Source: Aerococcus sp.
Lineage (GTDB): Bacteria > Bacillota > Bacilli > Lactobacillales > Aerococcaceae
DNA length: 64,000 nt
Direction: 5' to 3'
Assembly: GCA_030528285.1 (NCBI GenBank)
Contig: JAUMZE010000001.1
Location: 367,951-431,950, forward strand
Shown in pieces: positions 1 to 64,000 of this stretch. The position numbers and the translations under genes are program-made. Positions within the stretch are counted from its first letter, which is position 1. Every line of letters starts with the position of its first letter. The notes below the pieces were generated by a model that saw nothing but the letters and a program-made list of their open reading frames with translations, did no database searches and was not told the DNA's origin.

Positions 1-1346
1 TCATCCCATAATTCGTCCAAACGATCCGCCGCATACTGTTTCACCGTTTCGAGGTCTGGTTGTTCATAGACCAATTTTCCTTCATCGAAAATCGTCTGTA
101 ACAATGGACGTGCGTTGAAATCTTTGACGGTCTTATTGATATAAGTATAGGTTGGATGGAACATGAAGAGGTCATTAGCATCATTGATTTGTTCTTCCTC
201 TAAGGCCACATAATCCCCTTCCGATTTACCATCCGAGCCACGGGTGATGCGCCAAATCTGTTTGCGTCCAGGCGTGGTGGTCTTCTCGGGTGAGGAGGAG
301 ATCTTCATGGTTGGCACCATCTCGCCTGCCTCATTTTCGATCGCAACGAGTTTGTAGACCGCTCCTAATGCTGGCTGATCATACCCCGTGATGAGTTTCG
401 TACCAACACCCCAGGAATTGACCTTAGCCCCTTGCATCTTCAAGTTGAGGATGGTCTTTTCATCGAGATCGCTGGAGGCTACGATCATCGCATCTGGATA
501 ACCGGCCTTATCCAGCATTTCGCGCACGCGTTTGGAGAGGTAGGTAATATCTCCACTGTCAATCCGAATACCGAGGAAATTGATCTTGTCTCCGAGTTCG
601 TTCGCCACGCGGATGGCATTCGGAACCCCTGAATTCAAGACATCGTAGGTATCAACGAGGAAAACGCAATTCTTGTGTGAAGCAGCATAGGCCATAAATG
701 CGTCATAGTCACTCCGGAATGCCTGAACGAGTGCATGTGCATGGGTCCCAGACGTTGGCACACCGAGCACCTTGCCTGCACGGACGTTACTGGTAGAATC
801 GAACCCACCAATGTAAGCCGCCCGTGCGCCCCAAATCGCCGCGTCCATCTCCTGTGCGCGACGACTCCCGAATTCCGCTAAGGCATCATTAGGCGCCACT
901 GTGCGGATCCGTGCTGCCTTGGTTGCAATCAGTGTTTGGAAATTAATCGCATTGAGGATTGCTGTTTCCACTAACTGAAGATCTGCCAGTTCCCCTTCAA
1001 TCTGCATCAGCGGTTCATTCGCAAAGCAGAGCTCTCCTTCCACCATGGAACGCACCGTCGCTGTGAAACGATACTCCTTCAAATAATCGAGGAAAGCTTT
1101 CGGATACTCCTCGCTCTCACGCAAGTAGGCAATATCTTCCTCTGTAAAATGTAAATCCTTCAAGTAAGCAATTACGCGCTCGAGTCCTGCATAAATCGCA
1201 AAACCATTATCAAAAGGATTTTCACGGAAATACACCTCAAAAATGGCCCGCTGATCCGCTCGCCCTGCATTCCAGTAAGCTTTCATCATATTGATTTCAT
1301 ATAAATCCGTGTGCAGCGCGAGGCTGTCATCATGGTACACTGTCAT
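1..1346 (-). CDS. pncB: Nicotinate phosphoribosyltransferase (partial, C-terminus off window)
   Basis: This gene is open at the left edge: 448 codons are visible from the ATG and the C-terminus is missing. The enzyme joins nicotinate and PRPP, with ATP hydrolysis, to give nicotinate mononucleotide in the NAD salvage pathway in the cytoplasm. Visible family features are the N-terminal TDLYEINM segment, AEFGSRRAQ in the first third, GGFDSTSNV, SGTHAHA, and GIRIDSGD with VASSDLDE in the phosphoribosyl-binding part. The start is set by GGAGTG about 11 bases upstream of the ATG. It is preceded by its own extended -10 promoter and transcribes towards the left edge. The family call is firm. Confidence 0.93.
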   Translation of the reverse strand, partial: MTVYHDDSLALHTDLYEINMMKAYWNAGRADQRAIFEVYFRENPFDNGFAIYAGLERVIAYLKDLHFTEEDIAYLRESEEYPKAFLDYLKEYRFTATVRSMVEGELCFANEPLMQIEGELADLQLVETAILNAINFQTLIATKAARIRTVAPNDALAEFGSRRAQEMDAAIWGARAAYIGGFDSTSNVRAGKVLGVPTSGTHAHALVQAFRSDYDAFMAYAASHKNCVFLVDTYDVLNSGVPNAIRVANELGDKINFLGIRIDSGDITYLSKRVREMLDKAGYPDAMIVASSDLDEKTILNLKMQGAKVNSWGVGTKLITGYDQPALGAVYKLVAIENEAGEMVPTMKISSSPEKTTTPGRKQIWRITRGSDGKSEGDYVALEEEQINDANDLFMFHPTYTYINKTVKDFNARPLLQTIFDEGKLVYEQPDLETVKQYAADRLDELWD

Positions 1347-1410
1347 TTCTTCTTTCACTCCTAATTTTCTAACCGAATCCTACCATTTATCCGCCGTAAC
1401 AATTGGTCCT

Positions 1411-1421
1411 ATTGTAGCACG
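1411..1421 (-). promoter_or_regulatory. Extended -10 promoter element of pncB
   Basis: On the minus strand TGCTACAAT is an extended -10 (TACAAT at 1411-1416), about 65 bases before the pncB start. No good -35 is visible, as is usual for extended -10 promoters. The rest of 1422-1550 holds only a 5-bp CACCG/CGGTG hairpin near 1450. Confidence 0.45.
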
Positions 1422-1550
1422 CTTTACATTAAAAAGAGAAATCCAGCACCGGTTTAATCGGTGTTAAGTTAAAAAGTTTAGTGATTATTAATACTTAAGG
1501 AGCGGGTGGTAATGATTGAACGCCCCTTTTTCCCTCTCTTTTCGTCCTAC

Positions 1551-1580
1551 AAAAAAAGCATCCGTCAAGCAACAGATGCC
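1551..1580 (-). terminator. Rho-independent terminator of the sugar transferase gene
   Basis: Minus strand: GCATCTGT, a short loop, ACGGATGC, then seven T. The 8-bp stem includes one G-T pair. It lies 10 bases after the stop codon of the gene that ends at 1590. Confidence 0.85.
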
Positions 1581-1589
1581 TTAAAAGTT

Positions 1590-2984
1590 TTATTCAATGA
1601 CCTTAATCCCCATCTCAATAATATCCGCGCGCGTATTATGTGGTGCATTCTCATCCACACCGCTCGACGATACCTTTTCAAAGAGGATCTTCACAGTCTG
1701 AAGCATAATCTTCATATCCAAAATCAGGGAGTAGGTTTTAATATAAATCAAGTCGAAGTTCAATTTACTATTGAAGTCCGTCGCATATTTTCCGTAAATC
1801 TGCGCATACCCGGTGAGTCCCGCTTTGACGTTGTGACGGAGGTAATAGTGCGGATTCTCCTCCTGGAACTGCTTCACAAAGAATGGGCGTTCCGGACGTG
1901 GCCCAATCAGTGACATGTCCCCACGAATGATATTGAAGAGCTGCGGTAGTTCATCAATCCGAACGGCACGAATGAATCGCCCCACTGGTGTAATCCGGTC
2001 ATCATGTTTACGTGCAATGATCGGTCCGGTTTTCTTCTCAGAATCACTATACATCGAACGGAATTTAAAAATATCAAATTCCCGGTTGCCCTCGGTGATC
2101 CGCACTTGCCGATAGAAGACCGGCCCTCTCGAGGTGAGTTTGATAGCAATCGCCGTCAATAACATGATCGGAGAGGTCACAATAATTAGGATCAGTGACA
2201 ACAGAATATCGAAGGCTCGTTTGATCAACGCTTGGTCAGCCGGAATCGCAAAGTCACTCGTTTCGATGATCGATTCATCCTCGAAGTTCATGATATTTGG
2301 ATTCACCATCACCAGATTTTCAAATTGAGAGTTCAAAAAGAGCTTCTTCTGTTCGCGCATGAGAAGGTCATAAATCTTTAATTTCTCATTCTCATCGATT
2401 GGAGACGCTAGATAGACGATATCGATGTCATCCAGATTCTCTAAGACATTCTTGTAGAACTCAGCCACCACCGCATGCGTCACGATATGGCGGGCGCTCT
2501 TACTATTTTTGAAGTTATAGACCGCAGAGAATACTTCACGTTCGTTCCCCACAATCATAATCCGCTTTGTGCTGGAGTAGCGGCGATAGGCAGTGAAGAT
2601 CCCCAGTCGGAACAGATAGAGCAGGAGCACGCTGACGAAGAAATCAATCAGAATGACCATCCTTGGAAAGGCAAAGCTTCGACTTACAAAGGACAAAACC
2701 ATCGTCACTGCCGCCAAAGAGCCCTGAGTAATCATCGTAATAAAGAGCAAGTCCCCCTTGGATTTATTGTAGAGGACATACACCCCAGACAAGAGGTTGA
2801 AGACGATAAAGATCAAAATCAACCACGGAATCAGATTTTGAAAGGCAATCCCGTTCGGACGCGGAATGTAGCGACTCTGGAAACGGATCAGAAACGAAAT
2901 AATATACGATAGGAATAGTAGAATGGCTTCGGTCGCACAGATGAGGATGCGATACCAATTTGTCCATTCGCCATTTTTCTGCAT
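1590..2984 (-). CDS. Polyprenyl-phosphate sugar-1-phosphate transferase (exopolysaccharide/capsule initiator)
   Basis: A 464-residue membrane protein of the polyprenyl glycosylphosphotransferase family (WchA/CpsE/WbaP type). It loads the first sugar phosphate on undecaprenyl phosphate for a surface polysaccharide. About four or five membrane segments fill the first 130 residues, a Rossmann-like central part follows, and the C-terminal bacterial sugar transferase domain starts near residue 250 with KRAFDILLSL and a hydrophobic segment. RQVRITEGN, FKFRSMY, the SLIGPRPERP segment and AGLTGYAQI are conserved catalytic-domain motifs. GGGGAG lies eight bases before the ATG. No other polysaccharide gene adjoins it, so it may be an isolated initiator serving a locus elsewhere. 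The sugar is not predictable. Confidence 0.9.
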   Translation of the reverse strand: MQKNGEWTNWYRILICATEAILLFLSYIISFLIRFQSRYIPRPNGIAFQNLIPWLILIFIVFNLLSGVYVLYNKSKGDLLFITMITQGSLAAVTMVLSFVSRSFAFPRMVILIDFFVSVLLLYLFRLGIFTAYRRYSSTKRIMIVGNEREVFSAVYNFKNSKSARHIVTHAVVAEFYKNVLENLDDIDIVYLASPIDENEKLKIYDLLMREQKKLFLNSQFENLVMVNPNIMNFEDESIIETSDFAIPADQALIKRAFDILLSLILIIVTSPIMLLTAIAIKLTSRGPVFYRQVRITEGNREFDIFKFRSMYSDSEKKTGPIIARKHDDRITPVGRFIRAVRIDELPQLFNIIRGDMSLIGPRPERPFFVKQFQEENPHYYLRHNVKAGLTGYAQIYGKYATDFNSKLNFDLIYIKTYSLILDMKIMLQTVKILFEKVSSSGVDENAPHNTRADIIEMGIKVIE

Positions 2985-3135
2985 AATGATACTCCCCCAC
3001 GGTTTAATTCACTTGATTAAATGTGCTGGCGTCCAATCCACCAGCCCGAGAAAACCAATCTTGGTTTCTTATTAGCGCCATTTTACCATAATCGGCCGTT
3101 AAAAATCTGTTAAATCAAGCTTTTTCGCCTGCCAA

Positions 3136-3180
3136 TGAAAACGAAGGCAGCCCTCATTCAACAGGAGAGCTACCTTCGTT
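3136..3180 (-). terminator. Terminator of the prolyl-tRNA editing gene
   Basis: A 12-bp stem (AACGAAGGTAGC with GCTGCCTTCGTT, one G-T pair) is followed by TTTTCATT on the minus strand, immediately after the stop at 3185. Confidence 0.8.
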
Positions 3181-3184
3181 CATT

Positions 3185-3679
3185 CTAGGCTTCGATAATA
3201 CGAATAGGGTGATCCAACGCCCGCATCAAGCGATCAAAATCCGTATATTTAATGTTCAAGGTGGTCGTGTTCGTAAATGGGTGGAACCCGACTGTCGCCG
3301 TACTGCTTCGATCCACCTCCGCATCCACGATCACTTCGACTTTATGTTCAATGTCATAGAACACGCCAAATGGAGTCACCACGCCCGGTTCTACATGGAG
3401 TAATTCCTCCAGATAATGATCACTCGCAAAAGATAGACGTTTATCCCCCAAGGCTTCCGCGAGTTGATGGATATCCGCTCGTTTCTCATCGTGCAAGAGG
3501 ACGAGGTAGAAGTGTTTGCCTTTCTTTCCCTTAAGAAAGAGATTCTTCACCTGCTGCCCGGGCAAAACGATATCGATATTCTGCACTGAGGTAATCGGTT
3601 CGTGGTCTAGCCGCTCGTAATCAATATCGTATTCTTTGAGTAAGTCATAGGCCACACTTGGATCCGGTAAAACCGACAT
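3185..3679 (-). CDS. YbaK/ProX-type prolyl-tRNA deacylase (PrdX-like)
   Basis: A 164-residue single-domain protein of the YbaK/EbsC/ProX trans-editing superfamily. These cytoplasmic proteins hydrolyse mischarged tRNA, chiefly Ala-tRNA(Pro) for the PrdX/ProX branch. The conserved lysine-bearing strand is QQVKNLFLKG near residue 42. VTPFGVFYD and the VGFHPFTNTTT segment near residue 130 are typical of the ProX branch. The length matches the family. AGGAAGAG precedes the ATG. It sits alone between terminators, downstream of the HAD gene on the same strand. The superfamily is clear; the exact substrate is inferred. Confidence 0.82.
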   Translation of the reverse strand: MSVLPDPSVAYDLLKEYDIDYERLDHEPITSVQNIDIVLPGQQVKNLFLKGKKGKHFYLVLLHDEKRADIHQLAEALGDKRLSFASDHYLEELLHVEPGVVTPFGVFYDIEHKVEVIVDAEVDRSSTATVGFHPFTNTTTLNIKYTDFDRLMRALDHPIRIIEA

Positions 3680-3703
3680 ACGATCACTCTTCCTTTCCCA
3701 TTA

Positions 3704-4552
3704 TTAATGATTCATCACAAAGGGAGCGAGCGATTTTCCACTTGGATCGTCAATGACCATTTCCAAGACATCGAGTACGCCCTGCTCCTCGTTTGTTCCA
3801 ATCTGGTAATTTGCGTATGGTAAGAGCGGTTCAATGGAATTAGCCATTGCCACACTAAAATCAGAGACCTCCATCATGCTGGCGTCATTCATCTGATCCC
3901 CAAATACCATCGTTTCAGCCGGCGTGATCCGGAGTTGCTGCTGCAGTAATTTAATCCCGCTGCCCTTCCCACTGCCTGCTGGAATAATATCAATGAAGAT
4001 GTTCCCGCTCGTCATACTCTGTAAATCCGGGAAGCGTGTACGCAAATCATCAATCAGGGGATTGTCTGGGTCTAGCTCGTCCTTCGTGATAATGGCGATT
4101 TTTGAGGCACGTTCACCTTGTGGAATCTCACGAAAATCATCTAATATGACCAGAATCCCGTTGTAGACACGTGCAATCTTATTGAACGTTTCATCATGAC
4201 TCGTGACATAAGAACGTGCACCTGTAGAGATATAAGCATCCAAGCGATCAGAGAATTGGCCAAGATAATCCATCACATCCAGGAATTCTTCCCGTGGCAC
4301 CCCGCTATTTCGGATCACATCGCCATCATGCACGATGTAGTTGCCGTTGTCCCCGACGAAATACAATCCTGCCATATCTTCATCGCTAAATTGTAACTTC
4401 AACTGATGATAACTATTCCCGCTTGCAATCACGAACTGAATCCCCATCTCTTTCAGGACTTGACGAATACGATGAAAACGGGCATGGTCGTATGTTTTAT
4501 CCTCACGTAAAAAGGTTCCATCCATATCGGTTGCAATTAATTTAATACTCAT
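3704..4552 (-). CDS. Cof-type HAD-superfamily phosphatase
   Basis: A 282-residue haloacid dehalogenase hydrolase of subclass IIB (Cof family), probably dephosphorylating sugar phosphates or related metabolites in the cytoplasm. Motif I is DMDGTF near residue 8, motif II is ASGNS near residue 43, the motif III lysine lies in RASKIAI, and motif IV is FGDQMNDASM near residue 218. The cap domain is the inserted middle part. GAGGTG precedes the ATG. The gene follows argS after a terminator and is 25 bases ahead of the ProX-like gene, so those two may be co-transcribed. The substrate is unknown. Confidence 0.85.
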   Translation of the reverse strand: MSIKLIATDMDGTFLREDKTYDHARFHRIRQVLKEMGIQFVIASGNSYHQLKLQFSDEDMAGLYFVGDNGNYIVHDGDVIRNSGVPREEFLDVMDYLGQFSDRLDAYISTGARSYVTSHDETFNKIARVYNGILVILDDFREIPQGERASKIAIITKDELDPDNPLIDDLRTRFPDLQSMTSGNIFIDIIPAGSGKGSGIKLLQQQLRITPAETMVFGDQMNDASMMEVSDFSVAMANSIEPLLPYANYQIGTNEEQGVLDVLEMVIDDPSGKSLAPFVMNH

Positions 4553-4565
4553 TGTTCACCTCAAC

Positions 4566-4600
4566 TTGAAAACAAGCGAGTGCCCAATTACACTCGCTCA
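4566..4600 (-). terminator. Terminator of argS
   Basis: Stem AGCGAGTG/CACTCGCT with an 8-base loop, followed on the minus strand by TTGTTTTC. It lies about 80 bases after the argS stop and ahead of the HAD gene. Confidence 0.7.
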
Positions 4601-4675
4601 CTTTTTATACCGCTTAGCAGGGACTGTTTGATTCAGCGATCATACAGTCTCCCACCCGGTTTATAAATCGACGGA

Positions 4676-6373
4676 TTACATCTTGTCTGGTGCAGCCACA
4701 CCCAATAAGCTCAACCCATCCTTCAAGACAATCGTCGTTGCTTTAACGAGAGCGAGACGTGCATTTAGTTGGTCATCCTTGTCCAAGATCCGCGTATTCC
4801 CGTAGAACTTGTTGAAGGCTTGTGCCAACGTAATCGTGTATTTAGCGATGACAGATGGCTCATAGGTGGTAAAGGCACGTTCAACATAAGTTGGATATTC
4901 GTTCAGCAATTTGACAATCCGCCAGCTGAAGTCATCATCCAGGGCATGGATTGCGTCCAGATCAATGTCCACGCCGGCTTTTTCGAGCAAGCTCTGTGCC
5001 CGTGCATTGGTGTATTGAACGTATGGACCGGTTTCCCCTTCGAAACGAACCACTTCTTCCAAGCTAAAGTCGAAGTTATTCAACCGTTCACTCTTCAAAT
5101 CGTGGAAGATAACCGCACCTACCCCAACTTCTTGGGCAACCTGTTCTTTATTTGGCAGATCTGGGTTCTTGGTATCAATTTGTTCTTGAGCGAGGCGTTG
5201 AGCTTCATCTAACACGTCCTTCAAGAGGATGATCTTCCCAGCACGAGTCGATAATTTCTTCCCGTTCACAGTGATCAACCCAAATTGGATATGGTGCATG
5301 TCTTCTTGCCATTCCTTACCTAACTTCGCAAGGACCGCTTTCAATTGTTGGAAGTGGACCGCTTGCTCGCTACCAACAATGTACAAGCTCTGCGCAAAGT
5401 CGAAGGTCCGTTTCCGGTAGTAAGCTGTTGCCAAGTCACGGGTGATGTAGAGCGTTGCACCATCAGATTTTTGGATCAATGCAGGTGGCAGGTTGTAGTC
5501 ATCTAAGTCGACAATCTGTGCGCCTTCATTTTCGTGAAGCAGGCCGTCTCCCTTGAGGTCATCAATGACTTCTTGCATCTTGTCTTCATAGAAGGATTCA
5601 CCTGTGTAGTGGTCAAATTCAACGTTCAAACGTTTGTAGATGGAGTTGAACTCGTTCAAGGATTCTTCACGGAACAATTTCCATAAAGCAGTCACTTCTT
5701 CATCACCGTCTTCCAACGCTTTGAAGGTCGCACGCGCTTCATCGTCTAATTCCGGTTCTTTTTCTGCTTCTACGTGGAATTTCACATAGAGTTTTACCAG
5801 TTCATTGATCGCATTTTCACCACGTACCTTTTCTGGGTCGCCCCATTTACGGTAAGCCACGATCAATTTCCCAAATTGGGTTCCCCAGTCACCCAAATGG
5901 TTAATCCGCACTGGGTTGTAGCCTAATTTAGCGATGATTTTAGCGAGAGAATTCCCGATCACGGTTGAACGCAAATGCCCCATTGACATTGGTTTTGCGA
6001 TGTTTGGTGAAGACATGTCGAGGGTAATGTTTCGACCATGGCCGAGGTCTTTGGAGCCATATGTTTCGCCCGCTTCTAATACGCCATGCAAAATGGCATT
6101 CGTGTTCTCTATCCGGTTCAAGAAGAAGTTCACGTAAGGACCGACTGCCTTCACAGAGTCAATCGCATCATGTTCTGGAACTTGTTCTGTAATTTCTTTG
6201 GCGATTTCTACTGGATTCTTCTTCCATGTCTTCGCTAATTTGAAAGCTGGAAACGCCCAATCCCCGTTTTCATCCTTGTTTGGCGCTTCGACAATATCCA
6301 AAATTTCGTCCGCGCTGAATACATCGCCGACGATCGGTGCTAATAAGTCAACAACAACCTGCTTACTATCCAT
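4676..6373 (-). CDS. argS: Arginyl-tRNA synthetase
   Basis: A 565-residue class I aminoacyl-tRNA synthetase that charges tRNA(Arg). The N-terminal Add1 domain covers about residues 1-110. The signature SSPNIAKPMS leads into the HIGH-like MGHLRS at 131-136. NHLGDWGTQFGKL and the KMSKS-like KKLSTRAGK follow. The C-terminal anticodon-binding DALR domain ends in LLGVAAPDKM, the usual ArgS ending. GAAAGGAAG precedes the ATG. The gene is controlled by a T-box leader with an arginine CGC specifier and lies directly downstream of the arginine deiminase cluster, so arginine breakdown and arginine charging share one locus. Confidence 0.97.
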   Translation of the reverse strand: MDSKQVVVDLLAPIVGDVFSADEILDIVEAPNKDENGDWAFPAFKLAKTWKKNPVEIAKEITEQVPEHDAIDSVKAVGPYVNFFLNRIENTNAILHGVLEAGETYGSKDLGHGRNITLDMSSPNIAKPMSMGHLRSTVIGNSLAKIIAKLGYNPVRINHLGDWGTQFGKLIVAYRKWGDPEKVRGENAINELVKLYVKFHVEAEKEPELDDEARATFKALEDGDEEVTALWKLFREESLNEFNSIYKRLNVEFDHYTGESFYEDKMQEVIDDLKGDGLLHENEGAQIVDLDDYNLPPALIQKSDGATLYITRDLATAYYRKRTFDFAQSLYIVGSEQAVHFQQLKAVLAKLGKEWQEDMHHIQFGLITVNGKKLSTRAGKIILLKDVLDEAQRLAQEQIDTKNPDLPNKEQVAQEVGVGAVIFHDLKSERLNNFDFSLEEVVRFEGETGPYVQYTNARAQSLLEKAGVDIDLDAIHALDDDFSWRIVKLLNEYPTYVERAFTTYEPSVIAKYTITLAQAFNKFYGNTRILDKDDQLNARLALVKATTIVLKDGLSLLGVAAPDKM

Positions 6374-6441
6374 ACTTTTGCTTCCTTTCTTTGTTTACCT
6401 GAATCTGTGATGATGAAGATTAGTGACTTAAATGAGCTAAC

Positions 6442-6474
6442 AAAAAAGCCTCTACAGCACAACGCTGTAGAGGC
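6442..6474 (-). terminator. Regulated terminator of the argS T-box
   Basis: Minus strand: an 11-bp perfect stem GCCTCTACAGC/GCTGTAGAGGC, a 5-base loop, then six T. It follows the T-box sequence and is the attenuator that uncharged tRNA(Arg) would prevent from forming. Confidence 0.9.
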
Positions 6475-6690
6475 ATAGGTATGCGGTACCACACTACTTC
6501 TCTATGAAATAAGTCATAGAGATCTCGATTGTTGATAACGGAATCCTCCGAAACGAGCTACTGTGATCATTCACCCGTTTTGTTCACCTGAGTGCGGTTC
6601 AATCGTTCATGCATTAGTGGCTCTCACCCAGTCCACCTCGCTACTGAATGCTTTGACGATCTACTCTTCTCAGCTCATTTTAAGTATAAC
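6443..6690 (-). ncRNA. T-box riboswitch leader, arginine-specific (CGC), upstream of argS
   Basis: On the minus strand the leader has a Stem I base CTGAG/CTCAG, an AGTA-type loop (AAGAGTAGA) on the 5' side, and on the 3' side GAAC followed by CGC and A before the closing CTC. CGC at 6594-6596 is therefore the specifier, an arginine codon. The T-box bulge AGTGTGGTACCGC lies near 6481-6493, before the terminator. This is a typical leader that binds uncharged tRNA(Arg) and allows read-through into argS during arginine starvation. Confidence 0.9.
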
Positions 6691-6795
6691 TATGGAAATG
6701 AGTATATCGACTTCATTTTCAAATGTCAACAGTCAACCTCGTTTCGTAGAGTGATAAACTGCCTTTTTATGGGGTCTGCCCTGTATCATTCGCTG

Positions 6796-6819
6796 ATAGG
6801 GGGTAGGCTACCCCACTAT
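6796..6819. repeat. GC-rich hairpin overlapping the arcR stop codon
   Basis: GGGGTA-GGC-TACCCC, extendable by ATAG/CTAT, with no T-run on either strand. It covers the last bases of arcR. It may protect the 3' end of the arc transcript or slow read-through into the argS leader; the role is not shown by the sequence. Confidence 0.5.
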
Positions 6820-7514
6820 GTTTCAATCAGACGATCAAAATAATTGACATCAATGTAACGGATGATTTTATGCGAATAAGCAAGACGCCCTTCTTCCACT
6901 AGGTTACGCATGACCTTGCCGGCTGTTTCACGGGTTGTCCCCGCATATTCCGCAATCTCATTGATCGTGATCGGACAATGAATCACCGCATCATGACCTT
7001 CTTGACGTGCCATGTCGTACTTCAACAAGCTCACCGTCTGCACCACCCGATCATACGCGCTCGAGATCAACGTCATCTGAATGCGTAATTCGTGGTAGTT
7101 CAGGATGTGCGCCAGCTGATTATACATGAGCATGAGCTGGTCATAATTATGGCGAATCATATCCTCAAACAAGGTCTTCGGCAACAGCAACAAATCGACA
7201 TCGGTTTTGGTGACCGCGCTGTAGCCATAATAATGGTTATGGGCAAAATTACGATAAGGGAAAAAAGCATTTTCTTTAATATAATCGACGTAGAAAAAAC
7301 GGTCCTCAGAATCACGGCGATCCAATTTTACATAGCCTTTTAGAACGAAATAGTAATAATTCAACAGGTCCTGCTGAAAAAATAAAATCTGCCCTTTAGA
7401 GTACTGATGAATAATTGAATTTGATTTCAACGTTGTGAGGTCTTCTTTGGATAGATGTTTAAAAAACTCTAGGTTCTCCAGATTCTCAATATAAAACTCT
7501 AAATCTCGGTTCAT
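6816..7514 (-). CDS. arcR: Crp/Fnr-family regulator of the arginine deiminase cluster (ArcR)
   Basis: A 232-residue transcription factor with an N-terminal cyclic-nucleotide-binding-like beta-roll (about residues 15-130, GQILFFQQDLLNYYYFVLKG) and a C-terminal winged helix. Its recognition segment is INEIAEYAGTTRETAGKVMR near residue 190. No Fnr iron-sulfur cysteine cluster is visible. It is the last gene of the arc cluster, where ArcR activates arc transcription in several Firmicutes. A Crp-type inverted repeat TGAGA-N6-TCTCA upstream of arcA is its likely site. AGAGGG abuts the ATG, an unusually short ribosome-binding spacing, so the start is less certain. Confidence 0.85.
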   Translation of the reverse strand: MNRDLEFYIENLENLEFFKHLSKEDLTTLKSNSIIHQYSKGQILFFQQDLLNYYYFVLKGYVKLDRRDSEDRFFYVDYIKENAFFPYRNFAHNHYYGYSAVTKTDVDLLLLPKTLFEDMIRHNYDQLMLMYNQLAHILNYHELRIQMTLISSAYDRVVQTVSLLKYDMARQEGHDAVIHCPITINEIAEYAGTTRETAGKVMRNLVEEGRLAYSHKIIRYIDVNYFDRLIET

Positions 7515-7612
7515 CCCTCTGCTGCTATAGGGTCGAATATAACGTTGATCCGCCTGTTATTCACGTTTTTCTTCCACTGATAGAAGCCTCTCTCCCCCTT
7601 TGTCACTGAGAG

Positions 7613-8557
7613 CTATTTGGTGATAATCGTCCCGCTCGCGTTTTCGATGTAATCTTTCAGGTTACCCAATGAGGTAATCACGGCCGTTCCAGCTGGGTTA
7701 TTTTCCACAAATGCAGTGGCTGCTTCTACTTTTGGTAACATGCTACCTTTTGCAAATTGACCTTCTGCTTTGTAGGTGTCTAATTGTGAAACGGTGACTT
7801 TCTCTAATTTTTCTTGATCCGGTTTGTTGAAGTTCACATAAACATTATCAACCGCCGTTAACACAATGAAAGTGTCGGCATCGATCATTTCTGCGAGTTT
7901 TTCAGATGCGAAGTCCTTGTCGATCACCGCTTCTACCCCAGCGAGTTGGCCATTTTCGTCGCGGTAAACAGGCACACCGCCACCACCAGCGCAAATCGCT
8001 ACATGTCCATTATCAATCAATGTTTGGATAAAATCAATTTCTGGTAAATCAACTGGTTTTGGTGATGGTACGACTTTACGCCAACCACGACCAGCATCCT
8101 CTACAAACGTTGCTCCGGTTTTATCCATTTCGGCTTTTGCTTCTTCTTCACTGTAGAATGGGCCGATTGGTTTGGATGGATTCTTGAAGGCTGGATCCTC
8201 TTTATCAACGACTACTTGGGTGACCACGGTACCGACTGATTTTTCGATTTGGCGTTGTTTCAAAGCATTTTCCATCGCAATTTGGAGCCAGTAACCAATG
8301 GAGCCCTCTGTCATCGCCACGAGTGAGTCCAATTCGAAGGCCGGATTCTTTTCAGAGTCAGCTGCAATATTTTGGAGCAACAAGTTCCCTACCTGTGGGC
8401 CGTTCCCATGCGTAATGATGAGGTCGTTCCCCGCTGCTACTAATTCTACCAGCTGTTCTGCTGTTTTCTCCAGCGCTTCTTTTTGACCTTTTGCGCTTGG
8501 GTCATCCGTCAAAATCGCATTTCCACCTAAAGCAACCACAATTTTTTTCTTCGTCAT
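7613..8557 (-). CDS. arcC: Carbamate kinase
   Basis: A 314-residue amino-acid kinase-fold enzyme that transfers phosphate from carbamoyl phosphate to ADP, giving ATP, ammonia and CO2; this is the energy-yielding last step of the arginine deiminase pathway. Features are VVALGGNAI near residue 7, [10 protein letters not shown] near residue 49, the CAGGGGVPV segment near residue 200, and EAVIDKD. The length equals that of the family. Neighbours are arcD upstream and arcR downstream. AAGGAG lies 11 bases before the ATG. Confidence 0.97.
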
Positions 8558-8596
8558 TTTACTTCATTCTCCTTACTTTTATTATTTATCATTTAA

Positions 8597-8610
8597 AAAT
8601 AACGCTTTCA
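8597..8610 (-). promoter_or_regulatory. Candidate cre (CcpA) site upstream of arcC
   Basis: TGAAAGCGTTATTT on the minus strand resembles the catabolite-responsive element TGWAANCGNTNNCA, with a mismatch at the C of the last pair and at the final A. It lies 40-50 bases before the arcC start. Confidence 0.35.
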
Positions 8611-8638
8611 TTATTGGAAAAAGGGAATATAAAAGTAA

Positions 8639-8735
8639 TAACTGGTAATCCTCCCGCACGCCTTTCCGTTCAGCAGTCAATCACTTCTGCACAAGGGAAA
8701 AGTAAGACCTGTTCTATTGGGTGACTACCAGTTAT
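8639..8735. repeat. Long-range inverted repeat in the arcD-arcC spacer
   Basis: ATAACTGGTA (8639-8648) pairs perfectly with TACCAGTTAT (8726-8735) across a 77-base loop. No T-run follows either arm, so it is not a standard terminator. It could be an RNA processing or stability element between arcD and arcC; no known family was recognised. Confidence 0.45.
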
Positions 8736-8762
8736 CCTTAACCTTATTTCATACGTCCGCTA

Positions 8763-10271
8763 TTAAAGGTAAGCGGCGGCAATCATCATGACTAAACTAA
8801 TCACACTGATCAGAACGAGGAATTTCCAAACGAATTTCCACCAGGTCGTAATGTTAATCCCTGCTAATGCTAAACCACCCATCAAAATCCCAGATGTTGG
8901 TGATACCAAGTTGACTAATCCAGCCACGGTTTGGTAAATCGTCACCATCAAGCTCTTCGCAATCCCAGCGAAGTCTGCTAATGGTGCCATGATCCCCATC
9001 GTTGCAGCCGCTAAACCGGATGTCGATGGAATCAAGAAGGACAGTGGCACATAGAAGAGGGACGCAATCGTAACGAAGACCCCTTTGGATAAACCAGTGA
9101 GGGAGCTTTCGCCCCAATGGAGGATCGTCGCTGTAATTTGACCATCATTCATGACCACTTGGATCCCACGTGCCACTGCAATAATCAAAGCAACAGAGAG
9201 GAGATCCTTGGACCCATCAATGAAGGTATCCACGATTTCTTCTTCCGCCATGCCTGCATACAGACCGATAATGATCGCGAAGGCAAAGAAGAGGAAGGTA
9301 ATTTCAACTAAGGACCATTGACCCATTGGCAAGAGTGAAGATCCGACGAAATGACCGAGGAATGGTACACCCATGAGCCAGTTATGGAAGTTTTCAAACA
9401 GCGAAATGTTGAAATCGCTCCATGGAATCAATGCAATAATCATTAATGCGAAGGTAATGCCGAATAACCATAAAACACCCTTTTGTTTTTTGGTCATCTT
9501 TTCACCTTCATTGCGCACTTGGAATTTCGCGCGTTGTTCTTCGATAGTGTCATAGACGTACGAGTTCTTGATATCGGCTTTCAATGAGGAAGCGTAACGT
9601 GTAACGAAAATGGAGCCTAAAACCCACATGACAACGAACATAATGACACGTAAAACGATCCCTTCACCGATACCCACACCGGCTGCGTCCGAAGCTACCC
9701 CGGTTGCAAATGGGTTCACCGTTGAAGCCAAGTTCCCTAAGTTGGAACCCAAGAAAATAATAGCTGTTGCTGTCAAAGCATCAAACCCGAGTGAAATCGT
9801 CATTGGAATCAAGATTGGGTAGAAAGCAATTGTTTCTTCACCCATTCCATAAGTCGATCCACCGAGTACAAAAATAAACATCAAAATCCAAATCAGACGG
9901 TTAATGTTGTCCTTGTTAGCCTTCATAACGCTGGCAATTCCTGCGTCGATGGCTCCGGTCTTATTCACAATTCCCAAGAAACCACCAATCACTAAGACGT
10001 AAACAGACACTTCAACCGCACCGCCTGTTGCATCGGTTCCGAGCATCCCACGTACTGGTGCCGCAATGACATCCCACAATCCCTGTGGCGTCTGTGTCAC
10101 CGCATGATAGGTACCTGCAATAATGCTGCCGTCATCGTTGGTATTATATTGCCCACTAGGAATAATCCAGGTCAATACCGCCAAGACAGCAATTAACAGC
10201 ATCAGAATCGCAAAAGAACTCGGCAACTTAAAACCTTTTTTCTTCGGCGCTTCTGTTTGGTTTTCCGACAT
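8763..10271 (-). CDS. arcD: Arginine/ornithine antiporter of the YfcC type
   Basis: A 502-residue integral membrane protein with about 12 hydrophobic segments, of the YfcC family used as ArcD in streptococcal arc clusters. It is expected to exchange external arginine for ornithine. Conserved stretches are LTWIIPSGQY near the N-terminus, TYGMGEETIAFYPI, NPFATGVASDAAG, LIPSTSGLAAATMGI and LVSPTSGIL. The start is placed at the ATG preceded by GGGGGAATTACAA; an upstream in-frame ATG nine codons earlier would put the ribosome site inside the gene. It lies between arcB and arcC, after a hairpin terminator that may separate arcDC from arcAB. The substrate is inferred from family and context. Confidence 0.9.
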   Translation of the reverse strand: MSENQTEAPKKKGFKLPSSFAILMLLIAVLAVLTWIIPSGQYNTNDDGSIIAGTYHAVTQTPQGLWDVIAAPVRGMLGTDATGGAVEVSVYVLVIGGFLGIVNKTGAIDAGIASVMKANKDNINRLIWILMFIFVLGGSTYGMGEETIAFYPILIPMTISLGFDALTATAIIFLGSNLGNLASTVNPFATGVASDAAGVGIGEGIVLRVIMFVVMWVLGSIFVTRYASSLKADIKNSYVYDTIEEQRAKFQVRNEGEKMTKKQKGVLWLFGITFALMIIALIPWSDFNISLFENFHNWLMGVPFLGHFVGSSLLPMGQWSLVEITFLFFAFAIIIGLYAGMAEEEIVDTFIDGSKDLLSVALIIAVARGIQVVMNDGQITATILHWGESSLTGLSKGVFVTIASLFYVPLSFLIPSTSGLAAATMGIMAPLADFAGIAKSLMVTIYQTVAGLVNLVSPTSGILMGGLALAGINITTWWKFVWKFLVLISVISLVMMIAAAYL

Positions 10272-10415
10272 TTGTAATTCCCCCTTTTCATTGATCAAGA
10301 ATAGATTAACAAATTCTCCTCAACTTGGAAATGATCATTTCTTGCTTTGCGGAGATTTTTGTTATCAGATAGGTAGTATCGTTATCACTAATAGATCTTA
10401 TTAATTATAAATCAA

Positions 10416-10460
10416 ACGAAAAATGAAGCCAGGATGTCAACTCCATCCTGGCTTGTTTGG
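10416..10460 (-). terminator. Terminator between arcB and arcD
   Basis: An 11-bp perfect stem AAGCCAGGATG/CATCCTGGCTT with a 7-base loop, followed on the minus strand by CATTTTTCG. It lies about 160 bases after arcB. A TATAAT-like sequence follows, so arcD-arcC may have its own promoter. Confidence 0.75.
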
Positions 10461-10619
10461 TTCATCTGACTAAGGCAATTGTTATGAGTGAACGTAACGG
10501 TCACAACCATCACCTCGAGTCATCGCACACTGATTGATGGATGAAGGAAATGTTTATGTATCCCTCGCTTGGAAGGACTTCCTCTATTACAAACGATCAG
10601 TGAAATAGTGATGCACTAA

Positions 10620-11630
10620 TTATACGCGTGGAATGAACAAGTGTCCTGCGGTAGCTGCCATAATCGCTTTGATTGAGTGCATACGGTTTTCAGCTTCTTC
10701 AAACTGACGACCTTCTTTGCTTCTGAAGACAGCATCGCTAATTTCCATTTCTGGAACACCATATTTATCGTACATTTCTTTACCAATCTTCGTCTTGGTG
10801 TCGTGGAAGGCTGGTAAGCAGTGCAAGACAATGTAGTCACCTTTGATGTGGCTCACTAATTCTTCGTTGATTTGGTATGGTTTCAACAAATCAATACGTT
10901 CTTTGAATTTGTCTTCTTCACCCATGGATGCCCAAACATCGGTGTAGAGCACATCTGCATCTTCAACGGCTTTGTTGATGTCAGCAGTCACTTCGATCTT
11001 CGCACCACTCTTTTCAGCACGTTCTTTGGCTAAGTTGAGCACTTCTTCGGTTGGATTCAATTGTTCTGGCGTTGCGATCGTTACGGAAACACCTAGCATT
11101 GCACCTGTAACGAGTAAGCTGTTGGCGATGTTGTTGCGGCCGTCACCACAGTAAACTAACTTCAAGCCTTTTAATTTACCAAATTCTTCTTTGATAGTCA
11201 TGAAGTCAGCGATCATTTGGGTTGGATGCCATTCGTCGGTCAAACCATTCCAAACAGGTACGCCAGAGAATTCAGCAAGTTCTTCAACCATTTCTTGGCT
11301 GAAACCACGGAATTCGATCCCATCGAACATACCACCGAAGACTTTCGCGGTATCTTCTACACTTTCTTTCTTACCAAATTGGGTGTCGCCAGGGCCCATG
11401 AATTCTGGGTTAGCGCCCAAGTCGTTCGCTGCTACTGTGAAGGCAGAGCGCGTACGGGTAGAGGTTTTTTGGAAGAGCAGAACGATATTTTGACCCTTCA
11501 TGTATTCATGTGGGATTCCGCGTTTCTTCAAATCTTTCAAATGAATCGCGAAATCAATGAGGTATTCTAATTCCTCTGGTGTGTAATCAATTTCCTTTAA
11601 TAAACTTCTTCCTTGGAAAACTCCTGACAT
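10620..11630 (-). CDS. arcB: Ornithine carbamoyltransferase, catabolic
   Basis: A 336-residue enzyme that phosphorolyses citrulline to ornithine and carbamoyl phosphate in the arginine deiminase pathway. The carbamoyl-phosphate loop STRTRS is at 57-62, EFRGFSQE and [11 protein letters not shown] lie near 110-135, DVWASMGEE near 233, and the HCLPAFH signature near 272. The length matches catabolic OTCs. Position between arcA and arcD gives the catabolic assignment. AAAGGA precedes the ATG. Some 320 bases separate it from arcD; that spacer holds the terminator and a GTTATC direct repeat near 10369-10386, and no gene was seen. Confidence 0.96.
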
Positions 11631-11670
11631 AGCTTTAGGTCCTTTCTCTTATTTCATCCGTTAGCGTCAA

Positions 11671-11684
11671 TCAAAGCGCTTAGA
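11671..11684 (-). promoter_or_regulatory. Candidate cre site at the arcA stop codon
   Basis: TCTAAGCGCTTTGA has the AAGCGCTT core and 12 of 14 positions of the CcpA consensus. It overlaps the arcA stop codon, 40 bases before arcB. The position suits a roadblock more than promoter repression. Confidence 0.3.
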
Positions 11685-12906
11685 TATTTTCACGGTAGAG
11701 TGGCATGGTCATGCAACGTGGGCCCCCACGACCCTTAACCAATTGTCCACCTTCAATTTCATGAACCAAAATGCCGTGTTCTTTCATCAAGGCATTGGTA
11801 ATGGTATTGGCCGTGTAAACAACTACTTCACCTGGAGCAACGGCTAACGTGTTAGTACCATCATTCCACTGTTCGCGTGCGGCGTCAACTGGATCTCCAC
11901 CTCCGCAACGAAGTAATTGAACTTCATCGAGGTTGAGAGCTTCTTTCAAGATGGATTCAAGGCTTTCTTCACGTTTAACGATGCGTAATTCTTCGTCACC
12001 GTCGCCTGGTTGAATATCAAAGACGGTCAAATCGCCTTCAATTTCTGGGTGAATCGTGAATTTGTCGTAGTCCACCATCGTAAATACGGTGTCCAAGTGC
12101 ATGAACTTACGGTTATTCGCAATGTGGAAGGCCAAGATCCGTTTGAATTCAGAGCCTGCAAAGAGACGTTTTGCCATTTTTTCAATGGAGCGTGCGTCGG
12201 TACGTTGAGAAATTCCGCAAGCAATCGTGTTGTTACCGAGGATTAATTCGTCCCCACCTTCGATCCGGGTGTTTTCGGTACGGTCATAGAAGCGATCTAC
12301 TTGGCCGTTGCCGTAAACTGGATGGTGATCGAAAATGTATTGGCTAATCAAGGTTTCACGGTTACGCGTGTCGGAGTACATGTGGTTCAACGTAATCCCG
12401 TGTGCCATCGAAGCGAAGTTATCACGTGAGAAGTAAAGGTTTGGCATCGGATCTACTAAGAATGGATAGTCACTCTCGGTGTAGTCTACCAAATGTTTTT
12501 GACCTTTCGCATGAATTTCAGATTTACGGAAACCAGCGATGGATTTCATGACCATAGCTTTGGTGTCCATACCCATCAAGTATTCTTTCAAGGCATCTGC
12601 TTCACGTTCGCTGGATACGCCACTTTCTTTAGTCCAGTCATTGATATATTGTTCCTTCACACCGGCTGCATCAATTGCTTCAGTTGCAAGGTCTTCAATA
12701 TAAACTGGATTAATTCCTAAATCACGCAGTTGCTTGGTAAAACCATCATGTTCCTTCTGTGCATCTGCTAAATAAGGAATATCATCGAACAAGAGACGTT
12801 CGAGATAGTCAGGCATCAAGTTGATTAATTCATCGCCTGGGCGGTGAACCATCACTGTTTTTAACTTACCAATTTCTGAGTAGACATTAATTGGACGATC
12901 AGTCAT
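11680..12906 (-). CDS. arcA: Arginine deiminase
   Basis: A 408-residue guanidino-group modifying enzyme that hydrolyses arginine to citrulline and ammonia, the first step of the ADI pathway. Visible signatures are the N-terminal [27 protein letters not shown] near residue 157, EGGDELILG near 213, [10 protein letters not shown] near 270, and the nucleophile cysteine in [10 protein letters not shown] near residue 398. The start is the ATG nine bases after AAGGAG; two earlier in-frame codons (GTG, TTG) were not chosen. It heads the arc cluster behind a promoter region with a CcpA-like site and a Crp-type inverted repeat. Confidence 0.97.
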
Positions 12907-12949
12907 CAACACTCTCTCCTTTTTTATAAATTCTATTTCCTACACTCAT

Positions 12950-12958
12950 ATCTTAGCA
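12950..12958 (-). promoter_or_regulatory. Extended -10 promoter of the arc operon
   Basis: TGCTAAGAT on the minus strand is an extended -10 about 45 bases before arcA. The expected -35 is poor and overlaps the cre-like site, as expected for an activator-dependent promoter. Confidence 0.5.
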
Positions 12959-12963
12959 TATTT

Positions 12964-12977
12964 AGAAAGCGCTTACG
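12964..12977 (-). promoter_or_regulatory. Candidate cre (CcpA) site in the arcA promoter
   Basis: CGTAAGCGCTTTCT has the palindromic AAGCGCTT core and 12 of 14 consensus positions. It sits between the expected -35 and -10, so CcpA binding would block the promoter in glucose, in line with known carbon repression of arc operons. Confidence 0.6.
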
Positions 12978-12996
12978 CCAACCACTTAGCATCCAA

Positions 12997-13016
12997 AATG
13001 AGAAATTCCTCTCATT
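12997..13016. promoter_or_regulatory. Crp/Fnr-type inverted repeat, likely ArcR site
   Basis: AATGAGA-N6-TCTCATT is a perfect inverted repeat with the TGNGA-N6-TCNCA geometry of Crp-family sites. Its centre is about 63 bases before the inferred arcA transcription start, close to the class I activator position. ArcR, encoded at the end of the cluster, is the obvious candidate. Confidence 0.5.
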
Positions 13017-13025
13017 ATTCACATC

Positions 13026-13039
13026 AATTAGCGCTAATT
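13026..13039. promoter_or_regulatory. Palindrome AATTAGCGCTAATT upstream of arcA
   Basis: A perfect 14-bp palindrome about 25 bp upstream of the Crp-type repeat. It could be a second operator, but no known consensus was matched. Confidence 0.35.
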
Positions 13040-13117
13040 CCCATCATATCAATCCTCAAGCGATTAAAAAAAGGTTTCCCGATGAGGAGACTATATAAAA
13101 TAAATGGTTTTCTTAAT

Positions 13118-13153
13118 AAAAAACGCAACAGAAAGTGAATCGTTTCTGTTGCG
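13118..13153 (-). terminator. Terminator of gltX
   Basis: An 11-bp perfect stem CGCAACAGAAA/TTTCTGTTGCG followed by six T on the minus strand, 40 bases after the gltX stop. Confidence 0.9.
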
Positions 13154-13192
13154 CTGAGGGAATGAGACGTAACAGCCTTATTCCTTATTCTT

Positions 13193-14668
13193 TTATTGTG
13201 CCATGATCGCTTTGGCTTGTTCGATGTGGTTTAAGACAGTTTCTTTTCCTTGGAGTTCGAGAGCTTCCCCGATGCCTGGGCCATGCTCCTCACCCGTCGT
13301 TGCTACACGAATTGGCATGTAGAGATTCTTCCCTTTGATACCTTTCTCTTTTTGGATGGACTTGATCGCTGCCATAATTTCATCAGACGTGAAATTGTCC
13401 ATCGCTCTAACCTTCGCTTCAAAGGCATTGATCACGGTTGGTGCCGTTTCCACGCTTAGAATTTCGTGGCCACGTTCGTCGATAGAAATCTCATCCACGA
13501 AGAATTGTTCTGAGAGCGGCACGATCTCTGCGGCATAGGACATTTCATCCTTGTAGAGGGATACCAATTTCTTCGCCCAGTCTAATTCCTGTTCGGTTGG
13601 TTCTGGAGAGATATGACCTGCTTTTTGAAGATGTGGAATCGCAAGCTCGGTAATCGAATCGAGATCCGCAGCCTTCACGTAGCGGTTATTGACCCAAGCA
13701 AGCTTCTTGTTATCGAAGGACGCAGGGGACTTGCTCAACCGTTTTGGATCAAACATCTCGATAAATTCATCGATTGAGAAGATTTCCTGTTCTCCCTTAG
13801 GTGACCAACCTAACAATGTAATGAAGTTGAACATCGCATCTGGCAAGTAGCCAAGGTCACGATATTGTTCGATGAATTGCAGGATTGATTCGTCACGTTT
13901 CGAGAGTTTCTTACCGGTTTCGACATTGATAATCAAGCTCATATGGCCGAAGATTGGATGTTCCCAGCCGAGTGCTTCGTAGATCATCATCTGTTTAGGA
14001 GTATTGGCAATATGGTCATCCCCACGCAATACATGGGAAATTTCCATCTCATGATCATCTACCACAACCGCAAAATTATAGGTAGGGGTGCCATCCTGTT
14101 TCATAATCACGAAGTCGCCACCGATATTATCAGAGTTCACTGATACGGATTTCTTCACGATATCGTCCCATTGATAGTCTTTGTTTTCTGGAACACGGAA
14201 GCGCACGGTTTCTGGTAAACCCGCTTGGCGCGCAGCTTCAATATCTGCCTCAGAACGATCACGCCAAGTCCCATCATAGTGTGGCATAATACCGTTTGCT
14301 TTTTGTTCTTCACGGGTCTTGGCTAATTCTTCCGGCGTATCGAATGCATAGTACGCATCGCCGGACTCAATCAATTGCTTAATGTATTTTTGATAGAGGG
14401 CATTACGCTCGGATTGATGGTATGGTGCATGTGGACCACCAATATCTGGACCTTCATCCCAATCCATGCCTAACCATTTAAGGTTTTCCAACTGGCTGCG
14501 TTCACCATCTTCAATGTTCCGCTTCTTATCGGTATCTTCAATCCGAATGATAAACTCGCCACCGAAATGACGCGCATATAGATAATTAAACAATGCTGTC
14601 CGTGCATTTCCTATATGCAAATGCCCAGTTGGACTTGGCGCATAACGTACTCTAATTTTGTCTGCCAT
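13193..14668 (-). CDS. gltX: Glutamyl-tRNA synthetase
   Basis: A 491-residue class I synthetase that charges tRNA(Glu) and, in bacteria lacking GlnRS, also tRNA(Gln). The HIGN motif is at 18-21, RIEDTD near 43, [10 protein letters not shown] near 212, and the KMSKS-like KLSKRD near 255. The C-terminal helical anticodon-binding region is complete, ending in [19 protein letters not shown] precedes the ATG. It stands alone between groEL and arcA with its own terminator. No T-box was found upstream. Confidence 0.97.
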
Positions 14669-14744
14669 GACCGTCTCTCCTTATTCTAGAATTCATACAG
14701 CCCCATTCTAACATAGATCGAGGGCGTTTTCTCGATAAAAGGAT

Positions 14745-14778
14745 GCCCGAAAGACTGGATAGACCACTCTTTCGGGCG
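14745..14778. repeat. Hairpin between groEL and gltX
   Basis: A perfect 10-bp stem GCCCGAAAGA/TCTTTCGGGC with a 14-base loop. A T-run (GATTTTT) follows on the plus strand and a weaker CCTTTTAT on the minus strand. It may be a back-up terminator or part of the gltX leader. Confidence 0.5.
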
Positions 14779-14806
14779 ATTTTTACTGATAACTACTTGA
14801 CCATGA

Positions 14807-14839
14807 AAAAAGAGCTCCGTCGAAACAGAACTCTTTTTG
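14807..14839 (-). terminator. Terminator of groESL
   Basis: A 9-bp stem closed by a TTCG tetraloop, with two G-T pairs, then six T on the minus strand. It lies about 95 bases after the groEL stop. Confidence 0.85.
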
Positions 14840-14931
14840 TATGACTCCTACAGCTTGTTGATAGCACTCACTTTTGGAAGTCACTGTATCATTTTACCAT
14901 ACTTGGTAAAAGCGTTATTTCTTATCTAGGA

Positions 14932-16587
<1,656 letters not shown>

Positions 16588-16606
16588 TTATCTTTGATAT
16601 GCTTAA

Positions 16607-16879
16607 TTAAGCAATGACAGCGACAATATCCTTTTCTTTCATAATCAAGTAATCTTCACCTTCAAAGGTTACTTCACTACCAGCGTATTTCTCAAATAAG
16701 ACATGATCGCCTTTTTTCACTTGAGGAGTGAAGTCATCGGTTGCATCGCTCACTGCAATTACTTCACCAATTTGTGGTTTTTCCTTTGCAGCGGATGGTA
16801 ATACTAAACCGGAAGCTGTTTTTTCTTCTTGTTCTTCTTTGACTTGAACAATGACACGTTCATTTAATGGTTTTAACAT
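16607..16879 (-). CDS. groES: 10-kDa co-chaperonin GroES
   Basis: A 90-residue lid protein for the GroEL chamber. It opens with [13 protein letters not shown] and ends with [16 protein letters not shown]; the mobile-loop region [19 protein letters not shown] is intact. The start is the ATG after GGAGGGAACGTTA. The longer in-frame extension of 30 codons runs through the CIRCE operator and is not coding. Confidence 0.97.
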
Positions 16880-16935
16880 TAACGTTCCCTCCATCATTTT
16901 GCATTTAATAATCATCACTATGACCTTTCGCCTGG

Positions 16936-16962
16936 TTAGCACTTGAATCATTAGAGTGCTAA
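16936..16962. promoter_or_regulatory. CIRCE operator (HrcA binding site)
   Basis: TTAGCACTT-N9-GAGTGCTAA matches the CIRCE consensus except for the last base of the first arm. It lies just after the inferred transcription start of groES, the standard place for HrcA repression. Confidence 0.95.
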
Positions 16963-16974
16963 CTGACACTAGTA

Positions 16975-17003
16975 ATAGTAACCCTTTTCGATAGAGATTG
17001 CAA
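16975..17003 (-). promoter_or_regulatory. groES promoter
   Basis: TTGCAA-N17-TACTAT on the minus strand, with CIRCE immediately downstream. Confidence 0.8.
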
Positions 17004-17125
17004 TAGAAAAGGTTGACTTTTTTTGACCAAATTCATTGTATCGCTTGCATTCGCCTTTTCTTTTCGTTACATTAGGGAAAGATCGCGCACAAACAACCAC
17101 TAAAATCCATGTAAGGAGGATGCCT

Positions 17126-17338
17126 ATGTCATCAAAAATGGTCTTAACGAATATGGGACTGCGCGCATTTTTCGCTGTTGTCTTCGTCATGATGGCGATT
17201 AATAGTGCAGCTCCTGCAACAAACGGACTGGATTTCTTTAAAATTTTGTTTGTCAGTTTCGCTGCCAGCAATGTGGTACAGCTCATTCGTTTCTTCCCAA
17301 TCTATCGCGCACTCAAGCAACGTGAAGACGAACGCTGA
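17126..17338 (+). CDS. Small two-helix membrane protein (YdiK/DUF4305-like?)
   Basis: A 70-residue protein with two hydrophobic helices (about residues 11-27 and 36-56) and a charged tail KQREDER. The ATG follows AAGGAGGATGCCT at good spacing, and coding is plus-strand, divergent from groESL. In Bacillus a small membrane protein, YdiK (DUF4305), lies next to groES, and the two-helix layout is similar; the match is a suggestion, not a firm call. No function is known to me. Confidence 0.6.
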   Translation: MSSKMVLTNMGLRAFFAVVFVMMAINSAAPATNGLDFFKILFVSFAASNVVQLIRFFPIYRALKQREDER

Positions 17339-17365
17339 TCAAAAAAGAAGAATAAAGATACAACA

Positions 17366-17406
17366 AAGCGCCCCAGATACCAATCCACCTGGCATCTGGG
17401 GCGCTT
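17366..17406. terminator. Strong hairpin after the small membrane protein gene
   Basis: A 13-bp perfect stem (AAGCGCCCCAGAT with its complement), 28 bases after the stop. The tail CGTCTAT is not T-rich on the plus strand, so termination is likely but not textbook. The rest of 17407-17656 shows no gene. Confidence 0.55.
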
Positions 17407-17656
17407 CGTCTATCCATAAGAGACAATCACGGAATAAATCTCCGTGTTTGGGTGTGTTACTCATGAGAGAACGGTTTACTCGCTAATTATTTTATCAGAG
17501 AGCTTTATTCCTGTCACAGGTTTTCACTTATGAGGCGATCCATTGCATCATTAACAACAAAGTCACTGTCCCCGAATCATTGTGTCATTAAAGATGCCGT
17601 AACTATTCTTAAGTCACTGCAACGTCAAGGATGAAGCAACTAAACAAGCTAGATAA

Positions 17657-17684
17657 CAAAAAACTGAGCGATTTCTCGCTCAGT
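17657..17684 (-). terminator. Terminator of the rplJL operon
   Basis: Stem ACTGAGCGA/TCGCTCAGT with a GAAA tetraloop and six T on the minus strand, after rplL. Confidence 0.92.
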
Positions 17685-17709
17685 CCCTAAATCACCCGTT
17701 AAAAAGTGA

Positions 17710-18081
17710 TTATTTAAGTTCAGCAGATCCGCCAGCTTCTTCAATAGCAGCTTTGAGGGCTTCTGCTTCTTCTTTAGGCATTGCTTCTTTGATGACTTTA
17801 GGTGCGCCATCAACTAAGTCTTTAGCATCTTTCAAGCCTAAGCCAGTTGCTTCACGAACAGCTTTGATAACTTTGATCTTAGCTGCACCAGCATCGGTCA
17901 ATTCAACATCGAATTCGGTTTTTTCTTCACCGGCACCAGCGTCAGCAGCTGGACCAGCAGCAGCAACAGGCGCAGCTGCGGTTACGCCAAATTCTTCTTC
18001 AATAGCAGATACTAAGTCCGCTAATTCTAAAATTGTTGCGTCTTTTAATTGATCAACAATTGCATTAATGTCTAATGCCAT
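17710..18081 (-). CDS. rplL: 50S ribosomal protein L7/L12
   Basis: A 123-residue ribosomal stalk protein that recruits translational GTPases. The N-terminal dimerisation domain begins with [16 protein letters not shown], an Ala/Pro-rich hinge lies at about 33-52, and the C-terminal domain carries [26 protein letters not shown] precedes the ATG. It is 61 bases downstream of rplJ, the conserved L10-L12 pair. Confidence 0.98.
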
Positions 18082-18142
18082 AATATATTTTCCTCCTAAT
18101 TATCTCTTGATGATTGGGTTATAAACGATTAATTGGATACGC

Positions 18143-18652
18143 TTAGGCTTCCTGGCCTTCGCTTTCTGCTTTATCTTGGATTGCTTTAACAGCATAAGCC
18201 ACATTACGGACTGGTGCTTGCAATACAGATAACAGCATAGACAGGACTCCTTCACGGTTAGGCAAGGATGCGATCCGGTTAATTTCATCCAATGAGAGTT
18301 CTTTCCCACCGAAGAAACCACCTTTTAATTCGAGGGCCTCAGCATCTTTCGAGAAATTCTTCAAGATACGTGCTGGCGCGGTAGCATCTTCACCACTGAA
18401 AGCAACAGCAGTCGGTCCTTCAAAGACTTCTTGGCTGTATTCAATCCCAGCTTCGTCCATTGCACGGCGCATCATGGTGTTCTTCAACACTTTGAAGGTT
18501 ACGCCTTCTTCACGCAATTGACGACGGAGCTCAGTCGCTTCAGCAACGGTTAAACCGAGGTAATCAACGGCAACAATACCATCTGAAGCTTTCACTTGGT
18601 CAACGATTTCGTTCACCATTTGTTGTTTCACTTGAATAGTTGCTTCACTCAC
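18143..18652 (-). CDS. rplJ: 50S ribosomal protein L10
   Basis: A 169-residue protein that anchors L12 dimers to the ribosomal stalk and represses its own operon. Features are GIVAVDYLGLTVAEATELRR near residue 25 and FKVLKNTMMRRA near 52. I place the start at a GTG (18652), because the upstream in-frame ATG is itself part of the ribosome-binding site ATGGAGGTGA. The GTG start gives MSEATIQVKQQ, aligned with other L10 proteins. Expression is governed by the L10 leader and attenuator upstream. Confidence 0.96.
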   Translation of the reverse strand: MSEATIQVKQQMVNEIVDQVKASDGIVAVDYLGLTVAEATELRRQLREEGVTFKVLKNTMMRRAMDEAGIEYSQEVFEGPTAVAFSGEDATAPARILKNFSKDAEALELKGGFFGGKELSLDEINRIASLPNREGVLSMLLSVLQAPVRNVAYAVKAIQDKAESEGQEA

Positions 18653-18683
18653 GTTCTCATTCACCTCCATGAATTAAGTTAGC

Positions 18684-18713
18684 GAGTTTTTTATTGTGGC
18701 AAATAAAAAACTC
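18684..18713 (-). promoter_or_regulatory. Antiterminator-like helix in the rplJ leader
   Basis: A perfect 12-bp helix (GAGTTTTTTATT with AATAAAAAACTC, 6-base loop) that uses the last GAG and the T-run of the preceding terminator. It therefore excludes the terminator hairpin. Confidence 0.55.
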
Positions 18714-18734
18714 TATGCCCCGAAAGACATAGAG
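18705..18734 (-). terminator. Attenuator terminator in the rplJL leader
   Basis: Minus strand: CTCTATGT, loop CTTTCGGG, GCATAGAG, then TTTTTTATT. It lies between the L10 binding element and rplJ, so it is a leader attenuator and not a gene-end terminator. Confidence 0.8.
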
Positions 18735-18824
18735 ATGTTAAACATAGTAAGGCCAAAATTAGCCACTAGTCATTCTCCCTCGGTTAGATATTAAGGTTAC
18801 AAGAACCACTAACTGTCTTCGGTA
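18735..18824 (-). ncRNA. Ribosomal protein L10 leader
   Basis: The minus strand carries ACCGAAGACAG at 18813-18823 and the CCGAGG element at 18779-18784, the conserved parts of the Firmicute L10 leader that mimics the rRNA site of L10. It starts directly after the promoter and precedes the attenuator. Confidence 0.8.
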
Positions 18825-18848
18825 CAATGAATATTAAATTCGTTAACC

Positions 18849-18877
18849 ATCATAACACGCCCAAAAAACTCAGTCAA
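18849..18877 (-). promoter_or_regulatory. Promoter of rplJL
   Basis: TTGACT-N17-TATGAT on the minus strand, about 200 bases before rplJ, within the rplA-rplJ spacer. Confidence 0.85.
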
Positions 18878-18907
18878 GCGCTTTTGGGGGTGATACGATC
18901 ACTAAAA

Positions 18908-19600
18908 TTAAGCGATGGAAAGTGGATCTACCTTGATGCCAGGTCCCATAGTGGTAGAAACAGCCATGTTGCGGATGTAACGACCTTTAGCAGCTGCAGG
19001 ACGCGCATTGAGGATCACTTCATTGATTGCTTTCAAGTTTTCTTCCAAGTCTTCAACGCTGAAGGAAACACGTCCCAATGGTACATGGATGTTAGAACCT
19101 TTGTCAGCGCGGTATTCAATTTGACCAGCTTTGATGTCGGAAACAGCTTGCTTCACGTCCATCGTTACGGTACCGGTCTTAGGGTTTGGCATTAAGCCTT
19201 TAGGTCCTAAGACACGACCTAAGCGACCAATTTTACCCATCATATCTGGGGTTGCAACTACGACGTCAAATTCGAACCAACCGCCGTTGATTTTTTCAAC
19301 GAGATCGTCGTCACCAACGTAGTCAGCACCTGCTTCACGTGCTTCTTCAGCCTTGTCACCTTGAGCAAATACCAAAACAGTTTGGTCTTTACCGGTCCCT
19401 TTAGGCATTACCATTGCACCACGGATTTGTTGGTCGTTCTTCTTCACATCAATGTTCAAGTTATAAGAAACTTCAACACTCTCGTCAAAGTTTACGTAAG
19501 AGATCTCTTTTAAGAGTTCCAACGCTTCTTTGGCTGAGTAGACATTGTTGCGATCAAATTTTTCGTAAGCTTGTTGTAATTTCTTCGATTTCTTAGCCAT
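18908..19600 (-). CDS. rplA: 50S ribosomal protein L1
   Basis: A 230-residue protein of the ribosomal L1 stalk and translational repressor of the L11-L1 operon. Characteristic segments are [16 protein letters not shown] at the start, [14 protein letters not shown] near residue 68, [22 protein letters not shown] near 118 and [21 protein letters not shown] near the end. GTAGGAGGAATAATAG precedes the ATG. It lies 88 bases downstream of rplK. Confidence 0.98.
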
Positions 19601-19688
19601 CTATTATTCCTCCTACTTGTGGTTTTAGCGGTTAACCCTCCCACTCATAACACCAGACGGGTTATGGCGTGATCGTTGGTTACCTTTC

Positions 19689-20114
19689 TTAGCCTTCAAC
19701 AGTGAAGCCCATAGAACGAGCGGTACCTTCAACGATACGCATAGCAGCTTCGATGTCCGCTGCGTTGAGATCTTTCATCTTCGTTTCAGCAATTTCACGA
19801 ACTTGATCCTTCGTTACAGAAGCAACCTTGTTCTTGTTTGGTTCACCAGAGCCTTTTTCAACGCCAGCCGCTTTCTTCAGTAAGTCAGCTGCTGGTGGTG
19901 TTTTGGTTTCAAACGTAAATGAACGGTCTTCATAAACGGTGATAACAACCGGAATAATATATCCTTGTTGGTCTTGGGTTCTAGCATTGAATTCTTTGGT
20001 GAATCCCATGATGTTAATCCCTGCTTGCCCTAAAGCTGGACCAACTGGAGGAGCAGGACTTGCTTGACCTGCTGGAATTTGTAACTTAACAATTGAGTCT
20101 ACTTTTTTAGCCAC
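19689..20114 (-). CDS. rplK: 50S ribosomal protein L11
   Basis: A 141-residue protein of the GTPase-associated centre, the exact standard length. [19 protein letters not shown] and [12 protein letters not shown] are conserved. The start is a GTG (20114) nine to ten bases after AAGGAGG; the upstream in-frame ATG at 20135 overlaps that ribosome-binding site and would add seven codons. It opens the rplK-rplA operon, which here follows an NADH peroxidase gene, not nusG. Confidence 0.97.
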
Positions 20115-20139
20115 GACAGATTCCTCCTTAAACAATAAT

Positions 20140-20181
20140 CGTGATGTGGTTAGATGGAGATTAGAGATTTTCTCCTCCCAC
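20140..20181 (-). promoter_or_regulatory. Candidate L1-binding leader of rplK-rplA
   Basis: The minus-strand leader has GTGGGAGGAG at one end and CCACATCACG at the other, able to pair GTGG with CCAC around an inner GGAGA/TCTCC stem. This resembles the structured leaders on which L1 acts in Firmicutes. A TATACT -10 lies just upstream at 20189-20194. Confidence 0.45.
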
Positions 20182-20255
20182 TCATTGAAGTATAAACCAC
20201 TTCATGTGCACAACACACAATACCACATTTAACCATAAACGCGATCAATATGCAA

Positions 20256-20290
20256 GGAGGGAGCACCAGTTTTTCGCTGATTCTCCCTCC
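20256..20290 (-). terminator. Probable terminator of the NADH peroxidase gene
   Basis: Stem GGAGGGAG/CTCCCTCC with an inner CAG/CTG, about 60 bases after the stop. The following TTGCATATT is only weakly T-rich. Confidence 0.5.
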
Positions 20291-20345
20291 ATCGCACTTT
20301 TTTCTATATAAATGTCGACTGACTAACAGACTTCCTTATCTACGC

Positions 20346-21716
20346 TTACATGAAGAGCATCTTGTCAGAACCGAATGTCTGACCGTCTGCTGCCATCGCT
20401 AAGGTATTGACAGGATGCCATGGCCCATTGAATTCTGGTTGGAAGAAGAAGTCCGCCTGCCCTAATTGTGCCAGTGTGTAGTTATTGTCGATCGCTAAGG
20501 AGACAAGGTTGGCGTAACCAGCTACATCGCCTTTACTCATAAATTGAGCGCCCAGCACTACTTTGCTATCGACGTCGTAGTTAATCTGCATATAGATGGT
20601 GTTATCTTCTTCTGGAATGTTCTTCAAGAAGGTTGGATGGATGTGCGCGCTCATGTAGTGAGAAGCGACCTTGCCATCATATTGATCAGCTGTTGCATCC
20701 TTCACACCTGTTGCCCCAAATTGATAGTCAAACAGATGGAGCCCGGATGTCCCATTGATCGGTTTCATTGTCACATCCTCGCCCAACGCATTCAGAGCAG
20801 CGACGACACTTTGACGACGCGTATTCGTTGCAAGCGCAATCGGAGCGAGTGAATCAGTTGGTTTAAATGGGATGAGGGTTGCGTCCCCACCGGAATAGAT
20901 GTCTTTCATAGAGGTTTCGCCATGGTTATTAATCTTGATGAAACCTTTGTCATCGAGATCGACTTTACCTTCGATCCATTTCGTGTTTGGTTTCACACCA
21001 ATCGCAATAATCACGGTGTCTGCTTCATATTCACCTTTATCGGTCACGACTCTCGTAACAGCGCCATTCTCACCTTCAATTGCTTTCACACCCTGGTCAC
21101 CGTAGAACTTCATCCCCTTCTCTGCTGCATGCTGTTCCAAACGGTCAGTAAATGGTTTGTCCAGATAGGTTGGCAAGATCCGGTCCTGGAAGTCGACCAC
21201 TGTCACGTCTTTCCCAGCGAGTGCGTAGGCTTCAGCAGCTTCAATCCCGATATAGCCGCCACCAATCACAACGACTTTCTTAGCATCCGCCATCCGTTCC
21301 TTGATCGCATTCGCCCAGTCACGTCCGCGCATGTAGTACACGTGATCCAAGTCCGTCCCATCGACAGGCAGTGGCGTTGCGATGGCGCCTGGGTAGAGGA
21401 ACAATTTATCGTAAGTCTCGGTGTGTTCCCCGTCTTTGTCCTTGATTGTGATGGTGTGGTTTGTGCCGTCCACGTCGATCACTTGGGTTTCAATATGCAT
21501 GTGAACGCCCTGTTTCTGGTAGGAGTCCGCAGTGGCATAGTGAATATCATCGAGGGACTTCGATTCATCTTCTAAGTAGGATTGGATCCCACAAGAGAGG
21601 AAGGAAGCGGTCGTCCCCTGTTCGTACAAATGAATTTCAGCATTGGGGTCTTTCTCTAATAGGGTTTGAACGGTTTCATAGCCGCCATGTGATGTGCCAA
21701 CAACTGCATATTTCAT
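20346..21716 (-). CDS. npr: NADH peroxidase
   Basis: A 456-residue flavoprotein of the pyridine nucleotide-disulfide reductase family, reducing hydrogen peroxide to water with NADH through a cysteine-sulfenic acid. VVGTSHGGYE places His10 and SFLSCG places Cys42, the two active-site residues of enterococcal Npr. The NADH fold GGGYIGIEAAEA lies near residue 156 and FAD-binding GGDAT near 280; the C-terminus has ADFFFQPEFNGPWH. An H2O-forming NADH oxidase is the alternative, but those usually read CTHAGT at the N-terminus. The start is the ATG after TTGGAGGTATTGACG; an upstream ATG at 21755 falls before the likely transcript start. It lies between nusG and rplK with its own promoter. Confidence 0.88.
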   Translation of the reverse strand: MKYAVVGTSHGGYETVQTLLEKDPNAEIHLYEQGTTASFLSCGIQSYLEDESKSLDDIHYATADSYQKQGVHMHIETQVIDVDGTNHTITIKDKDGEHTETYDKLFLYPGAIATPLPVDGTDLDHVYYMRGRDWANAIKERMADAKKVVVIGGGYIGIEAAEAYALAGKDVTVVDFQDRILPTYLDKPFTDRLEQHAAEKGMKFYGDQGVKAIEGENGAVTRVVTDKGEYEADTVIIAIGVKPNTKWIEGKVDLDDKGFIKINNHGETSMKDIYSGGDATLIPFKPTDSLAPIALATNTRRQSVVAALNALGEDVTMKPINGTSGLHLFDYQFGATGVKDATADQYDGKVASHYMSAHIHPTFLKNIPEEDNTIYMQINYDVDSKVVLGAQFMSKGDVAGYANLVSLAIDNNYTLAQLGQADFFFQPEFNGPWHPVNTLAMAADGQTFGSDKMLFM

Positions 21717-21756
21717 CGTCAATACCTCCAATATTTCTTCTGTTTGATCTGCCATT

Positions 21757-21778
21757 ATTATAACAGTTCTAATCTGGT
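21757..21778 (-). promoter_or_regulatory. Promoter of npr
   Basis: TATAAT at 21757-21762 with TTTAAC 16 bases upstream on the minus strand. The start codon at 21716 leaves a leader of about 34 bases. Confidence 0.6.
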
Positions 21779-21904
21779 GTTAAAGTGACAGCCCTTACCC
21801 AGAAGAAAATTGTTCTTTTTAGGCTAAATATGGCTCCGATAGCGAACGATATTGTTCACTATCTCTTAAATCGCTTTCTATTCCACAATAATCCCCATCA
21901 CAAC

Positions 21905-21975
21905 AAAAAATCCCGGCTAACTACCTGCCCGATCCTCTGGTATACAGGGATAACGAGGCATGCGACCGAGATTTT
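21905..21975 (-). terminator. Possible long-armed terminator of nusG
   Basis: AATCTCGG and CCGGGATT can pair (one G-T) around a 49-base structured loop, followed by TTTTG on the minus strand, about 50 bases after the nusG stop. The long loop makes this tentative. Confidence 0.35.
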
Positions 21976-22021
21976 TAGGATTGAGTGTTCTATTGATGCG
22001 CTTTTAATATTAGATAGCTAC

Positions 22022-22579
22022 TTAGTTAATTTTATCCACTTGGTCAAAGTCCACTTCAGCAGCAGTTTCGCGCCCAAACATCGAAATGGTTAAATGTAAT
22101 TTTTGTTTCTCAGCGTCAATGGCTTCCACGCGTCCTTCCAAACCAAGGAAGGCCCCATCCACAACTTCCACCTGTTCGCCGACTTCGAATTTGATGTCGC
22201 GTTTCGGTGCTTGGATGCCTTGCGAGCGAAGCATACGATGCGCTTCTTCGGGGAGCAGTGGCACAGGTTTGGATCCTTGCCCGTGCGAACCAAGGAACCC
22301 GGTCACGTTCGGTGTGTTCCGAACTACGAACCAGGCTTCATCGCTCATGATCATCTCTACAAACACATAGCCTGGGAATGTCTTGGTTTTAACGATTTTA
22401 TCTTTCCCAGTTTTGGTCTGTTGGACATGTTCTTCTTCAGGTACCACCACACGGAAAATATTATTCTCCATATCCATCGATGTAATCCGACTGATGAGGT
22501 TCTCTCTCACCTTATTTTCATAACCGGAGTAGGTATGTAGTACGTACCATTGCTTTTTGGATTCAATTTCTTCAGCCAT
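22022..22579 (-). CDS. nusG: Transcription termination/antitermination factor NusG
   Basis: A 185-residue RNA polymerase-associated factor. The N-terminal NGN domain runs from WYVLHTYSGYENKVRENL, through KTFPGYVFVEM, to NTPNVTGFLG; the C-terminal KOW domain has VGEQVEVVDGAFLGLEGRVEAID near residue 128. GAGAGGAGC precedes the ATG. It follows rpmG-secE, but a hairpin with a T-run lies in the secE-nusG spacer. Confidence 0.97.
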   Translation of the reverse strand: MAEEIESKKQWYVLHTYSGYENKVRENLISRITSMDMENNIFRVVVPEEEHVQQTKTGKDKIVKTKTFPGYVFVEMIMSDEAWFVVRNTPNVTGFLGSHGQGSKPVPLLPEEAHRMLRSQGIQAPKRDIKFEVGEQVEVVDGAFLGLEGRVEAIDAEKQKLHLTISMFGRETAAEVDFDQVDKIN

Positions 22580-22636
22580 TGTCTGCTCCTCTCAATGCAT
22601 ACTTTTACTTATTGTCTTTTTACCTAAATGAACTCA

Positions 22637-22668
22637 AACAAAAAAACCTTCACAATGAAAGGTTTTTG
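22637..22668 (-). terminator. Hairpin terminator in the secE-nusG spacer
   Basis: ACCTT-loop-AAGGT followed by seven T on the minus strand, about 60 bases ahead of nusG. A weak promoter just upstream would place it inside the nusG leader. Confidence 0.65.
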
Positions 22669-22679
22669 CTTCGAGACCA

Positions 22680-22710
22680 GTATAGCACAACTCGCTTGTG
22701 CTCTGCTATG
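22680..22710 (-). promoter_or_regulatory. Extended -10 and abutting palindrome upstream of nusG
   Basis: The minus strand reads GCACAA-GCGAG-TTGTGC followed directly by TATACT, so TGCTATACT is an extended -10 and the perfect 6-bp inverted repeat occupies the spacer. This could be a regulated nusG promoter; no -35 is visible. Confidence 0.35.
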
Positions 22711-22764
22711 TCTGCTCTTGATTTCAATTGCTTTTTCATTTGGCAAAGAAATAGCGCACTTATC

Positions 22765-22929
22765 TTACAGCGCCAAGTACCATCTGAATGCCAAGGTAAC
22801 GAGTTCATCCACCACGCCCAGGAAGATCGCAAAAATGATGATTGTCATAATGACAACGCCGGTATCACGCCGCAATTGCTTTCCTGTAGGCCAGGTGATA
22901 TTTTTCAGTTCTCCAAAAATCTTTCCCAT
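22765..22929 (-). CDS. secE: Preprotein translocase subunit SecE
   Basis: A 54-residue single-helix membrane protein of the SecYEG channel. It begins MGKIFGELKNITWPTGKQL, with the conserved TWP of SecE, followed by one transmembrane helix ending in LALR-type residues near FRWYLAL. A weak GAGG precedes the ATG. It lies 15 bases after rpmG, the conserved rpmG-secE-nusG order. Confidence 0.93.
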   Translation of the reverse strand: MGKIFGELKNITWPTGKQLRRDTGVVIMTIIIFAIFLGVVDELVTLAFRWYLAL

Positions 22930-22944
22930 GATCTGCCTCACTCA

Positions 22945-23094
22945 TTATTTGGTTTGTTTATGCAGTGTGTGTGCTTTGCAATACTTACAAAACTTCTTGA
23001 TTTCTAAGCGTTCCGCACGTGGCGTATTGGATTTAAATGAGTAGTTACGCGAACCACAGCGCGAACACGCCAAAACAATTTGATGATCAGCCAA
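22945..23094 (-). CDS. rpmG: 50S ribosomal protein L33 with TTG start
   Basis: A 49-residue zinc-ribbon ribosomal protein. Two cysteine pairs, CSRC near residue 10 and CKYC near 37, make it the zinc-binding form of L33. [20 protein letters not shown] is the family core. The start is a TTG (23094), nine bases after AAAGGAG; no ATG fits. It is first in the rpmG-secE-nusG group and has a near-consensus promoter. Confidence 0.93.
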
Positions 23095-23155
23095 AGTGGA
23101 ACACTCCTTTATTAAAAATTAGGCGCCTGAACACCCATGATCATAATTCATTTCA

Positions 23156-23185
23156 ATCTTAATCGAACCCGAATTCATTTGTCAA
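23156..23185 (-). promoter_or_regulatory. Promoter of rpmG-secE
   Basis: TTGACA-N18-TAAGAT on the minus strand, about 60 bases before the rpmG start. Confidence 0.75.
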
Positions 23186-23206
23186 CTCTCCTACCCCTGA
23201 AAACAC

Positions 23207-23240
23207 AATAAAAAGAGGGCCACAATGATGTCGCCCTCTT
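23207..23240 (-). terminator. Terminator of the adhesin gene
   Basis: Stem AGAGGGC/GCCCTCT with a 12-base loop, then TTTTTATT on the minus strand, 38 bases after the stop. Confidence 0.88.
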
Positions 23241-23277
23241 CGCTAGTGATGTTAGTCAATCACGAGCCTATTAATGA

Positions 23278-26200
23278 TTATTTGTCGTTCCGTTCTTTCT
23301 TTTGCCCAAAGGTGAAGAGCCCACCGAGCGCTACGACGACTGCACCGAGGAGACCTGTTTGACTCGCTTGGGCACCTGTTTGTGGCAGTTGCTTAGAGTC
23401 AGTTGGTGCTTTCTCAGTTTCTTTCATCGGTTGATTCTTGTTAGAGGATTCATTGTTCCCTACTGGCACACCCGGTTTCTGTTCAGGAGTTTCTGGGGTG
23501 GTTGGTTTCCCTGGAACTTCTGGTTTTTGTGAATCTGGGGTGGTTGGTTCTTCTGGTTTCTCTGGTTTTTCTGGAGTTGTTACATCTTTACGGTAGACAT
23601 AAGTGATTTCTTGGGTTTCCCCTGGAACGAAATGTCCGCTCACTTCATGTCCGTCTTTGTCGTAAGTTGGGTTGTTGATTGGATTTTCTACCTTACTGAA
23701 GGTGAATCCATCTTTATCCTTCTTACCCGTCAGATATTCTTCGGTTGAGAGTCCCTTCTGTGGCGTCCCATCCACAACTTCTTGGCTGACTTTCTTACCG
23801 TCTACATAGGTTTCGTAGATGTGGTGCTCTACAAATTTCCCGGTGTATTGATCTTTGCGGTAGACATAGGTCACTTCCTGGGTCTTCCCTGGTACGAAAT
23901 GTCCGCTTGTTTCACTACCATCCTTATTGTAAGACGGGTTATTGACTGGATTTTCTACCTTGGTGAAGGTGTATCCATCCTTGTCCTTCTTACCGGTCTG
24001 GTATTGATCCGTGTCGAGACCCTCTTGAGGGGTGCTATTAACGACTTCTTCAGTGACTTTCTTACCATCCACGTAGTTTTCATAAACATGGTGTTCAATG
24101 AATTTCCCTGGTTCAACCGTGATGTCTTTGCGGTAGACATAGGTAATCTCTTGGTTCGTTTTGGCTACGAAATGACCGGTCGCTTCACTACCGTCTTTAT
24201 TGAAGGTTGGGTTGTTCACTGGGGCTTTGGTCTCAACGAACGTGAACCCGTCTTTGTCCTTCTTGCCGGTGGTGTAGGTCTTATCTTCGGTGCCGCGTTC
24301 GGTGGTGCCGTTGACGGTTTCCGTATTAACCAATTTTCCGTTTACGTACGTTTCGTAAACATGGTGTTCTTGGAATCCACCGGTGTACAAGTCTTTACGG
24401 TAGACATAAGTGATTTCTTGGGTTTCGCCTGGTACGAAATTACCGGTTGCCTGGCTACCGTCTTCGTTATAGGTAGGATCGTTCACCGGTTTATCGGTCT
24501 TCACAAAGGTAAAGCCATCTTTGTCCTTTTTACCTGTCGTGTATTCTTCGTTGTCGAGACCTGCTTGTGGGGCACTGTCAACCGTTTTATCACTCACTTT
24601 TTTACCGTCGACGTAGGTTTCGTAGATGTGGTGTTCCACGAATTTACCTGGTTCAACCGTTACATCTTTGCGGTAGACATACGTAATCTCTTGGTTCATT
24701 TTGGCTACGAAATGCCCCGTTGCTTCACTGCCATCTTTATTGAAGATTGGATTGTTGACTGGGTCTTTCGTTTCAACAAACGTAAAGCCATCTTTGTCCT
24801 TCTTGCCGGTGGTGTAGGTCTTGTCTTCGGTGCCACGTTCGGTTGTGCCGTTGACGGTTTCGGTATTCACTTTCTTACCGTTTACGTACGTTTCGTAAAC
24901 ATGGTGTTCTTGGAACCCACCGGTATACAAGTCTTTGCGGTAGACATACGTGATTTCCTGCGTTTGTCCTGGAACGAAATTCCCCGTTGTCTCGCTACCA
25001 TCTTCATTGAAGGTTGGATTGTTGACTGGATCCTTCGTTTCAACGAACGTGAACCCTTCTTTGTCCTTTTTACCCGTGGTGTATTCTTCGTTGTCGAGAC
25101 CTGCTTGTGGGGCACTGTCGACCGTTTCATCACTCACTTTTTCACCATCAACATATGTTTCGTAGACGTGGTGTTCCACGAATTTCCCTGGTTCAACCGT
25201 TACATCTTTGCGATATACGTAGGTGATTTCTTGGTTCGTTTTGGCTACGAAATGACCCGTTGCTTCACTACCGTCTTTATTGAAGGTTGGGTTGTTGACT
25301 GGATCTTTCGTTTCAACGAACGTGAACCCGTCTTTGTCCTTCTTGCCGGTGGTGTAGGTCTTATCTTCGGTGCCGCGTTCGGTGGTGCCGTTGACGGTTG
25401 TGGTATTAACCAATTTTCCGTTTACGTAGGTTTCGTAAACATGATGTTCCTGGAATCCACCGGTGTACAAGTCTTTACGGTAAACATACGTGATCTCTTG
25501 GGTTTCGCCTGGTACAAAGTTCCCAGTTGTCTCGTTACCATCTTTATTGAAGGTTGGGTTGTTGACTGGAGCCTTCGTTTCAACGAACGTAAAGCCATCT
25601 TTATCCTTTTTACCCGTGGTGTATTCTTCGTTGTCGAGGCCTGCTTGTGGGGCACTGTCGACCGTTTCATCACTCACTTTTTTACCGTCAACGTAGGTTT
25701 CGTAGATGTGGTGTTCCACGAATTTCCCTGGCTCAACCGTGATGTCTTTGCGGTAAACATACGTGATTTCTTGGTTGGTCTTGGCTACGAAATGCCCCGT
25801 TGCATCACTACCATCTTTATTGAATGTTGGATTGTTCACTGGGTCTTTCGTTTCAACGAACGTGAACCCGTCTTTTTCCTTCCTGCCGGTGGTATAGGTC
25901 TTGTCTTCCGTTCCGCGTTCGGTGGTGCCGTCGACGGTTTCGGTGTTGACTTTCTTCCCGTTTACGTAAGTTTCATAAATGTGATGCTCTTGGAAACTAC
26001 CTGTGTAGAGATCTTTACGGTAAACATAGGTAATCTCTTGATCTTTCTTCGCTACAAAATGACCATTTTCTTGGCTTCCGTCTTCGTTGTAGGTTGGATC
26101 GTTCACTAGATCCTTGGTTTCAACGAAGGTGAACCCGTCTTTTTCTTGTTTACCAGTGGTGTATTCTTTGTCTTCCGTTCCACGTGAAGGTGTTCCGTCA

Positions 26201-28026
26201 ACGGTTTCAGTGTTCACTTTCTTACCGTCAACATAGGTTTCATAAACATGATGTTCTTGGAACCCACCCGTGTACAAGTCTTTGCGGTATACATACGTGA
26301 TTTCCTGCGTTTGACCTGGAACGAAATTACCGGCTGCATCGCTCCCGTCCTCATTGTAGGTCGGTATATTCACTGGATTATCCGTCTTCACAAATGTAAA
26401 GCCATCTGTTTCCTTCTTACCAGTTTGATACTGCTCGTTCTTGTTTCCTTCTTGTGGTGTTTCATCGACCACTTTTTCATCGACTTTTTGGCCGTCGACA
26501 TAGGTTTCATAGACGTGATGCTCGATGAATTTACCTGGCTGGGTTTGATCTCCACCCCCGTCTGAGTTACCGGTGTATTTCTGGACATAGTTATCCCAGC
26601 TCCATTGGTACTTCTGACCATTTTGAGACTGTGCAATCATGATTACCCGTGGCGCGATGTCCTTTTGCGGGTCAAATTCAGTGGTGTATTGGATAATGTA
26701 GGTCGAGTTATCTGGACGCTCCGTCACCTTGATCGCAATCTGGGAGTTCCCTTGGATAGCAGCATAGTAGACCTGGTTTGTGATATCGACCACATTGTCC
26801 GGGTCAATCCAGAAACTGTGGTTGAGGTTCTGCAGGTTCTTTACGCGGTAGATTTTAAAATTGGTGATATTCGGATTGTAGATAATCCCGGATGTTTTAC
26901 CCGTTTCATTGACATTTTGGTTCCGGATGTAGATTTCCTGGTTCGTTAAGGTTGCCCCGTATGGATTCACGTAAACTGTATGGGTAAAGGTATTATTGTT
27001 ATGGTCGACATTATTAACGAAGGCTTCCCCATTCGCACGTCCTTCTGGTCCGATATATTTGTCGTAGCTCACCTTGATGTTTTGAGCATCCTTCACATCA
27101 CCGAAGTAAGCGGTAAGTGCTTGTGTTGAATCACTCAATACATATTCTGGATCAATGAACAATGGTAATTCCAAACGTGCTTTGACATTCTGGTGATTTG
27201 TCACGTAGTCCGTAAAGGTGTATTCGATCGTCTCAGCCTCTTTATCGTACTGCCCACGCGCAATCACATTTCCATTGGCATCGAAAACGCTTTGGACATC
27301 GATATTTGGTGCACTCACCCCGTACAAGTTTAAGTTCTTGCTCCAGCCTACTTTGAAGGTGTCCCCAGCATTCACGCTATCAGGCACAGTGAAGCTGTAT
27401 TCCACCTTCAGAGATTCAGAGTTATGAGGACGAATGGTATCTGGCAATTGGTTGCCGTCGCTACCCTTCAATTGAACTTTCTGATCTGTTAAATCAGCTG
27501 TCACATCTTTTGAGGTAGCTGCTCGATCTGCATTGTCTGCTGCCTTTTCTGCTTTTTTAGGAGTTTCAGTCGTTGTTTTATCGTCCGCTTTATCAGTGGT
27601 TGCATCAGCGGTTGCTTGGTCGTTCGTTACTTGGTCCGCGCTGTTCTCTGTCTCAACGTCCGCTGCGTCTTCTGTCTTGGCGTCTGTTTGATCATCCGCT
27701 GTAGCTGCTTGATCAGCGGTTTCCTCGTCAGTCGTTGTTGCTGTTTCTTCGGTAGTGGTTGCCGTTGTATCTGTGTCTTCCACCACTGCTTTCGGTTGAT
27801 CTTCCGTTGTCTCTTGTGCTTGGTCTGTATCCGCTTGTTCACTCACAGCTGGTGCTAAGGTATCTGCATGGGCTACGTTCGTTACCTCGAGCGCGCCGCC
27901 TGCCAAAAACATCCCTACTGCAACCGCAACAGAGGCCACCCCCACATTCAGTTTGCGGATGGACCACTGCATTGCACGTTGACTCATCTTCTGCCGCCGT
28001 ACTTGTTGATTACGTCTACTTACCAT
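23278..28026 (-). CDS. Giant LPXTG adhesin: MSCRAMM-like head and eleven MucBP-like repeats
   Basis: A 1582-residue cell-wall-anchored protein. In order: basic N-terminus, YSIRK-type signal (WSIRKLNVGVASVAVAVG), an Ala/Thr/Asp-rich acidic stretch to about residue 170, a two-part head of about 300 residues containing the latch-like YTFTDYV seen in fibrinogen-binding MSCRAMMs, then eleven repeats of about 90 residues, each starting EHH[VI]YETYV and ending EITYVYRKD. A Pro-rich wall spacer and sortase signal LPQTG with hydrophobic tail follow. The start is the ATG at 28026; the in-frame TTG nine bases earlier is too close to AAGGAG. Host matrix or mucin binding is inferred. Its promoter region is unusual (see findings). 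Confidence 0.92.
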   Translation of the reverse strand: MVSRRNQQVRRQKMSQRAMQWSIRKLNVGVASVAVAVGMFLAGGALEVTNVAHADTLAPAVSEQADTDQAQETTEDQPKAVVEDTDTTATTTEETATTTDEETADQAATADDQTDAKTEDAADVETENSADQVTNDQATADATTDKADDKTTTETPKKAEKAADNADRAATSKDVTADLTDQKVQLKGSDGNQLPDTIRPHNSESLKVEYSFTVPDSVNAGDTFKVGWSKNLNLYGVSAPNIDVQSVFDANGNVIARGQYDKEAETIEYTFTDYVTNHQNVKARLELPLFIDPEYVLSDSTQALTAYFGDVKDAQNIKVSYDKYIGPEGRANGEAFVNNVDHNNNTFTHTVYVNPYGATLTNQEIYIRNQNVNETGKTSGIIYNPNITNFKIYRVKNLQNLNHSFWIDPDNVVDITNQVYYAAIQGNSQIAIKVTERPDNSTYIIQYTTEFDPQKDIAPRVIMIAQSQNGQKYQWSWDNYVQKYTGNSDGGGDQTQPGKFIEHHVYETYVDGQKVDEKVVDETPQEGNKNEQYQTGKKETDGFTFVKTDNPVNIPTYNEDGSDAAGNFVPGQTQEITYVYRKDLYTGGFQEHHVYETYVDGKKVNTETVDGTPSRGTEDKEYTTGKQEKDGFTFVETKDLVNDPTYNEDGSQENGHFVAKKDQEITYVYRKDLYTGSFQEHHIYETYVNGKKVNTETVDGTTERGTEDKTYTTGRKEKDGFTFVETKDPVNNPTFNKDGSDATGHFVAKTNQEITYVYRKDITVEPGKFVEHHIYETYVDGKKVSDETVDSAPQAGLDNEEYTTGKKDKDGFTFVETKAPVNNPTFNKDGNETTGNFVPGETQEITYVYRKDLYTGGFQEHHVYETYVNGKLVNTTTVNGTTERGTEDKTYTTGKKDKDGFTFVETKDPVNNPTFNKDGSEATGHFVAKTNQEITYVYRKDVTVEPGKFVEHHVYETYVDGEKVSDETVDSAPQAGLDNEEYTTGKKDKEGFTFVETKDPVNNPTFNEDGSETTGNFVPGQTQEITYVYRKDLYTGGFQEHHVYETYVNGKKVNTETVNGTTERGTEDKTYTTGKKDKDGFTFVETKDPVNNPIFNKDGSEATGHFVAKMNQEITYVYRKDVTVEPGKFVEHHIYETYVDGKKVSDKTVDSAPQAGLDNEEYTTGKKDKDGFTFVKTDKPVNDPTYNEDGSQATGNFVPGETQEITYVYRKDLYTGGFQEHHVYETYVNGKLVNTETVNGTTERGTEDKTYTTGKKDKDGFTFVETKAPVNNPTFNKDGSEATGHFVAKTNQEITYVYRKDITVEPGKFIEHHVYENYVDGKKVTEEVVNSTPQEGLDTDQYQTGKKDKDGYTFTKVENPVNNPSYNKDGSETSGHFVPGKTQEVTYVYRKDQYTGKFVEHHIYETYVDGKKVSQEVVDGTPQKGLSTEEYLTGKKDKDGFTFSKVENPINNPTYDKDGHEVSGHFVPGETQEITYVYRKDVTTPEKPEKPEEPTTPDSQKPEVPGKPTTPETPEQKPGVPVGNNESSNKNQPMKETEKAPTDSKQLPQTGAQASQTGLLGAVVVALGGLFTFGQKKERNDK
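23581..26545 (-). repeat. Tandem repeats of about 270 bp arranged as a 540-bp A-B higher-order unit
   Basis: Eleven repeats of about 90 codons. The central copies alternate between type A (FQEHH...TERGTEDKTYTTG...AKTNQEITYVYRKD) and type B (FVEHH...APQAGLDNEEYTTG...PGQTQEITYVYRKD). Equivalent A-type positions fall at 24361, 24901, 25441 and 25981, exactly 540 bp apart. Confidence 0.92.
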
Positions 28027-28098
28027 AATCCTCAATCACTCCTTCTCCCAATCTCAAAAAACTCTCTCGTTAATTTCCCGCTTGGAGCTAAAGAAAAA

Positions 28099-28146
28099 CT
28101 AACGATAAGTACAATTATTAAATACAATAATTGTACTTATCGTTAG
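28099..28146 (-). repeat. Perfect 21-bp inverted repeat with T-run in the adhesin leader
   Basis: Arms at 28099-28119 and 28126-28146 are perfectly complementary around a 6-base loop. On the minus strand the second arm is followed by TTTTTCTTT, giving an intrinsic-terminator shape about 70 bases before the adhesin start. Confidence 0.85.
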
Positions 28147-28251
28147 CCTTTTAACCCGATCGTTGCTTTGGTTTAAAAATGGTGTTCGGCGTCTCCGCAT
28201 GATTCCCCTCCAGACCATCGATCAAGTCCTCTGCGTGTTTTCTACCCTTAC

Positions 28252-28277
28252 AGTATAATCGTTTTTTTTTTTTGCAA
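28252..28277 (-). promoter_or_regulatory. Candidate adhesin promoter with a 12-A tract in the spacer
   Basis: The minus strand reads TTGCAA, ten further A residues, CGAT, then TATACT. The spacer is 14 bases, shorter than ideal. The twelve-base A tract lies between the two hexamers, so its length would set promoter strength. No other good promoter is visible in 28147-28334, which has no gene. Confidence 0.45.
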
Positions 28278-28334
28278 ATGCCAAAATGATTAATATATTA
28301 TTCAGATCAAATTCTCTTTTTATGCTATAAAGCT

Positions 28335-28385
28335 CAAAAAGGTCACTAATCGTTCATATGGTTCCCTTACACGATCAGTGACCTT
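28335..28385 (-). terminator. Terminator of the PIN-TRAM gene
   Basis: Stem AGGTCACT/AGTGACCT with inner ATCGT/ACGAT, followed by TTTTGAG on the minus strand, about 30 bases after the stop. Confidence 0.82.
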
Positions 28386-28416
28386 TGTATTCTTTTTTTG
28401 TTCTTTTTATGAGTGA

Positions 28417-29586
28417 TTAGCGCTTAATCCGCGCAAAGATCATTTTGCCGGCATTGGTTTGAATGACACTGGTAACCTCGGCATGGAGGACTTCATCGAG
28501 ATGACGACGCCCTTCTTCAACCACGATCATCGTGCCATCATCAAGATAGCCGACCCCTTGCTGGCGTTCGGTCCCAGATTTGATGATCTTCACATCCATC
28601 TCATCGCCTGGAATGACAATGATCTTCAATGAATTCGCGAGTTCATTGACATTCAGCACCTTGATCCCGTGGAACTGGCTGACCTTATTCAGATTGAAAT
28701 CATTCGTCACAACGACCCCATCAATTTCCTGAGCCAACAATAGTAGCTTCAGATCGACCTCTTCCTCATCGAAGTCGCCTGAGTAGAATTCAACAGGCAC
28801 GTCCTCCAATTCCTGAATCGCATTCAAGATGTCGAGCCCACGCCGCCCACGCACGCGTTTAGAAGCATCGGCGGAATCCGCAATATACTGCAACTCCTTC
28901 AATACGAAATTAGGGACGACAATCACACCCTCGAGAAATCCAGTATTGAGTACATCCAGAATCCGTCCATCGATAATAGCACTCGTATCTAGGATCTTGA
29001 ACGGTTGGAAATGCTCGTCCGCTTCAGAGATATGACTCAGGAACTTCAGGGCTTTAGGGTCAGTCTTCTCCCTTTGCTCGTCCTCTTCATTCTCGCGCTC
29101 CATTAACCGCCGACCGATTTCCCGGATTCCTGTAATCTGATCGAAAAAGCGCCGGACATCATCGGCCTTGATGTGCATCACGGTAAATCCTAATGTCGCA
29201 AAGAGCACGGTGATGATGACCGGAATGACGTCACTAATGAAACGTTTATTCAACCATACCAGCGGAATATTAACTAACCACGCTAAAATCAGTCCTAATG
29301 CGATTCCTGCAGCGCCTAGTAAAATATCACTGAGCGACAAGGTACTGATAGTGGTTTCGATGTTATCCACGATTCGATCACGCAACGGGCGCAATAAATA
29401 AATAATAACAGCAAAAATTAACAGACCTATGAGGCTATTGACGATGACATTATTGATCCAAGGATTTGTGATATGAAGCAAGCCCCAAACGACTGGCATC
29501 AAGTAGGATCCAATCCCAACGCCCAAAACCAACGCAATGGCATCTAATAATAAGTCCCAGAGACGTGAATCTCTTTTCAATTTCAT
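28417..29586 (-). CDS. PIN and TRAM domain membrane protein (YacL family)
   Basis: A 389-residue protein with four N-terminal membrane helices (to about residue 145), a PilT N-terminal (PIN) nuclease-like domain with DTSAIIDGRI near residue 200 and DFNLNK near 295, and a C-terminal TRAM domain (VGYLDDGTMIVVEEGRRH). Bacillus YacL has this layout and also lies next to radA. The role is unclear; a membrane-bound RNase is plausible. The ATG 11 bases after AGGAGG is chosen over a GTG inside that site. It is the last gene of the dut-radA operon. Confidence 0.9.
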   Translation of the reverse strand: MKLKRDSRLWDLLLDAIALVLGVGIGSYLMPVVWGLLHITNPWINNVIVNSLIGLLIFAVIIYLLRPLRDRIVDNIETTISTLSLSDILLGAAGIALGLILAWLVNIPLVWLNKRFISDVIPVIITVLFATLGFTVMHIKADDVRRFFDQITGIREIGRRLMERENEEDEQREKTDPKALKFLSHISEADEHFQPFKILDTSAIIDGRILDVLNTGFLEGVIVVPNFVLKELQYIADSADASKRVRGRRGLDILNAIQELEDVPVEFYSGDFDEEEVDLKLLLLAQEIDGVVVTNDFNLNKVSQFHGIKVLNVNELANSLKIIVIPGDEMDVKIIKSGTERQQGVGYLDDGTMIVVEEGRRHLDEVLHAEVTSVIQTNAGKMIFARIKR

Positions 29587-29629
29587 TCTCTCTTTCACCT
29601 CCTTTCACTGCTTAAAAATAGATAAGTGA

Positions 29630-31003
29630 TTACGGGAGCGCACGTTTCAGCGTTTCGCGCAGGGTTTTGACACCAATCACCTGAATCCCGTCAGCAGGGG
29701 GCAACCCATCGAGATTCCCTTTAGGTACGAAGATCCGCTCGAAACCGATTTTAGCGGCTTCTGAGATGCGATCCTGAATGCGGGAGACACGCCGAATTTC
29801 GCCGGTCAAGCCGATTTCCCCAACGAAACAATCGGTGGATTTCGTTTCTTTCTCCCAGTAGCTCGAGGCAATCGCCACCGCAATCGCTAAATCGATCGCT
29901 GGTTCATCTAAGCGTACGCCCCCTGTTGATTTGAGGTAAGCATCCTGGTTCTGTAACATCAATCCAGCGCGTTTCTCCAATACGGCCATAATCACGGACA
30001 CCCGCGCATAGTCGAGGCCAGAAGCAGTCCGACGTGCATTCCCAAAGGCAGTCGGGGTTAAGAGTGCCTGGATTTCCGTCATTAAGGTCCTCGTCCCCTC
30101 GAGCGATGCGACCACGGCTGATCCGTTCGCCCCGGCTAATCGTTCCTCAATGAACAATTGACTCGGGTTGGTGACTTCCTCCAGCCCGTTCTCATGCATA
30201 TCGAACACACCAATCTCGTTGGTCGAACCAAACCGATTCTTCACAGCGCGCAACATACGGAAGGTATTATATTTCTCGCCCTCAAAATAAAGGACGGTAT
30301 CCACCATATGTTCTAACATGCGAGGACCGGCAATGTTCCCTTCCTTGGTGACGTGTCCCACGATGAAGATGGTCACATTCAAACGCTTGGCGATGCGCAT
30401 CAGTTCATTGGTGGACTGACGCACCTGAGAGACGCTCCCTGCCATGCCGTCACTCTCGCTATGAGTCATTGTCTGGATCGAATCAATCACTACGAAATCA
30501 GGTTCGATATCCGCAATTGCTACTTCAATTTGGCTCATATCGGTTTCGGAATAAACGTAGAAATCAGCTCCCTCAAAACCTAAGCGATCCGCACGTAATT
30601 TAATCTGGTGGACACTCTCTTCACCAGAGACATAGAGGACCGTTTTTTCCATGGCGCTCATTTCAGCAGACACCTGTAGTAAGAGGGTGGACTTCCCAAT
30701 GCCCGGATCCCCACCAATCAGAATCAGAGAACCTAGCACAATCCCTCCACCGAGTACGCGATTAAGTTCGGAAAGTTGGGTTTTAATCCGCGGTTCATTC
30801 TCAGCCTGAACATTGCTGAGGGTGGTAGGTTTGGAAGTAGTATAGTGAGCAGGATAATCTTCTGGATGGTCAATAGCCTGTCCGTTGAGCACTTCCTCCT
30901 CCATCTGGTTCCACGTGCCACAGTTGGGACAGCGCCCGTACCACTGTGGCGAAGAGTAGCCGCACGCTTGGCAGACGTAGGTGACTTTACGCTTCTTCGC
31001 CAT
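29630..31003 (-). CDS. radA: DNA repair protein RadA
   Basis: A 457-residue RecA-like ATPase and branch-migration helicase for recombination intermediates. A C4 zinc finger has cysteines at 11, 14, 25 and 28; Walker [10 protein letters not shown] is at 97-105; the RadA-specific KNRFGS motif lies near residue 255; the C-terminal Lon-like domain contains [12 protein letters not shown]. It overlaps the end of dut by 17 bases and precedes the YacL-like gene by 43 bases, a conserved gene order in Firmicutes. Confidence 0.97.
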
Positions 31004-31556
31004 GATGATCCCCCAATGCCTCTACACCGGAGCTACCAAATCCGCCTGAACGCACTGTATCGATCGCTTCTTCATCATCGACCGTCAGATATTGGAGGAA
31101 AATCCCCTGAGCAATACGTTCGCCCTTCTTGATCGTGACGGGTTCCAATCCGAAATTCAGGAGTTGCACGAAGATCTCCCCTTCATTATCCGGATTATTG
31201 TAGTAATCACTATCGATAATCCCCACACCATTTGGCAACATCAATTGGCGTTTCAGAGGGTTACTGGAGCGACAGGTGAGCTGTAAATACTCGTTTTTTG
31301 GCATATAAACCTTTAATCCAGTCGGTACAAGGGTGGGTTTCATCACCGCGGGATCAATCTCTTTAGTGAAATTCCGATTTGTTCGGAACGGCCCCCACTC
31401 TCTCGCAACACTCTTCACTGCTGATTTCCAAAAAGAAGGAATCACAATATCCATCGCTGCCTCAATATCATAACCAGCTGACTGTTGGGTTGCTCGTTTT
31501 GGTAAATGAATGTTTTGATCTTGGTATTTCGTAACGACTTCAAATCCTCGCTTCAC
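30987..31556 (-). CDS. dut: dUTP diphosphatase
   Basis: A 189-residue trimeric-type dUTPase that converts dUTP to dUMP and pyrophosphate, keeping uracil out of DNA. The five motifs are visible: [48 protein letters not shown] and [10 protein letters not shown] favour a GTG start (31556) with GAGG six bases upstream, giving MKRGFEVV like related proteins; an ATG eight codons upstream and a GTG twelve codons upstream have no good ribosome site. A segment of about 35 residues after motif 1 ([13 protein letters not shown]...) lengthens the usual loop. The gene overlaps radA. Confidence 0.92.
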
Positions 31557-31676
31557 ACTAACCGCCTCACTTTCTTTCATGATAAGGATCACACGTTATT
31601 ATTATATTAAATCTCTCAGACCGCGTAAATAGTGACACAAAACCTCTCATTTATTATTTCGAAATCCGTCTGTACT

Positions 31677-31721
31677 GCCAAGGCCCATCCCCATGACTTT
31701 AGGTTTATTTAACGCCTTGGC
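31677..31721 (-). repeat. Hairpin after the amylase gene
   Basis: GCCAAGGC and GCCTTGGC are perfectly complementary across a 29-base loop. No T-run follows, so this may be a weak terminator or transcript-stabilising stem. Confidence 0.4.
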
Positions 31722-31730
31722 CTAGAGATA

Positions 31731-33206
31731 TTATTCTTCGTTCACGTCTTTTTTTGCCCAAACGGAAACGGAGCCATCCGCACAAGCAAAAGTCGCCTCG
31801 CCATCCTCTGAAATCGTAAGTTCTCCCTCGACATGCTGGAGTTGATCCACCCAGACTTCGCCGGCATGTTCATTCCCCACCTGCATGGTTTTCTCCTGGC
31901 CGTGTTCGTTACTCATAATGACAGCGAGTCCACTATTCGGGTGGTCTGAATCCCCGTGGCGAGTGAATCCCACACAGTGCGGATCATCATAGTAGAGCGT
32001 CTGTTCTCCATATGCCCGCTCCTGCCGCAGTTTCAACAGCTGATCGAGGATTTCCGATTGCCCGTCTTCCGGATGGTCGCCTTGAATCCCATAATAATCC
32101 CCGTAGAACACACAGGGGAAGCCGCGTTCTTCCAGAAGAATAATGGCATACGCGAGCGGTTTGAACCAACCAGCTACCCAATTCTCCAACGCCTGACCTG
32201 GTTCGGAGTCGTGATTATTCACGAATGTCACCGCAATGGTCGGATTCTTGACTAGCACACTGCTGTCTAAGAGATGGCTCATATCATAATTCGCACCTTG
32301 ATCGCCGGCTGCCTTGAACTGGAGAGCGAGTGGGACATCGAACAGATCCAATGCATAATCCGTCTTTTCCATGTAGGCATTCAAACTCTCATAATCGCCC
32401 TTCCAATATTCACCGACCGCAAAGAAACCATCATGAGCAGCTTTAATCTTTTCAATGAACTGCTTCATGAAATCACTATCGATGTGTTTCACGGCGTCCA
32501 TCCGAAAACCGTCGACGCCCGTTTCACTGATGAACCACTCTGCCCAGTCATTGACGTGGTTGACGACATTGTCATTTTTATAATCGATATCCGCAAACAT
32601 CAGATAATCGTAATTACCGTTCTCATCGTCTACATGACTAGAATCTGCCCAGCCTTTCTCAAAACCGTCGATCATGTAGATACCTTTCTGGCCAGTGCGT
32701 TCGTCGTAATCCACCCCGCTAAAACAGGTCCAATCCCATTTAAAATCGCTGTAGGTATCCCCTCGCCCCGGAAAAGTAAATTTGGTCCACGCTTCGATCT
32801 CGATCGGTTCCGTTTTTTCTAATTCTTCACGGTTATTGGGATTGACCGGATAAGCGTTGAAGGTTTCCTTCTCATCCGCCCCGGCTTTGTGGTTGAGGAC
32901 GACATCCGCATAGACGAGAATCTCTGCATCATGGAGCGCTTTGATGGCTGCTAGATATTCCTTTTTCGTTCCATATTTGGTGCGCACAGTCCCTTTCTGA
33001 TCAAACTCACCCAAATCAAAGAGGTCATAAATTCCATAACCAACATCATCCGCTCCCGTTGCTTTGGTTTGAGGTGGCAACCAAACGTGGGTCACCCCAA
33101 TATCTTTGAGATGTTTGGCATCTTCCTTCACACGTTGGAGGTGTTTCCCGTCACTGGAGAGATACCACTCGAAGTACTGCATCATTACACCATTTTCATT
33201 TGTCAT
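31731..33206 (-). CDS. Cytoplasmic alpha-amylase (GH13)
   Basis: A 491-residue glycoside hydrolase with no signal peptide, similar in size to the intracellular amylases of streptococci that act on malto-oligosaccharides or glycogen. The GH13 regions are VYADVVLNH, GFRMDAVKHI (nucleophile Asp), AVGEYW (acid/base Glu) and FVNNHDS (third Asp). MMQYFEWYLS at the N-terminus is typical of liquefying-type enzymes. GAGGGA precedes the ATG. It is alone, between dut and a divergent small gene. A CCCCA/TGGGG hairpin lies in its leader near 33233. Confidence 0.93.
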   Translation of the reverse strand: MTNENGVMMQYFEWYLSSDGKHLQRVKEDAKHLKDIGVTHVWLPPQTKATGADDVGYGIYDLFDLGEFDQKGTVRTKYGTKKEYLAAIKALHDAEILVYADVVLNHKAGADEKETFNAYPVNPNNREELEKTEPIEIEAWTKFTFPGRGDTYSDFKWDWTCFSGVDYDERTGQKGIYMIDGFEKGWADSSHVDDENGNYDYLMFADIDYKNDNVVNHVNDWAEWFISETGVDGFRMDAVKHIDSDFMKQFIEKIKAAHDGFFAVGEYWKGDYESLNAYMEKTDYALDLFDVPLALQFKAAGDQGANYDMSHLLDSSVLVKNPTIAVTFVNNHDSEPGQALENWVAGWFKPLAYAIILLEERGFPCVFYGDYYGIQGDHPEDGQSEILDQLLKLRQERAYGEQTLYYDDPHCVGFTRHGDSDHPNSGLAVIMSNEHGQEKTMQVGNEHAGEVWVDQLQHVEGELTISEDGEATFACADGSVSVWAKKDVNEE

Positions 33207-33366
33207 ATTGGTCCCTCATTCATTTAAATACGCCCCAAAATGGGGTATTACTAAATTGACTTCATTGTAATCATTTCCATCCACCTGGCTAGTATTTCCC
33301 CTCATTCTTAATGACTTTCATACATTCTTTCGTGGCAACAGGTTTCGCTTTCTGAAGAGAGTCGCT

Positions 33367-33372
33367 TATAAT
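33367..33372 (+). promoter_or_regulatory. -10 element for the small membrane protein gene
   Basis: TATAAT at 33367-33372, 30 bases before the ATG; the -35 (TTTCGC region near 33343) is weak. Confidence 0.4.
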
Positions 33373-33402
33373 GATCGTATATCACAAGAAAGGAAAGGGT
33401 TT

Positions 33403-33591
33403 ATGACTGCCAACACGATTGCCTCCCTGTCCGCTCTGATTGCGGTAGGAATTAATCTCTATCTCATCTATCGCGCCCGCCACACTCCCCTAGCGAACGA
33501 TTCCAGGAAATTATTACGCTCAATCAGCATTGCCTTTTTGGTGATTGCAGTGATCGTAATTACCTTTGGCTCTCAGCTCAACCTCCAATAG
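33403..33591 (+). CDS. Small membrane protein, two helices
   Basis: A 62-residue protein with hydrophobic helices at about residues 5-23 and 39-57 and a basic middle. The ATG follows AAAGGAAAGGG, a TATAAT lies upstream and a good terminator follows, so the gene looks real. It is not recognised. It lies between the amylase and metalloprotease genes but on the opposite strand. Confidence 0.65.
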   Translation: MTANTIASLSALIAVGINLYLIYRARHTPLANDSRKLLRSISIAFLVIAVIVITFGSQLNLQ

Positions 33592-33626
33592 GAAAAGACG
33601 ATGAGGAAGACTCACCGTCTTTTTTG
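33592..33626. terminator. Bidirectional terminator
   Basis: GACGATGAG/CTCACCGTC stem with a 5-base loop; six T follow on the plus strand and TTTTCCTATT on the minus strand. It serves both converging genes. Confidence 0.75.
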
Positions 33627-33627
33627 T

Positions 33628-36537
33628 TTAGGACTGTTTGAAGGCACGCACTTTCTGGAATGGATAGTCGGTTTTCTTAATTTTATCTTGGTTCCCATAC
33701 ACGACGACTTTCGGATCGGTCCTAAATGTCTCTAAGAACTCGCGGTAGTCCGCTAAATCCTTGGTCGACGTCTGCAAGGTTTCATCTAAGCGCTGGAGTA
33801 ATTGTCCGGTCGTGGTATGTCTGAAGTAGCGGTTGAGCGCCAATCCGTTGACCTGTTGCGGTGGGAGCGGGAACTGGTAGCTAGTCAAGGTCCCAATGAT
33901 CAAACGCGCTAACGCCTGATCATTGTAATCAGAACGTTCTAGGCTCTCTGCCATCTGATTGAAGGATCGAATCGTCCGGTCGAGGTGTGGATCGCGGTAC
34001 GAGTAGGCCACCGCACTGCCAGTATTAGTGATTAGGAATCCCTCCCCGTACGCGCCCCCTTCTAAGCGCACTTGTTCATAGAGAATCTCATTACTCATCA
34101 AATTCCCGAGCACCCGCCATTTGCCGTGGTTCTGCCAGTTTAGGATTTGATTTCCCATCGCCACATATTGGACGTGGTTATGCGTTGTGATGGCTTCACT
34201 CTCCAATGATAATGTGTCAGCGTGAAGGCGTCGAGTAGTCCCCATCCCCAGTGGTAGCTGTTGGATAAAGGACGCAACTGCTCTAGTAAAGTCGGCCTCA
34301 TCTGTCGCTTCACCGGTTAAACTGATAACTGGTTTTGAGCCGTGCAGAATTTTTGTCAAAACGGCCTGCCAACGCTGAATGACCGCGGTAGGATCTGCTT
34401 CAAACTGGTCTAAGAGTTGAACCACATGATCATAATAAGACAATCCGCCCAGCAGTTCACGGTAATAGCCATCTTCAGAGAGGGCTGCCCCTACACGCGT
34501 CATTGCGAGTCGGTGACCGGCATCATCCATTTCTTCCTCCAGTCCCGTCTTTAATTGCTTCAATACTAATTGAATCCGGGCAATATCCGTCCACTTCGTT
34601 TCAAGAAGCACCTCACTCAGTAGCGAGAGCGCTTCATTGGCACGAGGGGTCAAGGCATTGAAGGAACAGAGGAAGCGTGCCTCTCCTGGTGTTTCAAAGT
34701 TCTCTGGTGTGTAAATTTTTGGCTGAAGCAGAATCCCGTTTGTAATACCCGCCACAGCGATTTCTAACGCCTGATAGCTGTGATGAGCCGTGTCTAACGT
34801 TCCCAACAGATGCGCCAAGTCGCTCACATAGGGTAATTCCGCTGCCTCCAGATGATTCAATGACAACGCGAGAGTGACATAGCGAATCCCATTGGTCGGC
34901 TGCGGATGGTATAGCAAACGTCTCCCTCCTGATAGCTCAGAGCAGTTCTCCAGAAAGGTTGTCACATGTCGAGAAATATCCGTTAACTGAAGCATTGGGA
35001 GGGTTTGGAGCGCTGTTGGGCTATCAGGCGTTTGTTGGTACTGCTTGAGATCCTCATTCGCGTGAATCAGCGCCTCTAATTCATCCGAAGATAAAGTGGC
35101 TTGTTCCTGCTCCAATTTATTTGCAGTCTCTTGGTCCCAACTACTAAACAAGCCATTGTTCGGTTCATGGACGAGAACAACGCGCTGTTTAGGGTTCACG
35201 AGTTTCTCTTGGACCCATTGATTGAACGCCCCTTGTTCAATGTCTCTCCGCAATTGTTCAAAGATCTCTCCATAATGCAGGCTATCGGTCGGATTATTTC
35301 GGTACCGCCAGCCCGCTAACATCTGCGTGAATAACGTGAGCCCCCGATTGGCACCCCCAAGTTTCCGTAGATAGAGCTCCGTTGTATTGAGCACAGCACT
35401 CAATAATTCCGGTTGAATCCCCGTTTTTGCGATCTCTGCCAGGGCTTGGTCGATCAGTTGAACGAGGGAATCTGCTTGGTGGCTATCCACATGTTCCGCT
35501 ACAAAGCTAAAATCGAGGTAGTAACTTCCTCCGATATTCATATAGAGGTCTTCCGCATGTCCGTGATTAACGAGTGCTTCCTGGAGAGGACCTGCCTCGC
35601 TCTCCACCAAAGCCGTCGTCAAAATAGCTAAACGATACCCATCCATCACCGACGCATTCGTACTAAATGGGAGCGTGTAGGAGAGGTAGCTATCACGATC
35701 TGCACGCTTTTGACCATCCCCATTGTAGTAGACGGTCTCTTGCACTTGTCCCGTTGCCCAGGCTGGAACTTGGTAATGCACCGTCTGCTTGGTGTCCTCA
35801 AACTGGCTGAAGAAATCCCCATCAATCTGCTGGAGCGTGCGGTCAATATCAATCTCCCCGTACAATCCCACCAAGGCATTATCTGGACGATAATATTTGT
35901 GGTAGAACGCTTTGAAATTCTCATAGGTGAGGGCCGGAATCTCATACGGGAACCCGCCTGATTCGTTCGCGAAGGTGGAATTTGGATGCGCTTTTTGTTG
36001 GATTTCAAGGGTCACCATGCGATCAGGATCCCCATACTCCCCGCGCATTTCGTTATAGACGATACCGTTGTAGTGCATCATTTCATCGAGGCGTGTGATT
36101 TCTTTATGCCACCCCTCCTGCTGAAAGATCCGCTCGTCGTTCAATACATTCGGGAAGAAAACGGCATCCAGATAGATATCCATGAGATGATGGAAATCCT
36201 CCTCATTCATGGACGACACAGGAAAACACGTCATATCCGAGAAGGTCATTGCATTCAAGAAAGTACTCATGGATGATTTCGCCATCTGCATGAATGGATC
36301 TTTGACGGGGTATTTTCTGGAACCAGAGAGGACGGTATGTTCGACAATATGTGCGGCCCCTGTGGAATCCTCAGGCGGTGTTTTAAAACCAATCCCAAAT
36401 GTTCGATTAGGGTCCGATGTTTTGAGCCAAACGACCTCACCCCCCGACCGAACGTGGTGGTAGTGGTAGGCTACAGCTCCAATATCCGGCAACGCTTCCT
36501 CTTTGATCAAGCGAAAACCGTGCTGTAATGCTGTCAT
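33628..36537 (-). CDS. M16C-family zinc metalloprotease (presequence-protease-like)
   Basis: A 969-residue insulinase-family peptidase of the PreP/Cym1 type, a two-half clamshell that degrades peptides. The inverted zinc motif is HIVEH in AAHIVEHTVLSG near residue 65, with the distal glutamate region YNEMRGEYGDPDRM. NAMTFSDMTCFPVSS is typical of the M16C group. There is no signal peptide. GAGGA precedes the ATG. The physiological substrate in lactic acid bacteria is unknown; peptide recycling is likely. Confidence 0.9.
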   Translation of the reverse strand: MTALQHGFRLIKEEALPDIGAVAYHYHHVRSGGEVVWLKTSDPNRTFGIGFKTPPEDSTGAAHIVEHTVLSGSRKYPVKDPFMQMAKSSMSTFLNAMTFSDMTCFPVSSMNEEDFHHLMDIYLDAVFFPNVLNDERIFQQEGWHKEITRLDEMMHYNGIVYNEMRGEYGDPDRMVTLEIQQKAHPNSTFANESGGFPYEIPALTYENFKAFYHKYYRPDNALVGLYGEIDIDRTLQQIDGDFFSQFEDTKQTVHYQVPAWATGQVQETVYYNGDGQKRADRDSYLSYTLPFSTNASVMDGYRLAILTTALVESEAGPLQEALVNHGHAEDLYMNIGGSYYLDFSFVAEHVDSHQADSLVQLIDQALAEIAKTGIQPELLSAVLNTTELYLRKLGGANRGLTLFTQMLAGWRYRNNPTDSLHYGEIFEQLRRDIEQGAFNQWVQEKLVNPKQRVVLVHEPNNGLFSSWDQETANKLEQEQATLSSDELEALIHANEDLKQYQQTPDSPTALQTLPMLQLTDISRHVTTFLENCSELSGGRRLLYHPQPTNGIRYVTLALSLNHLEAAELPYVSDLAHLLGTLDTAHHSYQALEIAVAGITNGILLQPKIYTPENFETPGEARFLCSFNALTPRANEALSLLSEVLLETKWTDIARIQLVLKQLKTGLEEEMDDAGHRLAMTRVGAALSEDGYYRELLGGLSYYDHVVQLLDQFEADPTAVIQRWQAVLTKILHGSKPVISLTGEATDEADFTRAVASFIQQLPLGMGTTRRLHADTLSLESEAITTHNHVQYVAMGNQILNWQNHGKWRVLGNLMSNEILYEQVRLEGGAYGEGFLITNTGSAVAYSYRDPHLDRTIRSFNQMAESLERSDYNDQALARLIIGTLTSYQFPLPPQQVNGLALNRYFRHTTTGQLLQRLDETLQTSTKDLADYREFLETFRTDPKVVVYGNQDKIKKTDYPFQKVRAFKQS

Positions 36538-36696
36538 TGATATTCCTCATTTCTTTTCATTCATCTCATGTGCTTGGCTGTTATATTTATACTAAGATCC
36601 TTCCCTGCCCCTATTATCTAATCGAGAAAGCATTACAATAGTAGGCGAAGGGGAGTTATCCCGATAACGATTATTAACCAAGCGAGGCGATCATCT

Positions 36697-37458
36697 ATGT
36701 TTATCCATTACTATCAAAAATCTGATGCGCTCACGACCGGCGTCACCTTGCGCGATCCCCATCTACCAGCTGAAGGCAGTATGGGCATTGGCAATCCCAA
36801 TACCCACAACGAAGTGATGAAAAACCGCCAATCCTTCATTAATGAATTAGGTATCACCAAAGATCAGTGGGTCCAAGCGCGCCAAACGCACAGCGATGTC
36901 GTCTGTGAGGTCACTCATCAAAATGGTGGCTGGGGGTTCGATGAAATCATGATGGCGGTTCAAGACTGCGACGCCCTCTACACCGATGAGACGGATCTCT
37001 TGCTAGCTATTTTCACAGCAGATTGCGTGCCAGTGATTTTCTGGGATGATGAGTCAACTCTCATCGGCGTGATTCATTCCGGCTGGCGTGGCACCGTTCA
37101 GGGCATCACTCCAAAAGCCCTCCTCCAAATTCAGAGCGAGAAAAACTTTCAAATGGACCATCTCCATGTAGAATTGGGACCATCGCTTTCTATGGAACAC
37201 TTCGAGGTGGATAAAGACGTCTATGAGCTTTTCCACCATCTCGGATATGCGACCCATTATAGCGCTTATCACCCAGAAACACACAAGTATCACATTGATA
37301 ATCAAGGTGTCGTCTATGAACAGTGTAAACGCATCGGCATTCCTGAATCGAACATTACCCGCTCCACGTTTGATACTTTCAGTGAAGACACGGGATTTTC
37401 CTACCGCCAAGACAAAACAAAAGGCCGTCACATGAGTTTCATCATCCGGCGCGGTTAA
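36697..37458 (+). CDS. Laccase-domain protein (YfiH/YlmD family)
   Basis: A 253-residue multicopper-oxidase-fold protein of the PgeF/YfiH family, often annotated polyphenol oxidase; members act as purine nucleoside phosphorylase/adenosine deaminase or edit muropeptides. The metal site is visible: ARQTHSDVV, FTADCVPV and VIHSGWRGT. LGPSLSMEHFEVD follows, where most members carry GPxIxxxxYEV with a cysteine. GAGG lies about nine bases before the ATG. It is monocistronic and converges on glnR. Confidence 0.88.
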   Translation: MFIHYYQKSDALTTGVTLRDPHLPAEGSMGIGNPNTHNEVMKNRQSFINELGITKDQWVQARQTHSDVVCEVTHQNGGWGFDEIMMAVQDCDALYTDETDLLLAIFTADCVPVIFWDDESTLIGVIHSGWRGTVQGITPKALLQIQSEKNFQMDHLHVELGPSLSMEHFEVDKDVYELFHHLGYATHYSAYHPETHKYHIDNQGVVYEQCKRIGIPESNITRSTFDTFSEDTGFSYRQDKTKGRHMSFIIRRG

Positions 37459-37543
37459 TCTCATGTCACGGTCCCAGCTAAAATACTTATACGCCGAGTG
37501 AATGCCACTAAACTTGTAGCTTCACGCTAGCATCCTCGCCACC

Positions 37544-37570
37544 CCCACAAAAACGGTGGCGTAGGGGATA
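37544..37570. repeat. Hairpin between the laccase-domain gene and glnR
   Basis: CGCCACC/GGTGGCG stem without a following T-run, at the convergent end of both genes. Confidence 0.35.
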
Positions 37571-37573
37571 GAA

Positions 37574-37963
37574 TCAGAAGCGCGGTTCTTCACCGGGGCC
37601 GCGATCAAATCCCCCAGCAGTGAGGAATTCATTGTATAAAATCCGGCGTACGTCCTCTTCGGTGAGACTGTCGGCTTGATCCTTGGAGAGGGCCTTCTTG
37701 ATTTCAGCCGCATGTTCCGGATTGTGGTAGAGTTTATGGATGGCTTTGATGCTGAGTCCTTCACTCAAATAATCCTTGATCTCCAGCAAGCGGTCCACGT
37801 CATTGAGCGAGTACATGCGCCGGTTCGTGGTTGTCCGATCCGGTGAGACTAATTCCTGATCCTCATAGTAACGAATTTGGCGGGCTGTAAGATCCGTCAA
37901 TTTAGTCACTGTCCCGATCGGAAAAACGGCCATTGAACGGCGTAGTTCTTTTTCTTTCATCAT
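37574..37963 (-). CDS. glnR: Nitrogen regulator GlnR (MerR family)
   Basis: A 129-residue MerR-type repressor of the GlnR/TnrA group, which senses feedback-inhibited glutamine synthetase and represses glutamine and ammonium genes. RRSMAVFPIGTV, then LTARQIRYYEDQELVSP and TTNRRMYSLNDVDRLLEIK match GlnR closely. The C-terminal region is full length. The start is one of two adjacent ATGs after AAAAGGGGCGACG; a longer frame of 20 codons has no ribosome site. Unlike most Firmicutes, glnA does not follow: the next gene converges. No GlnR box TGTNA-N7-TNACA was found upstream. Confidence 0.85.
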   Translation of the reverse strand: MMKEKELRRSMAVFPIGTVTKLTDLTARQIRYYEDQELVSPDRTTTNRRMYSLNDVDRLLEIKDYLSEGLSIKAIHKLYHNPEHAAEIKKALSKDQADSLTEEDVRRILYNEFLTAGGFDRGPGEEPRF

Positions 37964-38292
37964 CGTCGCCCCTTTTTGCGAGTTGTTACACCCTATGTTA
38001 TCTGCCTTTTTCCAAAAATGCAACTGTTTTCACAGGGTTATTCTCCCTGATCACGCGGATAGATCATAAAACATTTTTCATCACATTTAGAGTGATTTTT
38101 TATTACATGTTTTGAAATCAACTTTCACTGCGATCGTTCTTTGTTAGGTATTGAGCGTTCTTTTTGTTGTGATTAGGCTGAGATTGGTTCCTTTCATCTC
38201 GCAAAATGGCTGGCTATGCGATGACTTTTTCATTTTCATTTCAAAAAAGGCTGTTATAATGGATCCCGAACGCTTTTTGGGAGGGGTGCTGG

Positions 38293-39189
38293 ATGTCTCA
38301 ACAATCTGCTCATAATCATTTACAACAAGCTGAAAAAGGGTCTTGGCTATCCTTAGTCACCTATTTCTTAATTACGATTGCGAAAATCACGGTGGGAATG
38401 CTCTTCGGTTCCCAGGCGGTACTCGCAGACGGGATGAACAACCTCACTGATACGATCAACTCAATCATTATTCTCGCGGGAATTCGCTACTCACAGCGCC
38501 CCGCTGACGATAATCATCGTTATGGCCATTGGAAGGGCGAAACAATCGCGACATTAATGATGAGTTTTATTATCCTCTATATTGGGATTGAAGTCCTCGT
38601 CGACAGCGTAGAGAAACTGTTCACCACCACCGCCGAACCCCCGCATCTGCTCTCAGCGGTCGTTGGATTGGTCAGCGGTGTCGTGATGCTCGGGGTGTAC
38701 CTCTACAATAACCGCTTGAGCGAACGAATTAATAGTCTCAGCCTCAAAGCCTCTGCCCGTGATAATTTATCCGACGCTCTCACGTCCTTCTCGACTGCGA
38801 TTACCGTCGTGGCCTCACAGCTCGGCATCAGCTGGCTCGATCCTGTGATGGCCGTGATTGTCGGTGGGATTATTATTCGCACCGGACTGGAAATCTTCAA
38901 GGAGAGCGCCTTTGCGTTGACGGATGGTTTCGATAAGGCAAAACTGGATCACTACGCGGTGGCGATCCTCAATAACATCCCCGCCGTCCGCAAAATCCGG
39001 ACGATCCGCGGGCGTAAATATGGCGCAAATATCTACCTCGACATCACCATTCTGATCGACGGGCAGCTGTCTGTCGATGATGGGCACAGTGTCACGGAAG
39101 ACGTGGAACAGCTCCTATATGACCAATTCGGGATTGAGGCGGTCGATGTGCACGTTGAACCCTACCGCGAGCCCTTTATTAGTCATTAA
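38293..39189 (+). CDS. Cation diffusion facilitator transporter
   Basis: A 298-residue CDF-family divalent-metal efflux protein with about six membrane helices and a cytoplasmic C-terminal domain. The metal-site segments are VLADGMNNLTDTINS in helix 2 and DNHRYGHWKGE between helices 2 and 3; helix 5 has ARDNLSDALTS. The helix-2 site keeps both aspartates. The C-terminal DVHVEPYREP is typical. GGGAGGGG precedes the ATG. The metal (Zn, Mn or Fe) cannot be told. It converges on a copper ATPase. Confidence 0.9.
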   Translation: MSQQSAHNHLQQAEKGSWLSLVTYFLITIAKITVGMLFGSQAVLADGMNNLTDTINSIIILAGIRYSQRPADDNHRYGHWKGETIATLMMSFIILYIGIEVLVDSVEKLFTTTAEPPHLLSAVVGLVSGVVMLGVYLYNNRLSERINSLSLKASARDNLSDALTSFSTAITVVASQLGISWLDPVMAVIVGGIIIRTGLEIFKESAFALTDGFDKAKLDHYAVAILNNIPAVRKIRTIRGRKYGANIYLDITILIDGQLSVDDGHSVTEDVEQLLYDQFGIEAVDVHVEPYREPFISH

Positions 39190-39195
39190 CACGAA

Positions 39196-39254
39196 AAAAC
39201 CACATCCACTAATTTACTCCGGCGTTACGGAATAGATCAATCGGATGTGGTTTT
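39196..39254. terminator. Bidirectional terminator
   Basis: AAAACCACATCC and GGATGTGGTTTT are perfectly complementary (12 bp), giving T-runs on both strands. It lies between the CDF gene and the copper ATPase. Confidence 0.85.
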
Positions 39255-39274
39255 ATTGCGCTGTGGGTTATTTA

Positions 39275-41515
39275 TTAACGTTTATGTACGAGTACGGAAT
39301 CATTGAGTAACTGCGCATTCACGGCACAAATCACGGTGGAGAAGGACATGATCAATCCACTCAAGGCCGGTCCAATCGTAACGCCGATCGGAGCGAGCAC
39401 TCCAGCTGCGATTGGTAAGGCAATCAGGTTGTAACCCGCACCCCACCAGAGATTCTGTTTAATCTTCCGTTGTGTGGCTTTAGAGAGTGCGAGGACATTC
39501 AACGTATCATAAATATCATTCTCTACTAAGATGATATCCGCTGATTCGATCGCGACGTCGGTTCCAGCGCCAATCGCTACCCCCACTTCGGCTTGAGCGA
39601 GCGCTGGGGCATCATTAATCCCATCCCCAATCATCATCACCGCATGGCCTTCTGACTGGAGTTCTTGGATATGACTGGCCTTTTCATCAGGACGTACCTC
39701 ACTGAACACGTGGTCAATTGCCAACGTTTCCCCGACCGCTTGAGCTACACTATCCTGGTCGCCCGTCATCATGACTGCTTGAATGCCTTGTTCATGCAAT
39801 TTCTGAATGACATCTTTTGCTTCTTTACGGACTTGGTCACTAGACGCAATCAAACCGACTGCTTGCTTGTCTGCGATGACGACAACCACCGTCCGTCCTT
39901 TTTGAGAAGCTTTGGTAAGGGCCTCTGTATCCAAGTTAATCCCTGCTTGCTCCGTCGCTTTTGGGCTGAGAATTTGGATGTTCTGCCCCTGGATGGTGCC
40001 GGATAAACCTTTCCCTGTTAAGCTATTGAAGTCATCCACCGTGAGCGTCTGCATGTGTTGATCTTCGGCATAGCGCACAATTCCCTGCGCGATCGGATGT
40101 TCCGACTGACGCTCCAGACTGTAGGCGTATTGGAGAATCTGATCTTTGTCCCAATCGGCAAGTGAAACGATCTCATCCACGCCGAATGTGCCTTGTGTCA
40201 ATGTCCCCGTCTTATCGAAAACAACCGTATCAATCTTGTGCGCTTCTTCAAATGGAATTCGTTGCTGAATCAGTAACCCAGCGGACGCAGAGAGAGAGGT
40301 CGAACGCGCATTGACGAGGGGAACCGCCAACCCCATCGCATGTGGACACGCAATAACAAATGCACTCACCATGAACTGGATCGCCACATCAAAGCTGTCG
40401 AGTTTCCACCAAATCACGAGAGCCAATAAACCAACCCCCAACGCTAAATAGAAGAGGTAGCCCGCGATCCGGTCCGCGAGTCCTTGTGTTTTTGATTTTT
40501 GTGCTTGGGCATCCTGAACGAGCTGGATGACCTGATTGAGGTAGGATTCGTCTCCCGTCTTTTCAACGCTCATTGTGAGGGACCCATCACCGTTAATCGC
40601 ACCCGCAATCACTTGATCCGCTTTTTGTTTGTCAACAGGGACGGATTCCCCGGTTAATGCGGCCTCATTGACTTCGGAATGGCCAGAGATCACTTCCCCA
40701 TCGAGTGGGATTTTTTCACCGGGACGAATGAGGACCTGATCACCCGGTTTAATCTCTGTCACAGGGACCGTTTCGATGGAGCCATCTGAGGTGAGGCGAT
40801 GCGCTTCATTCGGGAGGAGTTCAGCGAGAGCTTCGAGATCTTTGGAGGCGGTCATTTCAGAACGCATCTCGATCACGTGACCAATCAACATTACGAGAAT
40901 CAATGTCACCATCTCGAAGTAATAATTATGCATTCCAAGCATTCCCTGCGATGGATCCGGCGTCAGGATGAAACTACCGACGACACTGTATGCATAGGAC
41001 GCAATGATCCCCAAACTGATCAGCATCATCATCCCCGGACGTTTCGACTGTAATTCCTGATGGCCATGTTTAAGGAAAGGCTGACCGCCATAGAAAAAGA
41101 CGATCGTGGAGAGGATAAATTCCACCCAACGTTGCCCTGTAAAATCAACCTGGTAATGAAACAGCATCATCATCATTGGTGATAGCCATGCCACCACCAA
41201 AGCGAGCGGCAGAGTGAGCCAGAAGCGCTTCTTCATATTCGCAATCATCATCATATGGTGATTTCCATGTCCATGGTGGCTGTGGTGATCCATATTCATA
41301 TGAGCCATGTCATGATCGTGATGATGCATATCGTGCTGGCCCATGTCCACATGGTGCATGTCATGGCCCTCATGATTGTGCATTGTTTGCACATGATCAT
41401 GGAAATGGTCATGATGCATGTGTTCCATATCATCATGGTGAGCCATCTGTTCATCGTGCTTATGAGACATGGCCTCCTCTTTATGTACCACATTCCCTTT
41501 GTCTGCTTTCGGCAT
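39275..41515 (-). CDS. copB: CopB-type copper-exporting P1B-ATPase with His-rich N-terminus
   Basis: A 746-residue heavy-metal P-type ATPase. The N-terminus of about 85 residues is packed with His, Met and Asp in place of CXXC metal domains. The membrane metal motif is CPH in VIACPHAMGL, marking the P1B-3 (CopB, Cu/Ag export) group. TGESVP, phosphorylation motif DKTGTLTQG, and MIGDGINDAPAL are all present. The ATG eight bases after GAGGAG is chosen; another ATG 15 codons later also has a GAGGAGG but at very short spacing. A CopY box lies upstream, so copper-induced expression is expected. Confidence 0.94.
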   Translation of the reverse strand: MPKADKGNVVHKEEAMSHKHDEQMAHHDDMEHMHHDHFHDHVQTMHNHEGHDMHHVDMGQHDMHHHDHDMAHMNMDHHSHHGHGNHHMMMIANMKKRFWLTLPLALVVAWLSPMMMMLFHYQVDFTGQRWVEFILSTIVFFYGGQPFLKHGHQELQSKRPGMMMLISLGIIASYAYSVVGSFILTPDPSQGMLGMHNYYFEMVTLILVMLIGHVIEMRSEMTASKDLEALAELLPNEAHRLTSDGSIETVPVTEIKPGDQVLIRPGEKIPLDGEVISGHSEVNEAALTGESVPVDKQKADQVIAGAINGDGSLTMSVEKTGDESYLNQVIQLVQDAQAQKSKTQGLADRIAGYLFYLALGVGLLALVIWWKLDSFDVAIQFMVSAFVIACPHAMGLAVPLVNARSTSLSASAGLLIQQRIPFEEAHKIDTVVFDKTGTLTQGTFGVDEIVSLADWDKDQILQYAYSLERQSEHPIAQGIVRYAEDQHMQTLTVDDFNSLTGKGLSGTIQGQNIQILSPKATEQAGINLDTEALTKASQKGRTVVVVIADKQAVGLIASSDQVRKEAKDVIQKLHEQGIQAVMMTGDQDSVAQAVGETLAIDHVFSEVRPDEKASHIQELQSEGHAVMMIGDGINDAPALAQAEVGVAIGAGTDVAIESADIILVENDIYDTLNVLALSKATQRKIKQNLWWGAGYNLIALPIAAGVLAPIGVTIGPALSGLIMSFSTVICAVNAQLLNDSVLVHKR

Positions 41516-41541
41516 TCGTGTCACTCCTCATTTTATTTCGT

Positions 41542-41553
41542 TTACATTTGTAA
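41542..41553. promoter_or_regulatory. CopY operator (cop box)
   Basis: TTACATTTGTAA is a perfect match to the cop box TACANNTGTA, placed between the -10 and the copB start. Confidence 0.85.
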
Positions 41554-41571
41554 TCTTTAATGACATCAATA

Positions 41572-41599
41572 AGTATAACGAGTCTTATTTAAAATGCAA
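41572..41599 (-). promoter_or_regulatory. copB promoter
   Basis: TTGCAT-N16-TATACT on the minus strand; the cop box lies about 20 bases downstream. Confidence 0.75.
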
Positions 41600-41671
41600 G
41601 TGAAGACACTTTTCTTACTTCTAATTCAGGTATTTCCCTTGTCTTATCTCGCTTCCCCCGCTTGGCACACT

Positions 41672-41703
41672 AAAAAAGCCAGACCGAAATTGATCTGGCT
41701 TTG
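41672..41703 (-). terminator. Terminator of cysE
   Basis: Stem AGCCAGA/TCTGGCT with a 9-base loop, then TTTTTTAG on the minus strand, just after the cysE stop. Confidence 0.85.
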
Positions 41704-41713
41704 TATTTAGGAA

Positions 41714-42262
41714 TCATTCATTTCGGTGACGGATATTGCGAGCAGGAACTCCCACTGCGGTCGCATAAGGCGGCACATCCTCAATCACGACCGCGCCTGC
41801 ACCAATCTTCGCATGGTGGCCGACATGAATGGCCCCCACTAATTGTGCATGAGCCCCGATATAGGCGTCATCATCGACTACAGGATGGCGATGTGCGTGT
41901 GGGGTATGCGTGCGCCCATCGCTCCCGAGTGTCACCCCATGGAGGATCGTTACGCGGTCACCAATCACCGCTGTTTCACCGATCACCGTTCCTACCCCAT
42001 GATCAATGAAAATATCACGCCCAATCGTCGCTTTGGGGTGAATCTCAATCCCCGTCACGCGTTTTGCATGTGCCATGATTCTTTCTGCTTGGAAATGATG
42101 GCCAGTGAGAGCGAGCTCGTGTGCACGTCGATAATAAAAGATTGCCCGCACGCCCGCATCGTACCAGAAGATTTCCGTCAGTGAGCGTCGATTGGCATCG
42201 TGCTGTTGAATGTAGGTTGCCAAATGCGCGCGTTCCAGCCACCGATTAATCATTTTAATCAT
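41714..42262 (-). CDS. cysE: Serine O-acetyltransferase
   Basis: A 182-residue left-handed beta-helix acetyltransferase that makes O-acetylserine from serine and acetyl-CoA for cysteine synthesis. Hexapeptide repeats begin at GIEIHPKATIGRDIFIDHGVG and run through GETAVIGDRVTILHGVTLG; HAHRHPVVDDDAYIGA and GVPARNI follow. It has the short N-terminal domain common in Firmicutes. Its ATG overlaps the cysK stop (TAATG), so translation is coupled. Confidence 0.95.
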   Translation of the reverse strand: MIKMINRWLERAHLATYIQQHDANRRSLTEIFWYDAGVRAIFYYRRAHELALTGHHFQAERIMAHAKRVTGIEIHPKATIGRDIFIDHGVGTVIGETAVIGDRVTILHGVTLGSDGRTHTPHAHRHPVVDDDAYIGAHAQLVGAIHVGHHAKIGAGAVVIEDVPPYATAVGVPARNIRHRNE

Positions 42263-43173
42263 TATTCAACACCGAAAATCCCAGCTGAGAGGTAACGTTC
42301 CCCGGTGTCTGGTAATACAGTCACGACTTTTTTGCCTTTGCCAAGTTCTTTGGCTACGCGCAATGCAGCAGAGACATTGGCCCCACTGGAAATACCAGCG
42401 AGAATCCCCTGTTCACTCGCTAAACGACGCATCATTGCCATCGCATCTTCATTCGTCACTGTCAAGAAATGGTCGATATATTGTTTGTCGAATAATTGTG
42501 GGACAAAATTAGCCCCGATCCCTTGAATCTTGTGGGAGCCAGCTTTCCCTTCACTGAGGAGCGGAGAGTCAGCAGGTTCCACCGCATAGGTTTGAATGTC
42601 TGTATTCTGTTCTTTGAGATATTTCGACACACCAGTCACCGTGCCACCTGTCCCAACACCTGCGACAAAGGCATCAACGTCCGGTAAGTCTTTCATAATT
42701 TCTGGACCGGTTGTTTCGTAGTGAGCTTTCACATTGGCATCATTCGTGAATTGGCCAAACAACAAAGCGCCCTTTTCTTTGGCGAGAGCTTCGGCACGAT
42801 CAGCAGCCCCTTGCATCCCTTCTGAACCAGGCGTTAGTTCCAAAGTGGCTCCATATGCACGAATCAATTGCTTGCGTTCATCACTCATGGTTTCTGGCAT
42901 CACAATGATCACATTGAGTCCCAAAGCGGCCCCTGCTGCAGAGAGACCGATACCAGTATTTCCACTCGTTTCCTCAATGATTGTGTCGCCCGGTTTCAGT
43001 TGTCCCTTCTCCATGAGGTCATTCAGGATGAATTTCACCGCACGATCCTTGATGGAGAAACTCGGGTTGTCTGCTTCAATCTTTACATAGACGTCCGCAA
43101 CGTCTTCTGGGAGACCTTGTAATTGAACGAGGGGCGTATTCCCGACAGATTCTAAGATATTATTCATTAACAT
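42262..43173 (-). CDS. cysK: Cysteine synthase (O-acetylserine thiol-lyase)
   Basis: A 303-residue fold-type II PLP enzyme that forms cysteine from O-acetylserine and sulfide. SVGNTPLVQL opens the protein, the PLP lysine is K42 in FSIKDRAVK, EETSGNTGIGL is the asparagine loop, and GVGTGGTVTGV binds phosphate. The start is the ATG seven bases after AAAGGAAG; an in-frame TTG seven codons upstream overlaps that site. It is coupled to cysE. A short upstream reading frame with a cysteine codon precedes it. Confidence 0.95.
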   Translation of the reverse strand: MLMNNILESVGNTPLVQLQGLPEDVADVYVKIEADNPSFSIKDRAVKFILNDLMEKGQLKPGDTIIEETSGNTGIGLSAAGAALGLNVIIVMPETMSDERKQLIRAYGATLELTPGSEGMQGAADRAEALAKEKGALLFGQFTNDANVKAHYETTGPEIMKDLPDVDAFVAGVGTGGTVTGVSKYLKEQNTDIQTYAVEPADSPLLSEGKAGSHKIQGIGANFVPQLFDKQYIDHFLTVTNEDAMAMMRRLASEQGILAGISSGANVSAALRVAKELGKGKKVVTVLPDTGERYLSAGIFGVE

Positions 43174-43234
43174 GGATAGGCTTCCTTTCTTCAATTCCGG
43201 GTATCGATGACTGGATCATTTGACAACAGACGCG

Positions 43235-43279
43235 CTACCAACAGACAAATCCAGAGCGATGTTCAAGCAAACGTTTCAT
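43235..43279 (-). CDS. Possible 14-codon leader peptide upstream of cysK
   Basis: A short frame MKRLLEHRSGFVCW begins with an ATG five bases after GGAAAGGAAGGG, a strong ribosome site, and ends 62 bases before cysK. Its penultimate codon is cysteine. Such a frame could sense cysteinyl-tRNA supply and control cysK-cysE, but one cysteine codon is weak evidence and no clear terminator follows. Confidence 0.35.
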   Translation of the reverse strand: MKRLLEHRSGFVCW

Positions 43280-43456
43280 AAATACCCTTCCTTTCCAAAA
43301 GTAGCTTATTAGCTGTTTGTACTCTATCACTTTATTTTAGGAAGTGCAAGCTAAAACCGTTATTTATATTTACATCTTCCAAGTAAGTGGCCTTCACTGA
43401 TGTGTCCTCCAAACATTAGACTAAAAAATCTAGCGTTTGAAGGTCAACACAAATCA

Positions 43457-43990
43457 CTACTGCTGCCAATGTTTCTGCCTGAAGTGTTGACGTCCAGAGC
43501 CCTTGGAATACAGCTGATAGTGGAGCGGATTCTTCTGGTAGTAGTCTTGGTGATACTCCTCAGCAGGATAGAATGGTTTGGCTGGTTCAATCGCCGTCAC
43601 AATCGGATCCTTAAAACGACCACTCGCTGCCAAGGCTTTTTTCGACTGCTCAGCGATGGCCTTCTGTTCTTCATCTTGGTAGAAAATTACCGGACGATAT
43701 GAACTGCCACGGTCCGCAAACTGACCCATCGCATCAGTCGGATCGGTCTGCTGCCAATAGATTTCCACGAGGTCTGCATAACTCATAATTGTTGAATCAT
43801 AGGTGATTTGAACGGCCTCCGTATGTCCGGTCGTTCCACTACATACCTGTTCATAGGTTGGATTGGGGACTGTCCCACCGGTGTAGCCCGAGATCACGGA
43901 TTGAACCCCTGGTTGTTCGTCAAACGGATGCACCATGCACCAGAAACACCCACCCGCAAAAATTGCTGTTCTCTCCTGTTGTTCACTCAT
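43457..43990 (-). CDS. msrA: Peptide methionine sulfoxide reductase A
   Basis: A 177-residue cytoplasmic repair enzyme that reduces methionine-S-sulfoxide. The catalytic motif is GGCFWC with the nucleophile at Cys15, followed by [19 protein letters not shown] and TGHTEAVQI. The C-terminus has [12 protein letters not shown] with the family's HQxY pattern. There is no fused MsrB. The start is the ATG eight bases after AGAAG; a GTG three codons earlier is in frame. It stands between the ridA terminator and the cysK leader. Confidence 0.95.
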
Positions 43991-44078
43991 CGTCTTCACT
44001 TCTCTCTTCTGTTGATTTTCCCACTATTGTACTGGCGCACATCCATAAAAGCGAATGATATGCCCCTATTCACTTACC

Positions 44079-44122
44079 AAAAAACGCACAACAACCCTGT
44101 TTCACTACAGAGATGCTGTGCG
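44079..44122 (-). terminator. Terminator of the regulator-pdxK-ridA unit
   Basis: Stem CGCACA/TGTGCG with inner CTGT/ACAG, then six T on the minus strand, about 25 bases after ridA. Confidence 0.8.
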
Positions 44123-44145
44123 CTGATGGATTCGATTTCGCTTGA

Positions 44146-44490
44146 TTAAGCGTTTGGATCTTTGATAACGGCGTCAATCTCTAAAGCAGCACCGCGAACA
44201 AGTCCCGTGACACCAAACAAACTGCGAGTTGGTTTCGTATCGGTAAAGAATGCTTCATAGGCTGCATTAATTTCGCCCACAGCCGCAACATCAGTGGTAT
44301 AAACCGAGGTCTTAATGACGTCTTCTTTGGTGATCCCCTCTGCCTTGGCAGCATCCACGATATGTTGGAGGATCAATAAGGTTTGATCCTTAATCGATGC
44401 TTTGGAGATTTCTCCATCCGCTTCGATCGGGAGCTGTCCCGAGATAAAAATAAATCCATTTTCTTTTCGATAATTTGCAAATGCAGCCAT
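44146..44490 (-). CDS. ridA: RidA-family enamine/imine deaminase
   Basis: A 114-residue trimeric protein that hydrolyses 2-aminoacrylate and similar enamines released by PLP-dependent dehydratases, protecting PLP enzymes. FISGQLPIEADGEI near residue 15, KTSVYTTDVAAVGEINAAY near 60 and the active-site arginine region GLVRGAALEIDAV near 100 are visible. AAGGAGG precedes the ATG. It lies 28 bases after the pyridoxal kinase gene and close to D-serine ammonia-lyase, an enzyme that produces exactly this enamine. Functional pairing is inferred. Confidence 0.92.
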   Translation of the reverse strand: MAAFANYRKENGFIFISGQLPIEADGEISKASIKDQTLLILQHIVDAAKAEGITKEDVIKTSVYTTDVAAVGEINAAYEAFFTDTKPTRSLFGVTGLVRGAALEIDAVIKDPNA

Positions 44491-44518
44491 CTATATAGCC
44501 TCCTTAAATTATTATTCG

Positions 44519-45373
44519 TTATTTTGTCTGTTTCAGTTGGCGCACGAACATTGAGAGGTCGCCGAGTGACTTCTCAAAGTCCAATCCATCCATCATGACA
44601 TTCTCATTCATCTGGGAGTGTTCAATCATCTCAGGCAAGGTCTTGACGGCGAGTTGGGTAGCATCTTTGAGGGAAGCGCCATTCACATGTACTCCCACCA
44701 CAATGCTGCCGAAGATATCCCCGGTCCCGTGGAAACGTCCACCGACAAACCGATCCTGGAGTAGGCCCTGTTCTTCGCTCTCATTATCATAGTAGTAGGC
44801 GCCGGTCTGTCCCTGATCGTCATAGCCAGCTCCCGTCAAAATCAGAGACTGCTGGTGACTCTTTGCTTCTTGGATGAGGGTATCCACCACATCGAGCCCG
44901 CCGATGCCTTCTTGGTACGGGAGGTCATAGATGAAGGATGCCTCGGTTTGGTTTGGCATGATCACGTCCGCCATGTCGCAGAGTGCACGCATTTCCTTCG
45001 CGTAATCTTCATTAAAGGCTGGATAGAATTCACCATTATCCGCCATGACGGGATCGAGGTAGAATTTACCCTCGCGAGAAAGCAAGGTTGGAATAGTTTC
45101 CTTCAGATAGTGGATCTGATCGATACCGCCGAGATAACCGACATAGATCGCGTCGAATTTCAGATTAAAAGAATGCCAGTGTTCCACAATCTTTGGCATT
45201 TCTTTGCTCAGATCGAGACAAGTGTAATTCTTAAATCCGGCAGTATGCGTGGATAACAGTGCGGTCGGTAGTAACACCCCTGCTAATTCCATACTGCTAA
45301 TAATCGGGAGTGCAACGGTGGTTGAGCATTTTCCGTAGCACGAGATATCATGGACAATCAGTACCTTTTTCAA
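44519..45373 (-). CDS. Pyridoxal/pyridoxamine kinase with TTG start
   Basis: A 284-residue ribokinase-fold kinase of the PdxK/PdxY/ThiD-like group, phosphorylating pyridoxal or related vitamers to feed PLP supply. Features are VHDISCYGKCST at the N-terminus, YVGYLGGIDQI, LDPVMADNGEFY near residue 115, PNQTEASFIY and the anion-hole FHGTGDIFGS near 225. I use the TTG eight bases after AAGGGAG; a longer frame from an ATG would overlap the upstream regulator gene and has no ribosome site. A phosphomethylpyrimidine kinase role is the alternative. Confidence 0.85.
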   Translation of the reverse strand: MKKVLIVHDISCYGKCSTTVALPIISSMELAGVLLPTALLSTHTAGFKNYTCLDLSKEMPKIVEHWHSFNLKFDAIYVGYLGGIDQIHYLKETIPTLLSREGKFYLDPVMADNGEFYPAFNEDYAKEMRALCDMADVIMPNQTEASFIYDLPYQEGIGGLDVVDTLIQEAKSHQQSLILTGAGYDDQGQTGAYYYDNESEEQGLLQDRFVGGRFHGTGDIFGSIVVGVHVNGASLKDATQLAVKTLPEMIEHSQMNENVMMDGLDFEKSLGDLSMFVRQLKQTK

Positions 45374-45401
45374 AGTGAGAACTCCCTTCCCTGATGAGTA
45401 C

Positions 45402-46094
45402 TTAATGCTTCTCGACGACTTCTTGAGAGATTTCATTCAAATAACGATAAACGGTCGGTTCCGAGACCCCGAGGAATTCAGCGACTTTCGGGATGGCTCC
45501 CTTCATATTGAAGATCCCGCGTGCTTTGAGTTTGCGCGTGACATTGATTTTTTCGGCTTTACTCATGGTGTGTCCTGCCTCTAATTGACTCGGATCCATG
45601 ACTTCACTGACCGAATCACTGATCACGTCGCTCATATCATTGGAGAGCACCTCCATCACCTTATTGGGGTGAGGCGTTTCCGTAACAAAATAATCCACGA
45701 CGGTCTGATCACCACCTGGGAACATCCGCATCAGGTCGCATAATTTATCAATGAACTGCGATTGGTCCGCATTGATGCAGAGGAGCCCAAGCAGTTCATC
45801 TCCATCCTTAATGTAAAAGGTCGATCCGTACACTTCATGGCCAGGTTTTGCGAGCACCTTATAGTGAATATCATAGTCATTCTCGAGGTAGTCTTTGCCT
45901 TGAATACGGTCCAAAGCATAACTGGTCAATGGAGAATCTACGGTCCGCCCACTGATGTAGCCATTCACGATTTCTTCGATGTGTGCTCCTTCGTCGTCGT
46001 CAATCACATGGAGCACGACTTCATAATTGGGTCCCAGTGTCTTTCCCAAGAATCGGGCGAGCTGTTTATATGTTTCAATGACTTGTTTATTCAT
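45402..46094 (-). CDS. YheO/DauR-like PAS-HTH transcriptional regulator
   Basis: A 230-residue regulator with an N-terminal YheO-type PAS domain (about residues 1-115; LGPNYEVVLHVIDD, GYISGRTVDSPLT, FYIKDGDELLGLLCIN) and a C-terminal helix-turn-helix (GAIPKVAEFLGVSEPTVYRYLNE). DauR, a member of this family, controls D-arginine catabolism in Pseudomonas. The ATG seven bases after AGGTGGG is used, since a GTG upstream lies in that site. It is the first gene of the regulator-pdxK-ridA unit, just downstream of dsdA. Confidence 0.87.
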   Translation of the reverse strand: MNKQVIETYKQLARFLGKTLGPNYEVVLHVIDDDEGAHIEEIVNGYISGRTVDSPLTSYALDRIQGKDYLENDYDIHYKVLAKPGHEVYGSTFYIKDGDELLGLLCINADQSQFIDKLCDLMRMFPGGDQTVVDYFVTETPHPNKVMEVLSNDMSDVISDSVSEVMDPSQLEAGHTMSKAEKINVTRKLKARGIFNMKGAIPKVAEFLGVSEPTVYRYLNEISQEVVEKH

Positions 46095-46234
46095 AATCAA
46101 TCCCACCTATGTTTATGCTTTGATTTCGGAGATTAGCGTTGTTTTCAAGAATGATTCCGCATTCATTATATCATGACTCTCCACTCTTTTTTTCAGGAAT
46201 TTCAATGCATCTCTTTGGCAACAAGATCCTCTGA

Positions 46235-46270
46235 TAAAAAATAGCTCGTTTTGCCAGCAAAACGAGCTAT
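46235..46270 (-). terminator. Terminator of the permease-dsdA unit
   Basis: A 13-bp perfect stem ATAGCTCGTTTTG/CAAAACGAGCTAT with loop CTGG and six T on the minus strand. It separates dsdA from the regulator gene. Confidence 0.93.
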
Positions 46271-46399
46271 CGAGGCCCACTACGGTTGTAATGGCGAATC
46301 ATCATTCCAAAGAACAAGGTCTCTCTCATCACACGCTATCTTATACTAATGATGGATACCCGTTCTTGTTCTCTCTAATCAAAGCACTAGTCTGTGAGA

Positions 46400-47740
46400 T
46401 TATTCAACTCCTAATTCATAGAAGGCTTTCTTGTCAGCATCAGGCACCATGCTACCACCTGTGGCCCAGGCAATATGGGTGATGTTTTCAGCTTTGGCGT
46501 TGATGCCGGTTTCTTGTAAGTATTTCTTGCCTGCTTCACTACCGAAGAGTTTCGCAGGTCCTACTAAACCAGCCACAGCAGCCGGTTCAAGTGGAATGTC
46601 TTCGGTGTCTACCAAACGAGTCAAAGCCTTCGTGGATTCTTCATCTGTCAATGTGTAACCACCGTTGAAGAAGTTCTCCATCACGATCGATACAAAGTTG
46701 GACGTCCGTGGCACTGCTAAACCGTCCATTACAGTCTTCCCGTCAATCCCGAAGTCATAAACGGATACATTGGAGTATTCTTCGGTGAGTAAGGCCAATA
46801 ACATGGATGGCACGTGGGTTGGTTCTGCGAAGAAGGCGTGGACATTGTCTCCAAAGGCATGTTTTAACCCAAATGTGATTCCACCTGGGGAGCCACCAAC
46901 ACCACATGGCAGGTAAACAAAGAGTGGATGATCATCATCAACCGTGATATTTTCTTTTGCTAGTTGTTTCTTTAAACGGCTCGCTGCGGTGGTGTAACCC
47001 AAGAAGAGATACTTGGAGTTTTCATCGTCCACAAAGTAAGAATCAGGATCTTCTTCAGCCGCTTTACGCCCAGCTGCCACTGCTTCCGTAAAGTTCGTGT
47101 CGTGTTCAATGACGTTGACCCCGTTAGAACGCAGGTAGTCTTTCTTCCATTGTTTCGCTTCAGTCGACATATGAACGATCGCGGTGAAACCTAATTTCGC
47201 AGCCATCACACCAACAGAAATTCCCAAGTTACCGGTTGTAGCAACAACGACTTTCATCTTGGAGAAGAAGTCTTGGAATTCTTTGGAACTGAATTTAGCG
47301 TAGTCATCATTAAAACCGCTGAGTAAACCATTTTCCAAAGCAACGGTTTCCGCGTGAACGAGCACTTCATAGATTGCTCCACGGGCTTTGATTGTGGCAG
47401 AAATCGGCAGTAAGTCATCACGTTTGAGGTAGAGGGTACCTGGAATATCTAAAGCGTAACGTTCAGCTTCATCCGCCTTGAAATTTTCGATTTTGGTGAT
47501 TGGGGATTCAATCAAACCATCAAGATCCACCGTATCTTCAAAGTTGGCCTTGATGAACGGACGGAAACGATCCAAACGTTCTTCAGCATCTTTGACATCC
47601 AAGTAGTTATAAGGCACTTTATCCTTTACTTCTTGGAATTTGCCTTTTTTATCATTGATCCAAAAAACAGGTTTCAGATCAGTGATCTCTTGAATGACAG
47701 GATTACTGTCAATGTATTTCTGTACATCCACTTCTGACAT
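46400..47740 (-). CDS. dsdA: D-serine ammonia-lyase
   Basis: A 446-residue fold-type II PLP enzyme that deaminates D-serine to pyruvate and ammonia through a 2-aminoacrylate intermediate. The PLP lysine is K118 in PISATIKARG, the same position as in E. coli DsdA. TTGNLGISVGVMAAKLGF, DDENSKYLFLGY, VYLPCGVGGSPGG and WATGGSMVP are conserved. The start is the ATG 11 bases after AAAGGAG. It lies 94 bases after a PTS_EIIC_2-type permease in the same unit. D-threonine could also be a substrate. Confidence 0.93.
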   Translation of the reverse strand: MSEVDVQKYIDSNPVIQEITDLKPVFWINDKKGKFQEVKDKVPYNYLDVKDAEERLDRFRPFIKANFEDTVDLDGLIESPITKIENFKADEAERYALDIPGTLYLKRDDLLPISATIKARGAIYEVLVHAETVALENGLLSGFNDDYAKFSSKEFQDFFSKMKVVVATTGNLGISVGVMAAKLGFTAIVHMSTEAKQWKKDYLRSNGVNVIEHDTNFTEAVAAGRKAAEEDPDSYFVDDENSKYLFLGYTTAASRLKKQLAKENITVDDDHPLFVYLPCGVGGSPGGITFGLKHAFGDNVHAFFAEPTHVPSMLLALLTEEYSNVSVYDFGIDGKTVMDGLAVPRTSNFVSIVMENFFNGGYTLTDEESTKALTRLVDTEDIPLEPAAVAGLVGPAKLFGSEAGKKYLQETGINAKAENITHIAWATGGSMVPDADKKAFYELGVE

Positions 47741-47834
47741 ATTTACGAACACTCCTTTATTCATTTTCTCAAATAATACCCCTAGTAAAATCATACCAGG
47801 ACATCACTTTCATTCATAGATCCAGCCTGAAATT

Positions 47835-48917
47835 TTATGCTTCCTTAGCCAACATTTCAGCCTGTTGATAATGCTCTTTGGGTTGTTTTTTGGTAGTAGT
47901 TTCACGCTCTGCCATATCTTGGGCAGTGGTGATCTTCTTGTTCTTGAAAATCAACGAGAAGACAAAGCCCACGCTCACGGCAATCACAACGCAGACCGCT
48001 GCCGCAATTAATACACGCCCTGCCGAGTTATAAGCAAACATCACGGCCAAGCCCGCAAATGGGGTCGCAGTACTCGAGGCCATATTCTGTAAGCCGAATA
48101 ATGCGATGAAGATCCCGCATAAAGCGCCTTCAACAAAATTTGCTCCATAAATAATAATAGGGTTTGCTGAGATTAAGTCAACCTGTGTTTTTGGTTCAAT
48201 AAAAACAGCCATCGTTTCGCGCTGTGTACCAAATTTCAAGCGACCAAACAGCACCATATTTAACCAAGATGAGCCCCAAATAGCCATCGTGGTCACCCCC
48301 ATTGGCACAGCCACTAAACCGAGCATGGCGGAGATGGCCATCGAACTGATTGGTGACGACCCCACCACTGCCATAATGCCACCGATCACCGCTCCCATCA
48401 CAATCGGATTACTCTGCCCCGATGCCGTGATGGTATTGCCGATCTGCTGCAGGGTGGCTTCAACGATTGGTTCACTGAGTAACCCCAGTCCTCTCGATAA
48501 CGGTGCCACAATGATAATCATGGATAAGAGATCCAATCCAGCAGGTAGTTTTTCCTGCAGATACTTAATCACGAATCCACAGAGATAACCAACAACGAGT
48601 CCAGGGATAATCCCCATTCCGTAAACCGCAGCACCACAGAGCATGGCATACCCTGGTGTGGCACCGACCGCAATCGCAACCAATGCCGCCGTTGCTGCAC
48701 CACCCATCGAACCAGCAGCACTCCCCAATTGCGATAGGAAATCAATCCCAAACACATTCCCTGCAAAGGAAGAAAGGAAAGCCTCAACCAGTAAAGTGGC
48801 ACAAGCAGCATCAGCGAAACCGCCCATTGCTTTTGCACCATAGGGAGCTTTATAGGTGAACAAGGTGAATAGGGCCAAAACAAGGATCAGTAAGCCGACA
48901 CCAAATAATAAATCCAT
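47835..48917 (-). CDS. PTS_EIIC_2-family membrane permease, candidate D-serine importer
   Basis: A 360-residue integral membrane protein with about nine or ten helices, of the PTS_EIIC_2 family (annotated as PTS subunit IIC). FTYKAPYGAKAMGGFADAA, GVTTMAIWGSSWLN, ANPIIIYGANFVEGALCG and AGLAVMFAYNSAGRVLIAA are family-like stretches. No EIIA, EIIB or Cys/His phosphorylation module is encoded nearby, so it probably does not work as a phosphotransferase. CGGAGG precedes the ATG. Sharing a transcription unit with dsdA suggests it imports D-serine or another D-amino acid; this is inference. Confidence 0.8.
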   Translation of the reverse strand: MDLLFGVGLLILVLALFTLFTYKAPYGAKAMGGFADAACATLLVEAFLSSFAGNVFGIDFLSQLGSAAGSMGGAATAALVAIAVGATPGYAMLCGAAVYGMGIIPGLVVGYLCGFVIKYLQEKLPAGLDLLSMIIIVAPLSRGLGLLSEPIVEATLQQIGNTITASGQSNPIVMGAVIGGIMAVVGSSPISSMAISAMLGLVAVPMGVTTMAIWGSSWLNMVLFGRLKFGTQRETMAVFIEPKTQVDLISANPIIIYGANFVEGALCGIFIALFGLQNMASSTATPFAGLAVMFAYNSAGRVLIAAAVCVVIAVSVGFVFSLIFKNKKITTAQDMAERETTTKKQPKEHYQQAEMLAKEA

Positions 48918-48963
48918 CTAGAAAACCTCCGTGTCAGATATTTAACTGTCAACATTATCAATT

Positions 48964-48977
48964 GATAATTATTTATC
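48964..48977. promoter_or_regulatory. Operator A, GATAA-N4-TTATC
   Basis: An inverted repeat GATAA-TTAT-TTATC about 14-27 bases after the inferred transcription start of the permease-dsdA unit; it also overlaps TTATCAATTGATAA. The position suits repression. Confidence 0.55.
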
Positions 48978-48997
48978 AGAACCACGATTCAATTATT

Positions 48998-49026
48998 AGT
49001 ATAAAAGCGCTATCACTGGATGTCAA
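48998..49026 (-). promoter_or_regulatory. Promoter of the permease-dsdA unit
   Basis: TTGACA-N17-TATACT on the minus strand, about 80 bases before the permease start codon. This is close to consensus, so the unit probably depends on repression for control. Confidence 0.88.
49002..49015 (-). promoter_or_regulatory. Candidate cre site inside the permease-dsdA promoter
   Basis: TGATAGCGCTTTTA matches 12 of 14 positions of the CcpA consensus and fills the spacer between -35 and -10, suggesting carbon catabolite repression. Confidence 0.45.
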
Positions 49027-49176
49027 TAATTTTTTATCACTTTCCGCGGATTTTTATTGCCTTTTTGATCGTAAAACCAACAATAAAAAGCATCAGTTAT
49101 TATATAAACGGTGTGATAGAAATCGATCAACACTGATATACAGGCATTTATGGCGTTTCCCATCATAAAATAAATT

Positions 49177-49190
49177 GATAATAAATTATC
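49177..49190. promoter_or_regulatory. Operator B, GATAA-N4-TTATC
   Basis: TGATAATAAATTATCA, a perfect 16-bp palindrome (49176-49191), about 190 bp upstream of the permease-dsdA promoter start. Confidence 0.5.
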
Positions 49191-49202
49191 ATATTTTGTT
49201 GA

Positions 49203-49216
49203 GATAAAATTTTATC
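49203..49216. promoter_or_regulatory. Operator C, GATAA-N4-TTATC
   Basis: GATAAAATTTTATC, a perfect 14-bp palindrome 26 bp from operator B centre to centre. Confidence 0.5.
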
Positions 49217-49254
49217 ATCCTTTGTGTGCACGCTCTTTTCTCAAAAAATGGCCA

Positions 49255-49294
49255 TAAAAAATCTCTCCCCGCCGCAACAAGTGACAGGGAGAGA
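49255..49294 (-). terminator. Terminator of the OPT-PqqD-dipeptidase unit
   Basis: Stem TCTCTCCC/GGGAGAGA with a 17-base loop, then six T on the minus strand, 27 bases after the dipeptidase stop. Confidence 0.85.
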
Positions 49295-49320
49295 CTTTGT
49301 CATGAAGCTAAGTGCCCAAT

Positions 49321-50796
49321 CTATAAATTAGGATCCATCTTAAAGGTAAGTTTGGAGAGTTCAGTTCCGCGCGTGATCAATTCGAATAGGAAGTCGCGCG
49401 TCTTCTTGTTGTAGTAGGTAGCAATTTCATGGTTAACCGTGGTAAGATATTCCGTCAAGGCTTCTCCTTCTAAGGTTGCTGCTTTCTCATCGACTTCGGC
49501 AATTTTACGATGCGCCCACTCGTTCAAGTCCTTCTGGTAAGCGAGGTCATCCTCCATGAATTCGGAGTAATGGCTCTCCACCACCATGGCTAAGGCTGAC
49601 TGCAACCAGTAAGCCGAATCGAGATCCAATTGCGGTGTGAAGTTGCTGTAGGACGGATCAATGTCATTCACATTGGTGTAGAACGGTACATGTGGATTGA
49701 ACGTAGGAATCCCAAAACCTAACCATTGAATCGATTCTTTGCCTGGACGCGCCTGCAGGATATGCGAGTTGGCAGTCCGAGAGAGGGAGATGGAACGATA
49801 TTTCTTGCGGTCATGTTCATCACCATTCCCTAGTGGATCATATTTCGTTTCATTGTAGTGGGATTTCAGGATGTATTGAATATCCTCTACTGAAATGAGT
49901 CGGCTGGCTTTTCTGATGAATGGGAGCTCAGCAGACTCTGGATCCTGACTTTGGTCTTCTGGATTCAAGTACCGCTGTGCAAACCAAACCCGTGGAGTGT
50001 TGTAGTGATGATCCTTCTCCGTGTCCGTCCCAAAAATATGGCGGAAGTTCCAGCGATCTGGATCTGGATTGAGGTGGTGTTCACTGACGAACTCTTGAAT
50101 GCCCTCTGCCCACATGTAGTTATCTGGATCATTGAAATCAATGTCCTGAATGGCCACCTGGTTAGCAGCCACGGCATAGCAATCATCCGGAATGCGTACA
50201 GCGACCCATTGATGACCGGTCACAATCTCCATGTACCATACATCATCTTTATCGTTGAACTGAATCCCATTACCTTCTGCAGCTCCATATTCTTTGATGA
50301 GTTCGCCGAGGAATTCAACCCCTTGCCGTGCACTCGTCACATATGGCAAAAGGAGGGTTCCGAGTGAGTCTTCCGCAATCCCGTTCTTCACATAAGGATC
50401 ATAAGCGAGCACGCGTTCATTCCCGTACACACTCTCCGTTGCGGACACCCCAACATTCAGCTCATTGAAACCATCTTCATCATTAATTCCTTCATGATTA
50501 TGGCAAAGACTGCCGCGTTTTTTATCTTCATAGTCTTTCCCACCATTTTGTGCGGGGAAGGCATTCGGCGTTGCAGTGTAGCGCATCGCTTTCTTTGGGA
50601 GGGTGACTTTCAATTGGTTGTACAAAGAAACATAGGTGCGATCCGTATTAACCTTTGCGGGGCGCACGATCGCTCGTTTCGCGTAAATGGCATTCAAACG
50701 ATCTTCATTACGAGAAATATAAGTGGCTCCATCAATCGAGGCTTTCTTGCCCACCATGATCGAGGTACATGCGGATGATTCAAATGGATCCATCAT
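49321..50796 (-). CDS. C69-family dipeptidase
   Basis: A 491-residue N-terminal-nucleophile peptidase of the PepD type found in lactic acid bacteria, cleaving a broad range of dipeptides in the cytoplasm. The nucleophile is Cys10 in SSACTSIMVGKKAS, followed by GATYISRNEDR. VGVSATESVYGN and DDVWYMEIVTGHQWVAVRIPDD are family segments. AGGAGG lies eight bases before the first of two ATGs. It is the third gene after an OPT peptide transporter and a PqqD-like gene, so it likely processes the imported peptides. Confidence 0.92.
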   Translation of the reverse strand: MMDPFESSACTSIMVGKKASIDGATYISRNEDRLNAIYAKRAIVRPAKVNTDRTYVSLYNQLKVTLPKKAMRYTATPNAFPAQNGGKDYEDKKRGSLCHNHEGINDEDGFNELNVGVSATESVYGNERVLAYDPYVKNGIAEDSLGTLLLPYVTSARQGVEFLGELIKEYGAAEGNGIQFNDKDDVWYMEIVTGHQWVAVRIPDDCYAVAANQVAIQDIDFNDPDNYMWAEGIQEFVSEHHLNPDPDRWNFRHIFGTDTEKDHHYNTPRVWFAQRYLNPEDQSQDPESAELPFIRKASRLISVEDIQYILKSHYNETKYDPLGNGDEHDRKKYRSISLSRTANSHILQARPGKESIQWLGFGIPTFNPHVPFYTNVNDIDPSYSNFTPQLDLDSAYWLQSALAMVVESHYSEFMEDDLAYQKDLNEWAHRKIAEVDEKAATLEGEALTEYLTTVNHEIATYYNKKTRDFLFELITRGTELSKLTFKMDPNL

Positions 50797-50812
50797 TGTA
50801 ACTTCCTCCTAT

Positions 50813-51166
50813 TTATTGATCATTATTTAAGCAAACCACCAAATGTTCATCTTTCTCCATTTGATTTAAGTATAGCACTAATCGTGTCATTAAATGTATA
50901 TCTATTTCTGGATATGATGCTTTTAGTGCCTCAGCAATCATCCCAACCGTACGCTTTCCATCAATCAACTGGAACACCAAACTCCCATATTCGTCGAGCG
51001 TTAATGTGCTCTGTTGGGGGATGGACCACTTCCAATATTTCCGGAAAAACTGTTGGATAGGATGATTCTGCTGGCGACAGATCGTTACAATCCCCTCTTC
51101 TACTCGATACGACACGTCGGAGCGTTTTGCGTAGATCAGGTCTTCTACCTGCGTTGGATGCTTCAT
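50813..51166 (-). CDS. PqqD-like (RRE domain) protein
   Basis: A 117-residue protein whose second half resembles PqqD, a peptide-binding RiPP recognition element: LTLDEYGSLVFQLIDGKRTVGMIAEALKASYP. The first half has the PqqD-like strand pattern SYRVEEGIVTICRQQ. No radical SAM enzyme, precursor peptide or other RiPP gene is nearby. The start is the ATG five bases after the OPT stop; an adjacent TTG is in frame. The gene sits between the OPT transporter and the C69 dipeptidase, so a role in peptide handling is plausible but unknown. Confidence 0.75.
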   Translation of the reverse strand: MKHPTQVEDLIYAKRSDVSYRVEEGIVTICRQQNHPIQQFFRKYWKWSIPQQSTLTLDEYGSLVFQLIDGKRTVGMIAEALKASYPEIDIHLMTRLVLYLNQMEKDEHLVVCLNNDQ

Positions 51167-51171
51167 CAATA

Positions 51172-53067
51172 TTATTTCCGTTTACGGACGCTGAGGAGTG
51201 GCAGGAACATCGAGAGGAGTAACACGAGCATTAATACACCTGCTGCTCCATTTGTCGCGAGCGCTCCCATTGGTGTTTTCTCCGGTAAGATCCCCGTTAC
51301 ATTCAGGATAATCCCGATCAAACCAATAATCGACCCTCCGGCAATTAAACCAGACGAGAGGGAAATCCCATTTTGAACACGTTCACCGAGAACTTCTTTG
51401 TCTTTCGTGATTAATTCAATGATCCAACGTACCGCAGACCCAATCAAGATAATTGAGGTTGTTGAAATTGGTAAGTAGAACCCAATCGCAATCGTCATGA
51501 TCGGTAAGTCTAACAACCAGAGCACTAAGGCCAAGGCAATCCCAACAATGATCATGATCCATGGTAATTCACCGGACATAATCCCTGACGTCAAGGTTGC
51601 AATCAAGTTCGCTTGTGGCAAACCAAATGGCGCATTCACACCTGTCATGGCGAGCTGTGGTTCCAATAATTTCATAATACCGACGGACACAACCACACCG
51701 ATAATCGTTGCGATCGTGAAGTATTTCATCATTTCGTTGCGCGAGCCGTCAATGAGGTAGGTCACCTTCTGCGTTTGCGTGTAGGCACCACCGACAGAAA
51801 TCGCCGTCACGATGAAGGTCCCAACGAGTAAGAGGAGGGTCACATGGGCCGTACTCTTCCAGCCAGAAACAACGAACACCAAAGTCATTACCACCAGTGA
51901 AGCAATCGTCATCCCTGAAACAGGCGCATTGGAGCAACCAATCGTTCCGGCAAAACGCGCATTTACGATGATGAACATCATAGACAAAATCAATGCGAGC
52001 ACAGCGGTCACGATCGTAATGATTAAGTTATTAGACAGGATGAATCCTGCTACAAAGGTCAAGACAGTAGAGGCCAACAGTAACGTGGACCCCAAGCGAC
52101 TAGCTGTTTCTTCACCGGATTTACGGGCACCAAGGGTTTTCTTGATGGAGGTGATAATCGTTGGAATCAATTTCAAGGCCCCGATCAAACCACCGCACAG
52201 CATCATTCCGGCCCCAATATACTTGGTGAAGTCACTCGCCACTTGTTCAACCGTCATTTGGTTCAAGATTACCGACGCGTCACTCCAGAGTGTCACCGAG
52301 TCGCCTGCCAAATGCGTGAAGTAGCTGATCAATGGGGTGATCGCAAAGTTAGCGAAGAAGGTCCCAACAAACATGGTGAGAGCGACTTTTGGCCCCACCA
52401 CAAAACCGATCCCGGCAAGCATTGGGTTGACTTCACTGGAGAATTGCCACTGGTAGGATTCACTCCCTACTAATTTGATGACACTGTTAATCCAACCGAA
52501 GACCTGGGTGGTGAGGGCGGTAATAACCCCCCCGGAACCAAATCCGATCCCCATGAATTTCAATGACTCTCCACCATATTCGCTACTGGTGAGGGCTTCT
52601 GTGATCGCTTGTGATTCTGGGAAAGCGAGCTTTCCATCTTCTTCTACAATCAGATAGTTCTCCACGAGGCTGGTTACCCCGACACTGAACAGAGCACCTA
52701 GAACACCTACTAAGAGGCCACTCCAGAAATTGATCTTTTCACCAATAATAATGATGGCTGGTAAAACATAAATCATCCCACTCGCGATGGATTCCCCACC
52801 ACTGGACATCCCCTGAATCAGGTTTTTCCCATAGATGCCTTTTTGGTTGGCGAACACGCGCACTAATCCAGAACCAATAATGGCTCCTGGGATCCCCGCA
52901 GCAACCGTCAATCCGGCTTTCATTCCGGAGTAGGCAGTACTTGCTGCGAAGATCATCGCAAGGATCGAACCGATCATTAAAATACTGAGGCTGCCACCAT
53001 GCTTGCTGACGTGCTCAGGGGTATTGGTGTGACTCGTTTTTGATGGACGATCAACACGACTACTCAT
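51172..53067 (-). CDS. OPT-family oligopeptide transporter
   Basis: A 631-residue membrane protein with about 14-16 helices of the oligopeptide transporter (OPT) superfamily, importing peptides with protons. MIFAASTAYSGMKAGLTVAAGIPGAIIG near the N-terminus and GIGFGSGGVITALTTQ are typical. The basic last residues LSVRKRK end the protein. GAAAGGA precedes the ATG. It leads the OPT-PqqD-dipeptidase unit. Metal-chelate transport, as in the YSL branch, is an alternative. Confidence 0.9.
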   Translation of the reverse strand: MSSRVDRPSKTSHTNTPEHVSKHGGSLSILMIGSILAMIFAASTAYSGMKAGLTVAAGIPGAIIGSGLVRVFANQKGIYGKNLIQGMSSGGESIASGMIYVLPAIIIIGEKINFWSGLLVGVLGALFSVGVTSLVENYLIVEEDGKLAFPESQAITEALTSSEYGGESLKFMGIGFGSGGVITALTTQVFGWINSVIKLVGSESYQWQFSSEVNPMLAGIGFVVGPKVALTMFVGTFFANFAITPLISYFTHLAGDSVTLWSDASVILNQMTVEQVASDFTKYIGAGMMLCGGLIGALKLIPTIITSIKKTLGARKSGEETASRLGSTLLLASTVLTFVAGFILSNNLIITIVTAVLALILSMMFIIVNARFAGTIGCSNAPVSGMTIASLVVMTLVFVVSGWKSTAHVTLLLLVGTFIVTAISVGGAYTQTQKVTYLIDGSRNEMMKYFTIATIIGVVVSVGIMKLLEPQLAMTGVNAPFGLPQANLIATLTSGIMSGELPWIMIIVGIALALVLWLLDLPIMTIAIGFYLPISTTSIILIGSAVRWIIELITKDKEVLGERVQNGISLSSGLIAGGSIIGLIGIILNVTGILPEKTPMGALATNGAAGVLMLVLLLSMFLPLLSVRKRK

Positions 53068-53301
53068 AAAACTAATTCCTTTCTCTATTAACCAACGTCA
53101 TCCCTTGATAATAGATCACTCATCTCCTATCTGACCGACACAAGGGACTTCTTAATGACCAACAAACGACACAAAACCTATTAACTAACTGCTGGTGAGC
53201 TCTGACTGTGCTCCTCCCCGCTCGTTTATTCCAGGACATTTATTACTGAAAATCAGCTACTTTTTGGTGCTAATTGTCCAGCCCCATTTCCTTTTTAATA
53301 G

Positions 53302-53319
53302 GTAATATCTTAGTATTAC
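53302..53319. repeat. Inverted repeat GTAATA-N6-TATTAC between the OPT gene and serS
   Basis: A perfect 6-6-6 inverted repeat, overlapped by GTATTACAATAC, about 240 bp upstream of the OPT start. It may be an operator for the OPT unit. The rest of 53068-53433 shows no gene. Confidence 0.35.
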
Positions 53320-53433
53320 AATACCGTTAGAGTGAAAGGGCTAATTACTGCCTATTCTTAATAGATTTTTATCATTTTTTAACTCTAAGCAATGATTATA
53401 AGCCTTTTTCACCTAAAATAAAATACATTCCGC

Positions 53434-53462
53434 TTGACAGTAGTCATTTTAGAGCATAGAAT
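53434..53462 (+). promoter_or_regulatory. Promoter of the serS T-box transcript
   Basis: TTGACA-N17-TAGAAT on the plus strand, immediately upstream of the T-box leader. Confidence 0.88.
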
Positions 53463-53469
53463 GAGCCTA

Positions 53470-53721
53470 AATCTTAAAGAATCCATTGTGACTAGTACAA
53501 GTAGCCTTGGCGCCTAGAGACATCACGGTTGGTGGGAGTGATGGACCAGCTACTCCGGAATCCACACAATGTCTGCGTACGAAAAGCACATGTGATATCA
53601 TGAGCTATAAGTATCGCCGGTCGCCCGTTATCGCATGTTGAGTGCAGTCTAATGTAGGCTGAATATGGGTGGTACCGCGATTTGAGTCCTTTCGTCCCTA
53701 GTGGGGAAAGGGCTCTTTTTT
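53470..53721 (+). ncRNA. T-box riboswitch leader, serine-specific (UCC), upstream of serS
   Basis: Stem I closes with CATTGTG/CACAATG. The 5' loop contains ACTAGTA and the 3' loop GGAA-TCC-A, giving the serine codon UCC (53561-53563) as specifier. The T-box GGGTGGTACCGCG is at 53667-53679. It leads into a terminator and then serS, so uncharged tRNA(Ser) should induce the gene. Confidence 0.93.
53684..53721 (+). terminator. Regulated terminator of the serS T-box
   Basis: GAGTCCTTTC pairs with GGAAAGGGCTC (one G-T), followed by six T. Confidence 0.88.
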
Positions 53722-53752
53722 GATTCGCTACTACTATAGAGGAGGAAGCACT

Positions 53753-55048
53753 ATGTTAGATATTCGTGAACTACGTGAGCATTATGATGAAATGGTACAG
53801 CGCCTCGCGGATCGTGGTGTCGACAAAGCGGAATTAGACCAAATCCAAACACTCGACCAGAAACGCCGGGAACTCATTGCCCAAACCGAGAAATTAAAAC
53901 AACAACGTAATCAAGCATCCCAAGAAATTGGTGCCTTGAAGCGTGATGGCAAAGATGCTGCTGATAAAATGGCGGAAACCCGTAAACTCGGGAACACCAT
54001 TACTGAAATCGATCAAACACTCAAAGCCATCGAAGCGGACTACAATGATCACATGGCACGCATCCCGAATGTAGCGCATGACGATGTGCCAGTCGGTCCA
54101 GATGAAGACTCCAACGTTGAGATTCATCGCCGTGGGGAACCACTACAATTTACTTACACTCCAAAAGCCCACTATGAAATTGGTGAAGAGCTTGGAATTC
54201 TCGATTTCGAAGCCGGTGCAAAAGTAGCCGGGGCACGTTTCGTTTACTATCGCGGTCTTGGGGCGCGTTTGGAACGGGCGGTTTATAACTTCATGCTCGA
54301 CCAACACCAAAAAGAAGGCTACATCGAAACAATTACTCCATACTTGGTCAATGATAAAACCATGTACGGGACCGGCCAATTCCCGAAATTCAAGGAAGAT
54401 GTCTTCTCCATTGTGAATGACGATCGTGACCTCACCTTGATTCCAACCGCTGAAGTGCCATTGACCAACTACTATGCGGGTGAAATCATCCCTGGGGAAC
54501 AACTGCCCATTTACTTCACCGCGATGAGCCCATGTTTCCGTTCTGAAGCAGGATCGGCAGGGCGCGACACCCGTGGTTTGATCCGCATGCACCAGTTCCA
54601 CAAGGTTGAGATGGTGAAATTCGCCAAACCAGAAGACTCCTACAAAGAGCTCGAACATATGACCGTCTGCGGGGAAAACATCCTCGAAAAACTCGGCCTC
54701 GCTTATCGTCGGATTGTCTTGAGTACAGGTGATATGGGCTTTTCCGCTGCGAAGACGTACGATATCGAAGTATGGATGCCAGCCCAAGATACCTACCGCG
54801 AAATTTCTTCCTGCTCGAACTGTGAAGATTTCCAAGCGCGCCGTGCCCAAATCCGTTACCGCGACGAGAATGGTAAACCACAACTTGTTCACACCCTGAA
54901 TGGTTCTGGGCTCGCTGTCGGACGTACCGTTGCTGCGATTTTGGAAAACTACCAAACTGAAGACGGCACTGTGAAGATCCCAGACGTCCTCGTTCCTTAC
55001 ATGGGCGGTGTGAGTGAAATTACCAAAGATAACGCAATGGGTATCTAA
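53753..55048 (+). CDS. serS: Seryl-tRNA synthetase
   Basis: A 431-residue class II synthetase. The N-terminal coiled-coil arm (about residues 25-105) binds the long variable arm of tRNA(Ser). Motif 2 is the [20 protein letters not shown] segment near residue 265, and motif 3 is [16 protein letters not shown] near 385. The start is the ATG after AGGAGGAAGCACT; a longer frame begins inside the T-box terminator. Expression is set by the serine T-box. Confidence 0.97.
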
Positions 55049-55078
55049 TCCCAACCTTGTATTTTAGCTCATAACAAA

Positions 55079-55145
55079 GGCGCACCTGCCTTCCTTCACC
55101 AGTTGTAATCACTGGTTTTGGAATGGCGGATGCGCCTCTTTTGTT
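55079..55145. terminator. Bidirectional terminator between serS and the carboxypeptidase gene
   Basis: GGCGCA/TGCGCC with an inner CCAGT/ACTGG hairpin; TCTTTTG follows on the plus strand and TTTGTTA on the minus strand. Confidence 0.75.
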
Positions 55146-55193
55146 GTGTTTATTATTTTTGAGTGATCTTCATGCTCGACTTGATTAATAGCC

Positions 55194-56600
55194 TCAATAT
55201 CCCATTGTTTTAAAGAAGCTCTGGAACCACTGTGTCACATTGGCGATCGTGTCGTTCATCAGCCGGCTAATCTTCACAAAGAAGGACACCTCACTGATGC
55301 TTTCTTTGGCTTTCATGCTCTCCTTGAGTTCATAGGAGCCATCTTTGGATAGGAGGGAATGTGCGAATGGCAGATGATAGTATTCCATATTGACCGTTTC
55401 ATCCTTCGTCAAAGGCGCACTGACTTGGAGCTGCCCTTCTGTGTCATATTGGAGCTGATCGCGATACCCAAGTTCTATCTGCGGATCGTTCAGTTGGTCT
55501 TTTGGCAGGAACAATCCCACCGAACTCCCATAATAGAGCTGGGTTGTGGTTTGGTTCCCATTCGCAACGAGAACCTGCTTGTTAGTGCCGCCCACGATCT
55601 CTCCGGTCTGATGAATCGTGTACCACTGGAGTTGACTCTCCAACGCATCGAGGAGCTGCCACATATCACTATAACGAGAGGCTTTGGTTGGATCTCCCAA
55701 AGTGACAACGAGCACTTTGCGGCCAGCAATCGTTAATTGAACGAGAAGCGAGTAACCAGACAAGTCACCCGTTCCCGTCTTGCCACCGGTGATTTCGGAA
55801 CGACCGGACGCCATCCCTGGAACCATCTCATTTTGATTCTCCATCGTGATCGTGGTTTGATCGTCTACCGCAAATGCCTTCTTGTTGGCCAGCGAACGTG
55901 TCATAATTTCCGGATAGTCATTGAGGATATTTCTCACGACTTTTAAATATCCAGCGGCGCTCAACTGATTCTCATCCGTCTCCGCATAGCCGAAGAACTG
56001 GTTATCCGTATTCACATAGTTCCCTGGTAATCCCGAAGCAGAATAGAGTTTGAAATCAGTAACCCCCGCTACTTTGATCTTCTGTGTCATTTCGTTCTTC
56101 ACAAATTGATCCTCGGTTTTTCCGACATGTTCTGCCAATGCAACCACCGCCGCATTCGCACTCTCAATCATTGCCGCGTCCATCAACTGGCTGACGGTGT
56201 ACTGATTCGTCGAGGTGATAAGCGGCACATTGGATAATCCCTCCGTCGTTGATAAGGCCGACACCTCGTCACTCACCGGTACTGTGTCCTCGAGGCTCAA
56301 TTTGCCCTGTTTGATCTCATCATAAATCACGCCTAACGTAATCACCTTGGACAGGGACGCAATCCCCTCGAGCTGGTCGGGATTGTGTTGGTAGAGCACC
56401 TGCCCTGTTGCCTGGTCGATCGCCATGGCGGATTGAAATTGGAAGTTATGATTCTGGTCAATCGTCTGAGAGAAGGCGTCAACATTCTGGTTTGTCGCTG
56501 CACTGGCACTGCCCAATGTGAACAGCCCGCAGCCCAGCATCACCAGAAACAACGACTGTAGATATCGAGCGAGTGGCCCTGGTTGTTTATCCATTCTCAT
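55194..56600 (-). CDS. D-alanyl-D-alanine carboxypeptidase (PBP5-like; DdcY-type context)
   Basis: A 468-residue serine-type carboxypeptidase that trims the terminal D-Ala of peptidoglycan stem peptides outside the membrane. A signal peptide ends near SASAA at residue 35. The catalytic motifs are SLSK at 82-85, SAN at 147-149 and KTG at 274-276. A beta-sandwich domain follows, and the C-terminal segment RLMNDTIANVTQWFQSFFK looks like the amphipathic membrane anchor of PBP5/6. Its ATG overlaps the end of the histidine kinase gene, so translation is coupled; a second ATG two codons later is also possible. This recalls the DdcRS-DdcY locus of Enterococcus faecium. Confidence 0.93.
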   Translation of the reverse strand: MRMDKQPGPLARYLQSLFLVMLGCGLFTLGSASAATNQNVDAFSQTIDQNHNFQFQSAMAIDQATGQVLYQHNPDQLEGIASLSKVITLGVIYDEIKQGKLSLEDTVPVSDEVSALSTTEGLSNVPLITSTNQYTVSQLMDAAMIESANAAVVALAEHVGKTEDQFVKNEMTQKIKVAGVTDFKLYSASGLPGNYVNTDNQFFGYAETDENQLSAAGYLKVVRNILNDYPEIMTRSLANKKAFAVDDQTTITMENQNEMVPGMASGRSEITGGKTGTGDLSGYSLLVQLTIAGRKVLVVTLGDPTKASRYSDMWQLLDALESQLQWYTIHQTGEIVGGTNKQVLVANGNQTTTQLYYGSSVGLFLPKDQLNDPQIELGYRDQLQYDTEGQLQVSAPLTKDETVNMEYYHLPFAHSLLSKDGSYELKESMKAKESISEVSFFVKISRLMNDTIANVTQWFQSFFKTMGY

Positions 56601-57723
56601 TCCCCTCCCCTTGTTGATTGGGAATCACGAAGATAAAGCGCGTGCTCTCCTCATCTGATTCCGCCCAGATTTTTCCATGATGGTTGTGAACGATATTTTC
56701 CGTAATAGCGAGTCCCAAACCGCTCCCCTTCGTCGTACGAGAGGGATCTGCCCGATAAAACCGCTGAAAGAACAATCCCAGCTGTGCGTCAGGAATCTGA
56801 ACCCCATCATTAGCGACACAGAATTCCGTTTCATGGTCCGACTGAGTGGCGGTGATTTTAATGTAGTGGCCCTCATCTCCCGCATATTTCAATGCATTCG
56901 TGATTAAATTGGAGAAGACCCGCACCATCTTTTCACTGTCGATATCAACCATCAATGGATCCTGGTTGGCCTGAATGGTGAGCGCTCGACCCGCTTCTTT
57001 CACTTGGATATCATATTCAACCTCTAATTGTTCGAGGAGACGCAGGACATTCACGCGTTCAAAATGGAACTGAACGCCCACCTGACTCACCTTCGTATAT
57101 TCAAAGAGGTCCTCCACCATGTGCTGCATCTGAATCGCTTTGTTGTAGGCAACGTCCGCATATTTCTGAGCATCCTCTTTGGTTTCAAATCGTCCACTCT
57201 GAATGAGGCCGATGTACCCAATAATGGAGGTGAGCGGCGTTCGGATGTCATGACTCATGTTCGCAATCAGTTCATCCTTAGATTTCTCGATCTGCCGCTC
57301 CTCCTCCATCGCCTGAACGGTGCTATCTACGAGGCGGTTAATGCTCTCAACGATGGGTCGCATGCTAGAGAGATGTTTGTCAGAAATATGATAGTCATAA
57401 TGTCCCTGCGAGATATAGTGCAGTTCATCGAGAATATAGCCCAGCTGAATCGTCCGCAAACGATGGGTCACCCGCCAAATGAGGATTGCCAAACTGGACG
57501 CCCCATATAGGAGGGTAAATCCAACCGCAAAATACTGTTGGAAGCGCGGATAGACCACCGCATAGTAGGGATAATTCATTGCGACATAAGGAAAGAGATG
57601 CTCAGATGCGGCCAAGAAGACGAAGAGCAACCCAAAATAACCGATCAATAAAATCGCTGAGATCGCAATAAATTCAAAGGCTAACTCAATAAAAATTCGC
57701 CAGCGCTTTTTTGCTTGTGGCAT
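56587..57723 (-). CDS. Sensor histidine kinase (VanS/DdcS-like)
   Basis: A 378-residue membrane kinase. Two helices (about residues 15-36 and 66-86) enclose a short 30-residue outer loop; a HAMP-like linker follows; the phosphoacceptor is His158 in ANMSHDIRTPLTSIIGY; the ATP-binding domain has VFSNLITNALKY and TKGSGLGLAI. The small sensor loop suggests sensing in or at the membrane, as in VanS-type kinases. It lies 49 bases after the response regulator and overlaps the carboxypeptidase gene, so all three form one operon. Confidence 0.92.
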   Translation of the reverse strand: MPQAKKRWRIFIELAFEFIAISAILLIGYFGLLFVFLAASEHLFPYVAMNYPYYAVVYPRFQQYFAVGFTLLYGASSLAILIWRVTHRLRTIQLGYILDELHYISQGHYDYHISDKHLSSMRPIVESINRLVDSTVQAMEEERQIEKSKDELIANMSHDIRTPLTSIIGYIGLIQSGRFETKEDAQKYADVAYNKAIQMQHMVEDLFEYTKVSQVGVQFHFERVNVLRLLEQLEVEYDIQVKEAGRALTIQANQDPLMVDIDSEKMVRVFSNLITNALKYAGDEGHYIKITATQSDHETEFCVANDGVQIPDAQLGLFFQRFYRADPSRTTKGSGLGLAITENIVHNHHGKIWAESDEESTRFIFVIPNQQGEGNENG

Positions 57724-57772
57724 ATCCTCACCCTCTCTTCCTGATTCATCGTTATTGGTTGTCTACTCCTAA

Positions 57773-58477
57773 TTAGTTATCTTCATTGGTAGGATCACTG
57801 ATCTTATAACCCACACCCCAGACGGTTGAAATGACCTTGTTGCCACCCGTTGCTTCGCCGATTTTATCACGCAAGTGGCTCACGTGAACCATCACGGTCT
57901 TGGCGGACACGACGGAATCCTGTTGCCATACCCGTTCAAAAATCTCATCCGCACTGAATACTTCATTGGGATGGCTCGCAAGGAGATACAAAATCCCAAA
58001 TTCCAAAGCGGTGAGCTGAATCTCCGTGCCTTCGATCGTATGAACCTCATGGGAACTCTTGTGGATCACCAGTGGCCCTACCTCAATCATCTGGCTGTTA
58101 TTGCCTTGCTCTACTCCGGTTCGTCTGAGGAGTGTCTTCACTCGCGCCATCACTTCTAATGGATTAAATGGCTTAGTGACATAATCATCCGCCCCCGTGG
58201 TTAACCCAGAGATTTTATCCATGTCCTCGGATTTCGCGCTCAAGAGTAAAATAGGCAGGTCCATATGACGGTGGCGCAACTCCCTGACCACGGTGAGGCC
58301 GTCTTTGCCTGGCATCATAATATCGAGGATCATAAGTGCGATATCTGGATTCTCACTCAAACGTTTCAACGCCATATCGCCATCATAAGCTTTCACGACT
58401 TCAAACCCTTCGTTGGTCGAGTAGATCGTGAGTAATTCAACAATTTCTTTATCATCATCAACAATTAATAGTTTCAT
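57773..58477 (-). CDS. OmpR-family response regulator (VanR/DdcR-like)
   Basis: A 234-residue regulator. The receiver domain has the acidic pair in VDDDKE, phospho-aspartate D52 in MILDIMMPGKDG and the conserved lysine in GADDYVTKPFNPLE. The C-terminal winged helix has EIQLTALEFGILYLLASHPNEVFS and VHVSHLRDKIGE, and ends in VWGVGYKI. The ATG eight bases after AAAGAG is used; a GTG three codons earlier is in frame. Direct 11-bp repeats upstream of this operon and of the divergent operon are candidate binding sites. Confidence 0.93.
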   Translation of the reverse strand: MKLLIVDDDKEIVELLTIYSTNEGFEVVKAYDGDMALKRLSENPDIALMILDIMMPGKDGLTVVRELRHRHMDLPILLLSAKSEDMDKISGLTTGADDYVTKPFNPLEVMARVKTLLRRTGVEQGNNSQMIEVGPLVIHKSSHEVHTIEGTEIQLTALEFGILYLLASHPNEVFSADEIFERVWQQDSVVSAKTVMVHVSHLRDKIGEATGGNKVISTVWGVGYKISDPTNEDN

Positions 58478-58598
58478 CTCAGCCACTCTTTCTATGTGAT
58501 TTTTAACTTAAAATAGGGATCTATCCTTGATTCATCGACAGCGTATGATTATCACTTTTAGATTTTCTGTTCAATTAACATATTGATTAATTATCTCC

Positions 58599-58607
58599 AT
58601 TGTAGCA
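58599..58607 (-). promoter_or_regulatory. Extended -10 promoter of the two-component operon
   Basis: TGCTACAAT on the minus strand, with no good -35; activator-dependent use is likely. Confidence 0.5.
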
Positions 58608-58639
58608 AACTCCCCGCCACATACGTATCACGAAGCGCC

Positions 58640-58668
58640 TAAGAAAGCGTTAAGAAAGCATTAAAAGG
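58640..58668. promoter_or_regulatory. Direct repeats of 11 bp upstream of the response regulator gene
   Basis: TTAAGA-type hexamers recur at 11-bp steps (TAAGAAAGCGT, TAAGAAAGCAT, TAAAAGG), about 50-80 bases before the inferred start. This is the usual layout of OmpR-family regulator sites. Confidence 0.5.
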
Positions 58669-58816
58669 CACTCAGAGTCCCTTTGTACCAAGCGATTTCA
58701 TTTACTTTTCCTCATAAGACAACTACACTACAATTAGCAGACTCGCTGATGATGTGCAGCTAATGACCGCCTGTATTGTAAGAGGTCCGTCTTCTAAGTG
58801 ACAAAACTTCCTGGAT

Positions 58817-58838
58817 TCTTTAGATAATCTTTAGACAG
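58817..58838. promoter_or_regulatory. Direct repeats of 11 bp upstream of the TVP38-family gene
   Basis: TCTTTAGATAA and TCTTTAGACAG lie exactly 11 bp apart, just upstream of the -35 region for TATAAT at 58869-58874. They are a candidate response-regulator site. Confidence 0.5.
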
Positions 58839-58868
58839 CTTTTCTGTCACGCATCCCAAAGCTTAGCG

Positions 58869-58874
58869 TATAAT
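58869..58874 (+). promoter_or_regulatory. -10 of the TVP38-deacetylase operon
   Basis: TATAAT with no recognisable -35, 44 bases before the ATG; consistent with activator dependence. Confidence 0.5.
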
Positions 58875-58917
58875 GAGGAATACCAAATACACGGATTTAT
58901 CTGGAAAGGAGGCCATA

Positions 58918-59589
58918 ATGGCACAAGAAGAAATCGAAAAAAAGCCTTCTCTCGCTGATAGTGTTCGTCAAAAACGTTTAGATAATAAAGAAACCGATCA
59001 TTCCAAACTCATCAATAAAATATTAACAGTGATTAGCGTCTTCGGGTTAATACTCACCATCTGGATTATTGTAAAGGCATGGCAGATGGGTTTATTTACC
59101 GACCAAGAGAAATTAGCGAACTATCTCCATTCCACCGGTGTCTGGGCACCGATTATTTTTATCATCATTCAGATCATCCAAACCGTGGTTCAAATCATCC
59201 CGGGAGCATTGACCTGTCCGGCGGGAGCGATGATTTTCGGCATGTGGCGCGGATTCTTCTTGAATTTCATCGGAATCATGATTGGTTCTGTGATGAACTT
59301 CTTCCTCGCACGTCGCTATGGTCGCCCGCTTGTTTTAGCACTCGTAGGGGAGAAACTCTATAACCGCTATGTCGGTGCGCTCAACACACAGGGGTTCAAG
59401 CGCATCTTTGCCTTTGGGATGTTCTTCCCGGTTTCCCCAGCGGACGCTTTGACGTTACTGGCAGGGCTTTCCAACCTTGATTTTAAGACGTTCTTTACGT
59501 TACTCGCCTTGGGTAAACCATTCACTCTGTTCACCTACACGTACGGGCTCACGGTCGTTATTCATTGGGTCGTTCAATGGCTCTCCTAG
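58918..59589 (+). CDS. TVP38/TMEM64-family membrane protein
   Basis: A 223-residue membrane protein with about five helices, of the VTT (SNARE-associated, DedA-related) superfamily. The core PGALTCPAGAMIFGMWRGFF and FFPVSPADALTLLAGLSNL are the two re-entrant signature stretches. Members are implicated in lipid movement across membranes, including the undecaprenyl-phosphate and phospholipid flippase-like DedA proteins. The ATG follows AAAGGAGGCCATA; a longer frame begins in the promoter. It is 74 bases upstream of a polysaccharide deacetylase and divergent from the two-component system. Confidence 0.88.
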   Translation: MAQEEIEKKPSLADSVRQKRLDNKETDHSKLINKILTVISVFGLILTIWIIVKAWQMGLFTDQEKLANYLHSTGVWAPIIFIIIQIIQTVVQIIPGALTCPAGAMIFGMWRGFFLNFIGIMIGSVMNFFLARRYGRPLVLALVGEKLYNRYVGALNTQGFKRIFAFGMFFPVSPADALTLLAGLSNLDFKTFFTLLALGKPFTLFTYTYGLTVVIHWVVQWLS

Positions 59590-59663
59590 GTGGTTGCTTT
59601 CATTGGAGGGATTTTGGATCGTCTCCTGTTTAACAGTCGTTGAGTGAAGAAGGGGTTTTTATC

Positions 59664-60554
59664 ATGTTTGAGCGTTTAAACTTTACTGTCCAACATGCTC
59701 TCCTAGCGATTCTCGCCTTATTGATTCTGGCGACAGGTTTTTCGCTTGGAATTGATATCGGGCAGAATGAGGAGTCGAGGACAACCGCTAGTGCTCGTCC
59801 CTCCAAGATGAAGAAAACCAGTGACCTGGCACAATTAAAATCGAGCACCAATCATAATCAACAGGCCACCAATCACGCCTATACCGCCAAAGACGTCCTC
59901 CAACAGATGCAAGGCAAGGACAAAACCATCAAGGAGCGCGTGGTATTTTTGACTTTTGATGATGGACCCGACAGTAAAAATACGCCGCAGATCCTCGATA
60001 TCCTAAAAAAGGAAGACGTTCCCGCGACATTCTTTGAGATTGGGCGGTTCGTGAACGATAAAACGGCCCCGATTCTCAAACGCCAGATCAAAGAGGGACA
60101 TGCAATTGGGATCCATTCCTATTCCCATGATTACCAGAGACTCTATCCCAACGGCCAAGCCGATCCAATGCAACTGACGAAGGAATACCAAGAGAGTCTC
60201 CATGCCATGCAGCAAGTGCTCGGCCCAGATTTCAAAAGTCAGGTATTCCGCTATCCAGGTGGGCGGATGTCCTGGGGGAATATATCCGCCACCGATGAAG
60301 CACTCAAACAACAAAACATCTATGCCATCGACTGGAATGCGGCAGTTGGGGATGCACTCAGCCCCGACCAACAACCCAAAACCGTCCAAGAAATGCTCGA
60401 TTTCAATGCACGTTCACTTAACTTCTTCCCAGATTACGGCGTGCGGGTGGTTCTCATGCATGATTCATCCGGACACGGATTAACGACCGAATCGCTCGCT
60501 GGGGTGATTCAGTTTTACAAGGATCATCATTTTAAATTTGGGATCCTCGAATAA
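59664..60554 (+). CDS. Membrane-anchored polysaccharide deacetylase (NodB domain)
   Basis: A 296-residue protein with one N-terminal membrane helix (about residues 10-32), a spacer of about 60 residues and an outer NodB domain. Catalytic motifs are TFDDGPD, HSYSHDY, RYPGGRMSW, DWN and LMHDSSG; all metal ligands are kept. Family members deacetylate N-acetylglucosamine in peptidoglycan, giving lysozyme resistance, or other surface glycans. The ATG follows AAGGGG at eight bases. It is in one operon with the TVP38-family gene. Confidence 0.92.
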   Translation: MFERLNFTVQHALLAILALLILATGFSLGIDIGQNEESRTTASARPSKMKKTSDLAQLKSSTNHNQQATNHAYTAKDVLQQMQGKDKTIKERVVFLTFDDGPDSKNTPQILDILKKEDVPATFFEIGRFVNDKTAPILKRQIKEGHAIGIHSYSHDYQRLYPNGQADPMQLTKEYQESLHAMQQVLGPDFKSQVFRYPGGRMSWGNISATDEALKQQNIYAIDWNAAVGDALSPDQQPKTVQEMLDFNARSLNFFPDYGVRVVLMHDSSGHGLTTESLAGVIQFYKDHHFKFGILE

Positions 60555-60612
60555 AAAAATAAGCCTTCGTTCACCAAGACATCGTGGTCTCAGTGAACGA
60601 AGGCTTTTCATT
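60554..60612. terminator. Bidirectional terminator between the deacetylase gene and guaB
   Basis: A 14-bp perfect stem AAGCCTTCGTTCAC with its complement; TTTTCATTT follows on the plus strand and a long T-run on the minus strand. Confidence 0.88.
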
Positions 60613-60616
60613 TGGC

Positions 60617-62104
<1,488 letters not shown>

Positions 62105-62154
62105 TCAACACTCCTTCTAATAAATTTTTGTCATCGACATTAGTTTTATCGACT

Positions 62155-62182
62155 ATCTTATCAAAAACTAGCTGCTTGTCAA
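62155..62182 (-). promoter_or_regulatory. guaB promoter
   Basis: TTGACA-N16-TAAGAT on the minus strand, about 55 bases before the guaB start. No xpt-type purine riboswitch was seen in the short leader. Confidence 0.8.
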
Positions 62183-62246
62183 TCCAACTGCCTCAAATTA
62201 CGGAATGATTTTTCGATATTTGCTTTTGATTGTTCGTTTTTACTTC

Positions 62247-62774
62247 TTAGGCACCGGGATGGAGGGCCGATTCTACTGCTGCTTGTAATTCTTCTGAGGT
62301 AATTTTTTCAATGAGCGGTGTCCCATTCACAATCACGGTTGGAATCCGTTCTACTCCAACTGCCTCGATCTCTTTTTGAACAGCGGCGTGCCATACTTTT
62401 GCTTCTGGAAATAATGTGAGGCCCTGTGCTTCGGCGTAGTGGGCAATGGCTACGTGTGATTCTAAACTGCCCCAGTCCGCTTGATTCTGGAAGAAGAATT
62501 GAATCCACTGGCAAGCTGCCTCATTATCCAAAACCGGCAGATAATCATATGCCCACTGTCCGCGCTCCAACACGCCCTTGTGTTTATCGAAATGCTTGAG
62601 GTAGCGTACCACCTGCTCTCGTTCGATATACGATTTGAGGAGGGAGGCTACCTCTTCTTCATAGTGTTTGCTGTCTGGGCAGCGCAGATTGATATATTCC
62701 ACGATCTGAACCGGCGCATCGGCTACTCCCACTTGAACGCTGGCTTGTTCTGGTTGTATCTGATCTAATTCCAT
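62247..62774 (-). CDS. DsbA-family thioredoxin-fold protein, single cysteine (CPDS)
   Basis: A 175-residue cytoplasmic protein of the DsbA/FrnE-like thioredoxin fold. The active-site position reads NLRCPDSKHYEEE near residue 32, so the second cysteine of CXXC is replaced by serine, and the cis-proline loop is ERIPTVIVNGTPL near residue 145. Without a resolving cysteine it may act by a monothiol route or bind glutathione-like thiols. The ATG follows AGGAGGG at nine bases; a 24-codon longer frame is not favoured. It lies downstream of the histidine-triad gene's terminator. Confidence 0.8.
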   Translation of the reverse strand: MELDQIQPEQASVQVGVADAPVQIVEYINLRCPDSKHYEEEVASLLKSYIEREQVVRYLKHFDKHKGVLERGQWAYDYLPVLDNEAACQWIQFFFQNQADWGSLESHVAIAHYAEAQGLTLFPEAKVWHAAVQKEIEAVGVERIPTVIVNGTPLIEKITSEELQAAVESALHPGA

Positions 62775-62853
62775 TCCCGAACGCCCTCCTTTGATAGTCT
62801 CTGTTAGTTTCAGTGTATTGGGTCTCCCTGAAAAAGCAACAACCAACGTTTAA

Positions 62854-62902
62854 TAAAAATCCCTAGCATCAATGAGAAAAAATTCTCACTGACACTAGGG
62901 AT
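62854..62902 (-). terminator. Terminator of the histidine-triad gene
   Basis: ATCCCTAG/CTAGGGAT with a further inner stem, then TTTTATT on the minus strand, 27 bases after the stop. Confidence 0.85.
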
Positions 62903-62929
62903 ATTCAGGGTGGCTAAATTCGCTGAGCT

Positions 62930-64000
62930 TTACTCATCGTCTGTTGTAGGGACTACCTCTTCATCGTCTGTTTTTGAGTCTGAAGATGTTTTTGCATCTT
63001 TGTTCTCTTGTTTATCGTCCTCTGCTTGAGCTGACTCAGAGGCTTCTGTGTCTTCCTTATCATCTGTTGCTTTTTCTGGTGCTTTTGCCTCAGACGATGC
63101 TGGTTTCGCCGTTTCCTTCTCAGTCTTTTGAGAGTCGACTTTTACAGTGGCCTTGTTTTCGGATTGATCATCTACCTTTGCTTCGGATTTGTTTTCATCT
63201 TTTTGATCAGATACTGGACCGAAATCTGGTTCCTCATAATCGAGTCCTTCCAAGGTGATGTCCTTCAGCGCCATTGTCTGTTGTTGGCCGTTGATTGTGA
63301 CATAGAGCATGGCCCCATGACGAATCACTTGGCTCGCCCCACGATACGCCTTCATGTAGTTCATCTTCATCGCTGCAATCATATCCGTATAGCTCATCCC
63401 GGAAATTTCCTCTAAATGAGCCGCATCACTCTTTCTGATGACGGATGGAATATCACGCAAATCCTTGGTATGGAAGTGATTGCCATGAGGGATGATCACT
63501 TGGTTTCCATCTTGCTGGAGTTTGCTGATGTGGGTGCCACTTTCATAGGAGATATAACGCAATTTCTTCTGGATATCTGCCTTTGAGAACTCAGTCTGGC
63601 TGCCGTCAATGACTTCATTCTTATCGTCATTCACATATTTCACGAGTGCCTCTAATTCAGAGTCATCGAGATCGCCGAATGGAATGTAGTGAGTATGTTC
63701 TTCATGTTTTGCGACCACACCATTCGCAGCTACTTCCATCACCGATTCCACATTAAAAGTATAACCGTCACTGGTCGTATATGGTTTGCCATCTTTCCCT
63801 TTTGCGGTTTTTGGAAAGGCTTTGAGGGTAGCGAGATCTAAATGCCCTTTGTGGTTTGGTTTATTTGGCTTAGCATCCGGCTCTTTTTCCTGATCTGGCT
63901 TGTTATCTTTGTCCGGAGTCGGTTTTTCGTCCTGATCTGGTTGATCATCCTTGTCCGGAGTCGGTTTTTCATCCTGATCTGGTTGATTGTTCTTGTCCGG
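62930..64000 (-). CDS. Pneumococcal-type histidine-triad (Pht) surface protein, partial
   Basis: The frame stays open to the right edge (357 visible codons counting the stop), so the N-terminus is missing. Two histidine-triad motifs are visible, HEEHTHYIPFGDL and IPHGNHFH, as in streptococcal Pht proteins that bind zinc at the cell surface. At the right edge a proline- and aspartate-rich repeat of 14 codons (PDKDDQPDQDEKPT) occurs about two to three times. The C-terminal 120 residues are Lys/Glu/Ser-rich and end in EEVVPTTDDE with no LPXTG. Zinc scavenging or complement evasion is known for the family; regulation is not visible here. Confidence 0.88.
   Translation of the reverse strand, partial: PDKNNQPDQDEKPTPDKDDQPDQDEKPTPDKDNKPDQEKEPDAKPNKPNHKGHLDLATLKAFPKTAKGKDGKPYTTSDGYTFNVESVMEVAANGVVAKHEEHTHYIPFGDLDDSELEALVKYVNDDKNEVIDGSQTEFSKADIQKKLRYISYESGTHISKLQQDGNQVIIPHGNHFHTKDLRDIPSVIRKSDAAHLEEISGMSYTDMIAAMKMNYMKAYRGASQVIRHGAMLYVTINGQQQTMALKDITLEGLDYEEPDFGPVSDQKDENKSEAKVDDQSENKATVKVDSQKTEKETAKPASSEAKAPEKATDDKEDTEASESAQAEDDKQENKDAKTSSDSKTDDEEVVPTTDDE
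63878..64000 (-). repeat. 42-bp tandem repeats in the histidine-triad gene
   Basis: The 14-codon unit encoding PDKDDQPDQDEKPT is repeated with period 42 bp (CTTGTCCGGAGTCGGTTTTT-type blocks at about 63910 and 63952) and continues past the window edge. Confidence 0.7.

What the first reader, a model, noticed from the sequence alone, without database searches (positions are those of the whole stretch)
44146..49216. Candidate D-serine (D-amino acid) utilisation module with built-in enamine detoxification
A PTS_EIIC_2 permease and D-serine ammonia-lyase share a unit, followed on the same strand by a YheO/DauR-like regulator, a pyridoxal kinase and RidA. Seen: gene order, spacing, motifs, terminators. 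Known: DsdA releases 2-aminoacrylate, RidA removes it, PLP is the DsdA cofactor, and DauR of this regulator family controls D-arginine catabolism. Inferred: the orphan EIIC protein imports D-serine, and the five genes form one pathway, probably fed by host or peptidoglycan D-amino acids. I know of no description of this combination with an EIIC_2-type importer.
Basis: partly seen in the sequence, partly recalled or inferred. Interest (0 to 1): 0.72.

Follow-up and report, generated by a model that had tools for sequence, protein, structure and literature searches.

The report
Orphan EIIC as likely serine permease
An Aerococcus-like bacterium carries a conserved D-serine breakdown locus whose importer belongs to a protein family labelled as a sugar-transport part or toxin regulator, and gene-neighbour evidence suggests that this branch of the family really moves the amino acid serine.

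Summary
The five genes are real and most of the locus is conserved. In 100 surveyed genomes (own included) a low-scoring EIIC lies beside D-serine ammonia-lyase in 8, with a Rid protein in 8 of 8 and a YheO-type regulator near the EIIC in 7 of 8. This EIIC is not a typical PTS_EIIC_2; it belongs to a separate branch, one member of which is annotated 'regulatory protein PfoR'. Branch members also precede L-serine ammonia-lyase (SdaAB-SdaAA): in 2 genomes of this family, 1 distant genome, 14 of 19 examined proteins of a Staphylococcus-like clade, and a Melissococcus plasmid with seryl-tRNA synthetase. Best reading: a serine permease, supplying D-serine to DsdA here. A palindrome recurs before the permease genes; its four best sites in 64 kb all lie at 48962-49218. 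I propose it as the regulator's operator. Many branch members stand alone. Transport is inferred, not shown; the structure prediction was uninformative.

The parts
47835..48917 (-). PfoR-like EIIC_2 membrane protein, proposed serine permease
   Evidence: PF13303 204 bits; branch profile 546 bits, the window being in its training set, against at most 26 bits for 30 typical PTS_EIIC_2 proteins; neighbours in relatives
46400..47794 (-). DsdA, D-serine ammonia-lyase (probable true start 47740)
   Evidence: TIGR02035 555 bits over cut-off; long match to solved D-serine dehydratase 3ss7, 428 bits
46240..46271 (-). rho-independent terminator after dsdA
   Evidence: 14-pair stem, T-rich tail
45402..46106 (-). 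YheO-type regulator (PAS_6 + HTH_22)
   Evidence: Pfam 98 and 68 bits; a YheO-type gene is within 3.5 kb of 13 of the 17 low-scoring EIIC proteins of the relatives survey, own included
44519..45436 (-). pyridoxal/pyridoxamine kinase-like gene (probable start near 45373)
   Evidence: NF005491 252 bits; nearest solved relatives 3mbh and 3h74
44146..44490 (-). Rid family protein, proposed 2-aminoacrylate deaminase
   Evidence: PF01042 81 bits; only PF01042 match in the held genome (the TAG it reports lies just before the start codon); Rid close to DsdA in 8 of 8 loci with EIIC and 1 of 21 without
48998..49026 (-). promoter TTGACA-17-TATACT of EIIC-dsdA; the spacer holds a cre-like GTGATAGCGCTTTTAT (49001-49016; CcpA consensus recalled)
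49023..49040 (.). candidate operator overlapping the -35 box
   Evidence: 12.4 bits with a matrix trained without the two Aerococcus regions
48962..48979 (.). candidate operator between promoter and gene
   Evidence: 14.2 bits; holds an exact pattern match
49175..49192 (.). candidate upstream operator, exact pattern match on both strands
   Evidence: 14.4 bits, best of the 64 kb window
49201..49218 (.). candidate upstream operator (GATAAAATTTTATC palindrome)
   Evidence: 11.3 bits, fourth best of the window

Best explanation
The locus takes up and degrades D-serine. The EIIC gene encodes a secondary permease for serine that works without PTS phosphorylation. DsdA converts the imported D-serine to pyruvate and ammonia through 2-aminoacrylate, which the Rid protein helps to hydrolyse. 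A YheO-type regulator binds repeated TGATAATNNATTATCA-like palindromes in front of EIIC-dsdA and controls them; a cre-like site suggests carbon repression too. The kinase helps supply pyridoxal phosphate in this genus. Shown: genes, order, conservation, motif. Inferred: substrate, transport without phosphorylation, operator binding, roles of Rid protein and kinase.
For: Branch EIIC genes stand beside serine enzymes in several lineages: DsdA in 8 genomes and SdaAB-SdaAA in 2 of the first survey; SdaAB-SdaAA in 14 of 19 examined proteins of a Staphylococcus-like clade and in L144; serS-'PfoR'-sdaAB-alpha chain on a Melissococcus plasmid; serS between EIIC and dsdA in L071. What these neighbours share is serine. 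A gene whose best solved match is isoleucine 2-epimerase, 570 bits for the L081 copy, accompanies two EIIC copies and the regulator in G001 and G002. The held genome has no GntP/DsdX-type permease and no SDH_alpha match; its three AA_permease matches reach 92 bits at best. Motif: 13 of 14 permease upstream regions reach p<=0.02 in left-out tests, 0 of 5 control regions do; with a matrix trained without the Aerococcus regions the top four sites of the window lie before EIIC. PAS_6 genes occur in 12 of 13 genomes with a low-scoring EIIC and in 6 of the other 87.
Against: No transport or growth data. 30 of 38 DsdA genomes lack a linked branch EIIC, among them 5 of the 10 DsdA genomes of this genus. 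Many branch members have no serine gene near: 5 of 19 in the Staphylococcus-like clade (L158, L175, L176, L180, L181, nested with the linked ones), the sisters L145 and L146 of L144, L083-L085 and other lone copies; in all 25 of the 41 branch proteins fetched outside the first survey. No YheO-type gene is near any of those 41. The genome is 85% complete, so absences are weak, and the AA_permease proteins could carry serine. The Rid protein misses the TIGR00004 cut-off and lacks the N-terminal GPY stretch of 9 of the 12 aligned rows. The motif seed was chosen by eye from these same regions, and the loci are related. Motif result L082 was p 0.093.
Confidence: 0.7

Rival explanations
1. The EIIC-like protein is a membrane sensor or regulator (the old PfoR idea), or exports a product such as pyruvate or excess amino acid, rather than importing serine.
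For: A branch member is annotated regulatory protein PfoR; a paper gives the same name to EF_0097 (PMC11135667 passage; its sequence was not compared). 25 of the 41 branch proteins fetched outside the first survey have no serine ammonia-lyase near.
Against: A review says pfoR mutation did not change pfoA expression (PMC4448169 passages, citing Awad and Rood 2002). The protein is an EIIC-type membrane domain with no other domain found. A separate regulator with a DNA-binding domain is in the locus.
Confidence: 0.14
2. The EIIC works in a genuine PTS with IIA/IIB encoded elsewhere and imports a sugar or related compound; linkage to serine enzymes reflects shared carbon regulation.
For: EIIC family; a cre-like site in the promoter.
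Against: No IIA/IIB among the nine window proteins scanned nor among 30 relatives' proteins scanned with Pfam; other neighbours and the rest of the genome were not scanned. The recurrent partners are serine enzymes and seryl-tRNA synthetase.
Confidence: 0.07
3. The permease carries another small amino acid (alanine, threonine, glycine, cysteine) and DsdA acts on D-threonine or on internally made D-serine.
For: Two copies with a racemase-like gene in G001/G002 and no DsdA there; cysE-cysK next door; DsdA often stands without any branch EIIC.
Against: SdaAB-SdaAA and serS partners point to serine.
Confidence: 0.09

Closest known systems
E. coli dsdCXA (D-serine utilisation; recalled)
   Same: D-serine ammonia-lyase with a permease and a regulator
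   Different: Permease there is GntP-type DsdX and regulator LysR-type DsdC (recalled); here an EIIC-type protein and a YheO-type regulator, plus a Rid protein. No GntP match in this genome.
E. coli YhaO/YhaJ D-serine uptake system (PMC4699771, abstract and section list seen)
   Same: D-serine transporter and regulator pair
   Different: As I recall, YhaO is an SdaC-type amino acid transporter and YhaJ a LysR regulator; no comparison was run.
PfoR / 'regulatory protein PfoR' (PTS_EIIC_2 relatives)
   Same: Same branch: the Melissococcus protein annotated PfoR scores 362 bits with the branch profile and is 38% identical to the window protein
   Different: PfoR was named as a toxin-gene regulator; here the neighbours speak for serine transport. 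The C. perfringens protein itself was not fetched or compared.
serS - PfoR - sdaAB - sdaAA cluster, Melissococcus plutonius plasmid AP012283
   Same: Branch EIIC next to a serine ammonia-lyase
   Different: L-serine enzyme in place of DsdA; no YheO-type gene found there
DauR / YheO regulators (function of DauR recalled)
   Same: PAS_6 plus HTH_22 domains
   Different: DauR controls D-arginine genes in Pseudomonas (recalled); ligand and operator here unknown, a palindrome is proposed

Membership tests
D-serine ammonia-lyase (DsdA) | Score above TIGR02035 cut-off | tested here: met
   555 against 368 bits, profile 3-430 of 431; 3ss7 alignment
dsdCXA-type locus | GntP-type DsdX permease | tested here: not met
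   No GntP match in the held genome, 85% complete
dsdCXA-type locus | LysR-type DsdC regulator in the locus | tested here: not met
   Regulator in the locus is PAS_6/HTH_22
PTS permease (EII complex) | EIIC domain | tested here: met
   PF13303 204 bits; profile-profile link to typical PTS_EIIC_2 over 225 columns, 96% probability
PTS permease (EII complex) | Cognate IIA and IIB domains | tested here: inconclusive
   None among nine window proteins scanned; the rest of the genome was not tested
PTS permease (EII complex) | Phosphorylation of substrate | not testable with these tools
   needs a transport assay
PfoR-like EIIC branch | High score with the branch profile | tested here: met
   546 bits (the window was in the training set); branch members 288-580; typical EIIC_2 at most 26 bits
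YheO/DauR regulators | PAS_6 plus HTH_22 | tested here: met
   98 and 68 bits
RidA (enamine/imine deaminase) | PF01042 domain | tested here: met
   81 bits
RidA (enamine/imine deaminase) | TIGR00004 Rid subfamily cut-off | tested here: not met
   81 against 106 bits
RidA (enamine/imine deaminase) | Catalytic arginine before the conserved [ST] (residue role recalled) | tested here: met
   PTRS aligned with PARS, PSRS, PIRS, PIRT or PART of the other rows; the N-terminal GPY stretch is absent
Pyridoxal/pyridoxamine kinase | NF005491 cut-off | tested here: met
   252 against 231 bits

The most novel reading that the evidence does not exclude
The whole PfoR-like branch of orphan EIIC proteins, found in 58 of 398 surveyed genomes of the class and named sugar PTS subunits or toxin regulators, is a family of serine permeases: a PTS-type membrane domain that moves an amino acid without phosphorylation, paired in different lineages with DsdA, SdaAB-SdaAA, seryl-tRNA synthetase or a racemase.
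Probability: 0.45. Interest if true: 0.72.

Novelty: new variant of a known kind. Interest (0 to 1): 0.55.

Why it matters
It proposes a function for a membrane family whose published name (regulator of perfringolysin) was, according to a review, contradicted by a mutant, and whose automatic name (PTS sugar IIC) is probably wrong. It gives a direct test: serine uptake. It also offers a second, unrelated way of building a D-serine utilisation locus in Gram-positive bacteria, with a proposed regulator and operator. If true, it shows an EIIC domain used for an amino acid.

Tried and rejected
AlphaFold2 of the EIIC with a two-row alignment (window and L031) gave mean pLDDT 35; no fold search was made with it. 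Sequence searches of solved structures with the EIIC and with its 14-row profile found nothing up to E 10.

I considered that the EIIC belongs to the main PTS_EIIC_2 group and rejected it: of 30 typical proteins fetched, three scored 25-26 bits with the branch profile and 27 had no match at E 1e-6. The own genome's typical copy (L050) has a ketopantoate reductase-like neighbour. A profile-profile comparison still links the two groups.

I considered one long five-gene operon and rejected it because of the terminator at 46271-46240. One-mismatch sites of the operator pattern occur at four further places of the genome. All four were fetched but only one was looked at, G000:C12:109345: it lies between genes that I read by eye from the translations as phosphate-binding protein and peptide chain release factor, no serine gene.

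The scan of genome contigs with the EIIC found one relative, as it reaches close kin only. Rows dropped: in trees, L031 as a copy of L075, and in the second tree also L115-L118, L123, L130 and L133 as copies of longer loci. L165 gave no EIIC frame at its contig end and is not in the counts. Both trees are quick ones with SH-aLRT only, a midpoint root for drawing and a long-branch warning. Loci outside the first survey were chosen by me, partly by score, so their counts are not a random sample: of the class survey's 35 proteins with 289-334 bits I fetched 19. Ten of the 39 DsdA proteins over the cut-off were not examined with wide surroundings; none of their genomes has a linked low-scoring EIIC by the coordinates.

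Papers. Search listings only: (0 papers; 0; 1; 13; 1; 12 held, 11 listed; 3,896 held, 20 listed; 5 held, 4 listed; 25 held, 20 listed), 63 (74 held, 20 listed). In these listings I saw no paper that links PfoR or this EIIC with serine transport or serine dehydratase; the term also catches PFOR, another enzyme, and unlisted rows were not seen. Passages were read in PMC6952197, PMC4982691, PMC4448169, PMC13227979 and PMC11135667; PMC4699771 abstract and section list. Awad and Rood 2002 was not held and is cited through PMC4448169.
Full report
What is there. The window lies in a 1.62 Mb, 85% complete genome. The only relative found in the named genome collection is an Aerococcus sp. MAG whose EIIC is 86% identical and whose gene order is the same (L031; maps). 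Reading on the minus strand from 49320, the order is: palindromic sites and a promoter; the EIIC gene (48917-47835); dsdA (47794-46400, probable start 47740); a 14-pair terminator (46271-46240); the YheO-type regulator (46106-45402); a pyridoxal kinase-like gene (45436-44519); and a Rid family gene (44490-44146). Family scores are, promoter and terminator.

Conservation of the D-serine locus. In the relatives survey of 100 genomes, own included, 38 have DsdA over the cut-off, 60 have PTS_EIIC_2 over the cut-off, and 18 have the PAS_6 domain of the regulator. The EIIC matches fall in two ranges: seventeen near full-length proteins in 13 genomes score 162 to 220 bits, and the remaining longer matches score 229 or more. 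I fetched the surroundings of the 16 outside the window and mapped them. Eight of the 17 lie beside DsdA, in 8 genomes of two families (f1, f2). Two lie beside SdaAB-SdaAA. Four, as two pairs in G001 and G002, lie beside the regulator and a class III aminotransferase-fold protein; the L081 one has isoleucine 2-epimerase as best solved match, 570 bits. Three (L083, L084, L085) have none of these.

Partners. I examined 29 of the 39 DsdA proteins over the cut-off with wide surroundings. A Rid gene is close to DsdA in 8 of 8 loci with EIIC and in 1 of 21 without (Fisher p 2e-6; the loci are related, so this is a guide). A YheO-type gene is close to the EIIC in 7 of 8 and to DsdA in 6 of 8, against 1 of 21 without EIIC. 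The kinase is close in the window, L075 and L078, all one genus, plus a shorter, 30% identical kinase in L072. In L071 a seryl-tRNA synthetase gene lies between EIIC and dsdA; in L078 a protein of the same cluster lies close to dsdA. Against universality: 30 of 38 DsdA genomes lack a linked EIIC of this branch, 5 of the 10 in this genus included.

The EIIC branch. Of 30 typical PTS_EIIC_2 proteins, three reach 25-26 bits with a profile of the branch and the rest have no match, whereas members score 288 to 580. A profile-profile comparison still links the two groups, 96% probability over 225 columns. A survey of 398 genomes of the class found the branch in 58 at E 1e-60, own included, and one of 398 genomes of the phylum in 6 at E 1e-50. 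I fetched chosen surroundings. SdaAB-SdaAA follow the EIIC in 14 of 19 examined proteins of a Staphylococcus-like clade (all 14 examined that score 296-332 bits; none of the five that score 288-292, which nest with them on the tree) and in L144, but not in its sisters L145 and L146. Of 41 branch proteins outside the first survey, Melissococcus included, 16 have SdaAA near and 25 do not, and none has a YheO-type gene near. A Melissococcus plutonius plasmid record carries serS, 'regulatory protein PfoR', sdaAB and the alpha chain in a row, and a second copy that my stretch cuts. On the midpoint-rooted tree the serine-linked proteins lie on both sides of the first split, so the linkage is either old or was gained more than once.

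Regulation. Fourteen regions in front of branch EIIC operons, from 12 genomes that all hold a PAS_6 gene, share an AT-rich palindrome close to TGATAATNNATTATCA. In left-out tests 13 of 14 reach p of 0.02 or less against dinucleotide shuffles; L082 is at 0.093. None of five control regions does, the lowest being 0.106. The seed was picked by eye from these regions, so the tests are not wholly independent. With a matrix trained without the two Aerococcus regions, the four best places in the 64 kb window are 49175, 48962, 49023 and 49201, all before EIIC, at 14.4 to 11.3 bits against 8.9 for the next. The pattern TGATAAWNWATTATCA matches exactly at only two places of the held genome, both of these; with one mismatch there are four further places. 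One site overlaps the -35 box. The regulator link is by co-occurrence: 12 of 13 genomes with a low-scoring EIIC have PAS_6, against 6 of the other 87. L076, whose genome keeps its PAS_6 gene elsewhere (L077), has the motif too. Binding is not shown.

Why serine. The partners that recur are DsdA, SdaAB-SdaAA and SerS, whose common substrate is serine; Rid-type proteins act on the enamine that such lyases release (established knowledge, recalled). The genome has no GntP match and no SDH_alpha match, so here D-serine is the likely substrate. It has three AA_permease proteins, the best at 92 bits, which cannot be excluded as carriers.

PfoR. A review reports that pfoR was suspected of regulating pfoA and that its mutation had no effect (PMC4448169 passages). 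A proteomics paper lists EF_0097 of Enterococcus faecalis as regulatory protein pfoR among membrane proteins (PMC11135667 passages). The serine reading would give the family a real job. I saw no paper that says so in the search listings named under Tried and rejected.

Verdict. The transporter idea is strengthened and widened; the single-operon and kinase parts are weakened. It is a new variant of a known kind (D-serine utilisation), with a possible new function for an orphan EIIC family. All transport claims are inference.

Noticed in passing
41714-43194: Serine acetyltransferase (EpsC/CysE type) and cysteine synthase A genes on the same strand just beyond MsrA, so further serine-using genes lie near.
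   Followed up: no
49321-53067: C69 dipeptidase, a small PqqD-like protein and an OPT oligopeptide transporter directly upstream, also in L031: possibly a peptide uptake unit with a PqqD-like partner of unknown role.
   Followed up: no
23278-28035: 1585-aa ORF with about 8.5 copies of a 267-base repeat, looks like a repetitive surface protein; long antisense ORF 23782-26109 is probably a by-product.
   Followed up: partly
55194-57723: DD-carboxypeptidase PBP3-like gene overlapping a VanS-like histidine kinase gene, both below family cut-offs.
   Followed up: no
L074:9484-10401: VanY-like D,D-carboxypeptidase relative (116 bits, below cut-off) next to the EIIC-dsdA-Rid unit of G009; could be a source of D-amino acids.
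   Followed up: no
L050:297-2502: Typical PTS_EIIC_2 gene of the own genome sits next to a ketopantoate reductase-like gene; several other typical members have a 300-330 aa gene beside them, not annotated here.
   Followed up: no
L155:7301-8299: A branch EIIC of a Staphylococcus-like genome has a leukocidin-family neighbour, recalling the pfoR position beside a pore-former gene; not pursued.
   Followed up: no
39275-41524: P-type metal ATPase with a very His/Met-rich N-terminus (read by eye), probably copper or silver export.
   Followed up: no
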